Shown one piece after another: positions 1-64,000 of a DNA stretch of 64,000 bases. The stretch is from contig NZ_CP066167.1 in the NCBI RefSeq assembly GCF_016132545.1, positions 3,718,001 to 3,782,000 on the forward strand, written 5' to 3'. The notes beneath the pieces are model-generated. The model was given only the letters and a program-made list of their open reading frames with translations, had not been told where the DNA came from and made no database searches. How positions within the stretch are numbered: position 1 is the first letter of the stretch; each line of letters starts with the position of its first letter. Source of the stretch: Spongiibacter nanhainus (GTDB lineage Bacteria > Pseudomonadota > Gammaproteobacteria > Pseudomonadales > Spongiibacteraceae). Made by a program: the position numbers and the translations under genes.

Positions 1-2
1 TT

Positions 3-908
3 CTAGCTGAATTCGAGCCGCGAATTTGGGAAACGCTGCCACGCGCCTTACAGCAGCGCATTATCCGCCGCATTCAAGAGGATGCCCCCAAAGCCGTTGC
101 AGAGTTGATGGCAGAGCTCCGCAATGACATCGAGAACGTGTTTGATCTCAAAGACATGGTCATCACCACCCTGGTGCGGGACAAACGTCTGATGAATCGT
201 ATTTTTCAGGAGACTGGCCGCGAGGAATTTCGATTTATCGCCAAATCCGGGCTGTACTTCGGCGCAGTATTCGGTGTTTTGCAGATGCTTGGCTGGCTGT
301 TCTACCAAGCCCCCTGGCAGCTGCCCATCTTTGGTTTATTGGTCGGCTATTTGACCAACGCGATCGCCCTGCGGCTGATATTCCAACCTCAAACACCCCT
401 AGAGGTCGGCCCCTGGCGCGTCCAAGGGCTTTTCCACAAGCGCCAAAAGGAAGTGTCTCGGGACTACGGCCGGCTAATAGCCGACGAGGTCGTCACCCCC
501 GGCAATATCATTGAGGCGGTATTAAAAGGCCCCTGCTCAGACCGGGTATTTATGATGATCGCCCGCCACGTTAAACAGGTTATCGACGCCCAATCCGGCA
601 TCGCACGCCCCTTGGTGGTGTGGACCCTGGGAAGCCGCCGCTATACCCAGATGAAAGACGCGGCTGTAGCGCGGCTGGTCGCCAAATTGCCGGAGACGAT
701 CCACTCGGTGGACAGCTATGCCAAGGAAGCCATGGACCTGGCCAACACGCTGTCGAGCCAGCTGGCGACGCTGCCACCCGCCGAGTTTGAAGCGATGCTA
801 CGCCCGGCCTTTCAAGAAGACGAATGGATGCTGATAGCCGCCGGCGCCGTACTGGGCACCAGCGTCGGGATTGGCCAGTTGATCCTGTTTGGAATGTTTA
901 CGGGGTAA
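3..908 (+). CDS. DUF445 family membrane protein, 5' end outside window
   Basis: The frame is open from the first bases of the window, so only the C-terminal ~301 residues are visible and the start lies upstream. The visible part has a charged, helical N-terminal stretch, a central hydrophobic pair (around GLYFGAVFGVLQMLGWLF and LPIFGLLVGYLTNAIALRLIF) and a final membrane helix near the C-terminus (LIAAGAVLGTSVGIGQLILFGMF). The GYLTNxIAL signature between the helices is typical of the DUF445/YjiN-like inner-membrane family, whose biochemical role is unknown. An internal ATG at 105 is not needed, because coding similarity continues upstream. The next gene starts 5 bp after the stop, so the two may be cotranscribed. 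Confidence 0.8.
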   Translation, partial: LAEFEPRIWETLPRALQQRIIRRIQEDAPKAVAELMAELRNDIENVFDLKDMVITTLVRDKRLMNRIFQETGREEFRFIAKSGLYFGAVFGVLQMLGWLFYQAPWQLPIFGLLVGYLTNAIALRLIFQPQTPLEVGPWRVQGLFHKRQKEVSRDYGRLIADEVVTPGNIIEAVLKGPCSDRVFMMIARHVKQVIDAQSGIARPLVVWTLGSRRYTQMKDAAVARLVAKLPETIHSVDSYAKEAMDLANTLSSQLATLPPAEFEAMLRPAFQEDEWMLIAAGAVLGTSVGIGQLILFGMFTG

Positions 909-913
909 GGCAG

Positions 914-1819
914 ATGCAAAAAAGCCGAAGGTTGAACTCTAATGGGGTGAACCTGCATATTGCCGAGTGGGGAAACCCCGAGCAACCCACCCTGCTAATG
1001 GTGCACGGCTATCCCGACTCCATGCAGGTTTGGCGGGACGTGGCAGACAAGCTATCGACACACCTTCATGTGGTGGCATACGATGTGCGCGGCGCGGGGC
1101 TGTCCGACACACCAACAGCCCGCGGCGCCTATTCCCTGCCGCAACTCGCTACAGACCTTAAACTCGTGATTGAAGAGCTGTCCCCCGACAAGCCGATTCA
1201 TTTACTGGCCCACGACTGGGGTTCGATACAAAGTTGGGAGGTGGTGACAGACCCAGGCATGTCCTCGCGAATCGCTTCTTTTACCTCTATCTCCGGGCCT
1301 TGCCTGGATCACGTCGGACACTGGATGCGCAGCCGCCTTCGCTCCGGCAAGCTGGTTGAGTTCAGTCAAGCGTTGAAACAATTGGCCAGCTCTTGGTACA
1401 TCGGATTTTTTCAGCTTCCCCTGCTACCGTCCTTGCTCTGGCGCTTCGGCCTATTAAAAGCTTGGCCTCTGCTATTAAAACGCAGCGAAGGCATACAAAA
1501 ACAAAACACCAGAGCAGAGGCGCTAAGGAAAAACGCCCTCAATGGCATTCAGCTGTACCGCGAAAATGTCGCCCTTCGATTGCGAGCGCCAAGAGACAGG
1601 CACACTGACATTCCAGTGCAATTGATCGTACCCACACGAGACAAGTTCCTGCGCCCGCCCCTCTATCAGGATATGGGGCAATGGGTCACAACGCTGCAGA
1701 GAATTGATATTGATGCGGGCCACTGGCTCCCCCTCAGCCACCCTGATTGGCTGGCGGAGCGGGTTTTAGCATTTGTACAGAGTTCCCCGCCCGATAAGGT
1801 CGTCGGGCGGCAACCCTGA
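914..1819 (+). CDS. Alpha/beta hydrolase, epoxide-hydrolase-like
   Basis: A 301-residue alpha/beta-hydrolase-fold enzyme. The oxyanion-side motif HGYPDS is at 31-36. The nucleophile elbow reads AHDWGS with Asp101 as the probable nucleophile, which is the epoxide hydrolase/haloalkane dehalogenase arrangement rather than a serine esterase. The C-terminal DAGHWLPLSHPDW supplies the catalytic histidine. The start at 914 is chosen because an in-frame ATG there begins just after the preceding stop; a longer frame from 824 would overlap the DUF445 gene. No signal peptide is visible, so it is likely cytoplasmic. The substrate cannot be told from sequence. Confidence 0.85.
   Translation: MQKSRRLNSNGVNLHIAEWGNPEQPTLLMVHGYPDSMQVWRDVADKLSTHLHVVAYDVRGAGLSDTPTARGAYSLPQLATDLKLVIEELSPDKPIHLLAHDWGSIQSWEVVTDPGMSSRIASFTSISGPCLDHVGHWMRSRLRSGKLVEFSQALKQLASSWYIGFFQLPLLPSLLWRFGLLKAWPLLLKRSEGIQKQNTRAEALRKNALNGIQLYRENVALRLRAPRDRHTDIPVQLIVPTRDKFLRPPLYQDMGQWVTTLQRIDIDAGHWLPLSHPDWLAERVLAFVQSSPPDKVVGRQP
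1787..1810. terminator. GC-rich hairpin at end of hydrolase gene
   Basis: A perfect 8-bp inverted repeat (CCGCCCGA / TCGGGCGG, loop of 8) lies just inside the 3' end of the hydrolase gene and before the convergent MAPEG gene. There is no T-run, so it is at best a weak or Rho-assisted terminator. Confidence 0.3.
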
Positions 1820-1827
1820 TTATTGAT

Positions 1828-2220
1828 TCAAGCCCAGGCTGGACTGCACATCAGCGCCAATGAGCAGCCAAAGCCAACCACCCAAACCAGTGAGCGCAAG
1901 GTCGCGACATTGTTGATATACAGTGCGATATAGACAATTCGCGCCACCACAAAGGCAATGGCGAGATAGTCGACGATGGAACCGGTGATACCACTGGTGA
2001 CTGCCACCAACACACCGGCCGCAAAAAAGGGAAAAGACTCTATTTGATTCTGGTGGGCAGCGAGAGCGCGCTTACCCCACTCGGGTAAATTCGCCCACTG
2101 GTCTCGGGGATGGTTATTGTCGTAGCCGCCCGGGGCCTGGCCCTGGGCAACCGCCAGTGGCATTTTGGACCCAAAGTGCAACAGCGCTGCGATAAACAAA
2201 CACCAAAGTGCAATCGACAT
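1828..2220 (-). CDS. MAPEG family membrane protein
   Basis: A 130-residue protein with four predicted membrane helices: a first helix at 1-25, a loop carrying NHPRDQWANLPEWGKRALAAHQNQIESFPFF, and three more hydrophobic stretches. The AAHQNQIESFPFF block after the first helix is the hallmark of the MAPEG family (membrane-associated eicosanoid/glutathione metabolism proteins). Bacterial members are small inner-membrane proteins, some with glutathione transferase or peroxidase activity. It lies downstream of prpE on the same strand, about 108 bp from the end of prpE, with a hairpin between. The function here is inferred from family only. Confidence 0.85.
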   Translation of the reverse strand: MSIALWCLFIAALLHFGSKMPLAVAQGQAPGGYDNNHPRDQWANLPEWGKRALAAHQNQIESFPFFAAGVLVAVTSGITGSIVDYLAIAFVVARIVYIALYINNVATLRSLVWVVGFGCSLALMCSPAWA

Positions 2221-2279
2221 AGTAGCTCCTCGTTATATTTGTTGCCGTTAAACGAAAAAGCATACTGCAAAGTCAATTC

Positions 2280-2304
2280 GGGCCACATACCTTATTTGTG
2301 GCCC
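2280..2304 (-). terminator. Hairpin between prpE and MAPEG gene
   Basis: A perfect 8-bp stem (GGGCCACA / TGTGGCCC) lies 24 bp beyond the prpE stop. It lacks a clear U-tract in the minus direction, so termination is only possible, not certain. Confidence 0.35.
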
Positions 2305-2328
2305 AGTATGGCCTTGTCACACCATCAA

Positions 2329-4227
2329 TCAGGCAGCGTTATTCACCAGCCCGTGCTCGGCCAATAACTCAGCAATTTCGTCCAGGCTGGCCGGATCGTC
2401 GATAGTGGAAGGCGCGGTGTAGCTTTGGCCATCGGCGATCTGCCGCAATATCTTGCGCAGAATTTTGCCGGAACGGGTTTTGGGCAGCCGTTGTACGATC
2501 ACAGCCCGATGGAAGCAGGCAATGGCACCAATCTCGTGGCGCACCATACCCACCAGCTCCGATTGCAAATCCGCCTCGGCAATATCGGCGCCGTCTTTCA
2601 GCAGTACCAGGCCAATGGGCACCTGTCCTTTCAGAGAGTCCTGAATGCCGATAACCGCGCACTCTGCCACCGCGTCGTGGGCGGCGACGATCTCTTCCAT
2701 CTCACCCGTGGACAAACGGTGTCCGGCGACATTTATCACGTCGTCGGTGCGGCCCATGATATAGACGTAGCCGTCATCATCTTTATAGCCACCATCACCT
2801 GAGCAGTAGTAACCGGGGAATTCTTCCAGATAGCCGGCCAGGAAGCGCTCGTGATTGCCCCAGATAGTAGGCAGACAGCTGGGAGGCAACGGCAACTTCA
2901 CTGCAATGGCGCCCTGGGTGCCGGCGGGCAAGGGCTTGCCTTCACTGTCCAGCACTTGCACGTCAAAACCGGGCACCGGCACAGTGGAGGAGCCAGGCTT
3001 GGGCGGCTTGGCTTCAATACCCATCAGGTTGCCGCAAATCGCCCAACCGGTTTCGGTCTGCCACCAGTGATCCACCACCGGCTTGCCGGCTTTTTCAACG
3101 GTCCAATCATAGGTGGGCGGATCGAGACGCTCCCCCGCCATAAAGATGGTTTCCAGCTCCGACAGGTCGTAGCCTTGCAACAACTTGGCGTGAGGGTCTT
3201 CCTTTTTAATCGCTCGGAACGCGGTGGGAGCGGCGAACAGCGCCTTGGCCTTGTGCTCCGACGCCACTCGCCAAAAGGCACCCGCATCCGGAGTTTTGAC
3301 CGGCTTGCCCTCGTAAATAATGGTGGTACAGCCGGCGAGCAAGGGGCCGTAAACGATGTAGGAGTGGCCCACTACCCAGCCCACATCAGAGGCCGCCCAG
3401 AACACCTCACCGGGATTCATGTTGTAGATGGCTTTCATGGAGTAAGCCAGTGCCACCGCGTGGCCGCCATTATCCCGCACCACGCCCTTGGGCTTACCGG
3501 TGGTGCCGGAGGTGTAGAGAATATAGAGCGGATCGGTGCCCTTCACCGCTACACAGTCGGCTGGCGCGGCCTTGCTCATGGCGTCGTGCCAATCGATGTC
3601 CCGGCCATCGACCAGCGCCGCCTTGGACTCGGACCGCTGCAAAATTACGCAGCCCTCTGGCTTGTGATTGGCCTGCTCTATCGCCGAGTCTAACAGCGGC
3701 TTATAGTCGATAACCTTGCCCACTTCGATACCGCAGGAGGCACTGACCAAGACTTTGGGCGTCGCGTCATCAATCCGGACAGCCAGCTCGTGGGCGGCAA
3801 AGCCACCAAACACCACCGAGTGAATCGCCCCCAAACGGGCCACCGCCAACATGGCGATCACCGCCTCTGGCACCATGGGCATATAAATCACCACCCGGTC
3901 ACCTTTGGTCACGCCCTGCTCGGCCAATACCCCGGCAAACAGGGCGACCTCGTCCCGCAGCTCCCGGTAGGTGTATTTGCGTTGGCTACCGGTGACTGGC
4001 GAATCGTAAATGGCCGCCACCTGATCGCCCCGCCCCTGCTCGACGTGATAGTCCAGGGCCATGTAGGCGGTGTTCATTTCGCCGTCGGCAAACCACCGGT
4101 CAATACCGTTCTCGTCTTTGGAGAGGATGGTTTTTGGTTGGCTGTACCAGGGCAGCTTGGCCGCTTTATCTGCCCAGAAGGTCTCGGGCTGCTCGATGGA
4201 TTGTGTGTATTCAGTGAGATAGGACAT
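2329..4227 (-). CDS. prpE: Propionyl-CoA synthetase
   Basis: A 632-residue AMP-forming acyl-CoA synthetase that activates propionate (possibly also acetate) with ATP and CoA in the cytoplasm. The ATP-binding P-loop-like motif YILYTSGTTGKPKG is near residue 235 and is followed directly by VRDNGGHAVAL, the form typical of PrpE rather than acetyl-CoA synthetase. WWQTETGW marks the adenylate-binding region. The C-terminal TRSGKILRKILR contains the lysine that is regulated by acylation in this family. Full length matches PrpE. The usual methylcitrate-cycle partners prpB, prpC and prpD are not nearby, so it is a stand-alone copy here. Confidence 0.92.
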   Translation of the reverse strand: MSYLTEYTQSIEQPETFWADKAAKLPWYSQPKTILSKDENGIDRWFADGEMNTAYMALDYHVEQGRGDQVAAIYDSPVTGSQRKYTYRELRDEVALFAGVLAEQGVTKGDRVVIYMPMVPEAVIAMLAVARLGAIHSVVFGGFAAHELAVRIDDATPKVLVSASCGIEVGKVIDYKPLLDSAIEQANHKPEGCVILQRSESKAALVDGRDIDWHDAMSKAAPADCVAVKGTDPLYILYTSGTTGKPKGVVRDNGGHAVALAYSMKAIYNMNPGEVFWAASDVGWVVGHSYIVYGPLLAGCTTIIYEGKPVKTPDAGAFWRVASEHKAKALFAAPTAFRAIKKEDPHAKLLQGYDLSELETIFMAGERLDPPTYDWTVEKAGKPVVDHWWQTETGWAICGNLMGIEAKPPKPGSSTVPVPGFDVQVLDSEGKPLPAGTQGAIAVKLPLPPSCLPTIWGNHERFLAGYLEEFPGYYCSGDGGYKDDDGYVYIMGRTDDVINVAGHRLSTGEMEEIVAAHDAVAECAVIGIQDSLKGQVPIGLVLLKDGADIAEADLQSELVGMVRHEIGAIACFHRAVIVQRLPKTRSGKILRKILRQIADGQSYTAPSTIDDPASLDEIAELLAEHGLVNNAA

Positions 4228-4315
4228 AGTCGTTCCGCTAAGAATGAGAGTTACCGGATTTTTTCACTAGCTTACCGAAGCTTATCCCACTCGGGCATTA
4301 GACAAAGGGCGAATA

Positions 4316-4342
4316 CAAAAACGCCCGGCATAGGCCGGGCGT
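4316..4342 (-). terminator. Intrinsic terminator of the repeat lipoprotein gene
   Basis: The stem ACGCCCGGC / GCCGGGCGT with a 4-base loop is followed, in the minus direction, by a run of U (the A-run at 4316-4321 on the plus strand). It sits 35 bp past the stop of the long repeat gene. Confidence 0.8.
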
Positions 4343-4376
4343 ATTAACACGTCTATTTGTACGTCACTGTTTCAGT

Positions 4377-7300
4377 TCAGCTGCCTGCCCCACCAGCCAA
4401 CGAAGTACAGGCCTCCGAGGTTGGATTGAGGCTGCCGAAACAGGCCGCTAAGTTTTCGAAAGCGGAAGGCACATCTGGCGCACCATCGGTCGGGAATACC
4501 GAACCACACTCCTCCGAAGCCGGATCAAACGTGGCGATACAGGACGCTAGGGGCGCCAATGGTTCAGGCACGTCTGGCGCATCGCCACCGACCAATGAGG
4601 TACAGGCGTCGGAGGTAGGATCGAAGCTTTCGAAGCAAGCAGCCAAAGGCTGAAGCTGCTCTGGAATCGCCGGGTCTTCAACGCCAAAGATGGCGGCACA
4701 CTCGTCGGAAGTGGGATCGAAGGTCGCGAAGCAGGCCTCGAAGGGCGCCAATGGCTCGGGAACGTTTTGATCGCCAAACACACTTGCACAGGCCTCGGAA
4801 CCGGGATCAGCACTCATCAGGCAGTCCGACAAATCGGTGAGCGGGCCCTCGGGTAGCTCCGGCACATCGAACAAGCCGCCACAGGCGTCTGAGGTGGGAT
4901 CCGCACTGGTCAGGCAAGCCGCAAAGGCCTCAAATTCCTCGGGCAGCTCTTGATCGGGGAATACCCCTGTGCAGGCCTCGGAGTTGGGGTCGCCACTAGC
5001 GAAGCAATCTACCAACGCGGCAAAAGGCTCCGGCGGCTCAAGACCACCGAAGATATCGCCACAGGCCTCGGAGTTAGGATCGCCACTGGCCACACAGTCG
5101 GCAAAGCCAGCGAACTCCTCGGGAATTTCCGGCTCGGGGAACACCCCGCCGCAAGCTTCTGAGTTGGGATCGGCACTCATCAAGCAGTCCGACAGATCCG
5201 CCAGCGGGCCGGGCAATTCCGGCGCATCAAACAGGCCTGCACAGGCTTCGGAATTGGGGTCGGCACTGGTCAGGCAAGCGGCGAAGGCCTCAAACTCCTC
5301 GGGCAGCTCTTGATCAGGGAAGGCCCCGGAGCAGGCCTCGGAGTTGGGGTCGCCACTGGCGAAGCAGTCCACCAGATCGGCAAAGGGCTCGGGGGGTTCA
5401 AAGCCACCGAAGACCTCGCCACAGGCCTCAGAGTTGGGATCGCCACTGGCCACACAATCGGCAAAGCCAGCGAACTCCTCGGGAATTTCCGGCTCGGGGA
5501 AAACCCCGCCGCAAGCTTCTGAGTTGGGGTCGGCACTCATCAAGCAGCCCGACAGATCCGCCAGCGGGCCGGGCAATTCCGGCGCATCAAACAGGCCTGC
5601 ACAGGCTTCGGAATTGGGGTCGGCACTGGTCAGACAAGCGGCGAAGGCCTCAAACTCCTCGGGCAGCTCTTGATCGGGGAAGACACCGGCGCAGGCCTCG
5701 GAGTTGGGATCGGCACTGGCGAAGCAGTCCACCAGATCGGCAAAGGGCTCGGGGGGTTCAAAGCCACCGAAGACCTCGCCACAGGCCTCAGAGTTAGGAT
5801 CGCCACTGGCCACACAGTCGGCAAAGCCGGCCAGCTCTTCCGGGAGTTCCGGCACCTCGCCATCACCCAGCAGGGCGGTACACTGCTCTGAAGCGGGATC
5901 AAATGTCATAAAGCAATCTGCCAGGGGCTGCAGTTCCGCTGGTACCTCGGGCTCCCCACCATCACCCAGCAGGGCACGGCACTCGTCGGAGCTGGGGTTC
6001 AGGGTTCCGATACAGGCGGCAAAGGGCTGAAACTCATCCGGGACTTCGGGGCTTTCGCCACCCACCAGTTCGGTACATTCATCCGAAGTCGGATTAAAGG
6101 TCAAGAAGCAGGCCGCAATCGGCTCGAATTGCTCTGGCACTTCGGGCTCGCCAACATCGCCAAACAAAGCGGCGCACTCGTCAGAGCCTGGATTGAAAGT
6201 CGCAAAGCAAGCGGCAAGCGGGGCCAATTCCTCGGGAATTTCCGGCTCACCGCCGCCCACCAATGCAGCACATTCATCGGAAGTGGGGTCGAAAGTCGCG
6301 ATGCACGCAGCGAAGGGTTCAAACTCCTCGGGCAATTCCGGGGGAGCCGCACCGCCAAACAGCGCTGCACAGGCTTCTGACGTTGGGTCGAAGGTCTCGA
6401 AACAGGCCGCAATAGGAGCCAACTCTTCAGGAACGTCCGGCGTGCCACCATCGCCAATCAGACCGGAGCACGCTTCAGACGTCGGATCAAAACTCATAAA
6501 GCAGGCGACAACTGGCTCAAATTGCTCCGGCACCTCGGCGCCGCCAAAGACATCCGCACACTCTTGAGAGTTGGGATCAGCACTCATAAAGCAGGCTTGC
6601 AAGGCGGCCAGGTTGTTGAATACCTCGAGGATCTGATCAAAGCCTTCGGGCAGCTCGTCCTGCGGGATGGGACACTCAGCGGTATCCGACCCACCCGTAC
6701 AGGCGTTGAAGCAACCCGGATAGGTCGTAGGATCGGCGATATCGCAAGCTTCGGGGTCGGTACCCGGCTCCTGCTCGACCGGGAAGGGGCAAACCGTCGC
6801 CGGGTCGCCGTCGCTACAGTCACTGAAGACAGCGAACAGCGCCAGCAACTGATCCGGCGAAGGCGCGGGCACGCCACCACCGCCGGGGAAGCCACCACCA
6901 AAGGCATCGGTGGGGAATGGACAGGCGTCATCGCCGTCGACACAGGCCGCAAAACAATCCGGATAGGTGGTGGGGTTCAGCGGATCGCAGCTGTTGGGCT
7001 CGCCGCCACCGTTTCCGCCATCATCACCACCATCGGTCGCGCCGCCGTCGTCTGTGGCACCACCGTCATCGGTCGCGCCACCATCGTCCGTGGCACCGCC
7101 GTCATCGGTCGCGCCACCATCGTCCGTGGCACCGCCGTCATCGGTCGCGCCGCCATCGTCTGTGGCACCGCCATCATCGGTCGCGCCACCATCGTCTGTG
7201 GCGCCGCCATCATCGGTCGCACCACCATCGTCTGTGGCACCGCCGTCATCGGTGGCGCCGCCATCGTCTGTGGCACCACCGTCATCGGTCGCGCCGCCGT

Positions 7301-7955
7301 CGTCGGCACCGCCATTACTGTCGCAATCGTCGTTATCAAAGCTGCCGTCGTTAACATCAGCTTCGGTACACGCCAAGTGCGCTTGTGCTTCTTCTTCGCT
7401 CACCAGCTCCCGGGGCGTGTTTTCCAGCCCGGCATCCACGTAAGCATCCCTGGCGAAATCCGCCAGCTCACTGTTGCGGAAGTCACTGTCGGCAAAATCG
7501 TTAACAGAAAAGCCTTCGCTGGCAGCCACGCTCTGTACCAGCGCCGGGATGGTAATACCGTTGTCGGGGTCGCCATCTTGGTCCAGTGTCAGCAGCCATG
7601 CGGCCATATTGCCAGCCGCAAAAAACGAGGGCGTCAGATCGACCGGCGTAATCAACGGCTGAGCATTGGTAGAACCCAAGCTGATATTGCCGAGGGCGAA
7701 GCTAACCGTCTGGCCGGCTCGGTATTGGAAGACACCCAGGGAATTGGTGGTACCGGCCAGGGCAGATTGGCCACCGCCGCTACTACTGTAGCGCACACCA
7801 CTGACATAACTGTCGACAAACTGGCCCGTTTGCGCCGCACCGTCATCGCCAGAGTTGTTAGAGCCGCTGCTTGAAGAGGAACTGCCACCACAGGCAGAGA
7901 GTACCAGCGGAACCAGGGCGAGTCCCGCCCACTTGGTTAGTTTATTTTTGTGCAT
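4377..7955 (-). CDS. Cysteine-rich tandem-repeat surface lipoprotein
   Basis: A predicted 1192-residue exported lipoprotein. I chose the ATG at 7955 because AAAGG lies 8 bases upstream; an upstream GTG at 7976 has no clear ribosome site. The signal peptide ends in the lipobox LSACGGSSSS (Cys about 22). Residues ~45-185 form a module seen in other gammaproteobacterial surface lipoproteins (GQFVDSYVSGVRY, GVFQYRAGQTVSFALG, calcium-type DQDGDPDNG). About 15 DDGGAT hexapeptides follow at ~217-307. Two CDP.NPTTYP.CF.AC-type units come next, then 24 repeats of 29-33 residues from ~433 to the end. Each repeat carries a C-x10-C pair with the core DPxSxxC, giving a very acidic, regularly disulphide-capable rod. 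Repeat boundaries are clear, but I recognise no named family. Likely an outer-membrane-anchored, cell-surface or periplasmic protein. Its function is unknown. Confidence 0.85.
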   Translation of the reverse strand: MHKNKLTKWAGLALVPLVLSACGGSSSSSSGSNNSGDDGAAQTGQFVDSYVSGVRYSSSGGGQSALAGTTNSLGVFQYRAGQTVSFALGNISLGSTNAQPLITPVDLTPSFFAAGNMAAWLLTLDQDGDPDNGITIPALVQSVAASEGFSVNDFADSDFRNSELADFARDAYVDAGLENTPRELVSEEEAQAHLACTEADVNDGSFDNDDCDSNGGADDGGATDDGGATDDGGATDDGGATDDGGATDDGGATDDGGATDDGGATDDGGATDDGGATDDGGATDDGGATDDGGATDDGGATDDGGATDGGDDGGNGGGEPNSCDPLNPTTYPDCFAACVDGDDACPFPTDAFGGGFPGGGGVPAPSPDQLLALFAVFSDCSDGDPATVCPFPVEQEPGTDPEACDIADPTTYPGCFNACTGGSDTAECPIPQDELPEGFDQILEVFNNLAALQACFMSADPNSQECADVFGGAEVPEQFEPVVACFMSFDPTSEACSGLIGDGGTPDVPEELAPIAACFETFDPTSEACAALFGGAAPPELPEEFEPFAACIATFDPTSDECAALVGGGEPEIPEELAPLAACFATFNPGSDECAALFGDVGEPEVPEQFEPIAACFLTFNPTSDECTELVGGESPEVPDEFQPFAACIGTLNPSSDECRALLGDGGEPEVPAELQPLADCFMTFDPASEQCTALLGDGEVPELPEELAGFADCVASGDPNSEACGEVFGGFEPPEPFADLVDCFASADPNSEACAGVFPDQELPEEFEAFAACLTSADPNSEACAGLFDAPELPGPLADLSGCLMSADPNSEACGGVFPEPEIPEEFAGFADCVASGDPNSEACGEVFGGFEPPEPFADLVDCFASGDPNSEACSGAFPDQELPEEFEAFAACLTSADPNSEACAGLFDAPELPGPLADLSDCLMSADPNSEACGGVFPEPEIPEEFAGFADCVASGDPNSEACGDIFGGLEPPEPFAALVDCFASGDPNSEACTGVFPDQELPEEFEAFAACLTSADPTSDACGGLFDVPELPEGPLTDLSDCLMSADPGSEACASVFGDQNVPEPLAPFEACFATFDPTSDECAAIFGVEDPAIPEQLQPLAACFESFDPTSDACTSLVGGDAPDVPEPLAPLASCIATFDPASEECGSVFPTDGAPDVPSAFENLAACFGSLNPTSEACTSLAGGAGS
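4771..5860 (-). repeat. 360-bp higher-order repeat, three copies
   Basis: Inside the lipoprotein gene, groups of four successive C-x10-C repeats (types IPEEFAGFADC, PPEPFADLVDC, LPEEFEAFAAC, LPGPLADLSDC) recur as a 120-residue block three times. At DNA level the same text recurs exactly 360 bp apart, for example GCGAAGGCCTCAAACTCC at 5281 and 5641 with a near copy at 4921. Confidence 0.9.
7035..7306 (-). repeat. 18/36-bp minisatellite encoding (DDGGAT)15
   Basis: About 15 tandem 18-bp units encode DDGGAT. Two synonymous unit types alternate strictly (plus-strand CGGTCGCGCC... then CTGTGGCACC...), so the true DNA period is 36 bp. Confidence 0.9.
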
Positions 7956-8107
7956 TGTTATACCTTTATCTTGCACTCAAAGAATTGCAGGGCACACCCG
8001 CTATATCCTGAAGTTACACTATGACACAGTAAAACGAAACCGCGCGGAGGTCCGTCAGCGCTTGCGAGAATTGCGCCAAAAACCCCGGGACATCAGGGCT
8101 TGGGTGG

Positions 8108-8806
8108 CTATGCCGAAATTTGGCTGTGTATTTGTAACAGAGATTGGCCCGCCAAAATAAGACGAGCATCAAGGGAGTCGCCAGGCTGCAAGGGACCGAC
8201 TCCGGCGGGGGTGCCAGTGAGTACCACGTCGCCGGGCAGCAAGGTAAAGCTGTTACTAATCTCGGCCAGCAAGTCACTGATACCAAACAACATATCTCGG
8301 CAAGCGCCATCCTGCTGCAACTGGCCATTGCGATACAACTGCAGCCCTAGGGCCCGCCAGTCAGGCACCTCTGAGGCGGGAACAAAGGGGGATAGGGGCA
8401 ACGCACCGTCAAAAGCCTTAGCCTTTTCCCAGGGCTGGCCTTTTTCCTTAAGCTGGGACTGCAGCTCCCGCAAGGTTAAGTCCAATGCCAATCCGTAACC
8501 GAGAATAGCCGGCATCACGTCGTCTGCGCTGGCCTGCGACAGGCGCTGGCCAATCAACAGCGCAACCTCCAGCTCAAAATGACAAACCCCTTTATCCGCG
8601 GGCACATTGATAGCCGGCTCAAAAGGGACGATTGCCGTGCTGGGTTTGATAAACAGCAGCGGCGAGCTGGGAATCGGGTTATTGAGTTCCTTGGCGTGAT
8701 CCGCGTAGTTACGCCCGACACAAACGGCTTTGCCAACGGGCAGCTCACAGGGCGTAGATTGTAGCTGGTGGTGATAGGTCACATTGTTGTCCCTGGTGGT
8801 AGCCAT
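8108..8806 (-). CDS. Fumarylacetoacetate hydrolase (FAH) family protein
   Basis: A ~232-residue FAH-fold enzyme resembling the short YcgM/acylpyruvase branch, which cleaves or tautomerises C-C bonds in oxo-acids using a divalent metal. Visible signatures are CVGRNYADHAKEL near the start, LFIKPSTA, the metal-binding HFELEVALLIG (Glu-x-Glu) and the C-terminal LLPGDVVLTGTPAGVGPLQPGD. The start is uncertain: ATG at 8806 and TTG at 8815 are both possible and neither has a strong ribosome site. Both fall in an 18-bp tandem repeat that separates this gene from the upstream thioredoxin-fold gene; the two are probably cotranscribed. The substrate is unknown. Confidence 0.85.
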   Translation of the reverse strand: MATTRDNNVTYHHQLQSTPCELPVGKAVCVGRNYADHAKELNNPIPSSPLLFIKPSTAIVPFEPAINVPADKGVCHFELEVALLIGQRLSQASADDVMPAILGYGLALDLTLRELQSQLKEKGQPWEKAKAFDGALPLSPFVPASEVPDWRALGLQLYRNGQLQQDGACRDMLFGISDLLAEISNSFTLLPGDVVLTGTPAGVGPLQPGDSLDARLILAGQSLLQIHSQISA

Positions 8807-8876
8807 TACTGGCAAGGCACTTGGTACTGAGGAGGTACTTGTTAGTCGAAAGGCACTTTTTACTCGAAGGGCACTT
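8805..8876. repeat. Four 18-bp imperfect tandem repeats
   Basis: Units at 8805-8822, 8823-8840, 8841-8858 and 8859-8876 share the pattern TACTsGAAGGgCACTT. The array begins in the last codons of the thioredoxin-fold gene, includes its stop codon, and runs to the FAH start codon. Confidence 0.85.
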
Positions 8877-9417
8877 GGCCGGTAAGAGCGAAGCGTTGCA
8901 CCGCGTCGATTGGAATATGGTCGCCTTCATCGCGACCATAGTGAACGTATTGCACTACGCCCTGCTCGTCAACCAAGGCATTTAAAGGCATGGTAGCAAC
9001 ATGCCCACCAATGTGAAGAGGAACAAAACCTTTGCCGAACACGGCATATAACAATTGCGGCATTCGGGTAGCGAAGCCTTTGAGCACACCAAGGAAAGAA
9101 CGCTCCACAGCAAATTGTCGGTAGTAGCGATTATCTTCGTCGGCCAGAATGGCGAAGGGAGCATTGTGGCGGCCGCCGGTCTTGATCAGCTCCTCAATTC
9201 CAGCGTCAAAAATGGCGATGACGGTAAAGTTATCGCCAAACTCATCAAACTGACTCACCAGGTTGTGGACCCTGAGGTTGCAGAAGGGGCAAGCCGCAAA
9301 CCGGAAAAACGACAGCAAGTAGCGTTTACCCAATGCCTCTTCAGCAGAATATACCCGCCCATCAATACTGGGTAGAGACAGGTCTTCGATGCGATACCCC
9401 GGTTGAATTCTGGCCAT
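8860..9417 (-). CDS. AhpC/TSA-like thioredoxin-fold protein
   Basis: A 185-residue thioredoxin-fold protein of the AhpC/TSA (peroxiredoxin-like) group. The active-site region reads FRFAACPFCNLRVHNL around residue 40, a CPFC motif, so two close cysteines rather than the classic peroxiredoxin PxxxTxxC. The following FTVIAIFDAGIEEL and FAILADEDNRYYRQF blocks fit the family. No signal peptide is seen, so it is probably a cytoplasmic thiol-disulphide or peroxide-handling protein. It is transcribed away from a TetR regulator, with two operator-like sites between, so control by that regulator is likely. The FAH-family gene follows downstream. Confidence 0.82.
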   Translation of the reverse strand: MARIQPGYRIEDLSLPSIDGRVYSAEEALGKRYLLSFFRFAACPFCNLRVHNLVSQFDEFGDNFTVIAIFDAGIEELIKTGGRHNAPFAILADEDNRYYRQFAVERSFLGVLKGFATRMPQLLYAVFGKGFVPLHIGGHVATMPLNALVDEQGVVQYVHYGRDEGDHIPIDAVQRFALTGQVPFE

Positions 9418-9450
9418 TGCGATGTCCTCAAAATTCGACTAGCTTATTAC

Positions 9451-9466
9451 TACAATAATCATTGCA
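9451..9466. promoter_or_regulatory. Operator-like site 1 (TACAAT-N4-ATTGCA)
   Basis: A near-palindromic 16-mer TACAATAATCATTGCA lies in the divergent promoter region between the thioredoxin-fold gene and the TetR gene. It is the same pattern as site 2, with centres 38 bp apart. Confidence 0.6.
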
Positions 9467-9488
9467 ATATAGCAGTGGATCACTTTTT

Positions 9489-9504
9489 TACAATAGGTAT
9501 TGCA
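9489..9504. promoter_or_regulatory. Operator-like site 2 (TACAAT-N4-ATTGCA)
   Basis: The 16-mer TACAATAGGTATTGCA ends 4 bp before the chosen ATG of the TetR gene. Its location suits autorepression. It also covers a TTG at 9500, which argues against that codon as the start. Confidence 0.6.
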
Positions 9505-9508
9505 AAAT

Positions 9509-10084
9509 ATGGGTAGAACACGTCGTTTTGACGAAGGCGCCGCACTTGAACAGGCAACCGAGCTGTTTTGGCGCCGGGGCTACGCCGCCACGACCTACCC
9601 TATTTTGGAAGCCCAAACAGGAATCAGCGGCCGCAGTTTGATCCATTGCTTCGGCGACAAAGAGGCCCTGTTTCTGAAGGTACTGAAAAAATACAGCGCA
9701 GACGTGGGTGAACGACTCGCCAAGCAGGGCTATCGCGGCAGCAAATCCATCGTCGCTTTCTTTCAGTCACTGGCTGAGGCGCCGGCGGACAGCCCGCTAA
9801 ATGGCGGCTGCCTGATGGTTAACACCCTGGGCGAACTGGGAACGGTCCCCGTGCTGGAAGACGCGGTGCGAGCATTTCGAGCACAATTGTTGGCGTTTTT
9901 TGCGGACAACCTGCGCGTCGACGGCATCGCCAAGCCTCAGCAAAAAGCGGAGCTGCTTCTGGCACTGTTATGGGGGAGCTCAACGCAAATTCGAAGCAGC
10001 GGCAGCGTCACCGCACTGAAGCCCGTGGTCAGTGCGTTAAAGCAAACTCTATCTGCCTGGCAACAACAGGCTACCAAGACATAA
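9509..10084 (+). CDS. TetR/AcrR family transcriptional regulator
   Basis: A 191-residue one-component regulator. The N-terminal ~50 residues form the TetR helix-turn-helix: ALEQATELFWRRGYAATTYPILEAQTGISGRSLIHCFGDKEALF. The remainder is a helical ligand-binding domain containing GGCLMVNTLGEL, typical of the subgroup next to small redox genes. Start at ATG 9509 rather than TTG 9500, because the latter falls inside an operator-like repeat. It is divergent from the thioredoxin-fold/FAH pair and has two matching palindromic sites in the shared promoter region, so it probably represses itself and that operon. The ligand is unknown. Confidence 0.88.
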   Translation: MGRTRRFDEGAALEQATELFWRRGYAATTYPILEAQTGISGRSLIHCFGDKEALFLKVLKKYSADVGERLAKQGYRGSKSIVAFFQSLAEAPADSPLNGGCLMVNTLGELGTVPVLEDAVRAFRAQLLAFFADNLRVDGIAKPQQKAELLLALLWGSSTQIRSSGSVTALKPVVSALKQTLSAWQQQATKT

Positions 10085-10090
10085 CTCAGT

Positions 10091-11503
10091 TCAATCGAAG
10101 ATCTTGCCGGGGTTCATCACGCCATTGGGGTCGAACACCTGCTTGACCTGCTTCATCAACGCGACTTCCTGGGCACTGCGGGAGTAGCCCAGATAGTCCT
10201 TCTTCAATAGCCCCACACCGTGCTCGGCGGAGACGCTGCCGCCGTAGCGCTGGACGATATCAAACACCCCTTTGCTGACCTCGCCGCACTGGGCAAAGAA
10301 AGTCTCTTTGTCGAGGCTGTCGGGCTTGAGGATGTTGAGATGAAGGTTGCCGTCGCCGATATGGCCAAACCAGATAATCTCAAAGTCCGGGTAAGAGGCG
10401 TTCACCAGACTTTCAACGTCGCTGAGAAAGCCGGGCACTTTGGAGATCACGGTAGAAATATCGTTTTTGTAGGGCGTCCACTGGGAGATGGTCTCGGAGA
10501 TATCCTCCCGCAGCCGCCACAGGTTTTTCAGCTGCTCCAGGCTGTGGCTCATCACGCCGTCCAGCACCCAGCCCTCTTCCACACAGTCCTCGAACAAGGT
10601 CATGGCCTGGGCTTCAACCTCATCGTTAAGACGCTCAAATTCCAGAAGCGCATAGTAGGGGCAGGGTTCTTCAAAGGGACGGGGTAAGCCACTGTGGGCC
10701 ACCACTTTTTGCAGGGCTTTTTCCGAGAAGAACTCAAAGGCAGTAAGGTCCATCTGCGACTGGAAGCGGTTGAACAGGTTCATGATGCCGTCGAAGTTTT
10801 CCACCCCCAACACCAGCGCGGTCAGGTCCTTGGGGGGCCGGGTAAACTGCATGGTGGCTTCAACAATTAAACCCAGCGTCCCCTCCGCGCCAATAAACAG
10901 TTGCCGCAGATCGTAGCCGGCATTGTTCTTGAGCAGGCCGCGATTGAGCTCCAATACCTCGCCGCTACCGGTAACCACAGTCAGACCGGCCACCCAGTCC
11001 CGGGTCATACCCCAGCGCAGCACCTTGATGCCGCCGGCATTGGTGGCAATATTGCCGCCGATCTGTGACGACCCCGCCGAGGCAAAATCCACCGGGTAGA
11101 ACAGCCCCTGCTCCTCGGCAAAGTGTTGCAACTGCTCGGTGATCACCCCTGCGCCACACACAGCAGTGCGATCGATGGGGTCGAAGTCCCGAATCTGGTT
11201 CATCAGGTCGAAGGCCACCACCACCTCGCCATTGGCTGCCACCGCGCCGCCGCTAAGGCCGGTGCGGCCACCGGAGGGCACAATGGCAAAGTTAAGCTGG
11301 TTGGCCAGCTTGACCACCGCCTGCACCTCGTCGACAGATTTGGGCAGGGCAATGGCCAGCGGCGCCGGCTGCCAGGCCTTGGTCCAGTCGCGGCCAAAGG
11401 TCTGCAGGCTGTCCTCATCCACCCGCACCCGGCCCTCGCCGAGAATGGCATTCAAGCCCTCGATAATCTCGTCACGGGGAGTCTGGGATGCAGCGGAAGA
11501 CAT
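10091..11503 (-). CDS. FAD-linked D-2-hydroxyacid dehydrogenase, D-2-hydroxyglutarate dehydrogenase-like
   Basis: A 470-residue flavoenzyme of the FAD-binding type 4/GlcD family that oxidises D-2-hydroxyacids. PSGGRTGLSGGAVA (~residue 83) and the ASAGSSQIGGNIATNAGGIKVLRWG block form the FAD pocket. The C-terminal FGHIGDGNLHLNI and SAEHGVGLLKKDYL carry the metal and substrate residues of the D-lactate/D-2-hydroxyglutarate group. The frame is open further upstream to 12022, but that part overlaps serA and has no similarity, so ATG 11503 is taken. It is divergent from serA: SerA enzymes can reduce 2-oxoglutarate to D-2-hydroxyglutarate, and coupling of serA with a D-2-hydroxyglutarate dehydrogenase is known in Pseudomonas. 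D-lactate or glycolate remain alternatives. Confidence 0.85.
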   Translation of the reverse strand: MSSAASQTPRDEIIEGLNAILGEGRVRVDEDSLQTFGRDWTKAWQPAPLAIALPKSVDEVQAVVKLANQLNFAIVPSGGRTGLSGGAVAANGEVVVAFDLMNQIRDFDPIDRTAVCGAGVITEQLQHFAEEQGLFYPVDFASAGSSQIGGNIATNAGGIKVLRWGMTRDWVAGLTVVTGSGEVLELNRGLLKNNAGYDLRQLFIGAEGTLGLIVEATMQFTRPPKDLTALVLGVENFDGIMNLFNRFQSQMDLTAFEFFSEKALQKVVAHSGLPRPFEEPCPYYALLEFERLNDEVEAQAMTLFEDCVEEGWVLDGVMSHSLEQLKNLWRLREDISETISQWTPYKNDISTVISKVPGFLSDVESLVNASYPDFEIIWFGHIGDGNLHLNILKPDSLDKETFFAQCGEVSKGVFDIVQRYGGSVSAEHGVGLLKKDYLGYSRSAQEVALMKQVKQVFDPNGVMNPGKIFD

Positions 11504-11617
11504 AATTGGGCCTCGCGAATAACAAAATCGGAAGAATATATAAGAAGGGCGCTTCTGGAATAGGTGTTTATGATACCATACCGCGCTTTCAGCAACCCCC
11601 TCGCGAGATCGTTTCCG

Positions 11618-12844
11618 ATGGCGAAAACCTCCCTCGACAAAGCCAAAATCAAGTTTCTGCTGCTGGAAGGCGTGCACCAGTCTGCCGTAGACGCCCTGCA
11701 GGCCGCTGGCTACTCCAACATTGACTACTACCAGAAAGCCCTGCCCGACGATGAGCTCAAGGAAAAAATCGCCGACGCTCATTTTGTTGGCATTCGCTCC
11801 CGAACCCAGCTGACTGCCGATGTCTTCGCCGCCGCCAAAAAACTCACCGCGGTGGGCTGCTTTTGCATTGGCACCAATCAGGTCGACCTCAAAGCTGCCA
11901 CCGAACACGGCGTGGCGGTCTTTAATGCGCCCTTCTCCAACACTCGCTCGGTGGCGGAGCTGGTGATCGCCGAAGCCATCCTGCTGCTGCGCGGCATCGC
12001 CGAGAAAAACGCGGCGGCTCACCGGGGTGAGTGGTTAAAATCAGCCGTGGGCTCCTACGAGATTCGCGGCAAGCGCCTGGGCATTATCGGTTACGGCTCC
12101 ATCGGCATGCAGCTTTCTGTTATCGCCGAAGGCTTGGGCATGGAAGTGTGCTTTACCGATGTGGTGAACAAACTGCCGCTGGGCAATGCCATGCAGGTCA
12201 GTCTCGGCGAGTTGCTGGCCACCTCGGACATTGTCAGCCTGCACGTGCCGGAGACCGCCTCCACCCAAAATATGATGGGTGCCAACGAAATCGCTCAAAT
12301 GAAAGCCGGCGCCATCTTGATCAACGCCTCTCGGGGCACGGTGGTGGATATTCCCGCACTCTGCGACGCACTGAGTGACAACCGCCTGTCCGGCGCTGCC
12401 ATCGACGTGTTCCCGGAAGAACCCCGGGGCAACAACGACGAGTTTGTGTCGCCGCTGCGGGAGTTCGACAACGTCTTCCTGACCCCCCATATCGGCGGCT
12501 CCACCATGGAGGCCCAACAGAATATCGGTCTGGAAGTGGCGGACAAACTGGTTAAGTACTCGGACAACGGCACCACCACCTCCTCGGTCAACTTCCCCGA
12601 GGTGGCACTGCCCGCCCACCCCGGCAAGCACCGCCTGCTGCATATTCACCGCAACGTGCCGGGTATTCTCAGCGCCATCAACCAAGTCTTCTCCGAGACG
12701 CAAACCAATATCTCGGGTCAGTACCTGCAGACCAATGAAGACATTGGCTATGTGGTGATGGATATCGACCAGGCTTCCAGTGCCGAGGCCTGGAAGAAGC
12801 TGTCGCAGATTCCCGACACCATTCGCTGCCGGATACTCTTTTAA
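11618..12844 (+). CDS. serA: D-3-phosphoglycerate dehydrogenase
   Basis: A 409-residue cytoplasmic enzyme catalysing the first step of serine synthesis, oxidation of 3-phosphoglycerate with NAD. It is collinear with E. coli SerA (410 residues), starting MAKTSLDKAKIKFLLLEGVH. Upstream in-frame codons to 11564 would add an unrelated tail, and GAGAT lies about 10 bases before the ATG at 11618. Visible features are FCIGTNQVDL, the NAD-binding GIIGYGSIG, the catalytic RGTVVD, PEEP and TPHIGGST blocks, and a C-terminal ACT domain (LLHIHRNVPGILSAIN...), implying serine feedback inhibition. It is divergent from the D-2-hydroxyglutarate dehydrogenase-like gene. A small conserved gene follows 6 bp downstream. 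Confidence 0.95.
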   Translation: MAKTSLDKAKIKFLLLEGVHQSAVDALQAAGYSNIDYYQKALPDDELKEKIADAHFVGIRSRTQLTADVFAAAKKLTAVGCFCIGTNQVDLKAATEHGVAVFNAPFSNTRSVAELVIAEAILLLRGIAEKNAAAHRGEWLKSAVGSYEIRGKRLGIIGYGSIGMQLSVIAEGLGMEVCFTDVVNKLPLGNAMQVSLGELLATSDIVSLHVPETASTQNMMGANEIAQMKAGAILINASRGTVVDIPALCDALSDNRLSGAAIDVFPEEPRGNNDEFVSPLREFDNVFLTPHIGGSTMEAQQNIGLEVADKLVKYSDNGTTTSSVNFPEVALPAHPGKHRLLHIHRNVPGILSAINQVFSETQTNISGQYLQTNEDIGYVVMDIDQASSAEAWKKLSQIPDTIRCRILF

Positions 12845-12850
12845 TTATTT

Positions 12851-13225
12851 ATGAGTGACACGATTCTCGACCCGGAACTGGCCGCCCTGCTGGACAAAAC
12901 CGCACTGGTGGGGCTGAGCTACTTCGATGTTAACGGCGACGCGCTGCAACAGCGTATGCTGGCCGGCACCGTGGTCAGGGTCACGCCCAAGGACGGCATC
13001 ACCCTGCGCCAAAGCAACGACGACGAGTTCACCCTGCCTTCCTCCATGGCGCCCTGGTTTCTCGCCCCGGCCGGCGACTATCGCACCAGCGATGGCGAGA
13101 CAGTCTCCAACCCCGACTACCTGGTGACCTGGAACGTCCACCGTTGCCAGGATGACGACAAGCCTGAAGGGGAACACCAGTGGTGGGAGTGGGTGGCCAA
13201 CACCACACCGCCGTCAGTGGGCTGA
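12851..13225 (+). CDS. Hypothetical protein downstream of serA
   Basis: A 124-residue soluble protein that I do not recognise. It is acidic and tryptophan-rich at the C-terminus (EGEHQWWEWVANTTPP) and has a compact beta-rich look (GTVVRVTPKDGITLRQSNDDEFTLPSSMAPWFLAPAGDYR), which could be a small barrel. It starts 6 bp after serA and ends 1 bp before the end of the convergent hydrolase gene, so it is probably cotranscribed with serA. No signal peptide or membrane helix is seen. The tight spacing and good codon use support a real gene. Confidence 0.75.
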   Translation: MSDTILDPELAALLDKTALVGLSYFDVNGDALQQRMLAGTVVRVTPKDGITLRQSNDDEFTLPSSMAPWFLAPAGDYRTSDGETVSNPDYLVTWNVHRCQDDDKPEGEHQWWEWVANTTPPSVG

Positions 13226-13226
13226 G

Positions 13227-14186
13227 CTAGATACCTTCCAACAGAAAGCCGTCGCAGGCCGACCACACCTTGGCCCGATAGGACTCACCCTCTTTCACCA
13301 GATGGTGCCGGGCACCGGGGATCGCCACCTCCCGATAGGCCGGGAATTTGTCGCGAATCACCGGCAGGTTGTAACGCCAATCCACGGTATCGTCGTTGTC
13401 GCCCTGCAAAATCAGCACCTTGCAGTCCGGCTGGGGCGCCAAAGCGTGAAACCACGGCAGCCAGGCCTTGAGCGCCCCCACCCAACTCACCGGCAGACGC
13501 CGCGGCTGCAGGGGGTCGCGATGGCGCAAAAACTCCAGAAAGGCCTGATCATCGGAGTTGTCGGCAAAGCGGCGCGGCAAACTGTGAATAAGGTGCTTGA
13601 GCAGTGCGTGGGCCGACCGGCCCCACCCCCACGCGGCGGGACGCACCAACGGCGCCATCAATACCGACCTGGCAAAATCGTCACTGCCGCCATCCAGTAG
13701 GTGTGACATCAGTATCGCGCAACCGGTGCTCTGGGCCATGGCCAGAAACGGCTTGGCCAAGTCGATATCAGCCACTGCGCCAAGCACATCTCTGAGTACC
13801 TGGCGGTAGGTATGAAAGCTGTCAATCGCCGCCCGCTCGCCACTGGAAAGCCCGTGCCCCGGCAGGTCGTAAGCCACCACATCGCAACCGTGCTTTAAGC
13901 AGTAGTGAATCACATTGTTATACAAGCCAACGTGGTCGTAGTAACCGTGAAACACGAACACTGTCGCCCGGGCATTCGGTCTACGCAGGCACTGCACCGC
14001 AATGTTGTAGCTGGCGCTGTCGATGCGGCCAATGGTGTGGCGCACATCCGGGTAGGTCTCGGCAAAATCGGAATCGTAGCAGTGAAGGTAATCCCGCCCC
14101 TGGGGCCAGTCCGTTATCGCCACCTCTTCGGCGAAGGGCGGAAGCAAAGGGAGATTGAACTGGTCGATTGATTGTTGCCACGTCAT
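13227..14186 (-). CDS. Alpha/beta hydrolase, lysophospholipase/serine aminopeptidase S33 type
   Basis: A 319-residue hydrolase of the Hydrolase_4 (S33/monoglyceride lipase-like) group. The oxyanion motif FVFHGYYDHVGLY is near residue 80. DLPGHGLSSGERAAIDSFHTY is the usual second block. The nucleophile elbow is AQSTGC, an AxSxG rather than GxSxG form. LILQGDNDDTVDW gives the acid and PGARHHLVKEGE the histidine. The start is set at ATG 14186; further upstream codons run into repeated intergenic sequence. Probably cytoplasmic and acting on an ester such as a lysophospholipid or monoacylglycerol. The substrate is inferred from family only. Confidence 0.85.
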   Translation of the reverse strand: MTWQQSIDQFNLPLLPPFAEEVAITDWPQGRDYLHCYDSDFAETYPDVRHTIGRIDSASYNIAVQCLRRPNARATVFVFHGYYDHVGLYNNVIHYCLKHGCDVVAYDLPGHGLSSGERAAIDSFHTYRQVLRDVLGAVADIDLAKPFLAMAQSTGCAILMSHLLDGGSDDFARSVLMAPLVRPAAWGWGRSAHALLKHLIHSLPRRFADNSDDQAFLEFLRHRDPLQPRRLPVSWVGALKAWLPWFHALAPQPDCKVLILQGDNDDTVDWRYNLPVIRDKFPAYREVAIPGARHHLVKEGESYRAKVWSACDGFLLEGI

Positions 14187-14240
14187 TAGTTTTGCCGATC
14201 TCTGCTTGTTTTTGGTGATGGTAAAGCCATTACCACGCCC

Positions 14241-14268
14241 TAGCCAGCACTCCTTAGCCAGCACTCCT
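14241..14268. repeat. 14-bp tandem duplication
   Basis: TAGCCAGCACTCCT occurs twice back to back (14241-14254 and 14255-14268) and is followed by a partial third copy. It lies upstream of the S33-type hydrolase gene. Confidence 0.85.
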
Positions 14269-14348
14269 TAACCAGCAAGCACCGTGTTCGCATCACCCCC
14301 GCTGCAAATGTTAGGGTGCGCAAAAAACCGGTCAACGAGGAGATAATA

Positions 14349-14687
14349 GTGAAATACATATTGCTGACAGCGCTGAGCGCCATGGCCCTCAGTTTTTCCG
14401 CCCACGCCGCCGATCGCGAGTGCGAGTACGACAAAGCCCCCTCACTGCCCGACGGCAGCAGCGCCAGTTATGAAGAAATGGTCGAAGCGCAAGGCGAAGT
14501 GCAGGAATACATCAAGCAGAGCGAATTCTTTATTGGCTGCCTGAAACAAAAAGAGACCCAATTGGGCGAAGACATCACCGAAGAGCAAAAAGCCAAAATC
14601 GTTTCTGCTTACAACCATGTGGTCGACGAGATGAAAGCCACCTCCGAGCAGTACAACGCTCAAATCAAGGCCTTTAAACAGCAGTAA
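14349..14687 (+). CDS. Small exported protein of unknown function
   Basis: A 112-residue protein that begins with a GTG at 14349, placed 6 bases after a good AGGAG (14338-14342). This start gives a clean signal peptide MKYILLTALSAMALSFSAHA cut before ADRECEYD. The mature part is short, acidic and helical, with two cysteines (ECEYD and IGCLKQKE) that could pair. It ends in a lysine/glutamine-rich helix. It is probably periplasmic. I recognise no family. Confidence 0.8.
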   Translation: MKYILLTALSAMALSFSAHAADRECEYDKAPSLPDGSSASYEEMVEAQGEVQEYIKQSEFFIGCLKQKETQLGEDITEEQKAKIVSAYNHVVDEMKATSEQYNAQIKAFKQQ

Positions 14688-14696
14688 GCTCTCTTC

Positions 14697-14733
14697 CGGC
14701 GCCCTGACACCCCAGGTCTAAAACCGGGCGCCG
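14697..14733 (+). terminator. Hairpin after the small exported gene
   Basis: An 8-bp perfect stem CGGCGCCC / GGGCGCCG with a 21-base loop begins 10 bp past the stop. No strong U-tract follows, so it is a possible weak terminator. Confidence 0.35.
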
Positions 14734-14858
14734 AATTCCCTCACAGTAAAAAACCAAAATCCAAACCAGCACGTATCGCCTACACGGCTTAAATACCGTG
14801 GACAGGGCATGTGGCCCTGCCCGATGCAATAACGACGATAGAAAAAAAGGTGCTCAAT

Positions 14859-16934
14859 ATGGATACTACGCCACAGCCTCAGTGCAGATCAGCACACAGG
14901 TCGTCCCGCAACTTCACCGCCAAAACACTTCTTCCCACTCTACTCGCCTCTACCTTAGTTCTCGCCGCCTGTGATGGCGACGATGGCAAAAACGGCGCCG
15001 CTGGCGCACCGGGAGCCCCTGGCGCCCCCGGATCGCCTGGTGCACCCGGCGCTAATGGCAACCCTGCTTTCCCCGCTGCCACTATTTTTGTAGCCAACAA
15101 CGGCAGCAGCGACAAAACTGTGAGCGTCCGGGACGAGTCCCTGGCCCTGCTCAATAACTACGACACCGGCGGCAATGAGGGCATTGTGGTCAACGCCGCC
15201 CACCGCCTGACCCAGGCCCAGGACGCCAATGCGCCATCGAGCCTGATCACCGCCTGCAATGCGCCGTCGCGCTCCACCGGAGACGCCGCCTTCACGCTCG
15301 CAGGCGCCAACACCGGCCTGTCCAGCCCCAAAGGCATTACCTTGATTGAGGACCATGGCCTGGTGGTCGTGGCCAACGTCGGTGCCAATAACCTGTTGGT
15401 ATTCGGTACCGCCGCAGCCGGTGACCAATCCCCTGTGGCCACGGTGAGCCTGGGCAGCAACGCCTGGGACAGCACCTACGATGCCGCTGGTGACCGCCTC
15501 TACGTGGCCCAGACCGATGGCTCGGTAGCGGTGTTTGACCAGTTCTCCACGGACTTGGGACAAACCGTCACCCCGCGGGTCTTTACCGCCAGCACGGCCG
15601 GCGCCACCACCAACTTCCACGGTATTGATTACGATGCCGCGGGCGACCGCCTGGTGGTCACAGACGTTGGCTCCGCCTCCGACCCCGCCGATGGCAGCCT
15701 CTATGTATTTGAAGGTGCCAGTGCGGCCACCGGCAGCGTCACCCCCAGCGTCACCATCGCCGGACCCAGCACGCTGCTGGGTAACCCGGTAGACCTGCAG
15801 CTGGACGGTGGCGATGTGCGCATCGCCGAGAAGTCCAACGACGCCATTCTGGTGTACCGCAATATCTTTGAACGCGGCAATGGCGATCTGCCGCCGGATG
15901 TGATCTTTGCCACCACCAAACCCGAGTCACTGGTGGTCGTCCCCGATGCAGACCCCATAGCGGGCAGCACCGATATTGCCGACCCCACCACGCCTTACCG
16001 ACTGCTGAGCACCAGCAACCCGGCGGCGGGCTCCCCGACCTCCGGCCAGCTGCTGGTTACCAGCCGCAACCTGGGCACTCCGTCCACGGCCTTTGACACC
16101 ACCAGCATTCCCGGCCTCACCGGCCTGGAGAACGTGGTTCTGGACCGCGCCGGCGACGCCTATGTCAATTTTGACGCTGGCGCCAGCCCCGGTATTGCGG
16201 TGATCAGCGCCATCGATGCGCGCCTGGGCGGCAGCTTTGATCCCAGCCGCGACCGGCTGATTCAGGGTGCCAACACCACACTGGCCACACCCAAAGGCCT
16301 GGAGATCGCCGACGACCTGGGCCTGCTGATGGTCTCCGATACCACCACCGGCAGCGTGCTGGTATTCAGCAGCTGTGACAGTGGCAACGTGGCACCCGCC
16401 GCATCATTGGGCGGTACCGGCACCCCCTGGGACAGCGACTACGCGCCCGCCATCGACGCCCTGTTTGTGGCGTTGACCAACGGCACTGTAGACGTTTACG
16501 ACAACTTCTCTCAGGATCTGGGAGCCAGTGGTCCGTCCCGGACCATCGTGCCCACCACCGGCGGCCTGCCCTTCCCGGCGCCGACCAACCTGCACAGCGC
16601 CCGCTACGACCAGCGCTCTGACACGCTGATCCTGGCGGACGTTGGCTCCGGTGCCGTGGCGACCGACGGTGCACTGCTGACCATAGAGAATGCCGCCACT
16701 GCCAATGGCAATACTGAAGTGGGTAAACTCGTTGCGGGTCCGACCACCCTGTTGGGCAACCCGGTGGACATCGCCTTTGACGGCGTCGACCTCTACGTTG
16801 CCGAGAAAGCCAACGGCGGCGGTGCACTCCAGGTGTGGCGCAACTTCCTTACCGACAATTCTTTGGTCGGCAACGCGGCGCCCAGCGACAGTGTGGCAAC
16901 GCCCAATCCCGAGTCACTGGTTTTGATGCAGTAG
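14859..16934 (+). CDS. Lipoprotein with collagen-like segment and duplicated beta-propeller-type domain
   Basis: A 691-residue predicted lipoprotein. ATG 14859 is preceded by AAAAGG 8 bases upstream. After a basic N-terminal region and hydrophobic core comes the lipobox LVLAAC. Immediately after the acylated Cys is a collagen-like run of Gly-x-y triplets (GAAGAPGAPGAPGSPGAPG), then about 600 residues of beta-rich sequence. Two halves are homologous: AGPSTLLGNPVDLQLDG.DVRIAEKSN (~300) matches AGPTTLLGNPVDIAFDGVDLYVAEKAN (~623), and the WDS.Y..A.D.L.VA.T.G.V.V.D.FS.DLG blocks also pair, at a spacing of ~323 residues. This looks like two repeats of an NHL/lactonase-type propeller. It is surface or periplasm anchored; the ligand is unknown. 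An intrinsic terminator follows. Confidence 0.85.
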   Translation: MDTTPQPQCRSAHRSSRNFTAKTLLPTLLASTLVLAACDGDDGKNGAAGAPGAPGAPGSPGAPGANGNPAFPAATIFVANNGSSDKTVSVRDESLALLNNYDTGGNEGIVVNAAHRLTQAQDANAPSSLITACNAPSRSTGDAAFTLAGANTGLSSPKGITLIEDHGLVVVANVGANNLLVFGTAAAGDQSPVATVSLGSNAWDSTYDAAGDRLYVAQTDGSVAVFDQFSTDLGQTVTPRVFTASTAGATTNFHGIDYDAAGDRLVVTDVGSASDPADGSLYVFEGASAATGSVTPSVTIAGPSTLLGNPVDLQLDGGDVRIAEKSNDAILVYRNIFERGNGDLPPDVIFATTKPESLVVVPDADPIAGSTDIADPTTPYRLLSTSNPAAGSPTSGQLLVTSRNLGTPSTAFDTTSIPGLTGLENVVLDRAGDAYVNFDAGASPGIAVISAIDARLGGSFDPSRDRLIQGANTTLATPKGLEIADDLGLLMVSDTTTGSVLVFSSCDSGNVAPAASLGGTGTPWDSDYAPAIDALFVALTNGTVDVYDNFSQDLGASGPSRTIVPTTGGLPFPAPTNLHSARYDQRSDTLILADVGSGAVATDGALLTIENAATANGNTEVGKLVAGPTTLLGNPVDIAFDGVDLYVAEKANGGGALQVWRNFLTDNSLVGNAAPSDSVATPNPESLVLMQ

Positions 16935-17015
16935 TGACTGAGGGACAGTAGTGAGTAGAGGTAAATGAAAGTGGCACCGGCACAAGATTAGTGTCGGTGC
17001 TAAGGTAAGCGAAAC

Positions 17016-17046
17016 GCCCTCATCCACGGATGGGGGCATTTTTTTA
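17016..17046 (+). terminator. Intrinsic terminator after the collagen-like lipoprotein
   Basis: The stem GCCCTCATCC / GGATGGGGGC (one G-T pair, loop ACGG or so) is followed within two bases by a T-run at 17039-17045. Confidence 0.85.
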
Positions 17047-17069
17047 GTCCACCCTTTTTTAGTCCACCT
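17040..17069. repeat. 15-bp tandem duplication over the peroxiredoxin stop codon
   Basis: TTTTTTAGTCCACC is present twice at a spacing of 15 bp (17040 and 17055). The copies span the last codons and stop of the peroxiredoxin gene and the T-run of the opposite terminator. Confidence 0.8.
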
Positions 17070-17688
17070 TGGTCAGGCGCAGGTAGGGCCGCAACTCCTC
17101 CCAACCCTGTGGAAACAAGTCCTTCGCCCTTTCGTTCTCAATACCTGGCGGGATAATGACCTTGCTTCCCGGGACCCAGTCCGCTGGCGTAGCAACGCAC
17201 TTGGCATCGCTCAACTGCAGAGAGTCGATCACCCGCAGTATCTCGCTGAAGTTGCGGCCCACACTCATCGGGTAGGTCATGGTCAGGCGAATCTTCTTGT
17301 CCGGATCGATGATAAACACCGAGCGCACCGCCGCAGTCTCACTTTCACCGGGGTGGATCATTTCATAGAGCTCGGCGACCTTGTGATCCTTGTCCGCCAC
17401 AATGGGGAATCGCAGGGTGGTATTCTGAGTCTCGTTAACGTCCTCAATCCACTTCAAGTGCTCCTCCACCGAGTCGGTGGACAGGCCCAGCGGCTTGACG
17501 TTGCGAGCAGTGAATTCATCAGACAACTGCGCCGTGCGGCCCATCTCAGTGGTGCACACCGGGGTGAAATCGGCGGGGTGACTGAAGAAAAAGACCCAGG
17601 AATCGCCGGCCCACTGATGAAAATCGATGTCGCCAGTGGTGGTGGCAATTTGGAAGTTGGGGGCTGTATCACCAAGTTTCAGACTCAT
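17059..17688 (-). CDS. 1-Cys peroxiredoxin (Prx6 type)
   Basis: A 209-residue cytoplasmic peroxidase that reduces hydrogen peroxide or alkyl peroxides. The peroxidatic motif is HPADFTPVCTTEMGR with Cys at about 45, the PVCTTE form characteristic of Prx6. The long C-terminal extension (ADWVPGSKVIIPPGIENERAKDLFPQGWEELRPYLR) is the Prx6 dimerisation tail. Full family length. It stands alone, with a long AT-rich upstream region containing an imperfect dyad and then the IS66 insertion. The stop-codon region has been duplicated as a 15-bp tandem repeat. Confidence 0.93.
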   Translation of the reverse strand: MSLKLGDTAPNFQIATTTGDIDFHQWAGDSWVFFFSHPADFTPVCTTEMGRTAQLSDEFTARNVKPLGLSTDSVEEHLKWIEDVNETQNTTLRFPIVADKDHKVAELYEMIHPGESETAAVRSVFIIDPDKKIRLTMTYPMSVGRNFSEILRVIDSLQLSDAKCVATPADWVPGSKVIIPPGIENERAKDLFPQGWEELRPYLRLTKVD

Positions 17689-17739
17689 GACTTTCTCCTA
17701 TAGATGTCGGGTTGTGCTGTGCCTCAATTAAAACTATAT

Positions 17740-17773
17740 GGAATATGTATATAACTTTAAAATATATTATTCC
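17740..17773. promoter_or_regulatory. Imperfect dyad in peroxiredoxin promoter region
   Basis: GGAATATGTATATA and TATATTATTCC form an AT-rich inverted repeat about 50 bp upstream of the peroxiredoxin start. It could be an operator or simply AT-rich promoter sequence. Confidence 0.3.
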
Positions 17774-17813
17774 AATAACATCGATAGGTGTTTGATACAG
17801 GTCAAGCGGATAC

Positions 17814-17847
17814 AAAAAAGCCGGCCGCCTTCGGGGCACCGGCTTTT
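17814..17847. terminator. Bidirectional-type hairpin with A and T runs
   Basis: AAAAAGCCGG pairs with CCGGCTTTT around a central CGCCTTCGGGG, with an A-run before and a T-run after. It lies 21 bp left of the IS66 target site and may be the terminator of a gene formerly next to it. Confidence 0.65.
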
Positions 17848-17867
17848 AACGCTAGTTTTGGCGGGAG

Positions 17868-17875
17868 CTTGGGCC
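17868..17875. repeat. Left 8-bp target-site duplication of IS66 element
   Basis: CTTGGGCC abuts the left terminal repeat and is identical to 20537-20544. An 8-bp duplication is the IS66 family hallmark. Confidence 0.95.
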
Positions 17876-17898
17876 GTAAGCGCTCAACAAACCCCACC
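17876..17898. repeat. IS66 left terminal inverted repeat
   Basis: Starts GTAAGCGCTCAACAAACCCC. It matches the reversed right end at 21 of 23 positions. Confidence 0.93.
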
Positions 17899-17905
17899 GT
17901 TGCGT

Positions 17906-18229
17906 TCAGTCGTTTTCTAATCGCCCATCGATCACGGACGACGGCGTGGCATCCTTGACCGCCGAGAGCAGGTGCGGTGAGACATTCCAGCGCTGCCCGC
18001 TGTCCGTCACCACGGTTACCGTCTTGCGATTGAATTTCATAATGGTCGCGAGGACCCGGTCGCCCTGCGGGGAGCTGAAGCTGACCCGAGCGCCGGGGTG
18101 GAACTGCATCATCGACTGGTGTGCGTGCATCGATTCCAGCATCTTCAGGCGCTCAACAATACGCTGGTTCAACGCCATCAGTTCGTCGGCATCGAGATGA
18201 TCGATGTCGATTTTCATCACCCGTTTCAT
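17906..18229 (-). CDS. IS66-associated small accessory protein
   Basis: A 107-residue protein encoded inside the IS66 element after tnpC. Its ATG (18227-18229) overlaps the tnpC stop as ATGA, so it is translationally coupled. It begins MKRVMKIDIDHLDADELMAL, continues with a helical stretch rich in His and Met (ERLKMLESMHAHQSMMQF), then a small beta domain GARVSFSSPQGDRVLATIMKFNRKTVTVVTDSGQRWNVSPHLL. That block looks like a compact SH3-like barrel and resembles short uncharacterised proteins seen elsewhere in proteobacteria. The role is unknown; it might bind nucleic acid or modulate transposition. It is not one of the three standard IS66 genes. Confidence 0.75.
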   Translation of the reverse strand: MKRVMKIDIDHLDADELMALNQRIVERLKMLESMHAHQSMMQFHPGARVSFSSPQGDRVLATIMKFNRKTVTVVTDSGQRWNVSPHLLSAVKDATPSSVIDGRLEND

Positions 18230-19776
18230 GAGGCCACCTTCACTACCTCGGGAGCCTTTGTAGGCATCTGCCATGGCAGTAACGCTTCGATGTCTTCAAG
18301 GCCTTGTGCTCGGGGCAATTCAGTAAACACCCGCTTCAGGTAAGCAAAGGGTTCCAGGCCATTCGCCTTGGCCGTTTCAATCAGACTGTACAGGTTCGCA
18401 CTGGCGGTGGCGCCCGAGGTCGAGGCGCTGAACAGCCAGTTCTTGCGCCCCACCACGAAGGGGCGGATCGCGTTCTCTGCCGGATTATTGTCTATGCCGA
18501 GCCGACCGTCCTGCGTGTAGACGGTCAGTTTGCTCCAGTTCTTCTCCAGATAGCTCAGAGCCTTGCCCAGTAATCCTTTGGGCAGAGTAGTATGCAGGGT
18601 TTTGTCCAGCCAGACGCGGATGGCTTGGAGCTGGGGAACGCTCTCCTGCTGACGCAGGGTGTAGCGCGCTTCCGGCGACAGGGTCTCTGCCCGCTTCTCG
18701 ATCGCGTAGAGCTTGGCGATCATGCTCACCGCCATATCGACCTTACCTGCCTTCTTCTGCTTGCCGACGGCCTTCTGCGCTTCCACAAACTTGCGGCGGG
18801 CATGTGCCCAACAGCCCAGCTGGGTAATACCCGCTTGGGCGCAGGCCCCGTTGTACCCCGCATAGTCATCGGTCTGCACATAGCCCTGGTAGCCCATCAA
18901 CAGCTGCTGGGCCACCTCTCCCCGGCGACTGTCAGCATAATGGTAAAGTTTAGTGGTTTGCGTGGGCGGCCCGCCGACCCGCACCCACATATAGGAGTGG
19001 CTCTGAGCCTCCTTACCCGGCTCCTTCAACACCTGCACGGTGGTTTCATCGCACCGCAGTACCGGATAGCTTAACAAGTGATCCTGCAACAGATTGATCA
19101 GCGGCTGTGCCAACTGGCCCGCCTTGACCATCCACAGCGCTAAGGTATGGCGGGGGAGATCGATATCGCTGCGCCCGAGAATACCCTCCTGCCGGTACAG
19201 CGGCAGTGCATCCTGGTATTTGGCAACAGCGATGTGGGCCAGCAAGCCCGGGCTGGCCTTGCTCTTGGGAATCGGCTGCGGCGGCAGTGGTGCAGTACTG
19301 ACGTTGCCTTCGCACTGTTTGCAGGCATACTTTTTACGAACGTTCACCAGTACCTGAACCTTGGCCGGAATGATGTCCAGCTGTTCGCTGGTGTCTTCGC
19401 CAATACAGTCACGCACACAACCACAGGTGCAGACTTTGTCGGCGTCGGGCAGGTCATGTTCAATGCGAATGCGGGGCAGGTCTGCCGGAAGCGGCTTGCG
19501 GCCGGGCTTGGCTTTACGGGGAGCCGCTTCTCGCTGAGCTGGCGCTGCCGACTCAAGCGCTTCGGCTTCCGACGCCGACTCCATCATGTCGATCAACTCG
19601 GCCTCGTTAAATAACTCAGCCTGCTGGTCGCTCTTCTCACTGCTCGACCCAAAGCGCTTTTGCTTGAACAAGCGAATCTGTTCTTCAAGCAGGTGGATGC
19701 GCTGCTCCTTCTTCAGAAGCAGAGTCTTCAGTGCATCGATATCGTCAGGCAGGGACTGTGGAGAAGGCGCTGTCAT
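18226..19776 (-). CDS. tnpC: IS66 family transposase
   Basis: A 516-residue IS66 transposase. It has an N-terminal leucine-zipper-like coiled coil (LKTLLLKKEQRIHLLEEQIRLFKQKRFG), a zinc-finger region CTCGCVRDCIG with KKYACKQCEG, and a DDE catalytic core. Likely acidic residues lie in LRCDETTVQVL, VQTDDYAGYNG and IDNNPAENAIRPF. The C-terminal RPFVVGRKNWLFSASTSGATASANLYSLIETAKANG is the family signature. The gene is full length and intact. It follows tnpB after 25 bp and overlaps the small accessory gene downstream. Confidence 0.96.
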   Translation of the reverse strand: MTAPSPQSLPDDIDALKTLLLKKEQRIHLLEEQIRLFKQKRFGSSSEKSDQQAELFNEAELIDMMESASEAEALESAAPAQREAAPRKAKPGRKPLPADLPRIRIEHDLPDADKVCTCGCVRDCIGEDTSEQLDIIPAKVQVLVNVRKKYACKQCEGNVSTAPLPPQPIPKSKASPGLLAHIAVAKYQDALPLYRQEGILGRSDIDLPRHTLALWMVKAGQLAQPLINLLQDHLLSYPVLRCDETTVQVLKEPGKEAQSHSYMWVRVGGPPTQTTKLYHYADSRRGEVAQQLLMGYQGYVQTDDYAGYNGACAQAGITQLGCWAHARRKFVEAQKAVGKQKKAGKVDMAVSMIAKLYAIEKRAETLSPEARYTLRQQESVPQLQAIRVWLDKTLHTTLPKGLLGKALSYLEKNWSKLTVYTQDGRLGIDNNPAENAIRPFVVGRKNWLFSASTSGATASANLYSLIETAKANGLEPFAYLKRVFTELPRAQGLEDIEALLPWQMPTKAPEVVKVAS

Positions 19777-19801
19777 AGCGCCCTATTATACTGGAGGGAG
19801 C

Positions 19802-20161
19802 TCAGGATACCGAGTCAAAATGCAGGGTTTGATGGGGCCGCTGGGCCCAGATATCAAAGCCGTCGAGCAGATAATTCAAATCGCGGCCATCGCGCTGCTC
19901 ATACAAGAAGGCTGATTCCCGTGGCCAGCGGAAACGCTGCTTCTCAAGGCGCTTGTACCAGAGCACAAAGCCATTGCGCTCCCAGTACAGCATTTTGATC
20001 TTGTCTCGTCCCCGATTGCAGAAGACGAACAGCGCTTCTGACATCGGGGAGAGCGCCAGTTCACTCTCAACGAGCAGGGCCAGCCCATCAATGGACTTGC
20101 GCATGTCTACGGGCTCCAGGTACAAATAGACCTGAACGCTCGGCGACGGGCGAAGCATCAC
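19802..20161 (-). CDS. tnpB: IS66 accessory protein TnpB
   Basis: A 119-residue IS66 Orf2 protein required for transposition in this family. The typical sequence VYLYLEPVDMRKSIDGLALLVE, FVFCNRGRDKIKMLYWERNGFVLWYKRLEKQRF is complete. It overlaps the end of tnpA by 4 bp (ATGA). It is not related to the IS605/IS200 TnpB nucleases that share the name. Confidence 0.95.
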   Translation of the reverse strand: MMLRPSPSVQVYLYLEPVDMRKSIDGLALLVESELALSPMSEALFVFCNRGRDKIKMLYWERNGFVLWYKRLEKQRFRWPRESAFLYEQRDGRDLNYLLDGFDIWAQRPHQTLHFDSVS

Positions 20162-20457
20162 GCTGACTCCCGCAACGCCCGGAGCACGGTTGGCAGCAAT
20201 TCGGCCAGTGCGTGAGCGGGCAACTCGAGGCGTATGCCATGGGGTAAACCGAGCACCAAGCGATCGCTTGTCACCGGGGGCGACAGTGGCATGAACTTCC
20301 GGCGCTTTTTATTAGCCCGTGTGCGCCAGTAGGCGAAGTTCGACGGCTTGAGGTCATGCTGTTTGCAATACTCGATCTGAGACAGGCCGCTGGCTTCCCA
20401 GGCGATGAAGTGCGCTTGCCAGAATTGCTCTTTGGATGAGGTAGGTTCAGTGCTCAT
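20158..20457 (-). CDS. tnpA: IS66 accessory protein TnpA
   Basis: A 99-residue IS66 Orf1 protein with a helix-turn-helix near the N-terminus (FWQAHFIAWEASGLSQIEYCKQHDLKPSNFAYWRTR), proposed to bind DNA in transposition. ATG 20457 has GGAG about 8 bases upstream. It is the first gene of the element and lies about 57 bp from the right terminal repeat. Confidence 0.94.
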   Translation of the reverse strand: MSTEPTSSKEQFWQAHFIAWEASGLSQIEYCKQHDLKPSNFAYWRTRANKKRRKFMPLSPPVTSDRLVLGLPHGIRLELPAHALAELLPTVLRALRESA

Positions 20458-20513
20458 AGGATGCTCCAGGTCAGGAAAATCCGGAGCGTAGCCAAGTCGC
20501 GGCAGAAAATTTA

Positions 20514-20536
20514 GATGGGGTTTATTGAGCGCTTAC
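20514..20536. repeat. IS66 right terminal inverted repeat
   Basis: The reverse complement starts GTAAGCGCTCAATAAACCCC. It pairs with 17876-17898. Confidence 0.93.
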
Positions 20537-20544
20537 CTTGGGCC
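20537..20544. repeat. Right 8-bp target-site duplication of IS66 element
   Basis: CTTGGGCC, identical to 17868-17875. Confidence 0.95.
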
Positions 20545-20621
20545 GACCTGGCGATCTTATAGCAGGCCACACAGATCGGCTTTATATCGTTGGTAGTTTA
20601 TCTATGTGCTTGCGGCAGACA

Positions 20622-20651
20622 AACTCAGCTATCGGGGAAGCCCGCTGAGTT
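20622..20651. repeat. Perfect 8-bp inverted repeat
   Basis: AACTCAGC and GCTGAGTT flank a 14-base loop with GGGG and CCC. It is 44 bp past the end of the hypothetical gene at 20695-21018 and could be its terminator, although no T-run follows. Confidence 0.4.
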
Positions 20652-20694
20652 AACAGAAAGTATTTATCAAGCCGGGGTACCTACACAGTCAGCA

Positions 20695-21018
20695 TCACCC
20701 ACTTGCTAAGTGCCCAGCGCCAACACCGGTTGGTTCGATTATCAACTTTGCTAAAAAATCCATGCTAGCAACGCGGATGCGGTTACTCAACATATGTTCC
20801 TGCGTAAATGCGAACGCCTCTTGGATGCCACCCCACATCACATTCTGTGAGTCCGCGTATAGCAGCAAGTTGTCCTCGGTGATGTATCGACGCACAAACT
20901 GCTCAAATTTCTCGCGGTCTAGCGAGCCATTTACCATGAGATGCACATACCCATCAGAAGTATTGATATCTCCGTAGTGCAGCTTATGCATGAGAGTGAT
21001 TATTTCTCGTTTCCCCAT
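20695..21018 (-). CDS. Hypothetical protein
   Basis: A 107-residue soluble protein of mixed helix and strand (YGDINTSDGYVHLMVNGSLDREKFEQFVRRYITEDNLLLYADSQNVMWGGIQEAFAFTQ). I recognise no family. It sits in a short AT-richer stretch between the IS66 element and fba, with two small membrane-protein genes upstream on the same strand. The start has only a weak ribosome site. The region looks like accessory DNA, and its low GC supports recent acquisition. Confidence 0.55.
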   Translation of the reverse strand: MGKREIITLMHKLHYGDINTSDGYVHLMVNGSLDREKFEQFVRRYITEDNLLLYADSQNVMWGGIQEAFAFTQEHMLSNRIRVASMDFLAKLIIEPTGVGAGHLASG

Positions 21019-21034
21019 AGGTCACTCAATGCCC

Positions 21035-21106
21035 GGCACAACGGCTAAGCGGCAATGCTGATTCCTGCAGCCGTAGGCTGTGAATTGGTGTTGCTTATTC
21101 GGTGCC
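21035..21106. repeat. 72-bp imperfect palindrome, recombination-site-like
   Basis: Paired blocks GGCAC/GTGCC, TAAGC/GCTTA, GATTC/GAATT and CAGCC/GGCTG are interrupted by unpaired bases around a central GTA. This gives one long bulged hairpin between two small genes. It is reminiscent of an integron attC site but lacks a clean pair of GTT/AAC core boxes. Confidence 0.55.
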
Positions 21107-21153
21107 ATATGACTAGATACTTGCATTTTACACCTTTAAAAATAGCCCTATTT

Positions 21154-21369
21154 TTATTGATTAAAATAGTTAACTAAATTACTTACCAGCATGAAGCAAA
21201 ATATAGCGACAATAAATATGATTGATCTTTTTGTGCTTTTAATTTTTGAAGGCCCTTGTGCCGAGACAGCTTTATAAAACTTTCCACTTTTATCGTAGAG
21301 TTGCCATAAAGCAACCAGACCGAAAACAACGGCCACAAAGAAAAATAATATTCCTGCGATCTCAACCAC
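21154..21369 (-). CDS. Small two-helix membrane protein
   Basis: A 71-residue protein starting with GTG at 21369, preceded by a strong AGGAG 7 bases upstream. Two hydrophobic helices (IAGILFFFVAVVFGLVALWQLY and SIIFIVAIFCFMLVSNLVNYF) flank a basic loop (DKSGKFYKAVSAQGPSKIKSTKR). It is an inner-membrane protein with no recognised family. It lies in the AT-rich accessory stretch. Confidence 0.65.
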   Translation of the reverse strand: MVEIAGILFFFVAVVFGLVALWQLYDKSGKFYKAVSAQGPSKIKSTKRSIIFIVAIFCFMLVSNLVNYFNQ

Positions 21370-21410
21370 TATTTACTCCTAACGCCTTTAGCATCAAGCA
21401 CCTAAACTTG

Positions 21411-21677
21411 TTAATTTTTTAAGTTGTTTCGAACATACAGTAAACACCAAATTACACCTAAAAATAATGAACAAAAAAGCCCATTTCTCGCATTTACGGA
21501 TTCTTCACTACCGCCAAATATTTCTGACAATCCGTACTCGCTTGCCACGAAATAAAGCTGCGATACTGATAGAACAAAAAATACAATAGCCAAAACAGCG
21601 ATTGGTAGCCGCATATTTCGGTGCACTTTTTCTCTATGCTTTCGATCTAAACCTAATGCTACGAGTAATTTTTCCAT
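21411..21677 (-). CDS. Small membrane protein
   Basis: An 88-residue protein with a basic N-terminus (LGLDRKHREKVHRNMR), a first hydrophobic helix (LPIAVLAIVFFVLSVSQLYFV) and a second one (GLFCSLFLGVIWCLLYV). No family is recognised. It is followed on the same strand by the second small membrane gene after 41 bp. The ribosome site is weak. Low GC compared with the flanking core genes. Confidence 0.55.
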   Translation of the reverse strand: MEKLLVALGLDRKHREKVHRNMRLPIAVLAIVFFVLSVSQLYFVASEYGLSEIFGGSEESVNARNGLFCSLFLGVIWCLLYVRNNLKN

Positions 21678-21931
21678 TTTAAAATTTAACAGCTACTTCA
21701 ACGTCAATATGACATGCTTAAACACGTCGCCTTGAAATATATACACAGAGAGTTTTTCTAGCTGCATCTTCCATCCCTTTGTTTATTTGATCTTTCCCTA
21801 AAACGCGCCCCGATTAGAGCCGACAAAAAGCCTCACGATAACGCCTTTCCGGATCGATTCGTTGCAAGCCAAAATACCACAGGCCCAGCATCGCTCAACA
21901 GTTTTTTATTAGGCTACAAAAGGTGGGCCTA
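21678..21931. other. Intergenic stretch without recognisable genes
   Basis: No supported gene or RNA was seen between the small membrane gene and the fba terminator. The sequence is AT-rich on the left and becomes like the core genome towards fba. Confidence 0.5.
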
Positions 21932-21969
21932 AAAACAAAAACGGCCACCTAATGGCAGCCGTTTTTGTT
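21932..21969. terminator. Bidirectional intrinsic terminator after fba
   Basis: AAAACAAAAACGGC and GCCGTTTTTGTT form a stem with A- and T-rich flanks, 21 bp past the fba stop. In the minus direction the GC stem is followed by a U-rich tract. Confidence 0.85.
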
Positions 21970-21989
21970 AACACTGATTGCAAGCGGAC

Positions 21990-23054
21990 CTATTTAATTT
22001 TTGGGTCCAGGTGCCCCGACTCGTACTCCATAAACATGGTTTCCAGGTTCAGGGGTTTGATCTTGCTGGCGTTTCCGGCTGTGCCGAAGGCTTCATAGCG
22101 GGCCACGCAGATGGCCTTCATTTCTTTGATGGTTTCCTTCAGGTATTTGCGCGGGTCAAACTCGCTGGGGTTGTTGGCCAGAAAACGGCGAACGGCGCCG
22201 GTGGAGGCCAAACGCAAATCGGTGTCGATATTCACTTTGCGTACGCCGTATTTGATGCCTTCCACAATCTGCTCAACCGGCACACCATAGGTCTCGGGGA
22301 TTTCGCCACCGTACTCATTGATGATGGCCAGCCAATCCTGGGGCACACTGGAGCTGCCATGCATTACCAAGTGGGTGTCGGGAATGCGGGCGTGAATTTC
22401 TTTGATGCGGCCGATGGCGAGGATGTCGTCTGAGGGCGGCCGGGTAAACTTGTAGGCGCCGTGGCTGGTGCCACAGGCAATGGCCAAAGCATCCACACCA
22501 GTCTTGGCGACAAAGTCCGCTGCTTCTTCGGGGTCGGTCAGCATCTGCTCGTGAGACAGGGTGCCCTCGGCACCGACGCCGTCCTCTTCACCGGCCTGAC
22601 CGGTTTCCAGTGAGCCAAGGCAGCCCAGCTCGCCCTCTACCGATACGCCGCAGGCGTGGGCCATTTCTACCACGGTGCGGGTGACATCGACGTTGTAGTC
22701 GTAATCGGTGGGGGTTTTGCCATCTGTGCCGAGGGAGCCGTCCATCATCACCGAGCTGAAACCCAGCTGAATGGAACGCTGGCAAATGGCGGGGCTGGTG
22801 CCGTGGTCCTGGTGCATGACCACTGGAATCTCGGGGAATTCTTCAATGGCAGCCAGAATCATGTGGCGCAAAAACGGCGCCCCCGCGTATTTGCGGGCAC
22901 CGGCGGAGGCCTGCATGATCACCGGGCTATCGGTCTCCCGGGCCGCTTCCATGATCGCCCGAGTCTGCTCTAAATTATTGACGTTAAAGGCCGGTACGCC
23001 GTAGCTGTGTTCGGCAGCGTGATCCAGCAACTGACGCATGCTGATAAGTGCCAT
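21990..23054 (-). CDS. fba: Fructose-bisphosphate aldolase, class II
   Basis: A 354-residue zinc-dependent aldolase interconverting fructose 1,6-bisphosphate with dihydroxyacetone phosphate and glyceraldehyde 3-phosphate. Zinc and substrate motifs are visible: [72 protein letters not shown] and [11 protein letters not shown]. The length and the [17 protein letters not shown] insert fit the class IIB (Calvin-cycle-like) subtype, common in pseudomonads. GGGAG lies before ATG 23054. It is the last gene of the tkt-epd-pgk-fba set and is followed by a strong terminator. Confidence 0.96.
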
Positions 23055-23152
23055 TGTATTCTCCCTTCAGTGTGCAAAGCGCCGCCGTGTCGGCGCCCTG
23101 AAATTGTAATTGCTGTGTGCCTGGCGGCGCTTAGCTCGCGCGTTCTTCCGAG

Positions 23153-24313
23153 CTAGCTCCCGCGATCTTCCAAGATAGCCACCGCCGGCAGCACCTTGCC
23201 TTCTACGTATTCAAGAAACGCGCCGCCACCGGTGGAAATGTAGGAAACCTGATCGGCGATGCCGAACTTGTCGATGGCGGCCAAGGTGTCGCCACCGCCG
23301 GCAATGGAAAAGGCCGAGGACTCGGCAATGGCTTTGGCGATCTCTTCGGTGCCGTCGGCAAACTGATCGAACTCAAATACCCCCACCGGGCCGTTCCAAA
23401 TGATGGTACCAGCCTGACGCAAAATTTCAGCCAGCGCCGCTGCCGACACCGGGCCGATATCGAAAATCATGTCGTCATCGCCGACGTTTTCGGCGGGACG
23501 CAGGGTGGCAGGCTCATTTTCGTCAAACTGCTTGCCGGTGATCACATCCGACGGCAAAGGAATGTCGCATTTTTCCATCAGCGATTTGGCCTGGGGAATT
23601 AAGTCCTCTTCGTACAGTGACTTACCAACATTGAGGCCGGCCGCCGCCAAGAAGGTATTGGCGATTCCGCCGCCAACAATCAGCTGATCGACCTTCTCTG
23701 ACAAGGTTTCCAGTACGGTAAGCTTGGTGGAGACTTTGGAGCCGCCGACGATGGCCACCATCGGCCGGGCGGGCTTGGCCAGGGCCTTCTCCAGGTTGTC
23801 CAGTTCTGCCGCCAGCAGCGGTCCGGCGCAGGCCACCGGCGCAAACTTGGCAACGCCGTGGGTGGAGGCCTGGGCGCGGTGGGCGGTACCGAAGGCATCC
23901 ATCACAAAGACTTCGCAGAGGCCGGCGTAGGCCTGGGCCAAATCGTCGGCATTTTTCTTTTCACCGACGTTGTAGCGGACGTTTTCCAGCAGCGCGACTT
24001 CGCCGTCGTTGAGCTCAACGCCCAGCCGCCACTCGTCGACCAGCGGCACTTTGCAGCCCAACAACTCGCCCAGGTGCTCGGCAACTGGCTTGAGGGAGTA
24101 CTGGGGGTCGATCTCGCCTTCGGAGGGGCGGCCCAGGTGGGACATTAGGATCACCTTGGCACCCTGCTCCATGGCCAGCTTAATGGTGGGTAGGGCAGCG
24201 CGAATCCGCGCATCGGAGGACACTTTGCCATCCTTTACAGGCACGTTGAGATCTTCCCGAATCAGAACCCGCTTGCCGGCCAGTTCCAGATCCGCCATTT
24301 TGATCACGGTCAT
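23153..24313 (-). CDS. pgk: Phosphoglycerate kinase
   Basis: A 386-residue glycolytic and gluconeogenic kinase transferring phosphate between 1,3-bisphosphoglycerate and ADP. It starts at ATG 24313 with GGAG 7 bases upstream; a longer in-frame start at 24334 has no such site. Characteristic blocks are [70 protein letters not shown] and [14 protein letters not shown]. It lies between epd and fba on the same strand, 98 bp upstream of fba and 102 bp downstream of epd. Confidence 0.96.
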
Positions 24314-24415
24314 TCCATCACTCCAATAATTCACAGTTCAGATTCTGAATCGCGTGTGACCTTCCCGACTCGTGGAGTCACATTGCGAAAATTGCGCCAG
24401 GGTCGGCGCGCCAAG

Positions 24416-25417
24416 CTAGCGCAGCCAGTGGGCGACGACGTCCAACATGCGGTTGGCATAGCCCCATTCGTTGTCGAACCAGGTAAAGACACTGGCCAAC
24501 TCTCCCGCGACCCGGGTCTGGGCGGCATCGACAATGGCCGAGCGCGGATCGTGATTAAAATCGCAGGAGGCCAGCGGCTCCTCGGTGACGCCCAGCACGC
24601 CATCCAGCCGCGACCGGGCCGCCATTTGCAGCGCCGCGTTGATGTCGCCCCGGTCGACCCGAGCTCCCAGGGTCACGCTCAGTTCCATCGCCGAGACGTT
24701 GGGAGTGGGAATCCGCACCGCCCGGGCTGCAAAGCGCCCCTCCAGCTCTGGGAGGATGCGGCCAATACCCGCGGCCAGCCCGGTTTCCACCGGGATCATC
24801 GACATCCCCGCCGCGCGGGTTTTGCGTAAATCGGTGTGGTGGTAGGCGTCCAGCACCGGCTGGTCGTTCATCGCCGAGTGAATGGTGGTGATGCAACCCG
24901 AGCGCACCTCGAAAGCCCGGTTCAGGACGTCGATAACCGGGGCAATGCAATTGGTGGTACAGGAGGCATTGGAGGCAATGCGGGTCTCGCTGCTGAGTTC
25001 CTGATGGTTGAGGCCATAGACCACAGTGGGGATTTCAGCGGCGCCGGGCTGGGACAGCAGCACATGGCGGGCACCCCGCTCCAGGTGCCCCTCCAGGGAG
25101 GCAGTGTCGGGATAGGCGCCACTGCAATCCAGCACCACATCGACGTTAAAGCGGCTCCAATCCAGGTCCCGCATGTCCTCGTGGTGGCTGATGGCAATAC
25201 CGTCGCCGTTCACGATCAACCACCCCTCGGTGTGCTCGACCGTGCCCACAAAACGACCGTGGGTACTGTCGTAGCGAGTCAGATGGGCAATGGTCTCCAG
25301 GTCTGCTGGCTCGTTGATGGCAACCACCACCAGTTTGTCCTGCAAGGGCGACTCGTAGAGCGCCCGCAGTACACAGCGGCCAATACGACCGTAGCCATTG
25401 ATGGCCAGGCGGATCAT
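24416..25417 (-). CDS. epd: Erythrose-4-phosphate dehydrogenase (GAPDH family)
   Basis: A 333-residue NAD-dependent dehydrogenase of the GAPDH fold. The Rossmann motif is AINGYGRIGRCVLRALYE and the catalytic Cys lies in SNASCTTNCIAPVI. The sequence follows E. coli Epd closely in diagnostic blocks (ALYES, VVAINEPADLETIAHLTRYDSTHGRF, TTIHSAMNDQPVLDAYH, SCDFNHDPRSAIVDAAQTRV) rather than GapA, so the likely reaction is erythrose 4-phosphate to 4-phosphoerythronate for pyridoxal phosphate synthesis. A GAPDH role cannot be excluded. Its ATG overlaps the tkt stop by one base (TGATG), giving translational coupling. Confidence 0.9.
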   Translation of the reverse strand: MIRLAINGYGRIGRCVLRALYESPLQDKLVVVAINEPADLETIAHLTRYDSTHGRFVGTVEHTEGWLIVNGDGIAISHHEDMRDLDWSRFNVDVVLDCSGAYPDTASLEGHLERGARHVLLSQPGAAEIPTVVYGLNHQELSSETRIASNASCTTNCIAPVIDVLNRAFEVRSGCITTIHSAMNDQPVLDAYHHTDLRKTRAAGMSMIPVETGLAAGIGRILPELEGRFAARAVRIPTPNVSAMELSVTLGARVDRGDINAALQMAARSRLDGVLGVTEEPLASCDFNHDPRSAIVDAAQTRVAGELASVFTWFDNEWGYANRMLDVVAHWLR

Positions 25418-27414
25418 CAGTCCAGCGTATCCTCGACGGCTTCGACTACCGCTTCAGCAGTGATGCCAAAGTGTTCGTAGAGCGCGCCGCCCGGTGCTGA
25501 TTCACCAAAGCTGGTCATGCCCACAACCCGGCCGTCCAGGCCAACGTATTTGTACCAATAGTCGGCGTGAGCGGCTTCCACCACAACACGGGCCGGGACA
25601 TTGCTGGGCAATACCGACTCTTTATAGTAGCCGTCCTGAGCGTCGAAGACGTCGGTACAGGGCATGGAGACAACACGCACCTTGTGCCCTTTGGCAGCCA
25701 GGGTTTCCTGAGCCGCCATGGCCAACTTCACCTCGGAGCCGGTGGCGATAATGATGGCTTCCGGCTCGCCGTCGCTGTCGCTGAGCACGTAGCCACCCTT
25801 GGCAATCGCGGCGACCTGCGCGGTGGCGCGGTGCTGGTGGGGCAGGCCCTGACGGGAGAAGATCAACGCACTGGGGCCGTCGGCGCGCTCGATGGCCGCT
25901 TTCCAGGCCACCGCGGTTTCCGCCATATCACAGGGACGCCACACCGACATATTGGGGGTGCTGCGCAGCGCGGTAAGTTGCTCCACCGGCTGGTGGGTGG
26001 GACCGTCTTCACCCAGACCAATCGAGTCGTGGGTGTAGACAAAAATGCTGCGCTGCTTCATCAGCGCCGCCATCCGCACCGCGTTGCGGGCGTATTCCAT
26101 AAATACCAGGAAGGTGGCGCCGTAGTTGATAAAGCCGCCGTGCAGCGCGATGCCATTCATCATCGCCGACATACCAAACTCCCGCACGCCGTAGTGCAGG
26201 TAATTACCGCTGGCGTCTTCGGCAGTGATCGGCTTGGCGCCGCTCCACAGGGTCAGGTTAGAGCCGGCCAAGTCGGCGGAGCCGCCCAGCAGCTCGGGCA
26301 ACAAGGCGCCGTAGGCTTCGATACAGGCCTGGGACGCTTTGCGGGATGCCAGCTCTTTGAGCTCGTCCTGGCACTGGTAAATGTAGGCCTCGGCCTGCTC
26401 GGCAAAATCCTCCGGCAAGGTACCGGCGGTGCGGCGCTCAAACTCGGCCGCCAACTCCGGGTACTGCTCGCGGTAAGCGGCAAACTGTTGATTCCAGGCA
26501 GATTCCGCGGCGTCACCCGAGTCTTTGGCGCTCCACTGCTGGTAGATATCCTCGGGGATTTCAAAGGGGCCGTGATTCCAGCCCAGCGCTTCCCGCGCGA
26601 GGGTAATCTCGTCGCCACCCAGCGGCGCACCGTGGCACTCTTCCTTGCCCTGCTTGTTGGGGGAGCCCTTTCCGATAATGGTCTTGCAGCAAATCAGTGT
26701 CGGCTTGCCGGTCTCGCTGCGGGCAGCTTCGATGGCCGCGGCCACCGCTGCACTGTCGTGACCGTCGACGCCGGGGACAACGTGCCAGCCGTAGGACTCA
26801 AAGCGGCGGGGGGTATCGTCGGTAAACCAGCCCTCGACTTCACCATCGATGGAAATACCGTTGTCATCGTAGAAGGCGACCAGTTTACCCAGCCCCAAAG
26901 TGCCGGCCAGCGAGCAAACCTCATGGGAAATACCCTCCATCAGGCAGCCATCTCCCAGGAATACGTAGGTATAGTGGTCAACCACGTCAAAACCGTCGCG
27001 ATTGAACTGGGCTGCCAAGGTCTTCTCAGCCACGGCCATACCCACGGCGTTGGCCAAACCCTGCCCCAATGGGCCGGTGGTGGTCTCTACCCCGGGGGTG
27101 TAGCCGTACTCGGGGTGGCCAGGGGTTTTACTGTGCAGCTGACGGAAGTTCTTCAGCTCATCGATGGGCAGATCGTAGCCAGTGAGATGCAGCAGCGAGT
27201 AGATCAGCATGGAGCCGTGACCGTTAGACAGCACAAAGCGGTCGCGATTGGCCCACTGGGGGTTGCTGGGGTTGTGCTGCAGGTAGTCCCGCCAAAGCAC
27301 CTCGGCAATATCCGCCATCCCCATTGGGGCGCCGGGGTGACCCGAGTTGGCTTGTTGAACGGCATCCATACTCAACGCCCGTATGGCGTTGGCGAGGTCA
27401 CTGCGAGAGGGCAT
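25417..27414 (-). CDS. tkt: Transketolase
   Basis: A 665-residue thiamine-diphosphate enzyme of the pentose phosphate pathway, moving two-carbon units between sugar phosphates. Visible features include [32 protein letters not shown], the TPP-binding [40 protein letters not shown], and the C-terminal transketolase domain with [27 protein letters not shown] lies before ATG 27414. It leads the operon tkt-epd-pgk-fba; erythrose 4-phosphate made here is the substrate of the next enzyme. Confidence 0.97.
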
Positions 27415-27655
27415 GGTGTGCTCCTGAAAACTGGCTACTGCGAAGAGGGGCGGTATTTTCCCTTACCCGGCGCGGAACAGCAAACCTTGAGGGCCCGAAA
27501 CTACCGTAAATATTGGGCTCCAGCGCACAATTGGGGCGAATGACGGCCATCCGGCGGTAAATTTGCCCTTATACGGAAAACCGCCTTGCAGGACGGCGGA
27601 GAGCCGGCGAGAATAAATCGCCTACCTATTTTGACCTCCGGATGGACCCTACGGC

Positions 27656-28093
27656 ATGTTCAACAACATTCTTTTTGTCTGTATTGGCAATATCTGCCGC
27701 AGTCCCAGCGCGGAATACCTGCTCAAGCACAAAACCGCTCACCGCCCGGGGCTAACCATCCACTCCGCCGGGCTCGGCGCATTGGTGGGCCAAGGGATCG
27801 ACGCCACTGCCGGTGAGCTGCTAACTGCCAATGGCATCGACGCCAGCGAGCATGTAGCCCGCAAGCTAACCCGCGACATGCTGGTGAATGCCGACCTGAT
27901 TCTCACCATGGAGCCCAGGCATATCAAAGGCATCAACGACCTGGCACCCCAAGTCAGTGGCAAAACCTTCCTGTTGGGCAAGTGGTCCAACAATCAGGAC
28001 GTGCCCGACCCCTATCGCAAGAGCCGGGAAGCCTTTGAGCACGTGTATCAATTGCTCGATCAATATACTGATGACTGGTTGAAGTATCTCTAG
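27656..28093 (+). CDS. Low-molecular-weight protein tyrosine phosphatase
   Basis: A 145-residue phosphatase. The P-loop CIGNICRS (Cys9, Arg15; C-x5-R) is at the N-terminus and the general acid Asp is in the DVPDPYRKS loop near residue 118. The length and sequence resemble Wzb/Etp, which dephosphorylate the tyrosine kinase Wzc in capsule export. No wza or wzc partner is nearby, so the substrate is open. It is divergent from tkt and convergent with the SDR gene. Confidence 0.9.
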   Translation: MFNNILFVCIGNICRSPSAEYLLKHKTAHRPGLTIHSAGLGALVGQGIDATAGELLTANGIDASEHVARKLTRDMLVNADLILTMEPRHIKGINDLAPQVSGKTFLLGKWSNNQDVPDPYRKSREAFEHVYQLLDQYTDDWLKYL

Positions 28094-28120
28094 CGACCAC
28101 CAGTAGCGATACCAGCGAGC

Positions 28121-28903
28121 CTAGAGGCAGCCCGACCAGCCGCCGTCGACAGGTAACACTGCTCCGGTGACGTATTTGCCCGCGGCCGAGCACAACAACA
28201 GAACAGCCCCTTCGATGTCACCTTGCTCCCCCATTCGACGCAGCGGTATCTCACCCACCACTTTGTCCATTACCTCGGGCCCGGTCTGCTCCATCATTTT
28301 GGTCAGAAACGCCCCCGGCACAATCGCGTTAACGTTAATGTGCTCGGCGGCAAGGTGACGGGCCAAGTGACGGGTCAGATGATGCAGCCCCGCCTTGCTG
28401 GCGCTGTAGGAGTAATTGCCCAGTAGGGGCGCGTGCAGCCCCTCCGACGAGCCAACATTGACGATTCTGGCCGGCATGCCGGCATCACCCGCCTTTTTAA
28501 TCAGCGGCAATAATGCTTGAACAAGAAAAAAAGGTGCCTTGAGATTAAGATCCATCACCCGGTCCCAACCTTTTTCCGGGAATTCCCCCAGCGCGTTGCC
28601 CCAGGTGGTGCCGGCATTGTTTACCAAGATATCGAGCTTTTGTTCCCGCCCCTGTAGCTCCGAAGCAAACTGTTCAATTTGACGCAAATCAGCCAAATCA
28701 TAAGGAAGGGAAACACAACGCCCCTGATAATCTCTGCCATTCATCTCATCGGCAAAACGATCACAATCCGCAGATTTTCTCGAGGTAACATATACCGTCG
28801 CACCCACCGACAGCAGAGCTTGAGACATCCACGCACCCAGGCCTTTGGCGCCACCGGTGACAACAGCGACCCTGCCCTGTAAACCAAACATTTCATTAAG
28901 CAT
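28121..28903 (-). CDS. SDR family oxidoreductase
   Basis: A 260-residue short-chain dehydrogenase. The NAD(P)-binding TGGAKGLG is near residue 16, NNAGTTWG near 93, and the catalytic YSASK near 163, preceded by the serine in IVNVGSSEG. The C-terminal PVDGGWSG is typical of classical SDRs. It resembles RhlG-like 3-oxoacyl reductases, but the substrate is unknown. Its start lies about 25 bp from the left flank of the IS5 element, so the original promoter may have been separated from it. Confidence 0.9.
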   Translation of the reverse strand: MLNEMFGLQGRVAVVTGGAKGLGAWMSQALLSVGATVYVTSRKSADCDRFADEMNGRDYQGRCVSLPYDLADLRQIEQFASELQGREQKLDILVNNAGTTWGNALGEFPEKGWDRVMDLNLKAPFFLVQALLPLIKKAGDAGMPARIVNVGSSEGLHAPLLGNYSYSASKAGLHHLTRHLARHLAAEHINVNAIVPGAFLTKMMEQTGPEVMDKVVGEIPLRRMGEQGDIEGAVLLLCSAAGKYVTGAVLPVDGGWSGCL

Positions 28904-28927
28904 TTCATCTCCTTTTTCGTTATTGAT

Positions 28928-28931
28928 TTAG
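28928..28931. repeat. Left TTAG target duplication of IS5 element
   Basis: TTAG, repeated at 30097-30100. It fits the YTAR target preference of IS5-group elements. Confidence 0.8.
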
Positions 28932-30096
28932 GGCATCTCTGATTTATTCACGATTTTTGCAATAATGCACAAATCCTCGTTATCACCGGAACGATATTCC
29001 CGATGAAGCAAAACTCTCTGACAGATGGCTTCGAGAAATTCCGCAAAAGGACGCGGAAGGAGCGCTTTCTCGATGATATGGAAAGCATTATTCCCTGGGC
29101 GGAACTTTGCGAAGCCATCGGTCCCTACTATCCGAATCCTCAGGGTGCTGGCCGACGTCCCATCGGGATTGAGCGGATGCTGCGAATTCATTTCCTCCAG
29201 CACTGGTTCAACCTGTCCGATCCGGCGGCCGAGGAAGCCTTGTATGATTCCCGCGCCATGCGCAACTTCGTCGGTATTGATCTCGGCGAGGAGCCTGTTC
29301 CCGACGAAACCACGATCTGCAAGTTTCGCCATTTGATGGAAAAACACAATCTCGGCGGTCACCTGTTTCATCTGGTCAATGAGTATCTCAATGAGAACGG
29401 GATAAAAATTACCCGCGGCACCATTGTCGATGCCTCGATCATTAATGCGCCCAGTTCCACCAAGAACAAGGAAGGAAAGCGCGATCCGGATATGCACCAA
29501 ACGAAGAAAGGGAATCAGTGGTATTTCGGGATGAAGGCGCATATCGGTGTCGATAGCAAAACCCGGTTGATTCATTCTGTGGTGGCGACTCCCGCCAATG
29601 TTCACGATTCGGTCGTGATTGGTGATTTGCTGCACGGAGAGGAAACGCGGGTATGGGGTGATTCGGCCTATACCGGGAAACGAGATGTTATTACCGATCA
29701 CGCGCCGGCCGCCAGGGATTTCACAAACCGAAAAGGCAGCCGGTATCGCAAACTGACCGATGAAGACCGAGCAAAGAACCGGACGAAATCCAGGGTTCGC
29801 GCCCGGGTCGAACATGCGTTCGGCGTCATGAAGCGGCAATTTGGCTTCACCAAAGTGCGATACAAAGGGCTGGAGAAAAACGCCCATCATCTTTTTGTAT
29901 CATGTGCATTGGTGAATCTGGTCATGGCTAAGAAGTCATTATTGAAACTGCAGCAGGCGTGACAGGATAGTTGCGCCTGAATTTGGGAATGCTGGCTAGA
30001 AACCGGCGAAGAAACGCCGTTTTCTGCCAAAAATAAGACAATATCTGACCTGATGTGTAATGGCATCGTGTTGTGCATCAATTATTCAGATGTTCC
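28932..30096 (+). mobile_element. IS5-family insertion sequence, about 1165 bp
   Basis: The ends are marked by imperfect inverted repeats (GGCATCTCTGATTTATTCAC on the left, GGAACATCTGAATAATTGAT on the right, reversed) and by TTAG target duplications. One intact transposase gene fills most of it. The element sits between the SDR gene and the AraC gene. Confidence 0.85.
29003..29962 (+). CDS. IS5 family transposase
   Basis: A 319-residue DDE transposase. The N-terminal DUF772-type region carries RRPIGIERMLRIHFLQHWFNLSDPAAEEALYDS. The catalytic residues are likely the Asp of GTIVDASIINAP, the Asp of RVWGDSAYTG, and the Glu of RVRARVEHAFGVMKRQFGF. The frame is intact and full length for the IS5 subgroup. 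The basic C-terminus ends with MAKKSLLKLQQA. No internal frameshift signal is needed. Confidence 0.95.
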   Translation: MKQNSLTDGFEKFRKRTRKERFLDDMESIIPWAELCEAIGPYYPNPQGAGRRPIGIERMLRIHFLQHWFNLSDPAAEEALYDSRAMRNFVGIDLGEEPVPDETTICKFRHLMEKHNLGGHLFHLVNEYLNENGIKITRGTIVDASIINAPSSTKNKEGKRDPDMHQTKKGNQWYFGMKAHIGVDSKTRLIHSVVATPANVHDSVVIGDLLHGEETRVWGDSAYTGKRDVITDHAPAARDFTNRKGSRYRKLTDEDRAKNRTKSRVRARVEHAFGVMKRQFGFTKVRYKGLEKNAHHLFVSCALVNLVMAKKSLLKLQQA

Positions 30097-30100
30097 TTAG
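30097..30100. repeat. Right TTAG target duplication of IS5 element
   Basis: TTAG, identical to 28928-28931. Confidence 0.8.
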
Positions 30101-30149
30101 CTTAAAATGTGATATGTTTTTTTAAATAAAATAATAAATAGGTGACGTC

Positions 30150-31124
30150 GTGTTTAATTCATGGTCTACCCAGGGAATTACTCAAAAAGAGAAATACCCG
30201 CTTATAAACGATGCGATCAATTCTGCCATCTGCCCTTGCCAAGTCAGCTCAGACATTCCCGGCGATCGCTTCAATGCCCAACTTGAGCGCGCGGTGTTTG
30301 GCGAGTCGTCGGTAATACGCTACTCCAGTCTCGGTGCGCAAAAAGCGATTCGTGGGCGGCAACACTTAAACAGCGAAGAGTCTGACTCGATCTTGCTGTA
30401 CCTGCCGATTACCGCGAAATTCACCATTCAACAAGACAAGGTCACCACCCAGGTCGACCCGGGCTCCGTTGCCCTTGTCCCGCTCTGTAAACCACTGATC
30501 GGGGTGTTTACCTCCAGCATCGAGATCGCTCAAACCGCAGTTCATATCAGAGTGCCAAGCGCCCCTTTGCGCGAGCTTCAACCACAAGTGGATCGTTTGT
30601 TTAATCAACGTCTCTCACTGAGTACCGGCAGCGGCAGAGTGTTCCAGTCTCTGGTTATGTCACTGATTGATGAAGCGGCGTATATCGAAGACAGCTGCAA
30701 GACAAATATGAGCAGCTTAATCATCGAGAGTATTGGTGCCATGTGTGGTGCAGAGATAGATCGCCGACAACAGGTCTCCAGCAAGGTCTTACCTAACCAC
30801 ACAGCCCAGCCTTATATTCTCGAGTTCATCAAAGCGCACTTAGGCAACCCCGATCTATCTCTGGACATGATCGCCAACCACTTTTCGTCTTCGCGGCGCT
30901 TTATCCACCGAGCGTTTGAGAATACCGGCTGGACAGTGTGGAGCTATATCAGAGAGCAACGTCTTTTAAATTGTCGTCGAGAACTTCAAAACCGCGAGCT
31001 AGACCATCTTTCAATTTCTCAAATTTGCTTTAGCTGGGGCTTCAAAGATGTGGCTCACTTCTCCCGGGTCTACAAAACTCGTTTTGGTCACGCGCCCACA
31101 AAGGAGCGCGCTTGCCAGGCATAA
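30150..31124 (+). CDS. AraC family transcriptional regulator
   Basis: A 324-residue regulator starting with GTG 30150 after AGGTGA. Residues ~40-200 form an AraC-binding-like sensor domain (SDSILLYLPITAKFTIQQ, DPGSVALVPLCKP). The C-terminal ~100 residues hold two helix-turn-helix motifs (LSLDMIANHFSSSRRFIHRAFENTGWTVWSYIREQRL and LSISQICFSWGFKDVAHFSRVYKTRFGHAPTK). This layout is shared with regulators of aromatic and terpenoid catabolism. It converges with the six-gene catabolic operon at 31140-38612 and is the obvious candidate activator. The target promoter would be near 38613-38750. The inducer is unknown. Confidence 0.9.
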   Translation: MFNSWSTQGITQKEKYPLINDAINSAICPCQVSSDIPGDRFNAQLERAVFGESSVIRYSSLGAQKAIRGRQHLNSEESDSILLYLPITAKFTIQQDKVTTQVDPGSVALVPLCKPLIGVFTSSIEIAQTAVHIRVPSAPLRELQPQVDRLFNQRLSLSTGSGRVFQSLVMSLIDEAAYIEDSCKTNMSSLIIESIGAMCGAEIDRRQQVSSKVLPNHTAQPYILEFIKAHLGNPDLSLDMIANHFSSSRRFIHRAFENTGWTVWSYIREQRLLNCRRELQNRELDHLSISQICFSWGFKDVAHFSRVYKTRFGHAPTKERACQA

Positions 31125-31139
31125 CACCGAGCAAATAGA

Positions 31140-31376
31140 TTAATCCGGCTCAATGATTCCGATCAGCTGACCCGCTGCCAGCACCTCACCTTCGCCGACT
31201 TTGTGTACAAGCGTGCCACTACTGCTTGCCTCCATTTCCATTTGCGCCTTCTCAACGCCAATATCGGCGATCACATCGCCGGCACGCACCGGCTGACCAT
31301 CGTCGACATGCCAGGCCGTTAACACACCCTCTTGCTCACCCGACCACCAATCCAGGGGGATTCTCAATTCGATCAT
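31140..31376 (-). CDS. Free-standing lipoyl-domain protein
   Basis: A 78-residue protein that is a single biotinyl/lipoyl domain and nothing else. MIELRIPLDWWSGEQEGVLTAWHVDDGQPVRAGDVIADIGVEKAQMEMEASSSG has the hallmark exposed Lys in DIGVEKAQ, and VGEGEVLAAGQLIGIIE completes the fold. In usual 2-oxoacid dehydrogenases this domain is joined to the E2 acyltransferase; here no peripheral-subunit-binding or catalytic domain follows. Its ATG overlaps the E1 beta stop (TAATG), so the two are translationally coupled. It probably acts as a mobile carrier for the acyl group produced by the E1 pair. Confidence 0.9.
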   Translation of the reverse strand: MIELRIPLDWWSGEQEGVLTAWHVDDGQPVRAGDVIADIGVEKAQMEMEASSSGTLVHKVGEGEVLAAGQLIGIIEPD

Positions 31377-32401
31377 TACGCGGCCTCCAGCATGGCGATG
31401 GCAGTGCCTACAATTTTCTCGGCACTTGGCCTGGCAAACTGCTCCATGGGTCTTGCAAACGGAATCGGAATATCTGGAAAGCAAATCCGCCGTGGCGACG
31501 ACCGCAATGCCGACAAATTCGACTCCGAGATACGCGCCAACACTTCTCCAGCCACACCGCAGTTCTTGTAGTCTTCGTCCACCACAATAAGCCGCCCGGT
31601 TTTCTCCAGAGAGGCCATGATGGTTTCCATATCCAGCGGCACCAAACTCCTTAGATCAATCACCTCCGCGCTTATGCCACTGTCACTCAAGCTCTCCGCA
31701 GCCTGCAAGGCATAGTGCAAGGTCACTCCCCAACCCACCAGGGTGATATCTGTTCCTTCGCGCTTTACCTGGGCTTTACCGATCGGTACGGTAAAGCGCT
31801 CATTGGGTACCGGTATAGAAGCCATTTTGACTGAGCCATACCAGCCCAGGCCCACCAACATTTTGTGAAACATGTATATGACCGGGTTGGGATCTTCAAT
31901 GGCGGCATGCATCAAGCCCCTGGCATCGTAGGCATTACTTGGCGCCACAACCTTCATTCCCGGCATATGACAAAATGTGGCATACAAGCTTTGTGAGTGC
32001 TGGGAGCCATCGCAATAGCCACCGCCGACACTGGTCATCAAGACCAATGGCACGGCTTGCCCACCGCCGCTGTGATAGGCATTCTTGGCTGCCATGTTGT
32101 AAAGCGGGTCCAAACACACGCCGATGAAGTCGTTAAACATCAACTCGACGACCGGTTTCATGCCACTCATTGCGGCACCTACGGCCGCTGACACGAACCC
32201 GGATTCCGAGATCGGGGTATCCCTCACTCGCTCCTCGCCAAACTGCTGATGAAGACCAGCCGTAGTCTGAAAAATCGACCCCAGCGCTCCGACATCCTCA
32301 CCCATAACGAAGACGTTTTCGTCGTTTTCCATTTCCCATTTGAGCGCCTCACTGACTGCCTTGTGAAAAGGCACCCGAGGGCCTTGAACTTGTCCCGACA
32401 T
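31376..32401 (-). CDS. 2-oxoacid dehydrogenase E1 component, beta subunit
   Basis: A 341-residue transketolase-like pyrimidine-binding subunit of the pyruvate/acetoin/branched-chain dehydrogenase family. It contains NVFVMGEDVGALGSIFQTTAGL, RVRDTPISESGFVSAAVGAAMSGMKPVVELMFNDF, SVGGGYCDGSQHSQSLYA and the C-terminal VIDLRSLVPLDMETI and RLIVVDEDYKNCGVAGE. It pairs with the E1 alpha gene 13 bp upstream to form a thiamine-diphosphate heterotetramer. The acceptor is probably the free lipoyl protein encoded next. The substrate 2-oxo acid or acyloin is not known. Confidence 0.92.
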   Translation of the reverse strand: MSGQVQGPRVPFHKAVSEALKWEMENDENVFVMGEDVGALGSIFQTTAGLHQQFGEERVRDTPISESGFVSAAVGAAMSGMKPVVELMFNDFIGVCLDPLYNMAAKNAYHSGGGQAVPLVLMTSVGGGYCDGSQHSQSLYATFCHMPGMKVVAPSNAYDARGLMHAAIEDPNPVIYMFHKMLVGLGWYGSVKMASIPVPNERFTVPIGKAQVKREGTDITLVGWGVTLHYALQAAESLSDSGISAEVIDLRSLVPLDMETIMASLEKTGRLIVVDEDYKNCGVAGEVLARISESNLSALRSSPRRICFPDIPIPFARPMEQFARPSAEKIVGTAIAMLEAA

Positions 32402-32414
32402 ACAACCCCCAAAT

Positions 32415-33410
32415 TTATGCTTCTACAAAAACGTGTCTGAGCGCATCGCTCGGCTTAGCGTCCGCCTGCTCCCGGGCATAACGCTCAACAGCGTCCACTT
32501 GCTCTTTGCAGGTTGCCAGTATCGATTCCAGATAATCCGCGGAGAACGTTCCCTCATCGACCAAGCGACGCGCCATAACGTTGATGGGATCGATATCCTC
32601 CCGGTCTCGTTTCTGGTCCTCCGGAACATAGGCCTCGCCATCGCCAACAAAGTGCCCCTCCAGCCGATATGTCTCAATCTCCAGAATTGTCGGGCCCAAG
32701 CCTTTGCGTGCTCGCTCAACGGCACGGCCGGCGGCCTCGAATACCGCCCAGACATCATTCCCGCTGACATATTCGCCATAGCATCCGTATGCAATGGCCC
32801 GATCCGAATTTTTGGATACCGACGTAGACTTGTCCTTGGCGACCGATACCCCCCAGCGATTGTCTTCAATCACGCAAATTAACGGCAATTTCCACAGTGC
32901 CGCCAAGTTCATCGCCTCATGAAAAACACCCTGGTTTGCGCCGCCCTCGCCGATACAGCCCACTGCAACGTCGCTGGTGCCCTTCATCTTTGACGCCAGA
33001 GCGTGGCCACCCGCAATACCCAGTGCCTGGCCAACAATGCCCGTAGAGGTAAACCGAACCTTCGGATCGGAGAGGTGCATATGACCTCCGCGCCCTCCCC
33101 CCAGCCCGGATTCCTTGCCAAGGATTTCCGCTGTCATCGCCGCCAAATCCACATTTTTGGCAATGGCCTGATGATGGGAGCGGTGGGAGGCCACCATCCA
33201 ATCGGCCGCGGATAAATGCACCGCCACGCCAACGGCGCAGGGTTCCTGCCCGGATGAAATATGCATTTCGCCTGGCAAAGGCCCGGCCGACATATCAAAG
33301 ACTGGAACCTTGCCCTCTAAGTAAACGCGCTTCATCATTTCCTCGTATTCGCGCGCCAACACCATCTTGCTATACATCCACTCGAGCTGATCTTTACTTG
33401 GACTTTCCAT
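32415..33410 (-). CDS. 2-oxoacid dehydrogenase E1 component, alpha subunit
   Basis: A 331-residue TPP-binding subunit. The TPP/magnesium motif is GCIGEGGANQGVFHEAMNLAALWKLPLICVIEDNRWGVSV, a close variant of the GDG...NN pattern with Glu and Asp-Asn-Arg substitutions. ASHRSHHQAIAK and GGRGGHMHLSDP fit AcoA/PdhA-type subunits. Its start codon lies 4 bp after the Rieske gene, with AGGGG before the ATG, so it belongs to the same transcript. The closest named families are acetoin dehydrogenase and branched-chain 2-oxoacid dehydrogenase; the real substrate is unknown. Confidence 0.92.
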   Translation of the reverse strand: MESPSKDQLEWMYSKMVLAREYEEMMKRVYLEGKVPVFDMSAGPLPGEMHISSGQEPCAVGVAVHLSAADWMVASHRSHHQAIAKNVDLAAMTAEILGKESGLGGGRGGHMHLSDPKVRFTSTGIVGQALGIAGGHALASKMKGTSDVAVGCIGEGGANQGVFHEAMNLAALWKLPLICVIEDNRWGVSVAKDKSTSVSKNSDRAIAYGCYGEYVSGNDVWAVFEAAGRAVERARKGLGPTILEIETYRLEGHFVGDGEAYVPEDQKRDREDIDPINVMARRLVDEGTFSADYLESILATCKEQVDAVERYAREQADAKPSDALRHVFVEA

Positions 33411-33414
33411 ACCC

Positions 33415-34782
33415 CTATTTACCCCGCATATATCGATCGTATTCTTCGTAAAAGGCCTGCATACGCATCTCCTGATGGGAAAGCCGCTGCCCCTTGAAGC
33501 CCCTGGACTTCATTCCTTTTTGAACGCGCGGGACAAACTCAGCATCCTGATCCAGAACCTGACTTAAACTCGCCTCACCGTGTTTAAGCTTGATCCGCGG
33601 GGGCCGGGGAACCTCGCCGGATAAATCGATGTCCGGCGCACCCATATACCTGGGCATCCGATAGTTGGGATCGTCAACCCGGTGAGCCAGCACGGATACG
33701 TGGTAGTAACATTTTTCAGGATCACTTTCGTTGGGGAAGAAGCGCATCACCAAAACCCCTTCGGCGTGGGCGTTGAAGGTCATATTGGGGAACACAAAAT
33801 AGTTCCAGTCATCGGTGAGCTGACTATCGGAGTATCCCGAAAAATCAAGGCCCACTTCCTTTGCCCACTCCCGCTTTCGCTGTTGAAGTGCGGGGCGAAT
33901 CAGCCCAGCCTTACCCTCATAGGATTCTGGTGACAATCCCACTTCGCTAAGCATGGCCCGCAACTCATCGTTCAATGCATGCTGATCTTTTAGGCGTTTG
34001 CTTTTTACCGGCACAGGCAAAATCATTCTGGAGTGGCCGTTATCAAAAAAATCATGCTGTAAGTGATAGTCTTCGATCCAGCCCAGCCCTTCAGGGTGTC
34101 GACGATGAATATGGTAGCCTTCCATAAACGCATCCAAGGCCGTCTTCCAGTTCACATTCCACTCGACACACACATCACTGATCAGCACCATATCTTCCAT
34201 GCGATAAGCAGAGAGTTGTTCAGGGAGAGGAGTAAGGTAGGAATGCAACGGCGGAGGATTAGGATCCAGCGAAATAAAGATAAATCCTGACCACATATCC
34301 AGCGCAACAGGCTGCAAACCCGGCCTGTCGCAAATCATCTCGCTGGCGAAGGTCTCCTCATCGGCGATGCGGTGGAGCTCGCCAGTATTCATCCAGGTCC
34401 AGCTGTGAAAACCGCAGACAAATTTGCTGGCATTGCCTGCATCATCCACCACCAGTTGAGCACCTCGGTGCTGGCACACATTGTAAAATGCCCGGATCAC
34501 ACCATCGGTACTTTTGACGACTATGATGCTCTCGTAGCCGATATCAAATTTAAACCAGTCGCCCACGTCCTGGACATCGGACTCCCGGCCAGCGCACAGC
34601 CAGGTTTTGGCAAAGATCTTTTCGTCTTCCTGGGTGGCTATGTCTTTCGACCAGTATTTATCCATCCCGACAAGCATTTTTGGTACTGGCGCGGCCCGCT
34701 CACCTTTTTTGGTTGGGTCAACGGCCTGGGCGTCTGTGTCAATAATCGTCGCCGGGCCCTTGGCCAAATAGCTTTTCGACAT
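33415..34782 (-). CDS. Rieske non-heme iron oxygenase, alpha subunit
   Basis: A 455-residue ring-hydroxylating-type oxygenase. The Rieske 2Fe-2S ligands are Cys103, His105, Cys123 and His126 (CQH...CGFH, C-x-H-x17-C-x2-H). The catalytic iron motif is EGYHIHRRH, with His224 and His229. Glu221 sits at the position that bridges the two metal centres and is Asp in naphthalene dioxygenase but Glu in carnitine oxygenase CntA. The catalytic domain extends to about residue 380 and there is a longer C-terminal tail. No small subunit, ferredoxin or reductase is encoded nearby, so it probably works as a homotrimer with a shared reductase. AGGAG precedes ATG 34782. The substrate is unknown. Confidence 0.92.
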   Translation of the reverse strand: MSKSYLAKGPATIIDTDAQAVDPTKKGERAAPVPKMLVGMDKYWSKDIATQEDEKIFAKTWLCAGRESDVQDVGDWFKFDIGYESIIVVKSTDGVIRAFYNVCQHRGAQLVVDDAGNASKFVCGFHSWTWMNTGELHRIADEETFASEMICDRPGLQPVALDMWSGFIFISLDPNPPPLHSYLTPLPEQLSAYRMEDMVLISDVCVEWNVNWKTALDAFMEGYHIHRRHPEGLGWIEDYHLQHDFFDNGHSRMILPVPVKSKRLKDQHALNDELRAMLSEVGLSPESYEGKAGLIRPALQQRKREWAKEVGLDFSGYSDSQLTDDWNYFVFPNMTFNAHAEGVLVMRFFPNESDPEKCYYHVSVLAHRVDDPNYRMPRYMGAPDIDLSGEVPRPPRIKLKHGEASLSQVLDQDAEFVPRVQKGMKSRGFKGQRLSHQEMRMQAFYEEYDRYMRGK

Positions 34783-34791
34783 ACCTAACTC

Positions 34792-37095
34792 CTAGAACTC
34801 AATATCGATTCGTCCGACGATTTGACGAGGTGGCGCATAGGTCCCACTCACGCCAAAGTCGTGAAGCAGCGCATTTTTTAAGTATTCAGTACTGGTGAGG
34901 TTTGAACCGATAAGCGACAGTTTGATATTGGAGGGAATCAGCTCGTAGGAAATATGGCCGCCTAAAACCGTGAATGGCTCCTGCTCAAAGGTATTCTGCG
35001 CATCAAAATACCAACCACTGGCGTGATAGATAGAGACACCAGCTTCTAATCGATCATCGCCAAAATAAAAGTGAGTGGTCACATCACCTGAGACAGTCAA
35101 AGAGGGCGCTCGATTTAGTTCATTGCCGGAGAAATCGCCTGTAAACGCCAAGCCGGTAGTTTGGTCGTAGCCGGTACCCACATACTCTTTGTACTCGGAC
35201 TCCATCCAGCTGGCGCCGAGATTAAATCGCAGCTGTTCAATAGGCGCGAAGGCCAACTGCGCTTCTGCGCCATATACTTGTGCATTGCCCGCATTCTCCA
35301 GCCTGGCGGTACCGGAATTCACCAGCGACACGATTTGTACTTGCAGGTCATCGTAGTTATAGAAAAAGCCAGCGAAGTTAAACCGCAGACTTCGGTCGAA
35401 GAACTCGCCCTTAAGGCCTATTTCATAGGCTTTAATAAACTCAGGCTCAACGGGAGTGACAGGCTCCAGGATAAGAACCGGATTGTAGTTACCCGACTTA
35501 AAGCCCTCGGAGTACTTGAAGTAATACAGCGTATCCCGGGGCCGCCACTCCACCGACGCCATAGGCGTCCAGGCATCCCAGGTCTTGTCCTGAGGGGGCG
35601 ATGACAGAAGGGTCGGAGATACAGACTCCAGGCTCAGCAGCCTGACCTCAGTTCGGGATTCAGTGACAAAACGGGTCTCGCTGGAATAGCGAAGTCCGGC
35701 GCTAAGCGAAAAGGTATCCGTTAGCTGCCAGGATAAGTTGGTAAAAACAGCGGAGGCTTCGGTCTCGATAATGCCAAAGGTTCGCAAGGTTGCCGCATCA
35801 GGAAAGCCATCACCGATTATTCCGCCCAGTAATTCGCCAATCGCGGTACCGTCAATGAGATCAACCAGGGTCGCATCGAAGACGGCGGTCGGTCCCAAGG
35901 ATATTTCCAGAGGATCAAAGCCACCCTCCGACTCAAGATAGAACGCACCAACCAGGTAGTGAAGGCTGTCGTTCCACAGATCGCCGCTGAGCTGCAACTC
36001 TTGCGACCAAGTATAGGTAAACGCTTTTGGAACCGGCACTTCTTCAAGGTCAGCTTCGGTATAATCCAGCTCGATAAACCCTGAATTATCGGTGTCTAGC
36101 ATTGCTGTTATCGACTTGAACTCAAATGAGTCCGCGATGTAGTTGAGTTTCAGGTCCACCCCTGTGGTGCGAAATTCATTGAAGTACGGCCCGCGGTCAG
36201 CATTGGTCTTGTAAGGTTTATTGGAGGTTTCCACCCGGCCGCCTGCCGCCTCCGTCAGCAACGACGTCCTGAAACTATTCCCTACTGTGGTATCGGCACC
36301 GTAATGTTCTGTCAGATAGCCCGTCAGCTGTGCCGATAACTTGTCGCTAATATCAAGCAAAATCTTAACGCGGCCACCGTAATCTTCATTATCGACAACA
36401 GGTGGAGCGGCTGGGTTAATCGATGTGTAGTACGATTCGCTTTCGTCGTAATAGGCGGATACTGAGGCACTTAACGCATCACCGAGGGGACCGGATACGT
36501 ACATGTCCACTCCCCGTCGCTCATAACTTCCGCCCAGCAAAGCCATCGAGGCCTCAAATTCTTGTGCCGGCTTTTTGGTGGTGATATTTATCGCACCACC
36601 AGTAGTATTGCGGCCAAATAACGTGCCTTGCGGACCCTTTAGCACCTCGACACGCTGGACATCGGCAAAGTGTTGGATAGACGAGTTGGCATTGGGGTTG
36701 TACACGCCATCAAGAAATGTGGCTATCGAACCTTCAGAGGTGGGGATCGTGCCATCCGAACCGATGCCCCTGATATAAATATGCGCATAGCCACCCTGGC
36801 TGTTGTATACCATGCCCGGCGTTTTTAGCTGCAAACCGTGACTTTCGGATATATTGGCACTGACCAGATCGTCACCCGAGAAGACAGATACCGTTACCGG
36901 CACATCCTGCAGGCTCTGCTCTCTCCTCTGCACCGTTACAATGACTTCTTCTATGTACCCTTTGTTTCTTTTTACGCTTTGGGTACTGGCAACATCATCC
37001 TGTTTTTCATCACTTGTGACCGCTGGCGACTGCGCCACCACAAAGCCGTGGTAGAACAGCATCAATATCGGTATCAGGCATAGTCTCTTAAACAT
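34792..37095 (-). CDS. TonB-dependent outer-membrane receptor
   Basis: A 767-residue receptor. The signal peptide MFKRLCLIPILMLFYHGFVVAQ is followed by a TonB-box-like segment EEVIVTVQRREQSLQDVPVTVSVF, the plug domain (IYIRGIGSDGT, EVLKGPQGTLFGRNTTGGAINITTKKP) and a 22-strand-type barrel ending in IVGRIDIEF with a terminal Phe. The EEVIVTVQRREQSLQDVPVTV start is typical of sphingomonad-type receptors for organic compounds rather than siderophores. ATG 37095 overlaps the stop of the CoA ligase gene (TAATG). It probably imports the substrate of the operon. Confidence 0.93.
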   Translation of the reverse strand: MFKRLCLIPILMLFYHGFVVAQSPAVTSDEKQDDVASTQSVKRNKGYIEEVIVTVQRREQSLQDVPVTVSVFSGDDLVSANISESHGLQLKTPGMVYNSQGGYAHIYIRGIGSDGTIPTSEGSIATFLDGVYNPNANSSIQHFADVQRVEVLKGPQGTLFGRNTTGGAINITTKKPAQEFEASMALLGGSYERRGVDMYVSGPLGDALSASVSAYYDESESYYTSINPAAPPVVDNEDYGGRVKILLDISDKLSAQLTGYLTEHYGADTTVGNSFRTSLLTEAAGGRVETSNKPYKTNADRGPYFNEFRTTGVDLKLNYIADSFEFKSITAMLDTDNSGFIELDYTEADLEEVPVPKAFTYTWSQELQLSGDLWNDSLHYLVGAFYLESEGGFDPLEISLGPTAVFDATLVDLIDGTAIGELLGGIIGDGFPDAATLRTFGIIETEASAVFTNLSWQLTDTFSLSAGLRYSSETRFVTESRTEVRLLSLESVSPTLLSSPPQDKTWDAWTPMASVEWRPRDTLYYFKYSEGFKSGNYNPVLILEPVTPVEPEFIKAYEIGLKGEFFDRSLRFNFAGFFYNYDDLQVQIVSLVNSGTARLENAGNAQVYGAEAQLAFAPIEQLRFNLGASWMESEYKEYVGTGYDQTTGLAFTGDFSGNELNRAPSLTVSGDVTTHFYFGDDRLEAGVSIYHASGWYFDAQNTFEQEPFTVLGGHISYELIPSNIKLSLIGSNLTSTEYLKNALLHDFGVSGTYAPPRQIVGRIDIEF

Positions 37096-38612
37096 TATCG
37101 CACCCATTTTCTTATTTCAGTTTTAGCGATTTTTCCTGCCGCGGTCTTTGGCAACGGTTCGCTGGCAATAACAACTTTTTTAGGGCATTTATAATTGGCG
37201 ATCTTGGTGGCACAGAACTCTTTTATTGTAGGCTCATCAATAGTACAGCCAGCCTCGGGGTAAATAACCGCACAAACGCTTTCGCCCCATCGACTATCCG
37301 GCACACCGACAACTGCACACTCTTGAACGCCGGGATATTGATATACCGCCTGCTCAACCTCGGTGGAATAGACATTTTCACCACCAGAGATGATCATATC
37401 TTTAATTCGGTCCACCAAGTAAAGATATCCATGCTCGTCGCAGTAACCGGCATCTCCGGTATGCATATAGCCATGGCGTATCGCCGCTGCGGTGGCATCA
37501 GGGTTGTTCCAGTAACCCTGCATCACCGACGGACCAGCGACGGTCACCTCTCCCACCTCACCGCGGGGAACTTCATCCCCTTGATCATCCACGATCCGTA
37601 AGTCGGCCAGCTGGATGGGAACTCCCGCCGACCTCAGCCTCGATGGGAAGGCGCAGGCTTCTTGATGATCCTCCGGCGGGAGCACCGTGGCTACGGGAGA
37701 CAATTCCGTCATACCATAAAATTGCGTAAATTCGACCCCAGGCAAGCGATCCATGGCCAAGCGGAGCAGAGATTCCGGCATAGGCGACGACCCATAGACG
37801 ATACGACGCAGACTACTCAAGTCATAGCTGGAGAACGACGGATCATAAAGCAGCATCTCGATCATGGTGGGCACTAACAGAATGTGAGTCACACTATGCT
37901 GCTGTATTGCCTGTGCCACCACAGAGGGTACAAATGCCGGCAAGATAACCGAACTCGCCCCCGCCAGAAGGGTGGCGTAAATGATGCCACCCGCCGCCAT
38001 ATGAAAAAATGGCGCCACGTGCAGAACCACCGCTGAATGATCCAGGCCGGAGTGAGCCTGCACCTGAAGGCCTGTGGTCAACAAGCCCACCGAATTCAGC
38101 ATGACCCCCTTGGACCGCCCAGTGGTACCCCCTGTATAGAACAGAGCCACTGTTTCGTCGTCACTGCGTCCGGAATCACTCAATGGCGACAGGCCCGACA
38201 TAGCCGACAGGCAGCTTTCATGCTCGATATTCACCACTTGCCGAATGACCTCTGACCTAGCCAGCAGAGCCTGACCTGTAGCGTCGAAATGCTGGTCCAC
38301 AAGCAATATTATGGCGCCGCTATCATCCAGCGCGGTGAGCATTTCTTCTTCTGACCAGCGAGTGTTGATAGACACCATAATCACATCGGCCCAGGGGGCG
38401 GCCATGTAAAACTGAAAGAACGACTCGCTGTTTTGCGACAGGATCGCGACCCGATCACCTTTACTCACCCCGAAGTCCCGCAAAAATTGCGCAAACTTCG
38501 CCACCCCCGCTTCCAATTCCTTCCAGGTCAGCGCGCCCTCTTCCCGCAACAAGGCCGGGGATGAAGGCCAGAGCTTTGCCGCGCGGCGCAGTGGTTGGGT
38601 GATTGCAAACAT
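37095..38612 (-). CDS. Acyl-CoA synthetase (AMP-binding)
   Basis: A 505-residue ANL-superfamily ligase. The ATP motif FYTGGTTGRSKGVM is near residue 160, the adenylate region FYGMTELSPVAT near 300, YMHTGDAGYCDEHGYLYLVDRIKDMIISGGENVYSTEVE near 390, and the catalytic lysine in LPKTAAGKIAKTEIRK at the C-terminus. The start is ATG 38612, with AAAGGA 10 bases upstream. It is the first gene of the operon. It activates a carboxylic acid with ATP and CoA; whether fatty, aromatic or terpenoid cannot be told. Confidence 0.92.
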   Translation of the reverse strand: MFAITQPLRRAAKLWPSSPALLREEGALTWKELEAGVAKFAQFLRDFGVSKGDRVAILSQNSESFFQFYMAAPWADVIMVSINTRWSEEEMLTALDDSGAIILLVDQHFDATGQALLARSEVIRQVVNIEHESCLSAMSGLSPLSDSGRSDDETVALFYTGGTTGRSKGVMLNSVGLLTTGLQVQAHSGLDHSAVVLHVAPFFHMAAGGIIYATLLAGASSVILPAFVPSVVAQAIQQHSVTHILLVPTMIEMLLYDPSFSSYDLSSLRRIVYGSSPMPESLLRLAMDRLPGVEFTQFYGMTELSPVATVLPPEDHQEACAFPSRLRSAGVPIQLADLRIVDDQGDEVPRGEVGEVTVAGPSVMQGYWNNPDATAAAIRHGYMHTGDAGYCDEHGYLYLVDRIKDMIISGGENVYSTEVEQAVYQYPGVQECAVVGVPDSRWGESVCAVIYPEAGCTIDEPTIKEFCATKIANYKCPKKVVIASEPLPKTAAGKIAKTEIRKWVR

Positions 38613-38749
38613 TCGAATCTGTTCCTTTGCACAGTTAAACCATGGAACGAGATTATGGCCAACCCACCTGGCTGCGACCATGCACGGGAGTGACTGGCGG
38701 CTTGTCGATTTGTGACGGCACGTAGTGACGGCGCACCCGAATCCGCCCC

Positions 38750-38777
38750 ATCTATATCAAAATATTTTGATATAGAT
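38750..38777. promoter_or_regulatory. Perfect 28-bp palindrome, putative SahR operator
   Basis: The half-site ATCTATATCAAAAT is followed directly by its exact reverse complement ATTTTGATATAGAT, centred at 38763/38764. It ends 25 bp before the ArsR-methyltransferase start and overlaps a likely -35 element. Confidence 0.85.
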
Positions 38778-38794
38778 AAAAATCTTGCTACACT
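38767..38794 (+). promoter_or_regulatory. Candidate sigma-70 promoter of the SAM-cycle operon
   Basis: TTGATA (38767-38772), a 16-base spacer and TACACT (38789-38794) resemble -35 and -10 boxes. The -35 lies inside the palindrome. The predicted start would be within about 3 bases of the ATG at 38803. Confidence 0.45.
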
Positions 38795-38802
38795 GCCGGG
38801 CA

Positions 38803-39786
38803 ATGAGTGAACTGCCGAATACCGTCAGCGCAATTGCGCCCCTGGAAGATACCCTGCTGCAACTGTGCAAAGCGGGCGGGGATGCACTTCGCCTGCAGGT
38901 ATTGCGGGTGCTAAGCCGGGACGCCTATACCGTCCAGGAGCTGTGCCACATCCTCGACAGTCGGCAGTCGGGGCTGAGTCACCATTTGAAGATATTGCTC
39001 AGCGCGGGGCTGGTCACCAAGCGCCGGGAAGGCAACAGCCTGTTTTATCGGCGCACCTACCGGGCGAGTCATCCACAGCTTTTTGCACTGCAACAGCAGT
39101 TATTGAGCAGCGTCGATCAGCTGGAGCTGAGCCCGGGTTTGGAGGCACGGCTGGACCAGGTAATCGACGAGCGTTCAGCTCGCTCCCAGGCCTTTTTTGC
39201 CCAATACGCCGGGCAATTTCAGGCCCAGCAGGAGCAGATGGTGGCCTTTGAGGTATACGGCCAAAGTACCGCGGAGCTGCTGGCTAACAGTCAGCCCCAG
39301 GGCGGCGATCTGGCGGTGGAAGTGGGGCCCGGCGATGGCGCTTTTCTGCCAGAGTTGGCCAGGCGCTATCAGCGCGTTGTCGCCATCGACAACAGCGCCG
39401 CGATGCTGGACAAGGCCAAAGAGACGGTCAGTCAGCAGGGACTGGACAATGTGCACTGCCAACTGGACAGCACTGACATTGCCCCGGCCAGCGCCGACTG
39501 TGTCGTGGCCAATATGGTTTTGCACCATGTTCCCTCGCCGGTGGATATTTTTCGGGAAGTGGCAACTTGGCTGAAACCCGGCGGGTTGTTGTGCGTGACG
39601 GAATTGTGCCGCCACGACCAAAACTGGGCCCGAGAGGCCTGCGGCGACTTGTGGCTGGGTTTTGAGCCCGACGACCTGAGCGAGTGGGCGGCGGCGAGTG
39701 GCTTTAGCGATGGCCCCGGGGTCTACTTAGCCCAGCTCAATGGCTTTCGAGTACAAGTTCGACAATTTATTAATACAGCGGCCTAA
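38803..39786 (+). CDS. sahR: ArsR-family regulator fused to SAM-methyltransferase domain (SahR type)
   Basis: A 327-residue two-domain protein. Residues ~15-95 form an ArsR/SmtB winged helix (ALRLQVLRVLSRDAYTVQELCHILDSRQSGLSHHLKILLSAGLVTKRREGNSLFYRR) without the usual metal-binding cysteines. Residues ~150-300 form a class I methyltransferase fold with motif I AVEVGPGDGAFLPEL and VVANMVLHHVPSP. This architecture and its place just before metK match the SahR group, repressors of methionine/SAM-cycle genes that respond to S-adenosylhomocysteine; the fused domain probably senses SAH rather than methylating. A perfect 28-bp palindrome lies upstream. The gene precedes metK by 27 bp. The ribosome site is weak. 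Confidence 0.82.
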   Translation: MSELPNTVSAIAPLEDTLLQLCKAGGDALRLQVLRVLSRDAYTVQELCHILDSRQSGLSHHLKILLSAGLVTKRREGNSLFYRRTYRASHPQLFALQQQLLSSVDQLELSPGLEARLDQVIDERSARSQAFFAQYAGQFQAQQEQMVAFEVYGQSTAELLANSQPQGGDLAVEVGPGDGAFLPELARRYQRVVAIDNSAAMLDKAKETVSQQGLDNVHCQLDSTDIAPASADCVVANMVLHHVPSPVDIFREVATWLKPGGLLCVTELCRHDQNWAREACGDLWLGFEPDDLSEWAAASGFSDGPGVYLAQLNGFRVQVRQFINTAA

Positions 39787-39813
39787 GGGCCTTTTATTTA
39801 AGAGGACGACAGA

Positions 39814-41022
39814 ATGTCTGACTACAGTTTATTTACTTCGGAGTCGGTGTCCGAGGGCCACCCCGACAAAATGGCCGACCAGATTTCCGATGCCGTGTTG
39901 GACGCCATCATTGCCCGGGACAAATACGCCCGGGTGGCGGTGGAGTCATTGGTTAAGACCGGGATGGCCATCGTCGCCGGCGAGCTGACCACCTCCTGTT
40001 ATGTCGATCTGGAAGACATCATCCGCGACGTGATCACCGGCATTGGCTACGATAGCTCTGACGTCGGCTTCGACGGGGCCAGTTGTGCGGTATTGAACGC
40101 GATTGGCAAACAGTCGGTGGATATTAATCAAGGCGTCGATCGGGCCAAGCCCGAGGACCAAGGCGCCGGCGACCAGGGCCTGATGTTTGGCTACGCCACC
40201 AACGAAACCGAATCGCTGATGCCCGCGCCGCTGTTCTACTCCCACCGCTTGGTGGAGCGCCAAGCCAAACTGCGCAAAGAGGGCGTACTGCCCTGGCTGC
40301 GACCGGACGCCAAAAGCCAGGTGACCCTGCGTTACGACGGCGGCAAACCGGTCGCCATTGATGCGGTGGTCCTGTCCACTCAGCACGACCCCGATATCAG
40401 TCAAAGTAACCTGCAGGAAGCGGTACTGGAAGAAATCATCCGCCCGGTACTGCCCGCCGAGTGGCTCCATGCTGACACCCGCTTCCATATCAACCCCACC
40501 GGCAAGTTTGTGATCGGTGGACCGGTCGGCGACTGCGGCCTGACCGGGCGTAAGATCATCGTTGACACCTATGGCGGCATGGCCCGTCACGGCGGTGGCG
40601 CTTTCTCCGGCAAGGACCCCTCCAAGGTGGATCGCAGCGCCGCTTATGCAGGCCGTTACGTCGCTAAAAACATTGTCGCCGCTGGGCTTGCCGACCGCTG
40701 TGAAATCCAGGTGAGCTACGCCATTGGCGTGGCAGAGCCCACCTCGGTCTCCATCAATACCTTTGGTACCGGCAAAGTCAGCGAGGAAAAACTGGCCGCC
40801 GCCGTGCGTGAAGTCTTCGACTTGCGCCCCTACGGCATCACCAAAATGCTCGACCTGCTGCACCCGGTTTACCAGCCCACAGCAGCCTACGGTCACTTCG
40901 GGCGCGAGCCTTACGAATATACCTATAACTTCACCGAAAACGGTGAACAACGCAGCGAAACAGCGATTGCCTTTAGCTGGGAAAAGACCGACAAGGCCGA
41001 AGCACTGAAAGCCGCCGTATAA
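39814..41022 (+). CDS. metK: S-adenosylmethionine synthetase
   Basis: A 402-residue enzyme making SAM from methionine and ATP. Diagnostic blocks are [67 protein letters not shown] and [25 protein letters not shown] lies before the ATG. It follows the SahR-type regulator and precedes ahcY, so the operon covers SAM synthesis and SAH removal. Confidence 0.97.
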
Positions 41023-41052
41023 ACGAACACATTTAATTTGAGGTCACGACTT

Positions 41053-42447
41053 ATGAGTACTGTAAGCGCAATAGACACTACCTTCACCGACTACAAAGTT
41101 GCCGATATCAGCCTGGCCGACTGGGGCCGCCGCGAGATCGACATCGCCGAAACTGAAATGCCGGCACTGATGGCCCTGCGGGAAAAATACAAAGCCGATC
41201 AGCCTCTCAAGGGCGCCAAGATCATGGGCTGTATTCACATGACCATCCAGACCGCGGTATTGATTGAAACTCTGATCGAGCTGGGCGCCGAAGTGCGCTG
41301 GTCATCCTGTAATATTTTCTCCACCCAGGACCACGCCGCCGCTGCCATCGCCGCCGCCGGTATTCCTGTGTTTGCCTGGAAAGGTGAGACCGAGGAAGAG
41401 TTCTGGTGGTGCATCGAGCAAACCGTACTGCAAGACGGAAAAGAGTGGGACGCCAATATGATTCTGGACGATGGTGGCGACCTGACTCTGCTGATGCACG
41501 ACAAGTACCCCCATATGCTGGACAACATTCACGGCATTTCCGAAGAGACCACCACCGGCGTTCACCGCCTGCTGGAAATGATGGAAGCAGGCACACTGAA
41601 AGTGCCCGCCATCAACGTCAACGATGCGGTGACCAAGTCCAAGAACGATAACAAGTACGGCTGCCGCCACAGCCTGAACGACGCCATCAAGCGCGGCACA
41701 GACCACCTGTTATCCGGCAAGAAAGCGCTGGTCATCGGCTACGGCGATGTGGGTAAAGGCTCTGCGGCCAGCCTGCGTCAGGAAGGTATGATCGTAAAGA
41801 TCACTGAGATTGACCCCATCTGTGCCATGCAGGCCTGTATGGATGGTTTTGAGGTTGTATCGCCTTACAAAGACGGTATCAATGACGGTTCTGAAGCCTC
41901 AATCGACAAAGCGCTGTTACAGAACACCGACCTGGTGGTCACCACCACCGGCAACGTGGATGTCTGTGACGCCAATATGCTGAAGAACCTGAAAAACGGC
42001 TGTGTGGTCTGCAACATCGGTCACTTCGACAGCGAAATCGACACGGCCTATATGCGTAAAAACTGGGAGTGGCAGGAAGTGAAGCCCCAGGTCCACAAAG
42101 TGGTACGCGATGCGGCCAGCAACGATCACTTGATCCTTCTCTCTGAGGGTCGCCTGGTAAACCTGGGCAATGCCACAGGTCACCCCTCGCGCATTATGGA
42201 TGGCTCCTTCGCCAACCAGGTACTGGCACAAATCTACCTGTGGGAGCGTAAGTTTGCCGATCTTCCCGAGGCGGAAAAGGCTTCCAACCTCTACGTTAAA
42301 GTCCTGCCTAAAAAGCTGGACGAGGAAGTGGCCGCGGAGATGGTGCGGGGCTTTGGCGGCGTCATTACCCGGATGACCGACGAGCAGGCCAAGTACATCA
42401 ATGTGCCGGTGGAAGGCCCCTACAAGCCCGAAGCCTACAAATACTAA
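41053..42447 (+). CDS. ahcY: Adenosylhomocysteinase
   Basis: A 464-residue NAD-dependent hydrolase splitting S-adenosylhomocysteine into homocysteine and adenosine. ATG 41053 is preceded by GAGG 10 bases upstream; an in-frame non-ATG start at 41038 is less likely. Clear motifs are [53 protein letters not shown]-like [16 protein letters not shown], the NAD-binding [12 protein letters not shown], and the C-terminal [11 protein letters not shown]. It follows metK by 30 bp. Confidence 0.97.
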
Positions 42448-42464
42448 TCAGGCACAGGCAGAAC

Positions 42465-42488
42465 GGACCCGGCGCTGGCGCCGGGTCC
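42465..42488. terminator. Perfect 24-bp GC-rich inverted repeat between ahcY and metF
   Basis: GGACCCGGCGC pairs fully with GCGCCGGGTCC around a 2-base centre, 17 bp after the ahcY stop. There is no T-run, so it may be a pause, attenuator or RNA-processing hairpin rather than a full terminator. Confidence 0.5.
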
Positions 42489-42583
42489 AAACAATCGATG
42501 CGATACTTCAACGAGGTGCGACGCGTCCTCGGCAAGCGGGTATCACTCGGCTATAGAACAAGTAAACACGCTCAAGGCCTAAG

Positions 42584-43411
42584 ATGGACAAGCGATTTAG
42601 TTTTGAATTTTTTCCCCCAAAAACCGATGTCGGTCGCGACAAGCTGATCAACACCCGGGACCAACTGGCCGCGCTGGAGCCCGAGTTCTTCTCCGTGACC
42701 TACGGCGCCGGCGGTTCCACCCGGGACAACACCCGCAATATTGTGATGGACACCAAAAAGGCAGGGCTGTCAGTGGCGCCCCACTTGTCCTTTGGCAGTG
42801 ACAATGAAGCCGCCATGCTGTCCCTGATCGAAGATTACCGCGATGCGGGCATCGATCGGATTGTCGCGCTGCGGGGAGATATGCCTTCCGGGATGGGCGC
42901 CACGCGATTGGTTTATGCCCGGGAATTGGTGGAGTTTATCCGCAAGCACACCGGCGATCATTTTCACTTGGAGGTCGCGGCGTATCCGGAGATCCACCCC
43001 GACGCCCCCAGTTACGATCAGGACATCACCTACCTGAAAGAAAAGCTCGACGCCGGCGCCAACAGCGCCATTACCCAGTATTTTTACAGCGCCGACGCTT
43101 ACTTTTACTTCCTCGACGCCTGCGAAAAGGCCGGTATAGACAAGCCGATTTACCCCGGCATTATGCCCATCACTAACTACGATAATCTGGCGCGCTTCTC
43201 GCGCAATTGCGGCGCAGAGATTCCCCGCTGGCTGGCTCACAAGCTGGAAGGTTATGGCAAGGACATGGACAGCGTAGTGGCATTTGGCAAAGAGATGGTC
43301 ACCGAGCTCTGTCACATCCTGCTGGAGGGCGGCGCACCCGGCATCCACTTCTACACCATGAACCAAGTGGAACCCGTTGCCGGCATCCTTAAAGCCCTGA
43401 AGTCAGACTAA
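42584..43411 (+). CDS. metF: 5,10-methylenetetrahydrofolate reductase
   Basis: A 275-residue FAD enzyme that makes 5-methyltetrahydrofolate for remethylation of homocysteine. The N-terminal FSFEFFPPKTDVGRDKL, EFFSVTYGAGGSTRDNT, RIVALRGDMPSG, ITQYFYSADAYFYFLD, PGIMPITNY and GIHFYTMNQ blocks are those of MetF. The length is slightly short but within the bacterial range. It is separated from ahcY by 136 bp with a strong inverted repeat, yet lies on the same strand and completes the methionine cycle. Confidence 0.95.
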   Translation: MDKRFSFEFFPPKTDVGRDKLINTRDQLAALEPEFFSVTYGAGGSTRDNTRNIVMDTKKAGLSVAPHLSFGSDNEAAMLSLIEDYRDAGIDRIVALRGDMPSGMGATRLVYARELVEFIRKHTGDHFHLEVAAYPEIHPDAPSYDQDITYLKEKLDAGANSAITQYFYSADAYFYFLDACEKAGIDKPIYPGIMPITNYDNLARFSRNCGAEIPRWLAHKLEGYGKDMDSVVAFGKEMVTELCHILLEGGAPGIHFYTMNQVEPVAGILKALKSD

Positions 43412-43426
43412 GGTTAGCAACCCAGC

Positions 43427-43445
43427 CCGGCTGTTTACCAGCCGG
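43427..43445. terminator. Hairpin between convergent metF and HTTM gene
   Basis: CCGGCTG and CAGCCGG with loop TTTAC lie across the end of the HTTM gene, 15 bp after the metF stop. There is no T-run. Confidence 0.4.
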
Positions 43446-45303
43446 ACTCTTGAGCGAGACGTTTTTCGACGCGATCCTCGCCCAGGCGGTCCGCATCCAG
43501 GCAGTGATGGCGCCACAGGCGAATACGGCGGGTTGGCGGCTCGTCAGCGGCCCCGGGGGCCGGGGTCGGTTTACGGAACAGATAGATGTTAAAGGCTTCC
43601 AGCCGCTGTTCCCCACGGCGGCTTTCGTTCCAGGTTCGACACACCCAGCTGCCGTATTCGCCGCGATAGCGGCTGTTGCTGCGGTAGCCAATGCGGGTTA
43701 GATACTTCCGCCAGCGGTAATCCAACAGAAAGGCCGGCCGGGGATAGTAATCATCAGGCTGCCCCCAGTCAGGCATGCCATCCTTTTGCCTCAGCACATC
43801 CACCATGTCACCCCCCACAGTGATGCCGGGGATAAAATACCAGTCGTCAGAGCGGTCGGGATACGGCGCAAACATATTCCACTTCTGATCCAGGCGCAGC
43901 ACATTTTTAACGGTTCTCAAGGTCTCAGGGTAGCTCACACGGGACGAGGGCAGGCCGGTATGCACGCCGTGAATATAATCCCACTGGGGAATGGTGCTGA
44001 TATTCCACCACAGAATTCCTCCGGCAAAGAGTGCCGCGACGCCCTGCAGCACCCAACCCTGCCGCGGGTAGCGCTCCCGCCAGGGCAGGGCCAGAGCGGT
44101 CACCCGACCAAACTGGCGACGGTGGTTGCCAATCCAGTGGTAGAGGCGATCCCCCGCGCCACCCAGTAATGACAGGGGGCGAGCTAACCACGCCGCTCGC
44201 GGTGAATGTTGCAACAGCACCACAATCGCTTGCCAGCGCAAGTAACGACTGCCATCGGCGGTTTCCAGTACCCAGCTGAACTCCCGCTCCAGCAGCGGCC
44301 CTACCTCAGGGTGATCCTGAGCTGGCTGAATACTGGTGACCGACTTCAGCCCCAGCAGATAGGCGAGCCAATAGCAGGTTTTGACACAGAAGCCGCAGTC
44401 CCGGTCGTAATACATCACCAGCGACGAACTGACCGGTCGCCGCGGCGCAAACACTCGATCCAGTGCTGCCGTGGGCAGCAGCGCCAACAGCGAGACGATG
44501 GAGATAAAGGGAAACAGGCCAACACTGAGGTTAAAAAGAAAACCAATCTCCAGGGTGACAAAACAGAAGAACACCAACAGCCGCGCCTGGGTAAAAAACA
44601 GCGGGCTAAAAGCCAACAGTGGCCCGACCAGCTCCAGCCACCACACATAGTGAGTCAGTGGCTTGTTGAGCCACAGCCAATCGTTCCAGAAACTGGCCAG
44701 GCCGATAGTGAACTGCTTGTTGCTGAGGGCGTAATAGATCCCGGTGCCCTCACTACCCCAGGCAGCACCGTTCTTAAGGAACGCGGAGAAAAAATACACC
44801 GACATAATCTGCAGCAACAACGCCACCCCACCGGCACTAAACAGGCGGTTCTGGTATCGGGGCTCACGAGTCATTGCCGCATCGAAAGAGAAGCGCTCCC
44901 CCCAGGGCAGGAACAGCCCCCAAAACAACAACATCAGCAGCAGATTATCGCCACCCTGTAACAACAGCGGCGCCCGGTTGTGCAGAGACGCCAGCAGAAT
45001 AAAACTCATCAGCGTTGCCAGGCGAGTGCGCATACCGCACAGCAGGCAGATGGCAAAAAAGCCGGCACATAAAAATAGCAGCAGGGACCACAGCCAGTGA
45101 CCACTAATCCAATACAGGGACCAACGTTCCGAGCCCAAGTAGGCCATGGAGACATCCCGGGGCCATACTCCCGAGTCACTGAGGAAGACGGCCAGGTCCG
45201 GTGCGCGAATCAGCAAGTCGGCGAGTATCAGGGCACCGATACCCATCCGCATCAACGCAATGGCACGAAGGTCCACCACAAAGGGGTTGCGCAAGCTCAG
45301 CAT
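43435..45303 (-). CDS. HTTM domain protein fused to DCC (DUF393) thiol-redox domain
   Basis: A 622-residue polytopic membrane protein. Residues 1-290 form the HTTM domain (four or more membrane helices, related to vitamin K-dependent gamma-carboxylase): PFVVDLRAIALMRMGIGALILADLL, HNRAPLLLQGGDNLLLMLLFWGLFLPWG, YFFSAFLKNGAAW. Residues ~298-420 form a DCC domain starting MYYDRDCGFCVKTCYWLAYLLG with a CxxC pair. A C-terminal part (NMFAPYPDRSDDWYFIPGITVGGDMVDVLRQKDG) continues the HTTM-type protein's soluble tail. The known gamma-carboxylase lysine-based chemistry is not proven here. It converges with metF. A redox-linked role in the cell envelope is inferred. Confidence 0.85.
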   Translation of the reverse strand: MLSLRNPFVVDLRAIALMRMGIGALILADLLIRAPDLAVFLSDSGVWPRDVSMAYLGSERWSLYWISGHWLWSLLLFLCAGFFAICLLCGMRTRLATLMSFILLASLHNRAPLLLQGGDNLLLMLLFWGLFLPWGERFSFDAAMTREPRYQNRLFSAGGVALLLQIMSVYFFSAFLKNGAAWGSEGTGIYYALSNKQFTIGLASFWNDWLWLNKPLTHYVWWLELVGPLLAFSPLFFTQARLLVFFCFVTLEIGFLFNLSVGLFPFISIVSLLALLPTAALDRVFAPRRPVSSSLVMYYDRDCGFCVKTCYWLAYLLGLKSVTSIQPAQDHPEVGPLLEREFSWVLETADGSRYLRWQAIVVLLQHSPRAAWLARPLSLLGGAGDRLYHWIGNHRRQFGRVTALALPWRERYPRQGWVLQGVAALFAGGILWWNISTIPQWDYIHGVHTGLPSSRVSYPETLRTVKNVLRLDQKWNMFAPYPDRSDDWYFIPGITVGGDMVDVLRQKDGMPDWGQPDDYYPRPAFLLDYRWRKYLTRIGYRSNSRYRGEYGSWVCRTWNESRRGEQRLEAFNIYLFRKPTPAPGAADEPPTRRIRLWRHHCLDADRLGEDRVEKRLAQESGW

Positions 45304-45546
45304 CTCACCCCCGCTAATTTGGCATTCGCCATGTCACCTACCCTGTAACGTATTGTTGTTTGTGGTTTTAGTCCCTGGGGGCCGATTAGGCCCTCTTATT
45401 ATGGTGGCAAATCATCGCATAGGCCGGGCCACTTACCAATGCGCAAACGCGCACAGAGAATGAAGTAGATAATGCATTCGCATGATGTGGCAAAAAGGCG
45501 CTTACGACACCATCTGCACTCTATCTGAATAAATAACGAGAATACG

Positions 45547-46425
45547 ATGAAAATTGGTGTTTGCCTGCCCTACATGAAACGGGAACTCCGCCGCCAGCAC
45601 TTTCTGGACTGGTGCCGTTTTATCGACCAGGGCCCCTTTCACAGTCTGTCCTGCGGTGAGCGCGTCACTGGCTATACCCTGGAGATGCGCAATATCCTGG
45701 CCTTTGCCGCCGCGGTTACTGAACGGGTAAGAATTATTCCCTCCCTCTACGTATTGCCGATGCACAGCTCGGTGCAGAGCGCTAAGGAAATCGCCACCCT
45801 GGACATTCTCTCCAACGGCCGGGTCACACTGTGCGTTGGTGTCGGCGGCCGGGAGCAGGACTATCGCGCCCTGGGCGCCAGCTTCAAGCGCCGCTTCCAG
45901 CGCATGGACGACCAAATTGCCGAGATGAAAACCCTGTGGCGAGGCGAAGCACTGGAAGGGCTTGAAGAAGTGGGCCCCTTACCGATTCAGGAAGGCGGCC
46001 CCCCTATCCTTGCCGGCTCCATGGGGCCCAAAAGTATCCGGCGCGTCGCCGAGTGGGCAGACGGCCTTTACGGCTTTGCCATGGACGGCAACCCATCGCT
46101 GGTCCGCTACTTTTTTGACGCTGCCGAACAGGCTTGGCGGGACGCCGGTCGCGACACCCGCCCCTATCGCATGAGCGGCTTCTGGTACTGTCTGGCCGAG
46201 GGTGCCGAAGCACAACTCCGAGCCTATGTTTACGACTACCTGGAAGTACTCAGCAAAGAGGAAGCCGGCAAAATCGCCGATGGCATGGTGATGCACGACC
46301 CCGGCGCCATCCGCGAAGGGATCAGCGCCATTGAGGAGCTGGGCTGCGATGAAATCCAACTGGTCCCTGCCACCGCCGATATGGCGGAATTGGAAAAGCT
46401 GGCCACGATCCTGGAGACACGCTGA
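45547..46425 (+). CDS. LLM-class flavin-dependent oxidoreductase
   Basis: A 292-residue luciferase-like (F420/FMN) TIM-barrel protein. It shows MKIGVCLPYMKREL at the start, ERVRIIPSLYVLPMHSSVQSAKEIATLDILSNGRVTLCVGVGGREQDYRALG in the middle, and PPILAGSMGPKSIRRVAEWADGLYGF, all typical of the LLM family. It might be an FMNH2-dependent monooxygenase or an F420-type reductase; the cofactor cannot be told from sequence. It is divergent from the HTTM gene, with 243 bp between that contain no other gene. Confidence 0.88.
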   Translation: MKIGVCLPYMKRELRRQHFLDWCRFIDQGPFHSLSCGERVTGYTLEMRNILAFAAAVTERVRIIPSLYVLPMHSSVQSAKEIATLDILSNGRVTLCVGVGGREQDYRALGASFKRRFQRMDDQIAEMKTLWRGEALEGLEEVGPLPIQEGGPPILAGSMGPKSIRRVAEWADGLYGFAMDGNPSLVRYFFDAAEQAWRDAGRDTRPYRMSGFWYCLAEGAEAQLRAYVYDYLEVLSKEEAGKIADGMVMHDPGAIREGISAIEELGCDEIQLVPATADMAELEKLATILETR

Positions 46426-46547
46426 ACCCCTACCCCGGAGATGTATCTAATAATCCGATCATTAAGCCCAGCTAATTGTGCTTTTTAATCGATACAGCTT
46501 TTCTATACTGGGCATCAATTGGAACGCCGCCGGGGACGAGGGACGCA

Positions 46548-47111
46548 ATGGCACTGAAAAATACCCAATCTCGCTATGGATGGGTCAGCGTGGCGCTGCA
46601 CTGGAGCATGGCGCTGGCCATTTTCGGGATGTTCGGCCTTGGCCTGTGGATGGACAGCCTCAGCTACTACGACCCCTGGTACCGTCAGGGGCCCTTTATC
46701 CATAAAAGCGTGGGGATGATACTGCTGGCATTGCTGGTATTTCGTTTGCTGTGGCGCCTCACCAATATCCGCCCGGCCGATGCCAGCACCCTCAAAAACT
46801 GGGAGCGCACCACCGCTCACGCCACCCACTGGGCCCTGTATGGGCTGATGCTGGCCGCCATGGTGGCAGGTTATCTGATTTCCACCGCCGATGGCCGCGC
46901 CATCAGTGTATTTGGCTGGTTTGACATACCCGCCACCTTGCAGGGTATTGAGAACCAAGAGGACATCGCCGGTGAGATCCACGAGATTTTGGCCTGGGCC
47001 ATTATCGCCCTAGTTGCGGTACACGGCCTGGCGGCACTGAAGCACCATTTTATCGATCGGGACGACACCCTGCGCAAGATGCTGGGTAAGTCCGGCGATC
47101 CGCAACAGTAA
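46548..47111 (+). CDS. Cytochrome b561
   Basis: A 187-residue four-helix diheme membrane cytochrome. Histidines expected to bind heme lie in VALHWSMALAIFGMFGLGLWM, FIHKSVGMILLALLVFRLLWRL, AHATHWALYGLMLAAMVAGYL and IHEILAWAIIALVAVHGLAALKHHF. The start is ATG 46548, with GAGGGA just upstream. It passes electrons across the inner membrane, probably from quinol. It precedes a YceI gene by 35 bp; this pair is common in proteobacteria. Confidence 0.93.
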   Translation: MALKNTQSRYGWVSVALHWSMALAIFGMFGLGLWMDSLSYYDPWYRQGPFIHKSVGMILLALLVFRLLWRLTNIRPADASTLKNWERTTAHATHWALYGLMLAAMVAGYLISTADGRAISVFGWFDIPATLQGIENQEDIAGEIHEILAWAIIALVAVHGLAALKHHFIDRDDTLRKMLGKSGDPQQ

Positions 47112-47146
47112 GTCATCACTTACCCCAGAAAGGAAGGTAGAACACT

Positions 47147-47752
47147 ATGATTAAACAGTTACTGAGCCGCTCACTGCTGTCACTGAGCCTGATCGGAAGC
47201 CTGATGTTGGGCCTCGCCGCACCACTTCACGCCGCCGATTACACCATTGATACCAAGGGCGCCCACGCCTTCATTCAATTCAGAATCAAGCACTTGGGCT
47301 ACAGCTGGCTGTACGGCCGTTTCAACGATTTTGAAGGCGACTTCTCCTACGACCCCGACAAGCCTGAAGCCTCGTCAGTGAAGGTGAAAATCGATGTAGC
47401 CAGTATCGACAGCAACCACGCCGAGCGAGACAAGCACTTGCGCGGTGACGATTTTTTAGATGTGGAAAAATACCCCACCGCCACTTTCGTTAGCACCAGC
47501 TTCACACCGACTGGCGAGGATACGGCCGAACTGAAAGGGGAACTGACCCTGCGGGGCGTCACCAAGCCCATCACCATTGCCGTTACCGAAATCGGCGCCG
47601 GCAAAGACCCCTGGGGCGGTTACCGGCAGGGCTTTACCGGTAAAACCGAATTTGCGCTGAAGGATTTTGGGATTGACTACGACCTGGGGCCCGCATCCCG
47701 CACCGTAGAACTGATACTAGATGTGGAAGGCATTGCCAAAACCATGATGTAA
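47147..47752 (+). CDS. YceI family periplasmic lipid-binding protein
   Basis: A 201-residue lipocalin-like protein. The signal peptide (about residues 1-29, ending APLHA) is followed by the YceI barrel: [71 protein letters not shown] and the C-terminal FGIDYDLG. Family members bind polyisoprenoids such as ubiquinone. It has a strong AAGGAAGG ribosome site and follows cytochrome b561, so the two probably work together. A terminator follows. Confidence 0.95.
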
Positions 47753-47816
47753 AAATTGTTGAACTTTTTCCCACCCACTAAGTCTCAATTATCGACTTAT
47801 CTCATTACCCTCATTA

Positions 47817-47843
47817 GGGGCCCATTTGCGGCCCCCTTTTTTT
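47817..47843 (+). terminator. Intrinsic terminator after yceI-type gene
   Basis: GGGGCC / GGCCCC stem with loop CATTTGC, followed by seven T's. Confidence 0.88.
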
Positions 47844-48285
47844 GTCTAGACTTTTTGCCTTAGCTGTTGGGCCCGCCTAGTTGCTGAGCGCACCGCGGGG
47901 CGCACAACAATAAGGCACCAGCGCCGATTAAGCCCGGCTTTAGCCTGCACCAAAAACAAACAAAACACAGGCGGCAACTTCAAACCTCGAGCAAACCCCA
48001 CCTACTCATTGTAATTGCTGGATTTTTTATCGCACTCTCGGAACACCAATTCAGTGCGAACAGATTTATTTTGGTGCAAACACCATACGTACTTTCCTCT
48101 AATCGGCTTGTCATTTTGAGAACTACGTCACTCTTTTGGCCTTAAATCACGCCGTTTTAACCAGGGTTGGTCATTTCGGCCAAGCCTTTGCAATTGCCCC
48201 TTCAAGCTTCACTGGCGCTACCGACCACAGCCCGGTAGCACACCAGTAGCTTTTAACCGCTAATCCAAACCTAAAGGAAGTACAA
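47844..48285. other. Long leader region upstream of the 11-mer repeat gene
   Basis: About 440 bp without a recognisable gene. It holds a perfect 7-bp inverted repeat (GCTACCG / CGGTAGC, 48217-48239) that could form a hairpin in the 5' leader, and a good AAGGAAG ribosome site at 48274-48280. No known riboswitch was recognised. Confidence 0.5.
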
Positions 48286-48795
48286 ATGAAGAAGTATCTC
48301 GCGAGTTTGACCCTGGCCACTGCGGCGGCCAGTCCGGCCTATGCCGCCGAGCCCAGCCCCATCGAGACTCTGACCAGCTACCTGGCCAGCAGTGTCGAAG
48401 GCACCGTTGCCTTTTTGGTCAACGACCTGCAAGGCACCGCCGAGTTTCTGGCAGCCGATGTCGAAAGCACCTTGGGTTTCTTGGGATCGAGCATAGAAGG
48501 AACCACCGAATTTCTGGCCGGCGACGTGGAGGCGTTTTACGACCTGATCAACGGCAAAGTGACGCCGGAAGAGTATCTGGTTAACAGCCTGAAGGGCACA
48601 GGGGAGTTCCTGAGCGCCGACCTGGAAGCCACTGCCGATTTCCTCTCCGCGTCTCTGGTTGGCACCGTCACCTTTATCAATGAAGGCTTGACCGCGACAG
48701 GCGCCTTTATCGCCGCCGATATCGAAGGGCTAAACACGGTGCTGCCTTCCCTGCCCGGCCTCGAAGAACTCGATCTCGCCGCGCTGGCTCTCTAA
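48286..48795 (+). CDS. Exported protein built of 11-residue amphipathic repeats
   Basis: A 169-residue protein with signal peptide MKKYLASLTLATAAASPAYA. From residue 26 to 156 the sequence is twelve units of 11 residues (one of 10), consensus [V/L/I]EGTxEFLAAD: for example LQGTAEFLAAD (48-58), IEGTTEFLAGD (70-80), LKGTGEFLSAD (102-112). Such 11-mer repeats favour long amphipathic helices with one hydrophobic stripe, as in apolipoproteins, synuclein and some LEA proteins. It is strongly acidic and lacks cysteine. Probably periplasmic or secreted and able to bind membranes or lipid. I recognise no named family. A single gene with its own long upstream region. Confidence 0.8.
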   Translation: MKKYLASLTLATAAASPAYAAEPSPIETLTSYLASSVEGTVAFLVNDLQGTAEFLAADVESTLGFLGSSIEGTTEFLAGDVEAFYDLINGKVTPEEYLVNSLKGTGEFLSADLEATADFLSASLVGTVTFINEGLTATGAFIAADIEGLNTVLPSLPGLEELDLAALAL

Positions 48796-48886
48796 GCCTT
48801 ATTATCCCGCTATTTTAACTGCTTCTTGCAATTGCACGGCCTGCAAACAATAACAAACAGGCCCATCAACTTCCGAACAACCAGCC

Positions 48887-49348
48887 CTACCGAAACTCCG
48901 AATTTACCGTCCGCCCATTGCCCTCACCACTGAGGTAATCATTGCTGGCTACCCAACCCTCCTCGGTGTAAAAACCCCAGCGCCGACACTTTGGTCCGGT
49001 CACAAATACCGTTACGCAGTCCGGCGTTTCCAGCACCAGGCGGTGCGGCGCTCGCCCCATGCGCGCAGTGAGGTGACCGGCGGTCAGCGGCCGGCTGCGG
49101 CGGGTGAGAAATTCCTTCATTTGTCCCCGCAGCACTATCGAGCAATTAAACAACCAAGGATGGTCGTGCAGATGGGTATCGGGGTCGCTACCCTCAACGT
49201 GGTGCAAATAGATATTAAACAGCGGATTCTTGGGAATGATATGCCAGCGGGTCAGGTATTGTTCACCGATCACCTTGTTGGGAGTGCGGGACATGATACG
49301 GTCGGCTCTGGCTTTGAGGCGGTCGAGCAGTGGTACGGGTAGCTTCAT
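48887..49348 (-). CDS. Cupin-like protein
   Basis: A 153-residue protein with a probable cupin (double-stranded beta-helix) fold. The metal-type motif THLHDHPWLFNCSIVLRGQMKEF has two or three histidines followed by a Gly-rich turn, and a second conserved block is GRAPHRLVLETPDCVTVFVTGPKCRRWGFYTEEGW. Similar small proteins are widespread and usually unassigned. It lies between the 11-mer repeat gene (convergent) and the DUF2126 gene (same strand, 101 bp upstream). Function not known. Confidence 0.7.
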   Translation of the reverse strand: MKLPVPLLDRLKARADRIMSRTPNKVIGEQYLTRWHIIPKNPLFNIYLHHVEGSDPDTHLHDHPWLFNCSIVLRGQMKEFLTRRSRPLTAGHLTARMGRAPHRLVLETPDCVTVFVTGPKCRRWGFYTEEGWVASNDYLSGEGNGRTVNSEFR

Positions 49349-49449
49349 CGAGAACTCCTGGAAAGAAGCGGAAAATACCAGAAGTCCTCGATGCTGTTAA
49401 CTACCCTGTGCCGCCAAGTGACGCGCCGGCGGCAAATTAGCCACTCGCC

Positions 49450-52400
49450 CTAGCCAATCCAGTTGGCCGCTCGGCGCAAATCCAGGGTGTGAGGATATTC
49501 TCCCGGCGACTCTTCTGGAGGCGGCGACATCGGTCGCGGCGGCTCGGCAAAAAACTCTCTGACCGCGTCCACATCCGGTCTCGGGGTATAGGGCCCCGGC
49601 GTGTGGCTGACGGTGTCAAAGCGGTTAATACGCCGAGATTCGGCCTCGAAGGCGTTGACCGGGAAGGTCTCGTAGCTGCGACCACCGGGATGGGATACGT
49701 GGTAGCTACAGCCGCCCACCGAGCGACCATTCCAGGTATCAATCAAGTCGAACACCAGCGGCGTGTGTACACCGATGGTGGGGTGCAGAGCCGAAGGCGG
49801 CGCCCAGGCCCGATAGCGCACCCCAGCTACATACTCGCCCTGGCGGCCGGTATTGTGCAGCGGCACCCGGCGGCCATTACAAGCCAGTACATAGCGGCTG
49901 TCAGTGAGGCCGCTGACTTTGACTTGCAGGCGCTCCACCGAGGAATCCACATAGCGGGCGGTACCGAAGCTGCCTACCTCTTCACCCAGCACGTGCCAGG
50001 GCTCGATCGCCCAGCGCAACTCAATCTCGATGCCCTCCAGAGAAATGCGGCCATAATGCGGAAAGCGAAACTCTTCGAAGGGCAGCAGCCACTCGCTCTT
50101 GAAGTCATAGCCGCGGCTTTGCAGGTCGGCGGCAACTTCCTTGACGTCTTCCCATATAAAGTGCGGCAGCATGAATTTGTCGTGCAGGGAGGTCCCCCAG
50201 CGCACCAGCGGCTTGCGGTAGGGCTCGTCCCAGAAACGCGCCACCATGGCCCGGATCAACAAGGCCTGAACCAGTGCCATACGGGCGTGGGGCGGCATTT
50301 CAAAGCCGCGAAATTCCAATAAGCCCAAGCGCCCTGTGGCAGATCCCGGCGCGTAAAGTTTGTCGATACAGAATTCGGCCCGATGGGTATTGCCGGTAAT
50401 ATCCACCAGCAAATTGCGCATCAGTCTGTCGATCAACCAGGGCTTTTCGGAAAGCCCTTCAGGCATTTGCTGGAAGGCGATTTCCATCTCGTAGAGCATC
50501 TCGTCCCGCCCTTCATCGGCGCGGGGCGCCTGACTGGTGGGGCCGACAAACGCACTGGAGAACAAGTAGGACAGACTGGGGTGGTGCTGCCAGAAGCTCA
50601 CCAGGCTGCGCAACAAATCCGGACGCCGCAACATCGGGCTGTCGGCGGGAGTCGCGCCACCCAGAGTAATATGGTTGCCGCCACCGGTACCGGTGTGGCG
50701 ACCGTCCAACATAAATTTCTCGGTTCCCAGGCGGGACTCCCGAGCAGCGGCATACAACTCATTGGTATTCGCCACCAGCTCCCGCCAGTTTTTGGCGGGA
50801 TGAATGTTCACTTCAATAACGCCGGGATCTGGGGTCACCAGCAGCTTTTGCATACGCGGATCCCGCGGCGGCTCGTAGCCCTCCAAGATCATCGGCGCAT
50901 CCAACTCCGCGGCCACTTCCTCCAGTACGGCTAACAGAGCGACATAGTGCTCCAGTGCATAAAGAGGCGGCAGGAAGGCGTGCAGCTTACCGTCCCGAGC
51001 TTCAATACACAGCGCTGTGCGAACCAGAGGACGCACTTCGGTCTTGGATTGTGCGGGGGAGCCACCGGAGGCCGGCTTTGCAGCATCGGCAACCTGAGGA
51101 CTCACTGTCTGCCCCAGCACCGCTGGCCAATCACCATCGGCATAGGCCACCCGGGGCGCAAGCTCCGGCTTGGGCTCAAAGGGGTCGCGGTCTGGTGGCA
51201 GCTCTTCCTCGGTCAACGCCGGCAGATCCCCCAACGGCAGGCGCAAGCCCATCGGCGAGTCGCCGGGTATCAATATCAGGCGCTCCCGCCGGGTTTCCCA
51301 TACCGAGCTCTGCCAGGCACGACCATTCCACTCCAGGGGCAAGACAAAGCCGGTGGGCGTATTAAAACCCCGCTCGACCAGGCGGGCCAGTCGGCGCCGA
51401 TCGAGATCACCCTTGACCCGAAAAGCCAGGGCATCAATATTTTTGGGTACCTTCTGTTCTTGTAACAGATAATGCAGGGCATCTTCATAGGCAGGCTGGG
51501 CATACTTCTGGTCGACCCCCAAGCGCACCACCACCCTTTCAGTAAATTTCTCGGCTAATGCACTGTCATGGCCATAGTCCTTGTCGACCCTGGCCAACAA
51601 ATGGGGACGACTCCAGAGCGGTTCTCCATCGGTACGCCAGAACAATCCCAGGGCCCAGCGCGGCACTTCCTCGCCGGGGTACCACTTGCCCTGCCCGTAG
51701 TGCAGCAGACCTTTGGGCGCAAAGTGGTCTCGCAGGCGCAGCAGCAGGGTTTTGGCCAAACTCAATTTCTCGGCGCCCAAAGCGGCGGTATTCCACTGCG
51801 CCGATTCCATATCGTCAACCGAGACAAAGGTAGGCTCACCGCCCATTGTCAGGCGCACATCCCGCGCCGTCAGCTGCTCGTCAATGTGATCGCCCAAGGT
51901 CAGGATATCCGCCCACTGCGCATCGCTGTATGGCTTGGTCACCCGGGGGTCTTCGTGAACACGAGTCACTTCGTTGCTGAAATCAAAGTCGACTTCGCAC
52001 TCGTCCATAAAGCCGTCGATAGGCGCCGCCGACACCGGATCGGGGGTACAGGCAAGCGGGATATGCCCTTCACTGGCAAACAGTCCGGAGGTGGGGTCCA
52101 AGCCTATCCAACCAGCACCAGGGATATACACTTCGCACCACGCGTGCAAGTCAGTAAAGTCTTGTTCCGGCCCGCTCGGCCCATCCAGCGACTTCTCGTC
52201 GGACGCCAATTGCACCAGATAGCCAGAGGCAAACCGTGCTGCCAAACCAAGATGGCGAAATAACTGCACCAGCAACCAACCGGAGTCCCGGCAGGAGCCG
52301 ACCGCTTTTTCAAGGGTTTCTTCCGGGCTCTGAACACCCGGTTCCATTCTGATCGCGTAATCGATGGCCCCCTCAACCAGTTGGTTCACCGCCACCAACA

Positions 52401-52830
52401 TATCAATGGTGCGCCGCTCCTCAAGACTGATGCTGTTCAGCATGGCCTCAAATTTAGGCCCCTGCGGCCGCTTTTCCAGATAGGGAGTCAGTTCCTTTTG
52501 AAGCTGCTCAGGGTAAGTGAAAGGAAAATGCTCGGCGTACTCCTCCAGGAAGAAATCAAAGGGGTTAATCACCGTCATATCGGCAATCACTTCCACCTCG
52601 ACAGAAAGCTCCCGAGTCTTTTCCGGAAAGACGACACGCGCCAGGTAGTTGCCAAAAGCATCTTGCTGCCAGTTGAGAAAGTGGTCCTTGGGGGAGACTT
52701 TTAGGCTGTAGCTTTTGATTGGTGTGCGGCTGTGAGGGGCCGGCCTAAGACGAATCACGTGAGGTGACAGTTCGACCAGGCGATCGAACTTGTAATAGGT
52801 GTTGTGGTTGATTGCCACCCTGATAGTCAT
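49450..52830 (-). CDS. Transglutaminase-like/DUF2126 protein
   Basis: A 1126-residue cytoplasmic protein. The N-terminal ~290 residues form a bacterial transglutaminase-like protease domain: a beta-rich N-terminal part (YYKFDRLVELSPHVIRLRPAPHSRTPIKSYSL), the catalytic Cys in AVGSCRDSGWLLVQLFRHLGL, His in DLHAWCEVYIPGAGWIGLDPTSGLF and the Asp that follows. The remaining ~800 residues are the DUF2126 domain (VRLTMGGEPTFVSVDDMESAQWN, GGGNHITLGGATPADSP, LLEFRGFEMPPHARM). In other bacteria the gene neighbours circularly-permuted ATP-grasp and alpha-E genes; these partners are not seen here. The target amide is unknown. Confidence 0.92.
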   Translation of the reverse strand: MTIRVAINHNTYYKFDRLVELSPHVIRLRPAPHSRTPIKSYSLKVSPKDHFLNWQQDAFGNYLARVVFPEKTRELSVEVEVIADMTVINPFDFFLEEYAEHFPFTYPEQLQKELTPYLEKRPQGPKFEAMLNSISLEERRTIDMLVAVNQLVEGAIDYAIRMEPGVQSPEETLEKAVGSCRDSGWLLVQLFRHLGLAARFASGYLVQLASDEKSLDGPSGPEQDFTDLHAWCEVYIPGAGWIGLDPTSGLFASEGHIPLACTPDPVSAAPIDGFMDECEVDFDFSNEVTRVHEDPRVTKPYSDAQWADILTLGDHIDEQLTARDVRLTMGGEPTFVSVDDMESAQWNTAALGAEKLSLAKTLLLRLRDHFAPKGLLHYGQGKWYPGEEVPRWALGLFWRTDGEPLWSRPHLLARVDKDYGHDSALAEKFTERVVVRLGVDQKYAQPAYEDALHYLLQEQKVPKNIDALAFRVKGDLDRRRLARLVERGFNTPTGFVLPLEWNGRAWQSSVWETRRERLILIPGDSPMGLRLPLGDLPALTEEELPPDRDPFEPKPELAPRVAYADGDWPAVLGQTVSPQVADAAKPASGGSPAQSKTEVRPLVRTALCIEARDGKLHAFLPPLYALEHYVALLAVLEEVAAELDAPMILEGYEPPRDPRMQKLLVTPDPGVIEVNIHPAKNWRELVANTNELYAAARESRLGTEKFMLDGRHTGTGGGNHITLGGATPADSPMLRRPDLLRSLVSFWQHHPSLSYLFSSAFVGPTSQAPRADEGRDEMLYEMEIAFQQMPEGLSEKPWLIDRLMRNLLVDITGNTHRAEFCIDKLYAPGSATGRLGLLEFRGFEMPPHARMALVQALLIRAMVARFWDEPYRKPLVRWGTSLHDKFMLPHFIWEDVKEVAADLQSRGYDFKSEWLLPFEEFRFPHYGRISLEGIEIELRWAIEPWHVLGEEVGSFGTARYVDSSVERLQVKVSGLTDSRYVLACNGRRVPLHNTGRQGEYVAGVRYRAWAPPSALHPTIGVHTPLVFDLIDTWNGRSVGGCSYHVSHPGGRSYETFPVNAFEAESRRINRFDTVSHTPGPYTPRPDVDAVREFFAEPPRPMSPPPEESPGEYPHTLDLRRAANWIG

Positions 52831-53080
52831 GCTATTTCCTCGAGACCATTCACTAGTGCGTCACTTGTGCGCCGTGCCGCGTGTCCAGTTTACGCCGCTT
52901 TTCATTGGAAGATTATGACGGAGGACAAATAAGCGCGCCGCGATCAATCCATTTTACTCCTTCACTTCTTCACACGTAGCACATTTCACGCCAGCAGAAG
53001 AAACCCGCAGGGGCGCGGGGAATCGACAAAATGAATTTGCTGAACATGAAGCAGAGGCAGGAGGTGTAAGTCGCGAACAC

Positions 53081-53105
53081 AAAAAAGGCACCATAAAGGT
53101 GCCTT
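53081..53105 (-). terminator. Intrinsic terminator of the TonB2-type operon
   Basis: AAGGCACC / GGTGCCTT stem with a 5-base loop, followed in the minus direction by six U's, 26 bp after the TPR gene stop. Confidence 0.9.
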
Positions 53106-53130
53106 ATCGATCTCTTGGGCGGGGAAGCGC

Positions 53131-54519
53131 TCAGATTTCGTCTTTCAGGGCTTCCTGACGCGCCAGTTCATTTTCCATGAACTTCATCCACTGGCGAGCG
53201 TAGTCCGCAGAGCGATCATCCTTCAAAGCCTGTTTAAAGGCACGGCGGGCGCTGTCGTATTGCTCGAGGTTAAAGCGGGCCATTCCCAACACCAGATAAG
53301 CGCTGTCAGGACGCTTCAAACCGCCTTTTTTGAAGGCACTCTCGATGGCGTCAGCCGCCTTGGCAAACTCGTCGTTGTCCAGGTAGACGCTACCCAAACG
53401 GGACCAGAGCTCGCCCTTGTCGGACTTGGCGGCGGCTTTTTCCATTTCCGGAATAGCTTTTTTCACTTCCTGGGCCTGACGCCAGGAGTTACCCAGCAAT
53501 TCCAGGTTTTTGGAGGTGGCCGGAATGGCGCCTTTCTTGATGCCTTCATCCAGAACTTTGGCCGCCTTATAGGGGACTTCGGACTGAAGGAAGAGGTAGG
53601 CCATATTAACCAGCTCTTTGTCCTTCTCCAGCAAGCCCTGCTCGTAGGCAGCTTCCATTGCGGCGGTGGCCTCGTTCTCTCGCTTCAACTCGTTATAGAG
53701 CGACGAGAGCTGCAACCAGTAGTTTTTCTTCTGGTAATGCTTGAGGGTCTCTTCCAGCAGCTCTACGACTTTCTTGGTGTTGCCTTTTTCGTAGTAGAGA
53801 TAGCGCTGCAAACCCCACCACTGCTCCTTGGGCACCTTGCCACGCTTCTCGTAGTCGTTGATGGCCACTTCGATATAGCGCAGTGCTTTGTCCTGATCGT
53901 TGAGCTGGTAGTAGCCCTGGGCCAGTAGCGCGTAAGCGCCAGCACCGGGGTCTTCCTGCAGATCTTCTTTAAATTTAAACCACTCCAGCAGTGTTTTTAC
54001 ACCGGCACGGTAGTTTTCAGCGACAAAGTACAGCTGGGCAATGGTGTACTTGGTGTTGAGCTCCATGGCAATGGGAATGTCGGGCTGCTTGATGACATTC
54101 TCATAGGACTCCAGCGCCTTGGGGTAGTTTTCCTGAGTGAAGTACACAAAGGCGTAGAGATTGTAGAGGTTGGCCAGCTCATAGCTGTTCAACTCACCAC
54201 GTCCAGTTTTGTCACGCAGGCCGTTGAGGATCTTGATAGCTTCGTTGTAGCGCTTTTCGTCAGCCGCTACCTGAGCCTCGTTCAAGACTTCAAAGACTTT
54301 CGCGCGAATCGCCGGCGTGCGGCGGGTTTCGCGGCGCTCTTTGTTTTCTGAGTCCTGCGCAAATGCCTGGCCGGGACCCGACATCTGCAAAACCGGTGAC
54401 AGCAATGAGCTTGCTACGGGCACCGCCAATACAGCCGCGGCGCCGATAGCAAAGGAACAGCCAAGATTGACCAACACCGGATGCAAGCGAGTCTTGCTCT
54501 TGGGATTATCAGTCATCAT
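53131..54519 (-). CDS. Tetratricopeptide repeat protein of TonB2-type system
   Basis: A 462-residue protein with an N-terminal hydrophobic anchor or signal (LVNLGCSFAIGAAAVLAVPVASSLLSP) and then about ten TPR-like helical repeats (YNEAIKILNGLRD, YPKALESYENVI, YRAGVKTLLEWF, DKALRYIEVAI, FAKAADAIESAFKK, YDSARRAFKQAL). It is the last gene of the operon and overlaps tonB by 4 bp (ATGA). Periplasmic TPR partners of this kind occur with ExbB2-ExbD2-TonB2 systems. It probably organises the complex or contacts receptors. Confidence 0.88.
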   Translation of the reverse strand: MMTDNPKSKTRLHPVLVNLGCSFAIGAAAVLAVPVASSLLSPVLQMSGPGQAFAQDSENKERRETRRTPAIRAKVFEVLNEAQVAADEKRYNEAIKILNGLRDKTGRGELNSYELANLYNLYAFVYFTQENYPKALESYENVIKQPDIPIAMELNTKYTIAQLYFVAENYRAGVKTLLEWFKFKEDLQEDPGAGAYALLAQGYYQLNDQDKALRYIEVAINDYEKRGKVPKEQWWGLQRYLYYEKGNTKKVVELLEETLKHYQKKNYWLQLSSLYNELKRENEATAAMEAAYEQGLLEKDKELVNMAYLFLQSEVPYKAAKVLDEGIKKGAIPATSKNLELLGNSWRQAQEVKKAIPEMEKAAAKSDKGELWSRLGSVYLDNDEFAKAADAIESAFKKGGLKRPDSAYLVLGMARFNLEQYDSARRAFKQALKDDRSADYARQWMKFMENELARQEALKDEI

Positions 54520-55115
54520 TTTTCCAACTCAAAGGTAAAACGGTTCTGAATGCCGGGCACCTCGATGGGCTCCCCATCCACAACCCGTGGCTTGTACTTG
54601 AACTTCTCTGCGGCTTTCACCGAAGCGCGCTCAAAGTAGCCGGGCGGATTACAGTCAACAGGGGTCACGTCACGCGTGGTACCAGACTTGGTTACAGTAT
54701 ATTCCACCGTACAGTAGCCTTCGACACCCCGGCTATTAGCGCGACGGGGATAGATCGGTGCCACCTTAACAATGGGCAGATACTCGCCGTCTGAAGCAGA
54801 AAGGCCGCCGGTTTTGTTGGTCAGATCGAGACTCTGGGAGGGAGTCATGTTGACCACTTCCATCTCCGGATTGGGATCGTCCATTTCTGGCTGTTCCATA
54901 TCCGGCGGTGGCTCATCGGGCACTTTCGGTTTCTCGGGCTTCTGGTCTTTCCGAGTTTCGATATCGGTTTCAGGCATCTGAATATCGGCCAGCTTGGTAC
55001 GCGGCTTTTCGTCCAGCGTCTTGTCAGCTGTTTCGATCAGATAGGGCATCAAGATGAACAGCGCCGCTGTCACCAGGAATGCCAGCCCGGCACCGATTAG
55101 GATGCGAATAGTCAT
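54516..55115 (-). CDS. TonB family energy transducer
   Basis: A 199-residue short TonB. It has one N-terminal membrane helix (ILIGAGLAFLVTAALFILMPYLIETA), a Pro/Glu-rich spacer (KPEKPKVPDEPPPDMEQPEMDDPNPEME) and a C-terminal TonB domain (LPIVKVAPIYPRRANSRGVEGYCTVEYTVTKSG). The YP motif is present. The short spacer is typical of the TonB2 type. It couples the proton-driven ExbB-ExbD motor to outer-membrane receptors. Confidence 0.93.
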   Translation of the reverse strand: MTIRILIGAGLAFLVTAALFILMPYLIETADKTLDEKPRTKLADIQMPETDIETRKDQKPEKPKVPDEPPPDMEQPEMDDPNPEMEVVNMTPSQSLDLTNKTGGLSASDGEYLPIVKVAPIYPRRANSRGVEGYCTVEYTVTKSGTTRDVTPVDCNPPGYFERASVKAAEKFKYKPRVVDGEPIEVPGIQNRFTFELEK

Positions 55116-55121
55116 AATCGA

Positions 55122-55526
55122 TCAGCTGTCTTCTGTGGCCAATGAAACGTCATAAACGCCTGCCGCTCGGCTTGCGTCGATCACAGCGGTTACGGTCTCG
55201 GTGTTGGAGGCTTTATCAGCCTGAATTACCACCGCACCTTTCGGATTTTCAGCGTGCATACGCTCGACGACCGAACGCACAGAACGCTTATCGACCCGAC
55301 GCTTGTCGATCCAGATTTCATTGGTCCCAGTGACAGCAATGAGGATATTCACATTCTCTTTTTGGTTTGCCGTCGACGCGTCGGGACGGTTGACTTCAAC
55401 ACCAGCTTCTTTGATGAAAGAGGCGGTAACGATGAAGAAGATCAACATGATGAAGACCACGTCCAGCATCGGCGTCAAGTCGATTTCGCCGGAGTTCTCC
55501 TCGGCTTTCTTACTATGGTTTCTCAT
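55122..55526 (-). CDS. exbD: ExbD/TolR biopolymer transport protein
   Basis: A 134-residue protein with one membrane helix carrying the proton-handling Asp in EIDLTPMLDVVFIMLIFFIVTASF, then a periplasmic domain ending near VSLATEDS. It sits between exbB and tonB, as in TonB2-type operons. Confidence 0.95.
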   Translation of the reverse strand: MRNHSKKAEENSGEIDLTPMLDVVFIMLIFFIVTASFIKEAGVEVNRPDASTANQKENVNILIAVTGTNEIWIDKRRVDKRSVRSVVERMHAENPKGAVVIQADKASNTETVTAVIDASRAAGVYDVSLATEDS

Positions 55527-55536
55527 GCCAGTTCTC

Positions 55537-56064
55537 TTAATGATCGGTTGTCAGATGGTCTTCCAAAAGCTCGGTCTCGCGCTCGGCAATACCCTTGATA
55601 TAGGTATTGATAAACACGCCTGACAAAGCGGCTACCATCCCGGCCATAGTCGGAATAGTTGCTTTTGAAACACCCCCGGCCATCGATTTGGCATCACCAC
55701 CACCGGTAACCGCCAAAATATTAAAGACTTCGATCATCCCGGTTACGGTACCCAGCAGCCCCATCAGGGGACACAGCGCCACCATGGTCTGGATCATCGG
55801 CAGGCTGGCGTTAATTTTCATTTCCACTTCGGAAATCAATTTGGCGCGGATCTGCCGGGCGTTCCAGGATTTGCGCTCGCTGCGCGACTCCCAGGTATTG
55901 ATCGCATTTTTGATGTCTTTCGATAGCCCAAACTTGTAATACCAAACGCGCTCGATAGACAGGGTCCACATGAAAAAGGTCAGGGCGGCAATGGCCCAAA
56001 GCACATTGCCCCCAGAATCCATGAAACGCCCGATAATATCGGCCCATTCATACAGTTGGTACAT
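55537..56064 (-). CDS. exbB: ExbB/MotA/TolQ-type proton channel protein
   Basis: A 175-residue protein with a first helix (GGNVLWAIAALTFFMWTLSIE) and a conserved helical pair (SLPMIQTMVALCPLMGLLGTVTGMIEVFNILAVTGGGDAKSMAGGVSKATIPTMAGMVAALSGVFINTYI). The GLLGTVTGMIxxF motif is diagnostic of the family. It forms the proton channel with ExbD. Confidence 0.95.
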   Translation of the reverse strand: MYQLYEWADIIGRFMDSGGNVLWAIAALTFFMWTLSIERVWYYKFGLSKDIKNAINTWESRSERKSWNARQIRAKLISEVEMKINASLPMIQTMVALCPLMGLLGTVTGMIEVFNILAVTGGGDAKSMAGGVSKATIPTMAGMVAALSGVFINTYIKGIAERETELLEDHLTTDH

Positions 56065-56071
56065 GGTCTAA

Positions 56072-57457
56072 TTACCCCGCACGCCCTTCGGTGTGTTCGG
56101 CGATGATGCCGGTGGATTGCTCATCCAGTACGTGCAGAATCTTCTTAGCACGACCACTGACGAAGGTGTGCATCAGTACCGTCGGGATGGCGACAATCAG
56201 ACCGAGAACGGTGGTCACAAGTGCACCAGAGATACCGCCGGCCATGGCTTTCGGGTCACCCGCACCAAAGATGGTGATGGCCTGGAAGGTAATGATCATA
56301 CCGGTTACCGTACCCAGCAGACCCAGCAGCGGTGCAACCGCGGCGATAATCTTCAACAGGTTCAGAGAGCGCTCCAGACGCGGCGTTTCTTTCAGAATCG
56401 CCTCGGACAGTTTCAATTCCAGAGTTTCAGAATCCATATTGGGGTTCTGCTCGTGGACTTTCAGTACCCGGCCCAGAGAGTTGCCGTCGCTGGCAGTACC
56501 GCTCTTGAGCTGCTTGTTGACCTTCATGTCTTCAATGCCCAGCACGATCAGGCGCCAGATAGCGATCAGCATCGCCAGTACACCAACCGCTGTGATGACG
56601 TAGCCAACCACGCCGCCCTGGTGCCAGCGCTCTACCAGAGTCGGGCTGTCGATCAGCGCCGCCAGGTAAGAACCGCCTTTAGGACCGGTGGGGTCAACAC
56701 CAAAGGGCGTCACGCCAGAGGAGGCACTAGACAGGTCTTCTGCCCAGCTGTTGTAAGCACCACCAGGCTGACGAGCCAGTACCGCTACACTGCCGGTCTC
56801 GGGGATGTACTGCAGGTAGTTACCGTCGCCGTTAACCAAGTTGAAGGTACCGACGCGAACCACTTCCTGCTGCTCTTTTTTACCGTCAACAGTGGTGACT
56901 TCGGTCTGGAATTTCACAACGCGGCCAGATTCAGTCATCTCGCGCTGCATTTCGTACCACATGCGCTCGATTTCTTCGATGCTGGGCAGCTCTTCGGCGC
57001 CGGACATCTTGTCAATCAGCTGAGTAACGAACTCTTCACGAGCCGGGAACTGGGCGCTGATGATAGAGGTGGAGAAGTTGGAGCGCATATCGCCCGCGGT
57101 TGAGGTCAAGTGACCGAACAGCTCGGTCAAGGTACCCAAGCGCTCTTTCAATTGACGTTGCTTCTCAGTGATCACCGTCTCGTTTTCTTCGAAGGTGTTC
57201 TCGAGTTGCGCAGAGCGTTTTTCCTCGTTGGCCAGCGTGCGCTTGGCTTCAGCCAGCATGCTCTGTTGCTCTGAGCGCGCGTTGATGAAGCGCTGCTCGC
57301 GAGCGCGGTGTTCACGAATATCCTGTACATGGCCTTTTTTGACCATATCCAGCAACTCGTCCAGGGACTTGGCTTCCTGCGCGATAACCGGGCTGGAAGC
57401 GATAGCGATGGCGCTGCCGACAGCCAGGGCAGCGGCTTTAAATAGATTGCGTTTCAT
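56072..57457 (-). CDS. Large ExbB-like protein with periplasmic N-terminal domain (TtpC type)
   Basis: A 461-residue protein. The signal peptide (MKRNLFKAAALAVGSAIAIASSPVIAQ) is followed by a coiled-coil periplasmic region (residues ~30-150, EKRSAQLENTFEENETVITEKQRQLKERL) and a beta-rich part, then three membrane helices of the MotA/TolQ/ExbB domain (VVGYVITAVGVLAMLIAIWRLIVLG, AVAPLLGLLGTVTGMIITFQAITIFGAGDPKAMAGGISGALVTTVLGLIVAIPTVLMHTF). This layout matches TtpC of Vibrio TonB2 systems. Its ATG overlaps the DUF3450 stop (TAATG). Confidence 0.92.
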   Translation of the reverse strand: MKRNLFKAAALAVGSAIAIASSPVIAQEAKSLDELLDMVKKGHVQDIREHRAREQRFINARSEQQSMLAEAKRTLANEEKRSAQLENTFEENETVITEKQRQLKERLGTLTELFGHLTSTAGDMRSNFSTSIISAQFPAREEFVTQLIDKMSGAEELPSIEEIERMWYEMQREMTESGRVVKFQTEVTTVDGKKEQQEVVRVGTFNLVNGDGNYLQYIPETGSVAVLARQPGGAYNSWAEDLSSASSGVTPFGVDPTGPKGGSYLAALIDSPTLVERWHQGGVVGYVITAVGVLAMLIAIWRLIVLGIEDMKVNKQLKSGTASDGNSLGRVLKVHEQNPNMDSETLELKLSEAILKETPRLERSLNLLKIIAAVAPLLGLLGTVTGMIITFQAITIFGAGDPKAMAGGISGALVTTVLGLIVAIPTVLMHTFVSGRAKKILHVLDEQSTGIIAEHTEGRAG

Positions 57458-58281
57458 TACTTAGCAGCCTCCGGTGCCGGAATCGGGAGTTTCATGATAT
57501 CGATAGACGCTTGCTTGCGAGCGATACGCAAACCTTTTTGGATAGCGCCGCGGTATTCACCTTCATCCAGCTCCATCCATTGTCCCTGAGTTTTGTCCCA
57601 GGCACCGGATTGCTCGCCGTCGGTGGTTTGATACATCAGGCCGATACGGCCAATGCGAAGGAAGCTAACATCACGCTCGGCACCACCGATGTCCACTACA
57701 CCTTTGTAGCTTTCCACTGTACGGCCGTACTCGTTTTCAATTTTGTAGGCTTCAAGTACTTGGCGGAATTTCTCGGCGATAGAGATATCGGAACGATCGA
57801 CGTTGTTGCGCAACATTTCGATACGGTCCTGGCGCTCTTCAACTTGGAAGGGCACATCCAATTCGACAAATTTATCCAGGCCATCCAGCATGCGCAGCAG
57901 CAGCGGCGTGATTTGGCGCTGGATAACAGTGGCCTCGTCGACAGATTTCTCGAGGCTGGCGATACGGCGCAACTGCCCATCGATCTGCTTTTCCAGACGA
58001 GCGTTGTAAACCCGCAGACCATCTACCTGCTTCATCACGGTCTTGTAGTCTTGCAGGAGGTCATTGGTTTCCGCGGCCAGGCGGTCGATGCGAGCCTGGG
58101 ACTTCTTGGCATCGCGGATGCGAGCCTCACCGACGGTAATAACGTGGTCGACAGGGACCAGGGGTTTTGCGGGCGCTGCGGGTGCCGCCGCGTCTTCAGC
58201 AGCGTGCGCCGGAGAGACCGCCACAACGCCTACTGTCGCAACGAACGCCAGCGCGATTGATTTCAATCGATGCATTTTCAT
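57457..58281 (-). CDS. DUF3450 periplasmic coiled-coil protein
   Basis: A 274-residue protein with signal peptide MKMHRLKSIALAFVATVGVVAVSPAHA. A long helical coiled coil follows (RIRDAKKSQARIDRLAAETNDLLQDYKTVMKQVDGLRVYNARLEKQIDGQLRRIASLEKS) and then a globular part (FLRIGRIGLMYQTTDGEQSGAWDKTQGQWMELDEGEYRGAI). DUF3450 proteins are found as the first gene of TonB2/TtpC operons. It is periplasmic and probably a structural partner of the large ExbB. AGGAAAAG lies upstream of the start. Confidence 0.92.
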   Translation of the reverse strand: MKMHRLKSIALAFVATVGVVAVSPAHAAEDAAAPAAPAKPLVPVDHVITVGEARIRDAKKSQARIDRLAAETNDLLQDYKTVMKQVDGLRVYNARLEKQIDGQLRRIASLEKSVDEATVIQRQITPLLLRMLDGLDKFVELDVPFQVEERQDRIEMLRNNVDRSDISIAEKFRQVLEAYKIENEYGRTVESYKGVVDIGGAERDVSFLRIGRIGLMYQTTDGEQSGAWDKTQGQWMELDEGEYRGAIQKGLRIARKQASIDIMKLPIPAPEAAK

Positions 58282-58592
58282 GGGAATGGCTTTTCCTATT
58301 TGGGACGTTTATTGAAAGCAAAGCTTATTATCTAGCATAGCCGTACGAGGTCGGCGGAAAGACCGTGCTTCCATACAGCGGGAGCTATTTTAATCACGGG
58401 CTTTTACAAGAATCAACGAGAAATATAACAGATCGGTAATCTTCAAAAATGCGCCGGCAGATTGGGGATTTAAGTAACAGATTAATGACCGATGCGTAAC
58501 AAAATCAGGCCACAAGTAACAGCTCGCTGTCACAAAAATTTCACACAACTCAGACCAAGAGCGGCCAATTTCCAATATGCTTTTTGGCTGCT
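58282..58592. other. Promoter region of TonB2-type operon with TAACA repeats
   Basis: 311 bp between folA and DUF3450 with no gene. TAACA-type motifs recur at 58426, 58475, 58497 and 58517, the last three spaced about 20-22 bp, and the last lies in a small palindrome ACAGCTCGCTGT. No convincing Fur box was seen. Confidence 0.4.
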
Positions 58593-59105
58593 TCAGGAAT
58601 TTGCCAGCAATAACACATAGCAGTATGGCGGCGCCTGTTCGGCGTTACCGGGGTAACACTCCCGCTCAGCTTCCCGCCAGCGAGAGGGGTCGAGCTGGGG
58701 GTACCAGGCGTCCCCCTCTACGGCGACATCCACCTCAGTCATATAGATGCGATCGCATGCATCGAGGGTTTCCCGATACAGCATTTCACCGCCGATAACA
58801 AAGACTTCGTCGACACCTCGACCAGCCGCCAGCGACCTTGCTAGCTCCAGGCCCTCAGCGGGAGATCCAGCCACGTGGGCGCCCTCGGGATGAAATTCCG
58901 CCTGCCGGGTCACCACAATATTGTCCCGACCGGGCAGCGGCCGACCAATGGAATCCCAGGTTTTGCGGCCCATTACAATGGGCTTGCCCATGGTCAGCGC
59001 CTTGAAGCGCTTCAGATCCGCAGGCAGGCGCCAGGGCAACTGGTTGTCTACACCAATCACTCGGTCGGCGTTCATCGCCACGATATGGGATATCTTAATG
59101 GTCAA
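58593..59105 (-). CDS. folA: Dihydrofolate reductase
   Basis: A 170-residue NADPH-dependent enzyme regenerating tetrahydrofolate. MTIKISHIVAMNADRVIGVDNQLPWRLPADLKRFKALTMGKPIVMGRKTWDSIGRPLPGRDNIVVTR, VFVIGGEMLYRETL and the C-terminal half are those of chromosomal DHFR. It is the last gene of the lgt-thyA-folA set, 31 bp after thyA. ThyA produces the dihydrofolate that this enzyme recycles. Confidence 0.96.
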   Translation of the reverse strand: MTIKISHIVAMNADRVIGVDNQLPWRLPADLKRFKALTMGKPIVMGRKTWDSIGRPLPGRDNIVVTRQAEFHPEGAHVAGSPAEGLELARSLAAGRGVDEVFVIGGEMLYRETLDACDRIYMTEVDVAVEGDAWYPQLDPSRWREAERECYPGNAEQAPPYCYVLLLANS

Positions 59106-59136
59106 CCCGAATCTCCTGTTGTTTCGACGGCGGGGC

Positions 59137-59979
59137 CTACACCGCTATGGGCGCCTTGATTACGGGATCGGGGTGATAGTCCACCACCTCAAAATCCTCA
59201 AACTGGTAATCAAATATTGAGTCCGGCCGACGATGAATCATCAAGGTGGGCTGGGGTTTGGGGCTTCGCCGCAGCTGCTCCTCGACAATATCGTCGGTAA
59301 GGTGATTCAAATACAGGTGACAATCGCCAAAGGTATGGACAAAGTCCCCCACTCCCAGATCGCACTGCTGAGCCACCATATGGGTCAGCAGCGAATAACT
59401 GGCAATGTTGAAAGGAACACCGAGGAACAGATCAGCGCTGCGTTGGTAGAGCTGGCAAGACAACTTGCCCTCGGCCACGTAAAACTGAAACAGGGTATGG
59501 CAGGGGGGCAAGGCAGCCCGCCCCCGCCGCACATTGTCCTGGGGTGAGATAGTCTCATCGGGGAGTTCGGCGGGGTTCCAGGCGCTTACCAACAGACGCC
59601 GGGAGTCCGGCTTGCGCCGAATCATGTCGATAACCTCACTGATCTGGTCGATGGTAGAACCGTCCGGACACGCCCAGCTGCGCCACTGCTTGCCGTATAT
59701 CGGCCCCAGGTCGCCGTCTTCCAGCGCCCATTCATCCCAAATGCTGACACCGCGCTCCTGCAGCCAGGTGTTATCGCAGGAGCCCTTCAGAAACCAAAGC
59801 AATTCATAAATAATGCTGCGCAAATGCACTTTTTTGGTGGTCAGCAGCGGGAAACCGGCATTCAGATCAAAGCGCAACTGCCGGCCAAACACCGAGCGGG
59901 TTCCCACCCCGGTACGGTCGGCCTTGTCGACACCGTTGTCCCGCACATCCCGCATTAAATCCAAGTACTGCTGCATCAA
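59137..59979 (-). CDS. thyA: Thymidylate synthase
   Basis: A 280-residue enzyme converting dUMP to dTMP with methylenetetrahydrofolate. It contains [49 protein letters not shown], the catalytic Cys in [13 protein letters not shown], and [19 protein letters not shown]. It is slightly longer than E. coli ThyA owing to a short insert before the catalytic region ([11 protein letters not shown]). It lies between lgt and folA. Confidence 0.97.
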
Positions 59980-59990
59980 GACACCTCTGA

Positions 59991-60791
59991 TTAATTCTTA
60001 GACAGATGCGCATCGCGGCGGTAAGCGTACACCATCACCGCCAGGCCAACCGCAATCATCGGCAACGACAGCAGCTGCCCCCGGGTCAACCAACCAAAGG
60101 CGTCGAAGCCAATATGGCTGTCCGGCTGACGATAGAACTCCACCACAAAACGGAACAGGCCGTAGCATACGAGAAACAACGCGCCCGGAGCCAGCCGGGG
60201 GCGCGGCTTGCGTGTGTACCAATAGAGAATGGCAAAAAGCAGCACACCCTCCAGCGCAAACTGGTACAACTGCGACGGATGGCGCGGCAACTGACTGGGG
60301 TCATTGGGGAATATCATCCCCACTGCAGCGTCGGTGGGACGCCCCCACAATTCCTGGCCGATAAAATTGCCCAGCCGGCCCAGCCCCAAACCAATGGGTA
60401 CCAACGGCGCAACAAAATCCCAGATAGCGAACACCGACACCTTGATCTTGCGGGCAAACAGGGTCAGCGCCAAGATCACACCGAGCAAGCCGCCGTGGAA
60501 GGCCATGCCCCCTTCCCACACTCTAAACAGCCACAGCGGATCGTCGACAAACTGGGGGAAGTTGTAAAACACCACATAGCCGAAGCGGCCACCCAGGATC
60601 ACCCCCATCGCCCCGTAGAAGATCAAATCTTCTACTTGCTCTTCCTTGAGGGGACTCCAAGGCTGGCGGCAGCGCCGCCGCCCCAGATACCAGGCCGCCG
60701 CAAAGCCCGCCAGGTACATCAAGCCATACCAGTGCACCGCCAGCGGCCCCAACTGCACGGCCACTGGATCAATATTGGGGTGCGTCAACAT
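59991..60791 (-). CDS. lgt: Prolipoprotein diacylglyceryl transferase
   Basis: A 266-residue inner-membrane enzyme that adds diacylglycerol to the lipobox cysteine of lipoproteins. About seven helices are visible. Family signatures are [17 protein letters not shown], the catalytic-region [31 protein letters not shown] and [12 protein letters not shown]. It precedes thyA by 11 bp. The two lipoproteins encoded in this window are among its expected substrates. Confidence 0.96.
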
Positions 60792-60794
60792 GCG

Positions 60795-61595
60795 TCACAG
60801 AGCTCCGTATAAAAAGTATGTGCCCACTACCAACAGAAAACTGGCAAAGGCCCGAGTAAGGTAAGCGGAAGACAGGCGCTGCGCCAGGCGCGCGCCCACC
60901 TTGGCAAAGGGGATACTCATCACCGCCACGCCCAAAAATGCCGGCCAATAAACATAGCCAGTCGCCATGGCGGGCAAATCCGCATGCCCCCAGCCAACCA
61001 CGATGTTGCCCAGCGCGCCGACCACGGCGATAGGCAGGCCACAGGCCGCAGCGGTGGCCACAGCAACCTGCATACGCTGCCCGCAAATGCTTAGAAAAGG
61101 CACCGTCAACGAGCCACCACCAATACCAAACAGCGCCGACAAACCACCAATCAGCGCGCCGACGCCACTCAATCCAAACGGCCCCGGCAACCTCGACGCC
61201 CGCTCGGCAGCTTCACCTCGGGAGCCCAGCATCATCTGCCCGGCCATGATCAGGGCAAACACCCCGAACACCACCTTCATCACGCTGCCCGGTAAAGCCG
61301 CAGCCACATTGACCCCGACGACAACACCGGCCGCAATGCCCGGTGCCAAATAACGCCACAGACGCCAATCGACATTGCCCAAGGCGTGATGCGCCCGCAC
61401 CGAACTGATCGACGACACCACGATACAGGTTAGCGATGTGCCCACCGCCAGATGGACCGCCACCGCCTCGGACACGCCCTGCAGGGCAAAGGAGAACACC
61501 AGCACCGGGACAATAATGAGGCCACCGCCGATGCCAAACAGCCCCGCTGCCAGGCCGGCCAGGGCACCCACCGCAGGATAAATCAGAATCAGCAT
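60795..61595 (-). CDS. TauE/SafE (TSUP) family membrane transporter
   Basis: A 266-residue protein with about eight helices, organised as two related halves. GLAAGLFGIGGGLIIVPVLVF and GALIGGLSALFGIGGGSLTVPFLSI are the paired GIGGG motifs of the TSUP family, whose members export sulfite, sulfonates or other anions. The start at ATG 61595 is taken because earlier codons run into the shared promoter with the NRDE gene. It lies 3 bp upstream of lgt. The same order occurs in pseudomonads. Confidence 0.9.
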   Translation of the reverse strand: MLILIYPAVGALAGLAAGLFGIGGGLIIVPVLVFSFALQGVSEAVAVHLAVGTSLTCIVVSSISSVRAHHALGNVDWRLWRYLAPGIAAGVVVGVNVAAALPGSVMKVVFGVFALIMAGQMMLGSRGEAAERASRLPGPFGLSGVGALIGGLSALFGIGGGSLTVPFLSICGQRMQVAVATAAACGLPIAVVGALGNIVVGWGHADLPAMATGYVYWPAFLGVAVMSIPFAKVGARLAQRLSSAYLTRAFASFLLVVGTYFLYGAL

Positions 61596-61659
61596 TGGCA
61601 CGTCGCAATCAGCAAAGCTGCTATTATGGCGGCCCGATTCCGACATACAACCGTTTTGC

Positions 61660-62388
61660 ATGTGTTTAATAGTATTGTCTTGGCAGATTCACCCACGCTA
61701 TCCGCTGGTGGTTGCAGCCAATCGTGATGAGTTCTACGCACGGCCCACCCAGGCTGCCCATTTTTGGGATGAGCACCCTGAAATTCTGGCGGGACGGGAT
61801 ATGGAGTACGGTGGCAGCTGGCTGGGCGTCAGCCGCAGGGGGCGCTTTGCTGCGGTGACCAACTTGCGCAATATCGTCTCTGACGGTGAACAGAGCCGCG
61901 GGCAACTGGTCCGGGATTTTTTATTGAGCGACGCACCGCCCCAGCATTTTTTCGACCACTTGGAGCAAAGCAAAACGCACTATCGGCCCTTTAACTTCAT
62001 CGCCAGCGACGGCGAGCAACTGCTGCGCACCGACAACACAACACCCGGCTGGCAACAGCTCGACCCCGGCTACCATGTGCTTGGCAACCTGCCCCAGCAC
62101 CACCCCTACCCCAAGGCGGAAAAGGGGCTGCGGGACTTTGCCGCGGTGGAAGAGCATCACCACGACCACCGCGCTCTACTGGCCTTTCTCGGCGACGACA
62201 CGATTACCGATCCCAACGGCGACGACCTGCAGCAAGCGATATCCTGCCGCTTTGTCCGCAGCCCGGACTACGGCACCCGCTGCAGCACTATCGTACAGCG
62301 GAGCGTCGAGGGCCGTATGGAAGTGTGGGAACAAAATTACCGCAACGGCCGCGCAGAGCAGCCACCCCAGTACTTTTTGATCGACTGA
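61660..62388 (+). CDS. NRDE/TANGO2 family protein
   Basis: A 242-residue protein starting MCLIVLSWQIHPRYPLVVAANRDEFYARPTQAAHFW, with the Cys2 and NRDE motif of the TANGO2 family. WLGVSRRGRFAAVTNLRN is also characteristic. The N-terminal Cys suggests an Ntn-hydrolase-like fold. Bacterial function is unknown. It is divergent from the TauE/SafE-lgt-thyA-folA operon and convergent with ptsP. Confidence 0.9.
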   Translation: MCLIVLSWQIHPRYPLVVAANRDEFYARPTQAAHFWDEHPEILAGRDMEYGGSWLGVSRRGRFAAVTNLRNIVSDGEQSRGQLVRDFLLSDAPPQHFFDHLEQSKTHYRPFNFIASDGEQLLRTDNTTPGWQQLDPGYHVLGNLPQHHPYPKAEKGLRDFAAVEEHHHDHRALLAFLGDDTITDPNGDDLQQAISCRFVRSPDYGTRCSTIVQRSVEGRMEVWEQNYRNGRAEQPPQYFLID

Positions 62389-62422
62389 CAAGCCCGAGAA
62401 GGGGCTCAGCCGGAGTGCGCGC

Positions 62423-64000
62423 TCAGCTGGTAGCGGCCGGTGGCAGCAGGCGCTCCATGCCGGCATCGGCCAGGGCGCGGCGCAGCAACACCTGCACCTC
62501 GTCGGCAGTGTCTGCATTCATAGCCTGATCCAATAACGCCGGCAAATCGCTGTATTGGCTGCTGCGAATGACCGCTTTGACTCTCAGTAAGTTGTTGTCA
62601 TTCATTGACAGCATGTCGTAACCCATCGCCATTAGCAGCGGCGCCGCCAAGGGATCGCCGGCCAGTTCGCCGCAGATCCCCACTGACTTGCCTTCCGCGT
62701 GACCGGCATCCACCACAATTTTCAGGCAGTTGAGCACCGCCGGGTGGTAGGCGTGGTAGAGGTCGGCGACGCGGGTATTATTGCGATCTACCGCCAGCAA
62801 GTACTGAGTCAGATCGTTGGACCCCACCGACAGAAAATCCACTCGCTGGGCCAACTGGCGGGCCTGATAGACCGCCGCCGGCACTTCCACCATGACCCCA
62901 ATAGGCGGCCAGTGGATATCCCAACCATCTTCCACCAACTCATCGTAGGCCCGTTTGATCAGCTCCAAAGCCTCGTCGACCTCCTGCACATTGCTGATCA
63001 TCGGCAGCATAATACGCAAGTTGTCCAAGCCTTCACTGGCCTTGAACATGGCGCGAACCTGCACCAAAAATATTTCCGGATGGTCCAGGGTCACCCTAAT
63101 GCCACGCCAGCCCAGAAAAGGGTTTTCCTCTTCGATGGGGAAATAGGGCAAGGCCTTGTCGCCGCCCACATCCAGGGTCCGCATGGTCACCGGCAGCGGC
63201 GCGAAGGCCAGCAGCTGCTCGCGATAGACCATGCGCTGCTCTTCCTCACTGGGAAAGCGCTCCCGCAGCAAAAAGGGCACCTCGGTGCGGTACAAGCCCA
63301 CCCCTTCGGCGCCGCGATCCAGTGAGCGCGCCACATCCGCCATCAGACCGGTGTTAACCCACAGCGGCATGCGGTGGCCATCCAGGGTTTCGCTGGCCAA
63401 GTCCCGCAACGCTTCCAGCCCCTGGGTAAGCGCCTGGTCCTCCTCGGACAGCAGTTTAAAGTGTTCATAGACTTCCGGGGTGGGGTTGTAGTGCACCGCC
63501 CCGCTGTAACCATCGACAATCAAGTCGGCGTGCTCTATCTGGGTGTAGGGCAGGTCACTGGCCCCCATCACCGTGGGTATCGACATCGCCCGGGCCAATA
63601 TCGCCACATGGGAGTTGCTTGAGCCCCGCACCGAGACCATCCCCGCCAGTTTTTCCCGGGGCACTTCACCCAACATCGACGCGGTGAGTTCCTCTCCCAC
63701 CAACACGGTATTGTCCGGGTAGACAGTGGGCTCGGAGTGGCTGGCCTGAAGGTAACTCAATACCCGCCTGCCCAAATCTTTGATGTCGGTGGCGCGGTCC
63801 TTGAAATAGTCATCCTCCATGGTTTCGAAGGTATGAATATGGCTGCTGACAACCTGGCTGAGGGCACCCTGGGCCCACTCGCCGGCGCGGATTTTTTCCT
63901 CCACCTCCGACAGCCACACGCCGTCATCAAGGATGCGCAGATAGACATCGAATAGCGCCAACTCCTCGGGGGACAGCTGGTCCACCAGCTTGTCACTGAG
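62423..64000 (-). CDS. ptsP: PTS-Ntr enzyme I (phosphoenolpyruvate-protein phosphotransferase), N-terminus outside window
   Basis: The C-terminal ~525 residues are visible and the frame continues past base 64000, so the start and the GAF domain lie outside. The phosphorylated His is in GSSNSHVAILARAM. The PEP-binding TIM-barrel follows (GVGLYRTEVPFLLRERFPSEEEQ, NPFLGWRGIRVTLDHPEIF, PPIGVMVEVPAAVYQARQLAQRVDFLSVGSNDLTQYLLAVDRNN, GICGELAGDP). In the nitrogen PTS it transfers phosphate from PEP to NPr. In pseudomonads ptsP also lies close to lgt-thyA. Confidence 0.95.
   Translation of the reverse strand, partial: LSDKLVDQLSPEELALFDVYLRILDDGVWLSEVEEKIRAGEWAQGALSQVVSSHIHTFETMEDDYFKDRATDIKDLGRRVLSYLQASHSEPTVYPDNTVLVGEELTASMLGEVPREKLAGMVSVRGSSNSHVAILARAMSIPTVMGASDLPYTQIEHADLIVDGYSGAVHYNPTPEVYEHFKLLSEEDQALTQGLEALRDLASETLDGHRMPLWVNTGLMADVARSLDRGAEGVGLYRTEVPFLLRERFPSEEEQRMVYREQLLAFAPLPVTMRTLDVGGDKALPYFPIEEENPFLGWRGIRVTLDHPEIFLVQVRAMFKASEGLDNLRIMLPMISNVQEVDEALELIKRAYDELVEDGWDIHWPPIGVMVEVPAAVYQARQLAQRVDFLSVGSNDLTQYLLAVDRNNTRVADLYHAYHPAVLNCLKIVVDAGHAEGKSVGICGELAGDPLAAPLLMAMGYDMLSMNDNNLLRVKAVIRSSQYSDLPALLDQAMNADTADEVQVLLRRALADAGMERLLPPAATS

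Follow-up and report, generated by a model that had tools for sequence, protein, structure and literature searches.

A Rieske oxygenase encoded with an E1 alpha/beta pair and a free lipoyl protein in a predicted catabolic operon of Spongiibacter nanhainus

The window, which is the whole 64,000-nucleotide stretch of the Spongiibacter nanhainus genome that was analysed, contains a predicted operon in which a Rieske non-heme iron oxygenase (RO) is encoded directly upstream of an E1 alpha/beta pair and a free lipoyl protein. As judged from gene families, motifs and trees, the E1 pair most likely cleaves either an alpha-hydroxyketone made by the RO, or a 2-oxoacid arising, onto the lipoyl protein. 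The explanation that is tentatively favoured, with a little less than even confidence, is a horizontally acquired catabolic operon in which the RO would form an acyloin and the E1 pair would cleave this acyloin onto the lipoyl protein. Complexes of thiamine diphosphate (ThDP) and lipoyl groups belong to textbook central metabolism. Here, a sub-family with a free carrier has a member adjacent to an RO, other E1 lineages adjoin other Rieske oxygenases, and a lipoylation enzyme is often present in the free-carrier loci.

Organization of the operon

Six co-directional genes are located on the minus strand at positions 31140-38612, in the order acyl-CoA synthetase (ACS), TonB-dependent receptor (TBDR), RO, E1 alpha, E1 beta and lipoyl protein, and the family of each was confirmed by Pfam. 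The first gene (37095..38612) codes for an AMP-forming ACS of 505 amino acids (AMP-binding, 1.9e-79, and AMP-binding_C), which exceeds the NCBIfam subfamily cut-off of the PRK06187 long-chain acyl-CoA ligase (489 versus 476). Its start at 38612 is plausible, with AAAGGAAC upstream; the mechanical open reading frame begins at 38681. The TBDR gene (34792..37107; beta-barrel, 5.3e-36, and Plug, 8.9e-14) starts at 37107, or at 37095 if it is translated by TAATG coupling, and its product scored under the cut-off for every one of the 25 NCBIfam models listed. Downstream, the RO alpha subunit of 455 amino acids (33415..34782; Ring_hydroxyl_A and Rieske), the ThDP-dependent E1 alpha of 331 amino acids (32415..33410; E1_dh, 1.8e-63), the E1 beta of 341 amino acids (31376..32401; Transket_pyr and Transketolase_C) and the lipoyl protein of 78 amino acids (31140..31376; Biotin_lipoyl, 1.1e-10) are encoded. 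TAATG couplings were identified at the ACS/TBDR and E1 beta/lipoyl junctions, and gaps of 9 bp, 4 bp and 13 bp separate TBDR from RO, RO from E1 alpha and E1 alpha from E1 beta, respectively. The gene set, its order and its tight junctions had been proposed in a sequence-only reading, and were confirmed by the coordinates, Pfam, the TAATG motifs and the gaps of 4-13 bp. This layout supports the prediction that the six genes are a single transcription unit.

The same reading had described an AraC-family regulator facing the operon. The corresponding gene (30150..31124, plus strand; HTH_18 and AraC_binding_2) ends 15 bp from the stop codon of the lipoyl gene and therefore converges on the operon; its product is a candidate regulator. 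An AraC gene also adjoins a second E1 module, L011.

Insertion site

The operon is part of an 11.4-kb insert (27415..38784) between tkt and the ArsR-methyltransferase/metK genes, which was identified by comparison with genomes of the same genus. The flanking genes are adjacent in four of the four same-genus genomes with both sides in the retrieved stretch (two further genomes showed just one side), and the distance from tkt to the ArsR-methyltransferase gene is 0.7-1.5 kb in L138, L139, L140 and L141. The insert also carries an IS5-family transposase (29003..29962, plus strand; DDE_Tnp_1, 2.7e-34), the DNA of which resembles annotated IS5 transposases on plasmids, and an SDR-family oxidoreductase (28121..28903, minus strand; adh_short_C2, 2.2e-48) with an unproven role in the pathway. 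The G+C content of the insert genes is 51-56%, compared to 59.5-62% for the adjoining tkt, ArsR-methyltransferase and metK genes; it gives weak support for the insert, since ahcY (55%) and metF (57%), located further out, are equally low. The site comparison suggests that the catabolic operon may have been acquired horizontally, a view held with the same slightly-below-even confidence as the acyloin mechanism, to which it is joined.

The Rieske oxygenase

The RO belongs to the alpha subunits of Rieske non-heme iron oxygenases, with both PF00355 and PF00848 over their cut-offs. In these enzymes, the Rieske cluster is ligated by C-x-H and C-x2-H, and the mononuclear iron is bound by H-x4-H and a C-terminal Asp. 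The residues C103, H105, C123, H126, H224, H229 and D413 of the RO are invariant in 30 aligned rows. Its AlphaFold model (pLDDT 88.9) has the Rieske-oxygenase fold and matches CntA (E 4.7e-23), the solved structure nearest by both sequence and fold, with 19-21% identity over the fold. None of the NCBIfam equivalog cut-offs was passed: five models gave hits at E <= 0.001, with scores that came nowhere near the cut-offs and without a KshA model among them, and the best of these, GbcA, gave 133 bits versus a cut-off of 670. Identifications as GbcA, HcaE or a benzoate- or anthranilate-type oxygenase were rejected on these cut-offs.

GbcA, CntA and KshA share the alpha-only Rieske oxygenase fold with the RO, but a common substrate is not indicated at such an identity and score. 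By the same values, the bulky terpenoid or steroid-like substrate that had been suggested for the operon turned out to be a guess, and comparisons of the receptor, the ligase and the oxygenase pointed to no substrate. According to the excerpted text of PMC6153880, KshA uses a separate reductase common to several oxygenases, which fits the window operon without a reductase gene.

The E1 pair and the free lipoyl protein

The E1 pair was assigned to the superfamily of 2-oxoacid or acyloin dehydrogenases by Pfam domains and motifs. E1 beta proteins contain an activating Glu and a catalytic His, and E1 alpha proteins the His of a GH motif; the motifs ISE and QHSQ (E1 beta) and EGHFVGD are kept in the alignment. 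The window pair falls within a distinct clade of 17 of the 35 rows (support 100/100), and insertions of 10 amino acids in E1 alpha and 9 amino acids in E1 beta are present in all 17 clade rows, the window included, and in none of the 18 others. Pyruvate dehydrogenase (PDH) proper was ruled out by NCBIfam score and tree, with E1 alpha below both PDH E1 alpha cut-offs (264 of 394 bits for TIGR03182 and 207 of 411 bits for TIGR03181). Score and tree also ruled out acetoin dehydrogenase proper, the AcoAB reference set of two rows (L142 and L143, E1 pairs by acetoin E2 or butanediol dehydrogenase) being placed outside the window clade.

For any member of the E1 clade, a reaction was not found in the open-licence literature searched, and the clade could act on 2-oxoacids. 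Sigma-54 activator genes adjoin the clade members L015, L156 and L157, the last two of which are closely related to each other (71%). DhaR was the best NCBIfam model for the L015 and L156 activators, under its cut-off, and the L156 activator is 22-33% identical, in the aligned parts, to activators by two acetoin-type operons. This likeness to DhaR and to acetoin-type activators fits alpha-hydroxyketone substrates.

A free lipoyl protein accompanies E1 in 12 of the 12 clade rows checked. On these loci it is a trait of the family in proteobacteria, Rhodococcus and haloarchaea, and not peculiar to the operon. It is also present in three of 18 non-clade rows (L112, L114 and L146), and the checked clade rows often carry a separate E2 catalytic protein (E2cat) and a lipoate ligase nearby. 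All 14 free lipoyl proteins in the alignment retain the lipoyl lysine. A biotin carrier was ruled out for the window protein by the lysine context VEKAQ, since this lysine shares its alignment column with those of 13 further free lipoyl proteins encoded beside E1 genes. Papers on Haloferax reportedly describe a 2-oxoacid dehydrogenase operon that encodes a lipoyl domain on its own; if so, the free lipoyl protein itself is already in print.

The window operon has the insertions and the free lipoyl protein after E1 beta that characterize the split E1-lipoyl-E2cat family, while an E2cat is missing from the locus, and neither an E2 nor a lipoate ligase gene was identified in the window. The genome codes for four PF00198 proteins, two of which stand alone at 1.386 and 1.990 Mb. 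In the E2 tree, which leaves out L145 and L147, these two pair together (100/99), form a weak fork with the Rhodococcus opacus E2cat and the SucB-like E2 of the same genome, and are placed apart from the E2cat of L014, L015, L020, L131 and L135. Both read HxxxNG, not HxxxDG. The histidine is kept in the alignment (HRxIN-G), and a loss of acyltransferase activity is not put forward as an argument for a reaction without E2. One dihydrolipoamide dehydrogenase (E3) over the family cut-off, adjoining an E2 gene, and one LplA/LipB-family protein are encoded in the genome.

Pairing of Rieske oxygenases with E1 pairs

The search for the same gene order in other genomes, as proposed earlier, recovered the core RO-E1 alpha-E1 beta-lipoyl in only one, a Hyphomonadaceae metagenome-assembled genome (L020), with identities of 51% for RO, 60% for E1 alpha, 57% for E1 beta and 42% for the lipoyl protein. 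The outer genes did not follow, with 26% identity for TBDR and ACS and 24% for an AraC-like match, so that the four core genes are regarded as the conserved unit. An E2cat and a lipoate ligase are also present at the L020 locus. The window and L020 are sisters in the E1 tree (100/100) and in the RO tree (99), where their join unites two long branches and carries a long-branch warning.

Among 79 loci retrieved by the oxygenase alone, 11 contain an E1 alpha, in 10 cases with E1 beta. About 0.3 would be expected from a density baseline (at least 42 genes in ~202 Mb of 56 same-order genomes, among the matches listed) that is unmatched for taxa and catabolic context. On the oxygenase side, these neighbours are distributed over three separate groups, as they are on the E1 side, and six changes of the E1-neighbour label are needed on the RO tree; three groups are given instead of an exact count of gains, because several rows labelled 'other' derive from loci ended by contig ends. 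At the level of gene neighbourhoods and trees, this shows that E1 pairs were recruited beside Rieske oxygenases more than once.

All four E1 alpha/E1 beta/lipoyl modules of this genome share their stretch with an oxygenase gene: an RO in the window, a P450 in L011, a P450 and an RO in L112, and an RO, ~11 kb from E1, and a P450 in L113/L114. Only four of the 15 other clade loci that were not retrieved by oxygenase contain one (RO in L014 and L132, P450 in L011 and L149).

Comparison to known systems

Acetoin dehydrogenase (AcoABC/Ao:DCPIP oxidoreductase) resembles the window module in the sizes of E1 alpha and E1 beta (L142 and L143), in the lipoyl-linked acyl transfer and in an adjoining sigma-54 regulator; as described in the excerpt of PMC12247030, this system splits an alpha-hydroxyketone. 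In contrast, the window pair does not fall within the clade that holds the acetoin-type rows, has two clade-specific insertions and is encoded with a free lipoyl protein, without an E2 and with a Rieske oxygenase as partner.

Split E1 alpha-E1 beta-lipoyl-E2cat operons are present in Gemmobacter, Phaeobacter, Paracoccus, Sphingomonas paeninsulae, R. opacus and haloarchaeal plasmids, and share with the window the E1 clade, the insertions and the free lipoyl gene directly after E1 beta. In seven of the seven loci opened (15 records found) E2cat follows the lipoyl gene, whereas the window operon is devoid of it, and their variable neighbours (ABC or TRAP transport, GMC oxidoreductase) differ from the RO, TBDR and ACS of the window. 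In S. paeninsulae (L014), a TBDR gene immediately precedes E1 alpha, and an RO gene is located ~4 kb beyond the E2 gene. These split operons are annotated by domain only.

A single-domain lipoyl carrier outside the classical E2 is also represented by LbpA, which, in the excerpt of PMC6067878, has a dedicated LplA and a role in Hdr-like sulfur oxidation without an E1 pair. A ligase gene is located near relatives of the window module, but not in the window operon.

Proposed pathway and alternatives

Uptake, oxygenation, C-C cleavage and CoA activation had been assigned to the operon before, and the gene families agree with this. For the acyloin mechanism, the substrate would be imported via the TBDR, and the RO, together with a reductase encoded elsewhere, would hydroxylate an aliphatic carbon beside a carbonyl to an alpha-hydroxyketone. 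E1 alpha/beta with ThDP would then cleave the C-C bond that joins the carbonyl to the carbinol, with release of an aldehyde or ketone and loading of the acyl part on the lipoyl protein. Transfer to CoA may be carried out by an acyltransferase encoded elsewhere, with the two stand-alone E2 proteins as candidates, or the acyl part may be released as an acid and activated by the operon ACS. The lipoyl arm would be re-oxidised by the single E3 over the cut-off.

Somewhat unlikely, yet the strongest of the alternatives, is that E1 and the lipoyl protein oxidatively decarboxylate a 2-oxoacid of the pathway to an acyl group, for example after ring cleavage, and that the RO serves another step like ring hydroxylation or O-demethylation. 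2-Oxoacids are generally known as the substrates of most characterised E1 alpha/beta pairs, and the NCBIfam models closest to the window protein are those of PDH E1 alpha, under cut-off. The five characterised lipoate-dependent complexes named in the excerpt of PMC6067878 include three 2-oxoacid complexes and acetoin dehydrogenase. However, a 2-oxoacid substrate leaves unexplained why different Rieske groups adjoin different E1 groups; the activators of sister modules weakly resemble acetoin/dihydroxyacetone-type ones, and by Pfam the operon contains neither a ring-cleaving dioxygenase nor an aldolase to form a 2-oxoacid.

It is improbable that E1 and the lipoyl protein are a complete two-part oxidising lyase, in which the acyl-lipoyl protein is hydrolysed to the free acid and re-activated by the operon ACS, without an E2. 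The missing E2cat of the window operon would be in agreement with this, as would the position of ACS as first gene and the available stretches of six of the 16 other clade loci (L011, L148, L149, L156, L157 and L159), in which E2cat was not found while four of them (L149, L156, L157 and L159) retain a lipoate ligase. However, these stretches are short (12-20 kb, with the L148 E1 at a contig end), and the E2cat gene may lie in another part of the genome, like the two stand-alone copies here; the L020 locus includes an E2cat, and the operon has no thioesterase. That the genes were gathered on a mobile island without a common pathway, their layout being a by-product of insertion, is very improbable, since the transposase and the generic, weakly conserved TBDR and ACS would fit this, but the TAATG couplings and narrow gaps, the core order preserved in L020 and the sister positions in the RO tree (with its warning) and the E1 tree speak against it.

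The acyloin mechanism, if true, would add a C-C cleavage route by which recalcitrant alicyclic compounds are degraded, and would account for 'PDH-like' and 'acetoin dehydrogenase-like' annotations beside oxygenase genes, including those in Chloroflexota metagenome-assembled genomes, Woeseiaceae and sphingomonads. The earlier reading knew of no described pathway with this combination, and none stood out in the open-licence full-text literature searched. A wider generalization is doubtful as a whole: Rieske-coupled lipoyl lyases might be a general route opening alicyclic or branched skeletons without Baeyer-Villiger chemistry, by hydroxylation beside a ketone and cleavage of the resulting acyloin onto a discrete lipoyl carrier, in some lineages (the window perhaps) without an acyltransferase, after about three independent assemblies and spread by horizontal transfer.

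Near the L113 module, genes for FAD_binding_2, lipid-transfer thiolase, OYE and P450 proteins were found, all of which scored under the NCBIfam cut-offs. SDR genes are located upstream of RO and E1 in L026, L043, L051 and L058.

The operon and its conserved part

The operon at 31140-38612 on the minus strand was verified by ORF listing, translation and Pfam to encode, in this order, an acyl-CoA synthetase (ACS), a TonB-dependent receptor (TBDR), a Rieske oxygenase alpha subunit (RO), E1 alpha, E1 beta and a lipoyl protein of 78 amino acids. Inspection of the junction sequence revealed TAATG at ACS/TBDR and at E1 beta/lipoyl, and the other junctions are gaps of 9 bp (TBDR/RO), 4 bp (RO/E1 alpha) and 13 bp (E1 alpha/E1 beta). 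An AraC gene (30150-31124) is convergent with the operon and separated from it by 15 bp. The ORFs, Pfam matches and junction sequence bear out the six-gene order, the tight spacing, the two TAATG couplings and the converging AraC gene of the sequence-only reading. In consensus scans, the numbers of promoters and terminators did not clearly exceed those in shuffled sequence (9 versus 7.2 and 7 versus 9.7, respectively).

The Rieske alignment was used to scan one genome per species, and the best 80 rows correspond to 79 distinct loci. The closest RO among these matches, with 51% identity, was identified at L020, a locus of a Hyphomonadaceae MAG, followed by rows of at most 46%. At L020 the order RO-E1 alpha-E1 beta-lipoyl is kept with overlapping frames; an ACS gene lies ahead of RO, and genes for a TBDR, a separate E2 catalytic protein, a lipoate ligase and an AraC-like protein are also present. 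The TBDR, ACS and AraC proteins share only 24-26% identity with those of the window, which suggests that these genes were exchanged or recruited separately. By sequence comparison the conserved unit is RO-E1 alpha-E1 beta-lipoyl.

Pairing of the Rieske oxygenase with E1

E1 alpha was present in 11 of the 79 loci retrieved by RO, against an expectation of about 0.3 for 1.29 Mb of sequence. This figure, a rough guide with taxa and catabolic context unmatched, derives from at least 42 E1 alpha genes, either heterotetramer-type or fused, counted in 56 genomes of the same order (about 202 Mb). In a tree of 113 RO rows, nine of them E1-neighbouring, the latter fall into three groups. The window and L020, whose oxygenases also have the highest identity among the best 80 matches, form the first with a support of 99, at a point where long branches meet according to a program warning. 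The second comprises L026, L043, L051, L058, L077 and L089, and the third L112, another locus of the window's own genome. The RO-neighbouring loci again form three groups in the E1 tree, where L026, L043, L058, L077 and L089, which have a fused lipoyl-E2 (cut by the contig stretch in L077), are placed with acetoin-type rows; L051 was left out, since its E1 beta is cut off. The three groups in each tree indicate that the pairing was most likely assembled more than once. Pointing the other way, no E1 was identified near the next-closest oxygenases in the tree, in the 13.4 kb examined at L022 and the 4.8 kb at L021. Separately, E1 alpha-E1 beta, E2 and Rieske genes were found together on contigs of Chloroflexota/Dehalococcoidia MAGs (L093, L096).

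Within a single organism, the best indication of a link between oxygenase and E1 chemistry comes from the window's own genome, a single contig of 4,078,570 bases, because all four of its E1 alpha/E1 beta/free-lipoyl modules share a stretch with an oxygenase gene. Besides the one in the window, these are L011, with neighbouring Cupin_7, AraC, TetR and P450 genes; L112, next to genes for a P450, an RO, an aldehyde dehydrogenase and AraC; and L114, with an E2 catalytic protein and acyl-CoA dehydrogenases. L114 lies downstream of the L113 genes, which code for two TBDRs, an RO, a Rieske ferredoxin, an OYE-type reductase, a P450 and an FAD_binding_2 oxidoreductase. The E1 pairs of L112 and L114 belong to a different E1 group from that of the window. 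Six E1_dh matches were listed in the genome, namely the four modules and two whose size suggests SucA and a dxs-type enzyme.

The E1 clade and its free lipoyl protein

In a tree of 30 concatenated E1 alpha and E1 beta pairs, the window was placed in a clade of 12 rows (100/100) with L020 as its sister (100/100), while acetoin-type and PDH rows fall outside. Addition of five later-found loci gave a clade of 17 rows (100/100). In the alignment, an insertion of 10 amino acids in E1 alpha and one of 9 in E1 beta are both present in 17/17 clade rows and in none of the 18 others. The free lipoyl protein occurs in all 12 rows of the initial clade and in three of 18 outside (L112, L114, L146). It is thus ordinary for the clade and not special to the operon. 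Overall, the earlier interpretation is partly supported: it holds for gene set and layout, with a conserved unit of four genes.

Also pointing away from the pairing, for the 15 clade loci not retrieved by RO, an RO was identified only in L014 (Sphingomonas paeninsulae) and L132, and a P450 only in L011 and L149, within the stretches examined and with the queries used. The window aside, the surroundings of 16 clade loci yielded a lipoate-ligase-like gene in 11 cases and an E2 catalytic gene in 10. The ligase was Pfam-verified in L014, L015, L020, L131 and L135, and lipA occupies its place in the Rhodococcus opacus locus. Plasmid records with an E1 alpha match at E <= 1e-70 number 15. In all seven that were opened, the genes for E1 alpha, E1 beta and a small lipoyl protein are consecutive with one for a separate E2 catalytic protein.

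The operon's own genes include neither an E2 catalytic protein nor a lipoate ligase. Elsewhere in the genome, four E2 catalytic domains, one LplA/LipB-family protein and one dihydrolipoamide dehydrogenase over cut-off were identified. Two of the E2 proteins are stand-alone and far from the operon, and both read HxxxNG, not HxxxDG. They are each other's closest partner (100/99), join the R. opacus E2 catalytic protein and the genome's own SucB-like E2 in a weak fork (75/82), and are separate from the E2 catalytic proteins of L014, L015, L020, L131 and L135.

Several further operons were observed. The same split E1 alpha-E1 beta-lipoyl-E2 operon also occurs on the haloarchaeal plasmids L133 and L134, where the E1 proteins share the insertions of their bacterial counterparts. 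L149, L156, L157 and L159 consist of E1 alpha-E1 beta-lipoyl-lipoate ligase, with no E2 catalytic gene found within the stretch examined; if this absence is real, they would represent an acyltransferase-free lipoyl system. In genome G745, the L154 match to E1 alpha was listed with one internal TGA, yet the piece translated from L159 has no stop. Outside the clade, L146 on a Thermus plasmid has an acoA-like E1 alpha, E1 beta and an 82-amino-acid protein that gave a lipoyl-like match; genes for TRAP transport come next.

Possible reaction sequence

Known relatives of this E1 class, as described in PMC12247030 and PMC6067878, either cleave acetoin with transfer of a C2 unit to the lipoyl arm or decarboxylate 2-oxoacids. 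In the sequence proposed for the operon, oxygenation would be followed by E1 cleavage and CoA activation, an order compatible with an alpha-hydroxyketone, produced by the Rieske oxygenase, as the E1 substrate. A 2-oxoacid route for the E1 pair, the second activity of the relatives, is a less probable but plausible alternative. GMC oxidoreductases near four clade operons (L015, L131, L155, L158) would be consistent with alcohol-to-ketone oxidation. Sigma-54-type activators adjoin three other clade operons, L015, L156 and L157, the last two being near-copies (71%) and thus counted as one. DhaR is the top NCBIfam model for the L015 and L156 activators, with a score well under cut-off, and the L156 activator shares 27-33% identity, sensor half covered, with that of the acetoin-type operon L143 and 22% with that of L142.

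The RO metal ligands are all kept across 30 aligned rows, and the structure model is confident (pLDDT 88.9). CntA is the nearest solved fold, at 19-21% identity, a likeness not informative on the substrate. No reductase for the oxygenase is encoded among the operon genes; reductase-like proteins occur elsewhere in the genome, and for KshA/KshB one reductase is described as common to several oxygenases in PMC6153880. No paper on this gene combination stood out in searches of the open-licence literature.

Genomic location and origin

An E1 alpha match at E <= 1e-60 was obtained in one of 96 genomes, the window's own, with two copies, and in none of 17 same-genus genomes. Own genome counted, E1 alpha was matched in 3/369 genomes of the class (E <= 1e-100) and 6/398 of the phylum (E <= 1e-85). 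For RO at E <= 1e-60, 21 family genomes gave the own genome and one other (two matches, 34-37% identity).

The flanks were compared with six same-genus genomes, four of which cover both sides. In these four, 0.7-1.5 kb lie between tkt and the ArsR-methyltransferase gene; in the window an insert of 11.4 kb (27415-38784) separates them, which additionally contains an SDR gene and a transposase of the IS5 type. G+C is 51-56% for the insert genes and 59.5-62% for the adjoining tkt, ArsR-methyltransferase and metK. Farther out, ahcY (55%) and metF (57%) overlap the insert's range, so that composition is weak support for a foreign origin. An integration hot spot at this junction is possible, since no tkt was identified at L136 and L137 within the approximately 12 kb examined beyond the ArsR-methyltransferase gene. 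A P450-like match was observed in this region of L137.

Beside the insert, at 38785-43411, lies an operon of the S-adenosylmethionine cycle, which starts with an ArsR-type regulator fused to a methyltransferase and continues with metK, ahcY and metF. Its first two genes were matched in 10/10 genomes searched, own counted, and all four lie together in 6/6 relatives retrieved.
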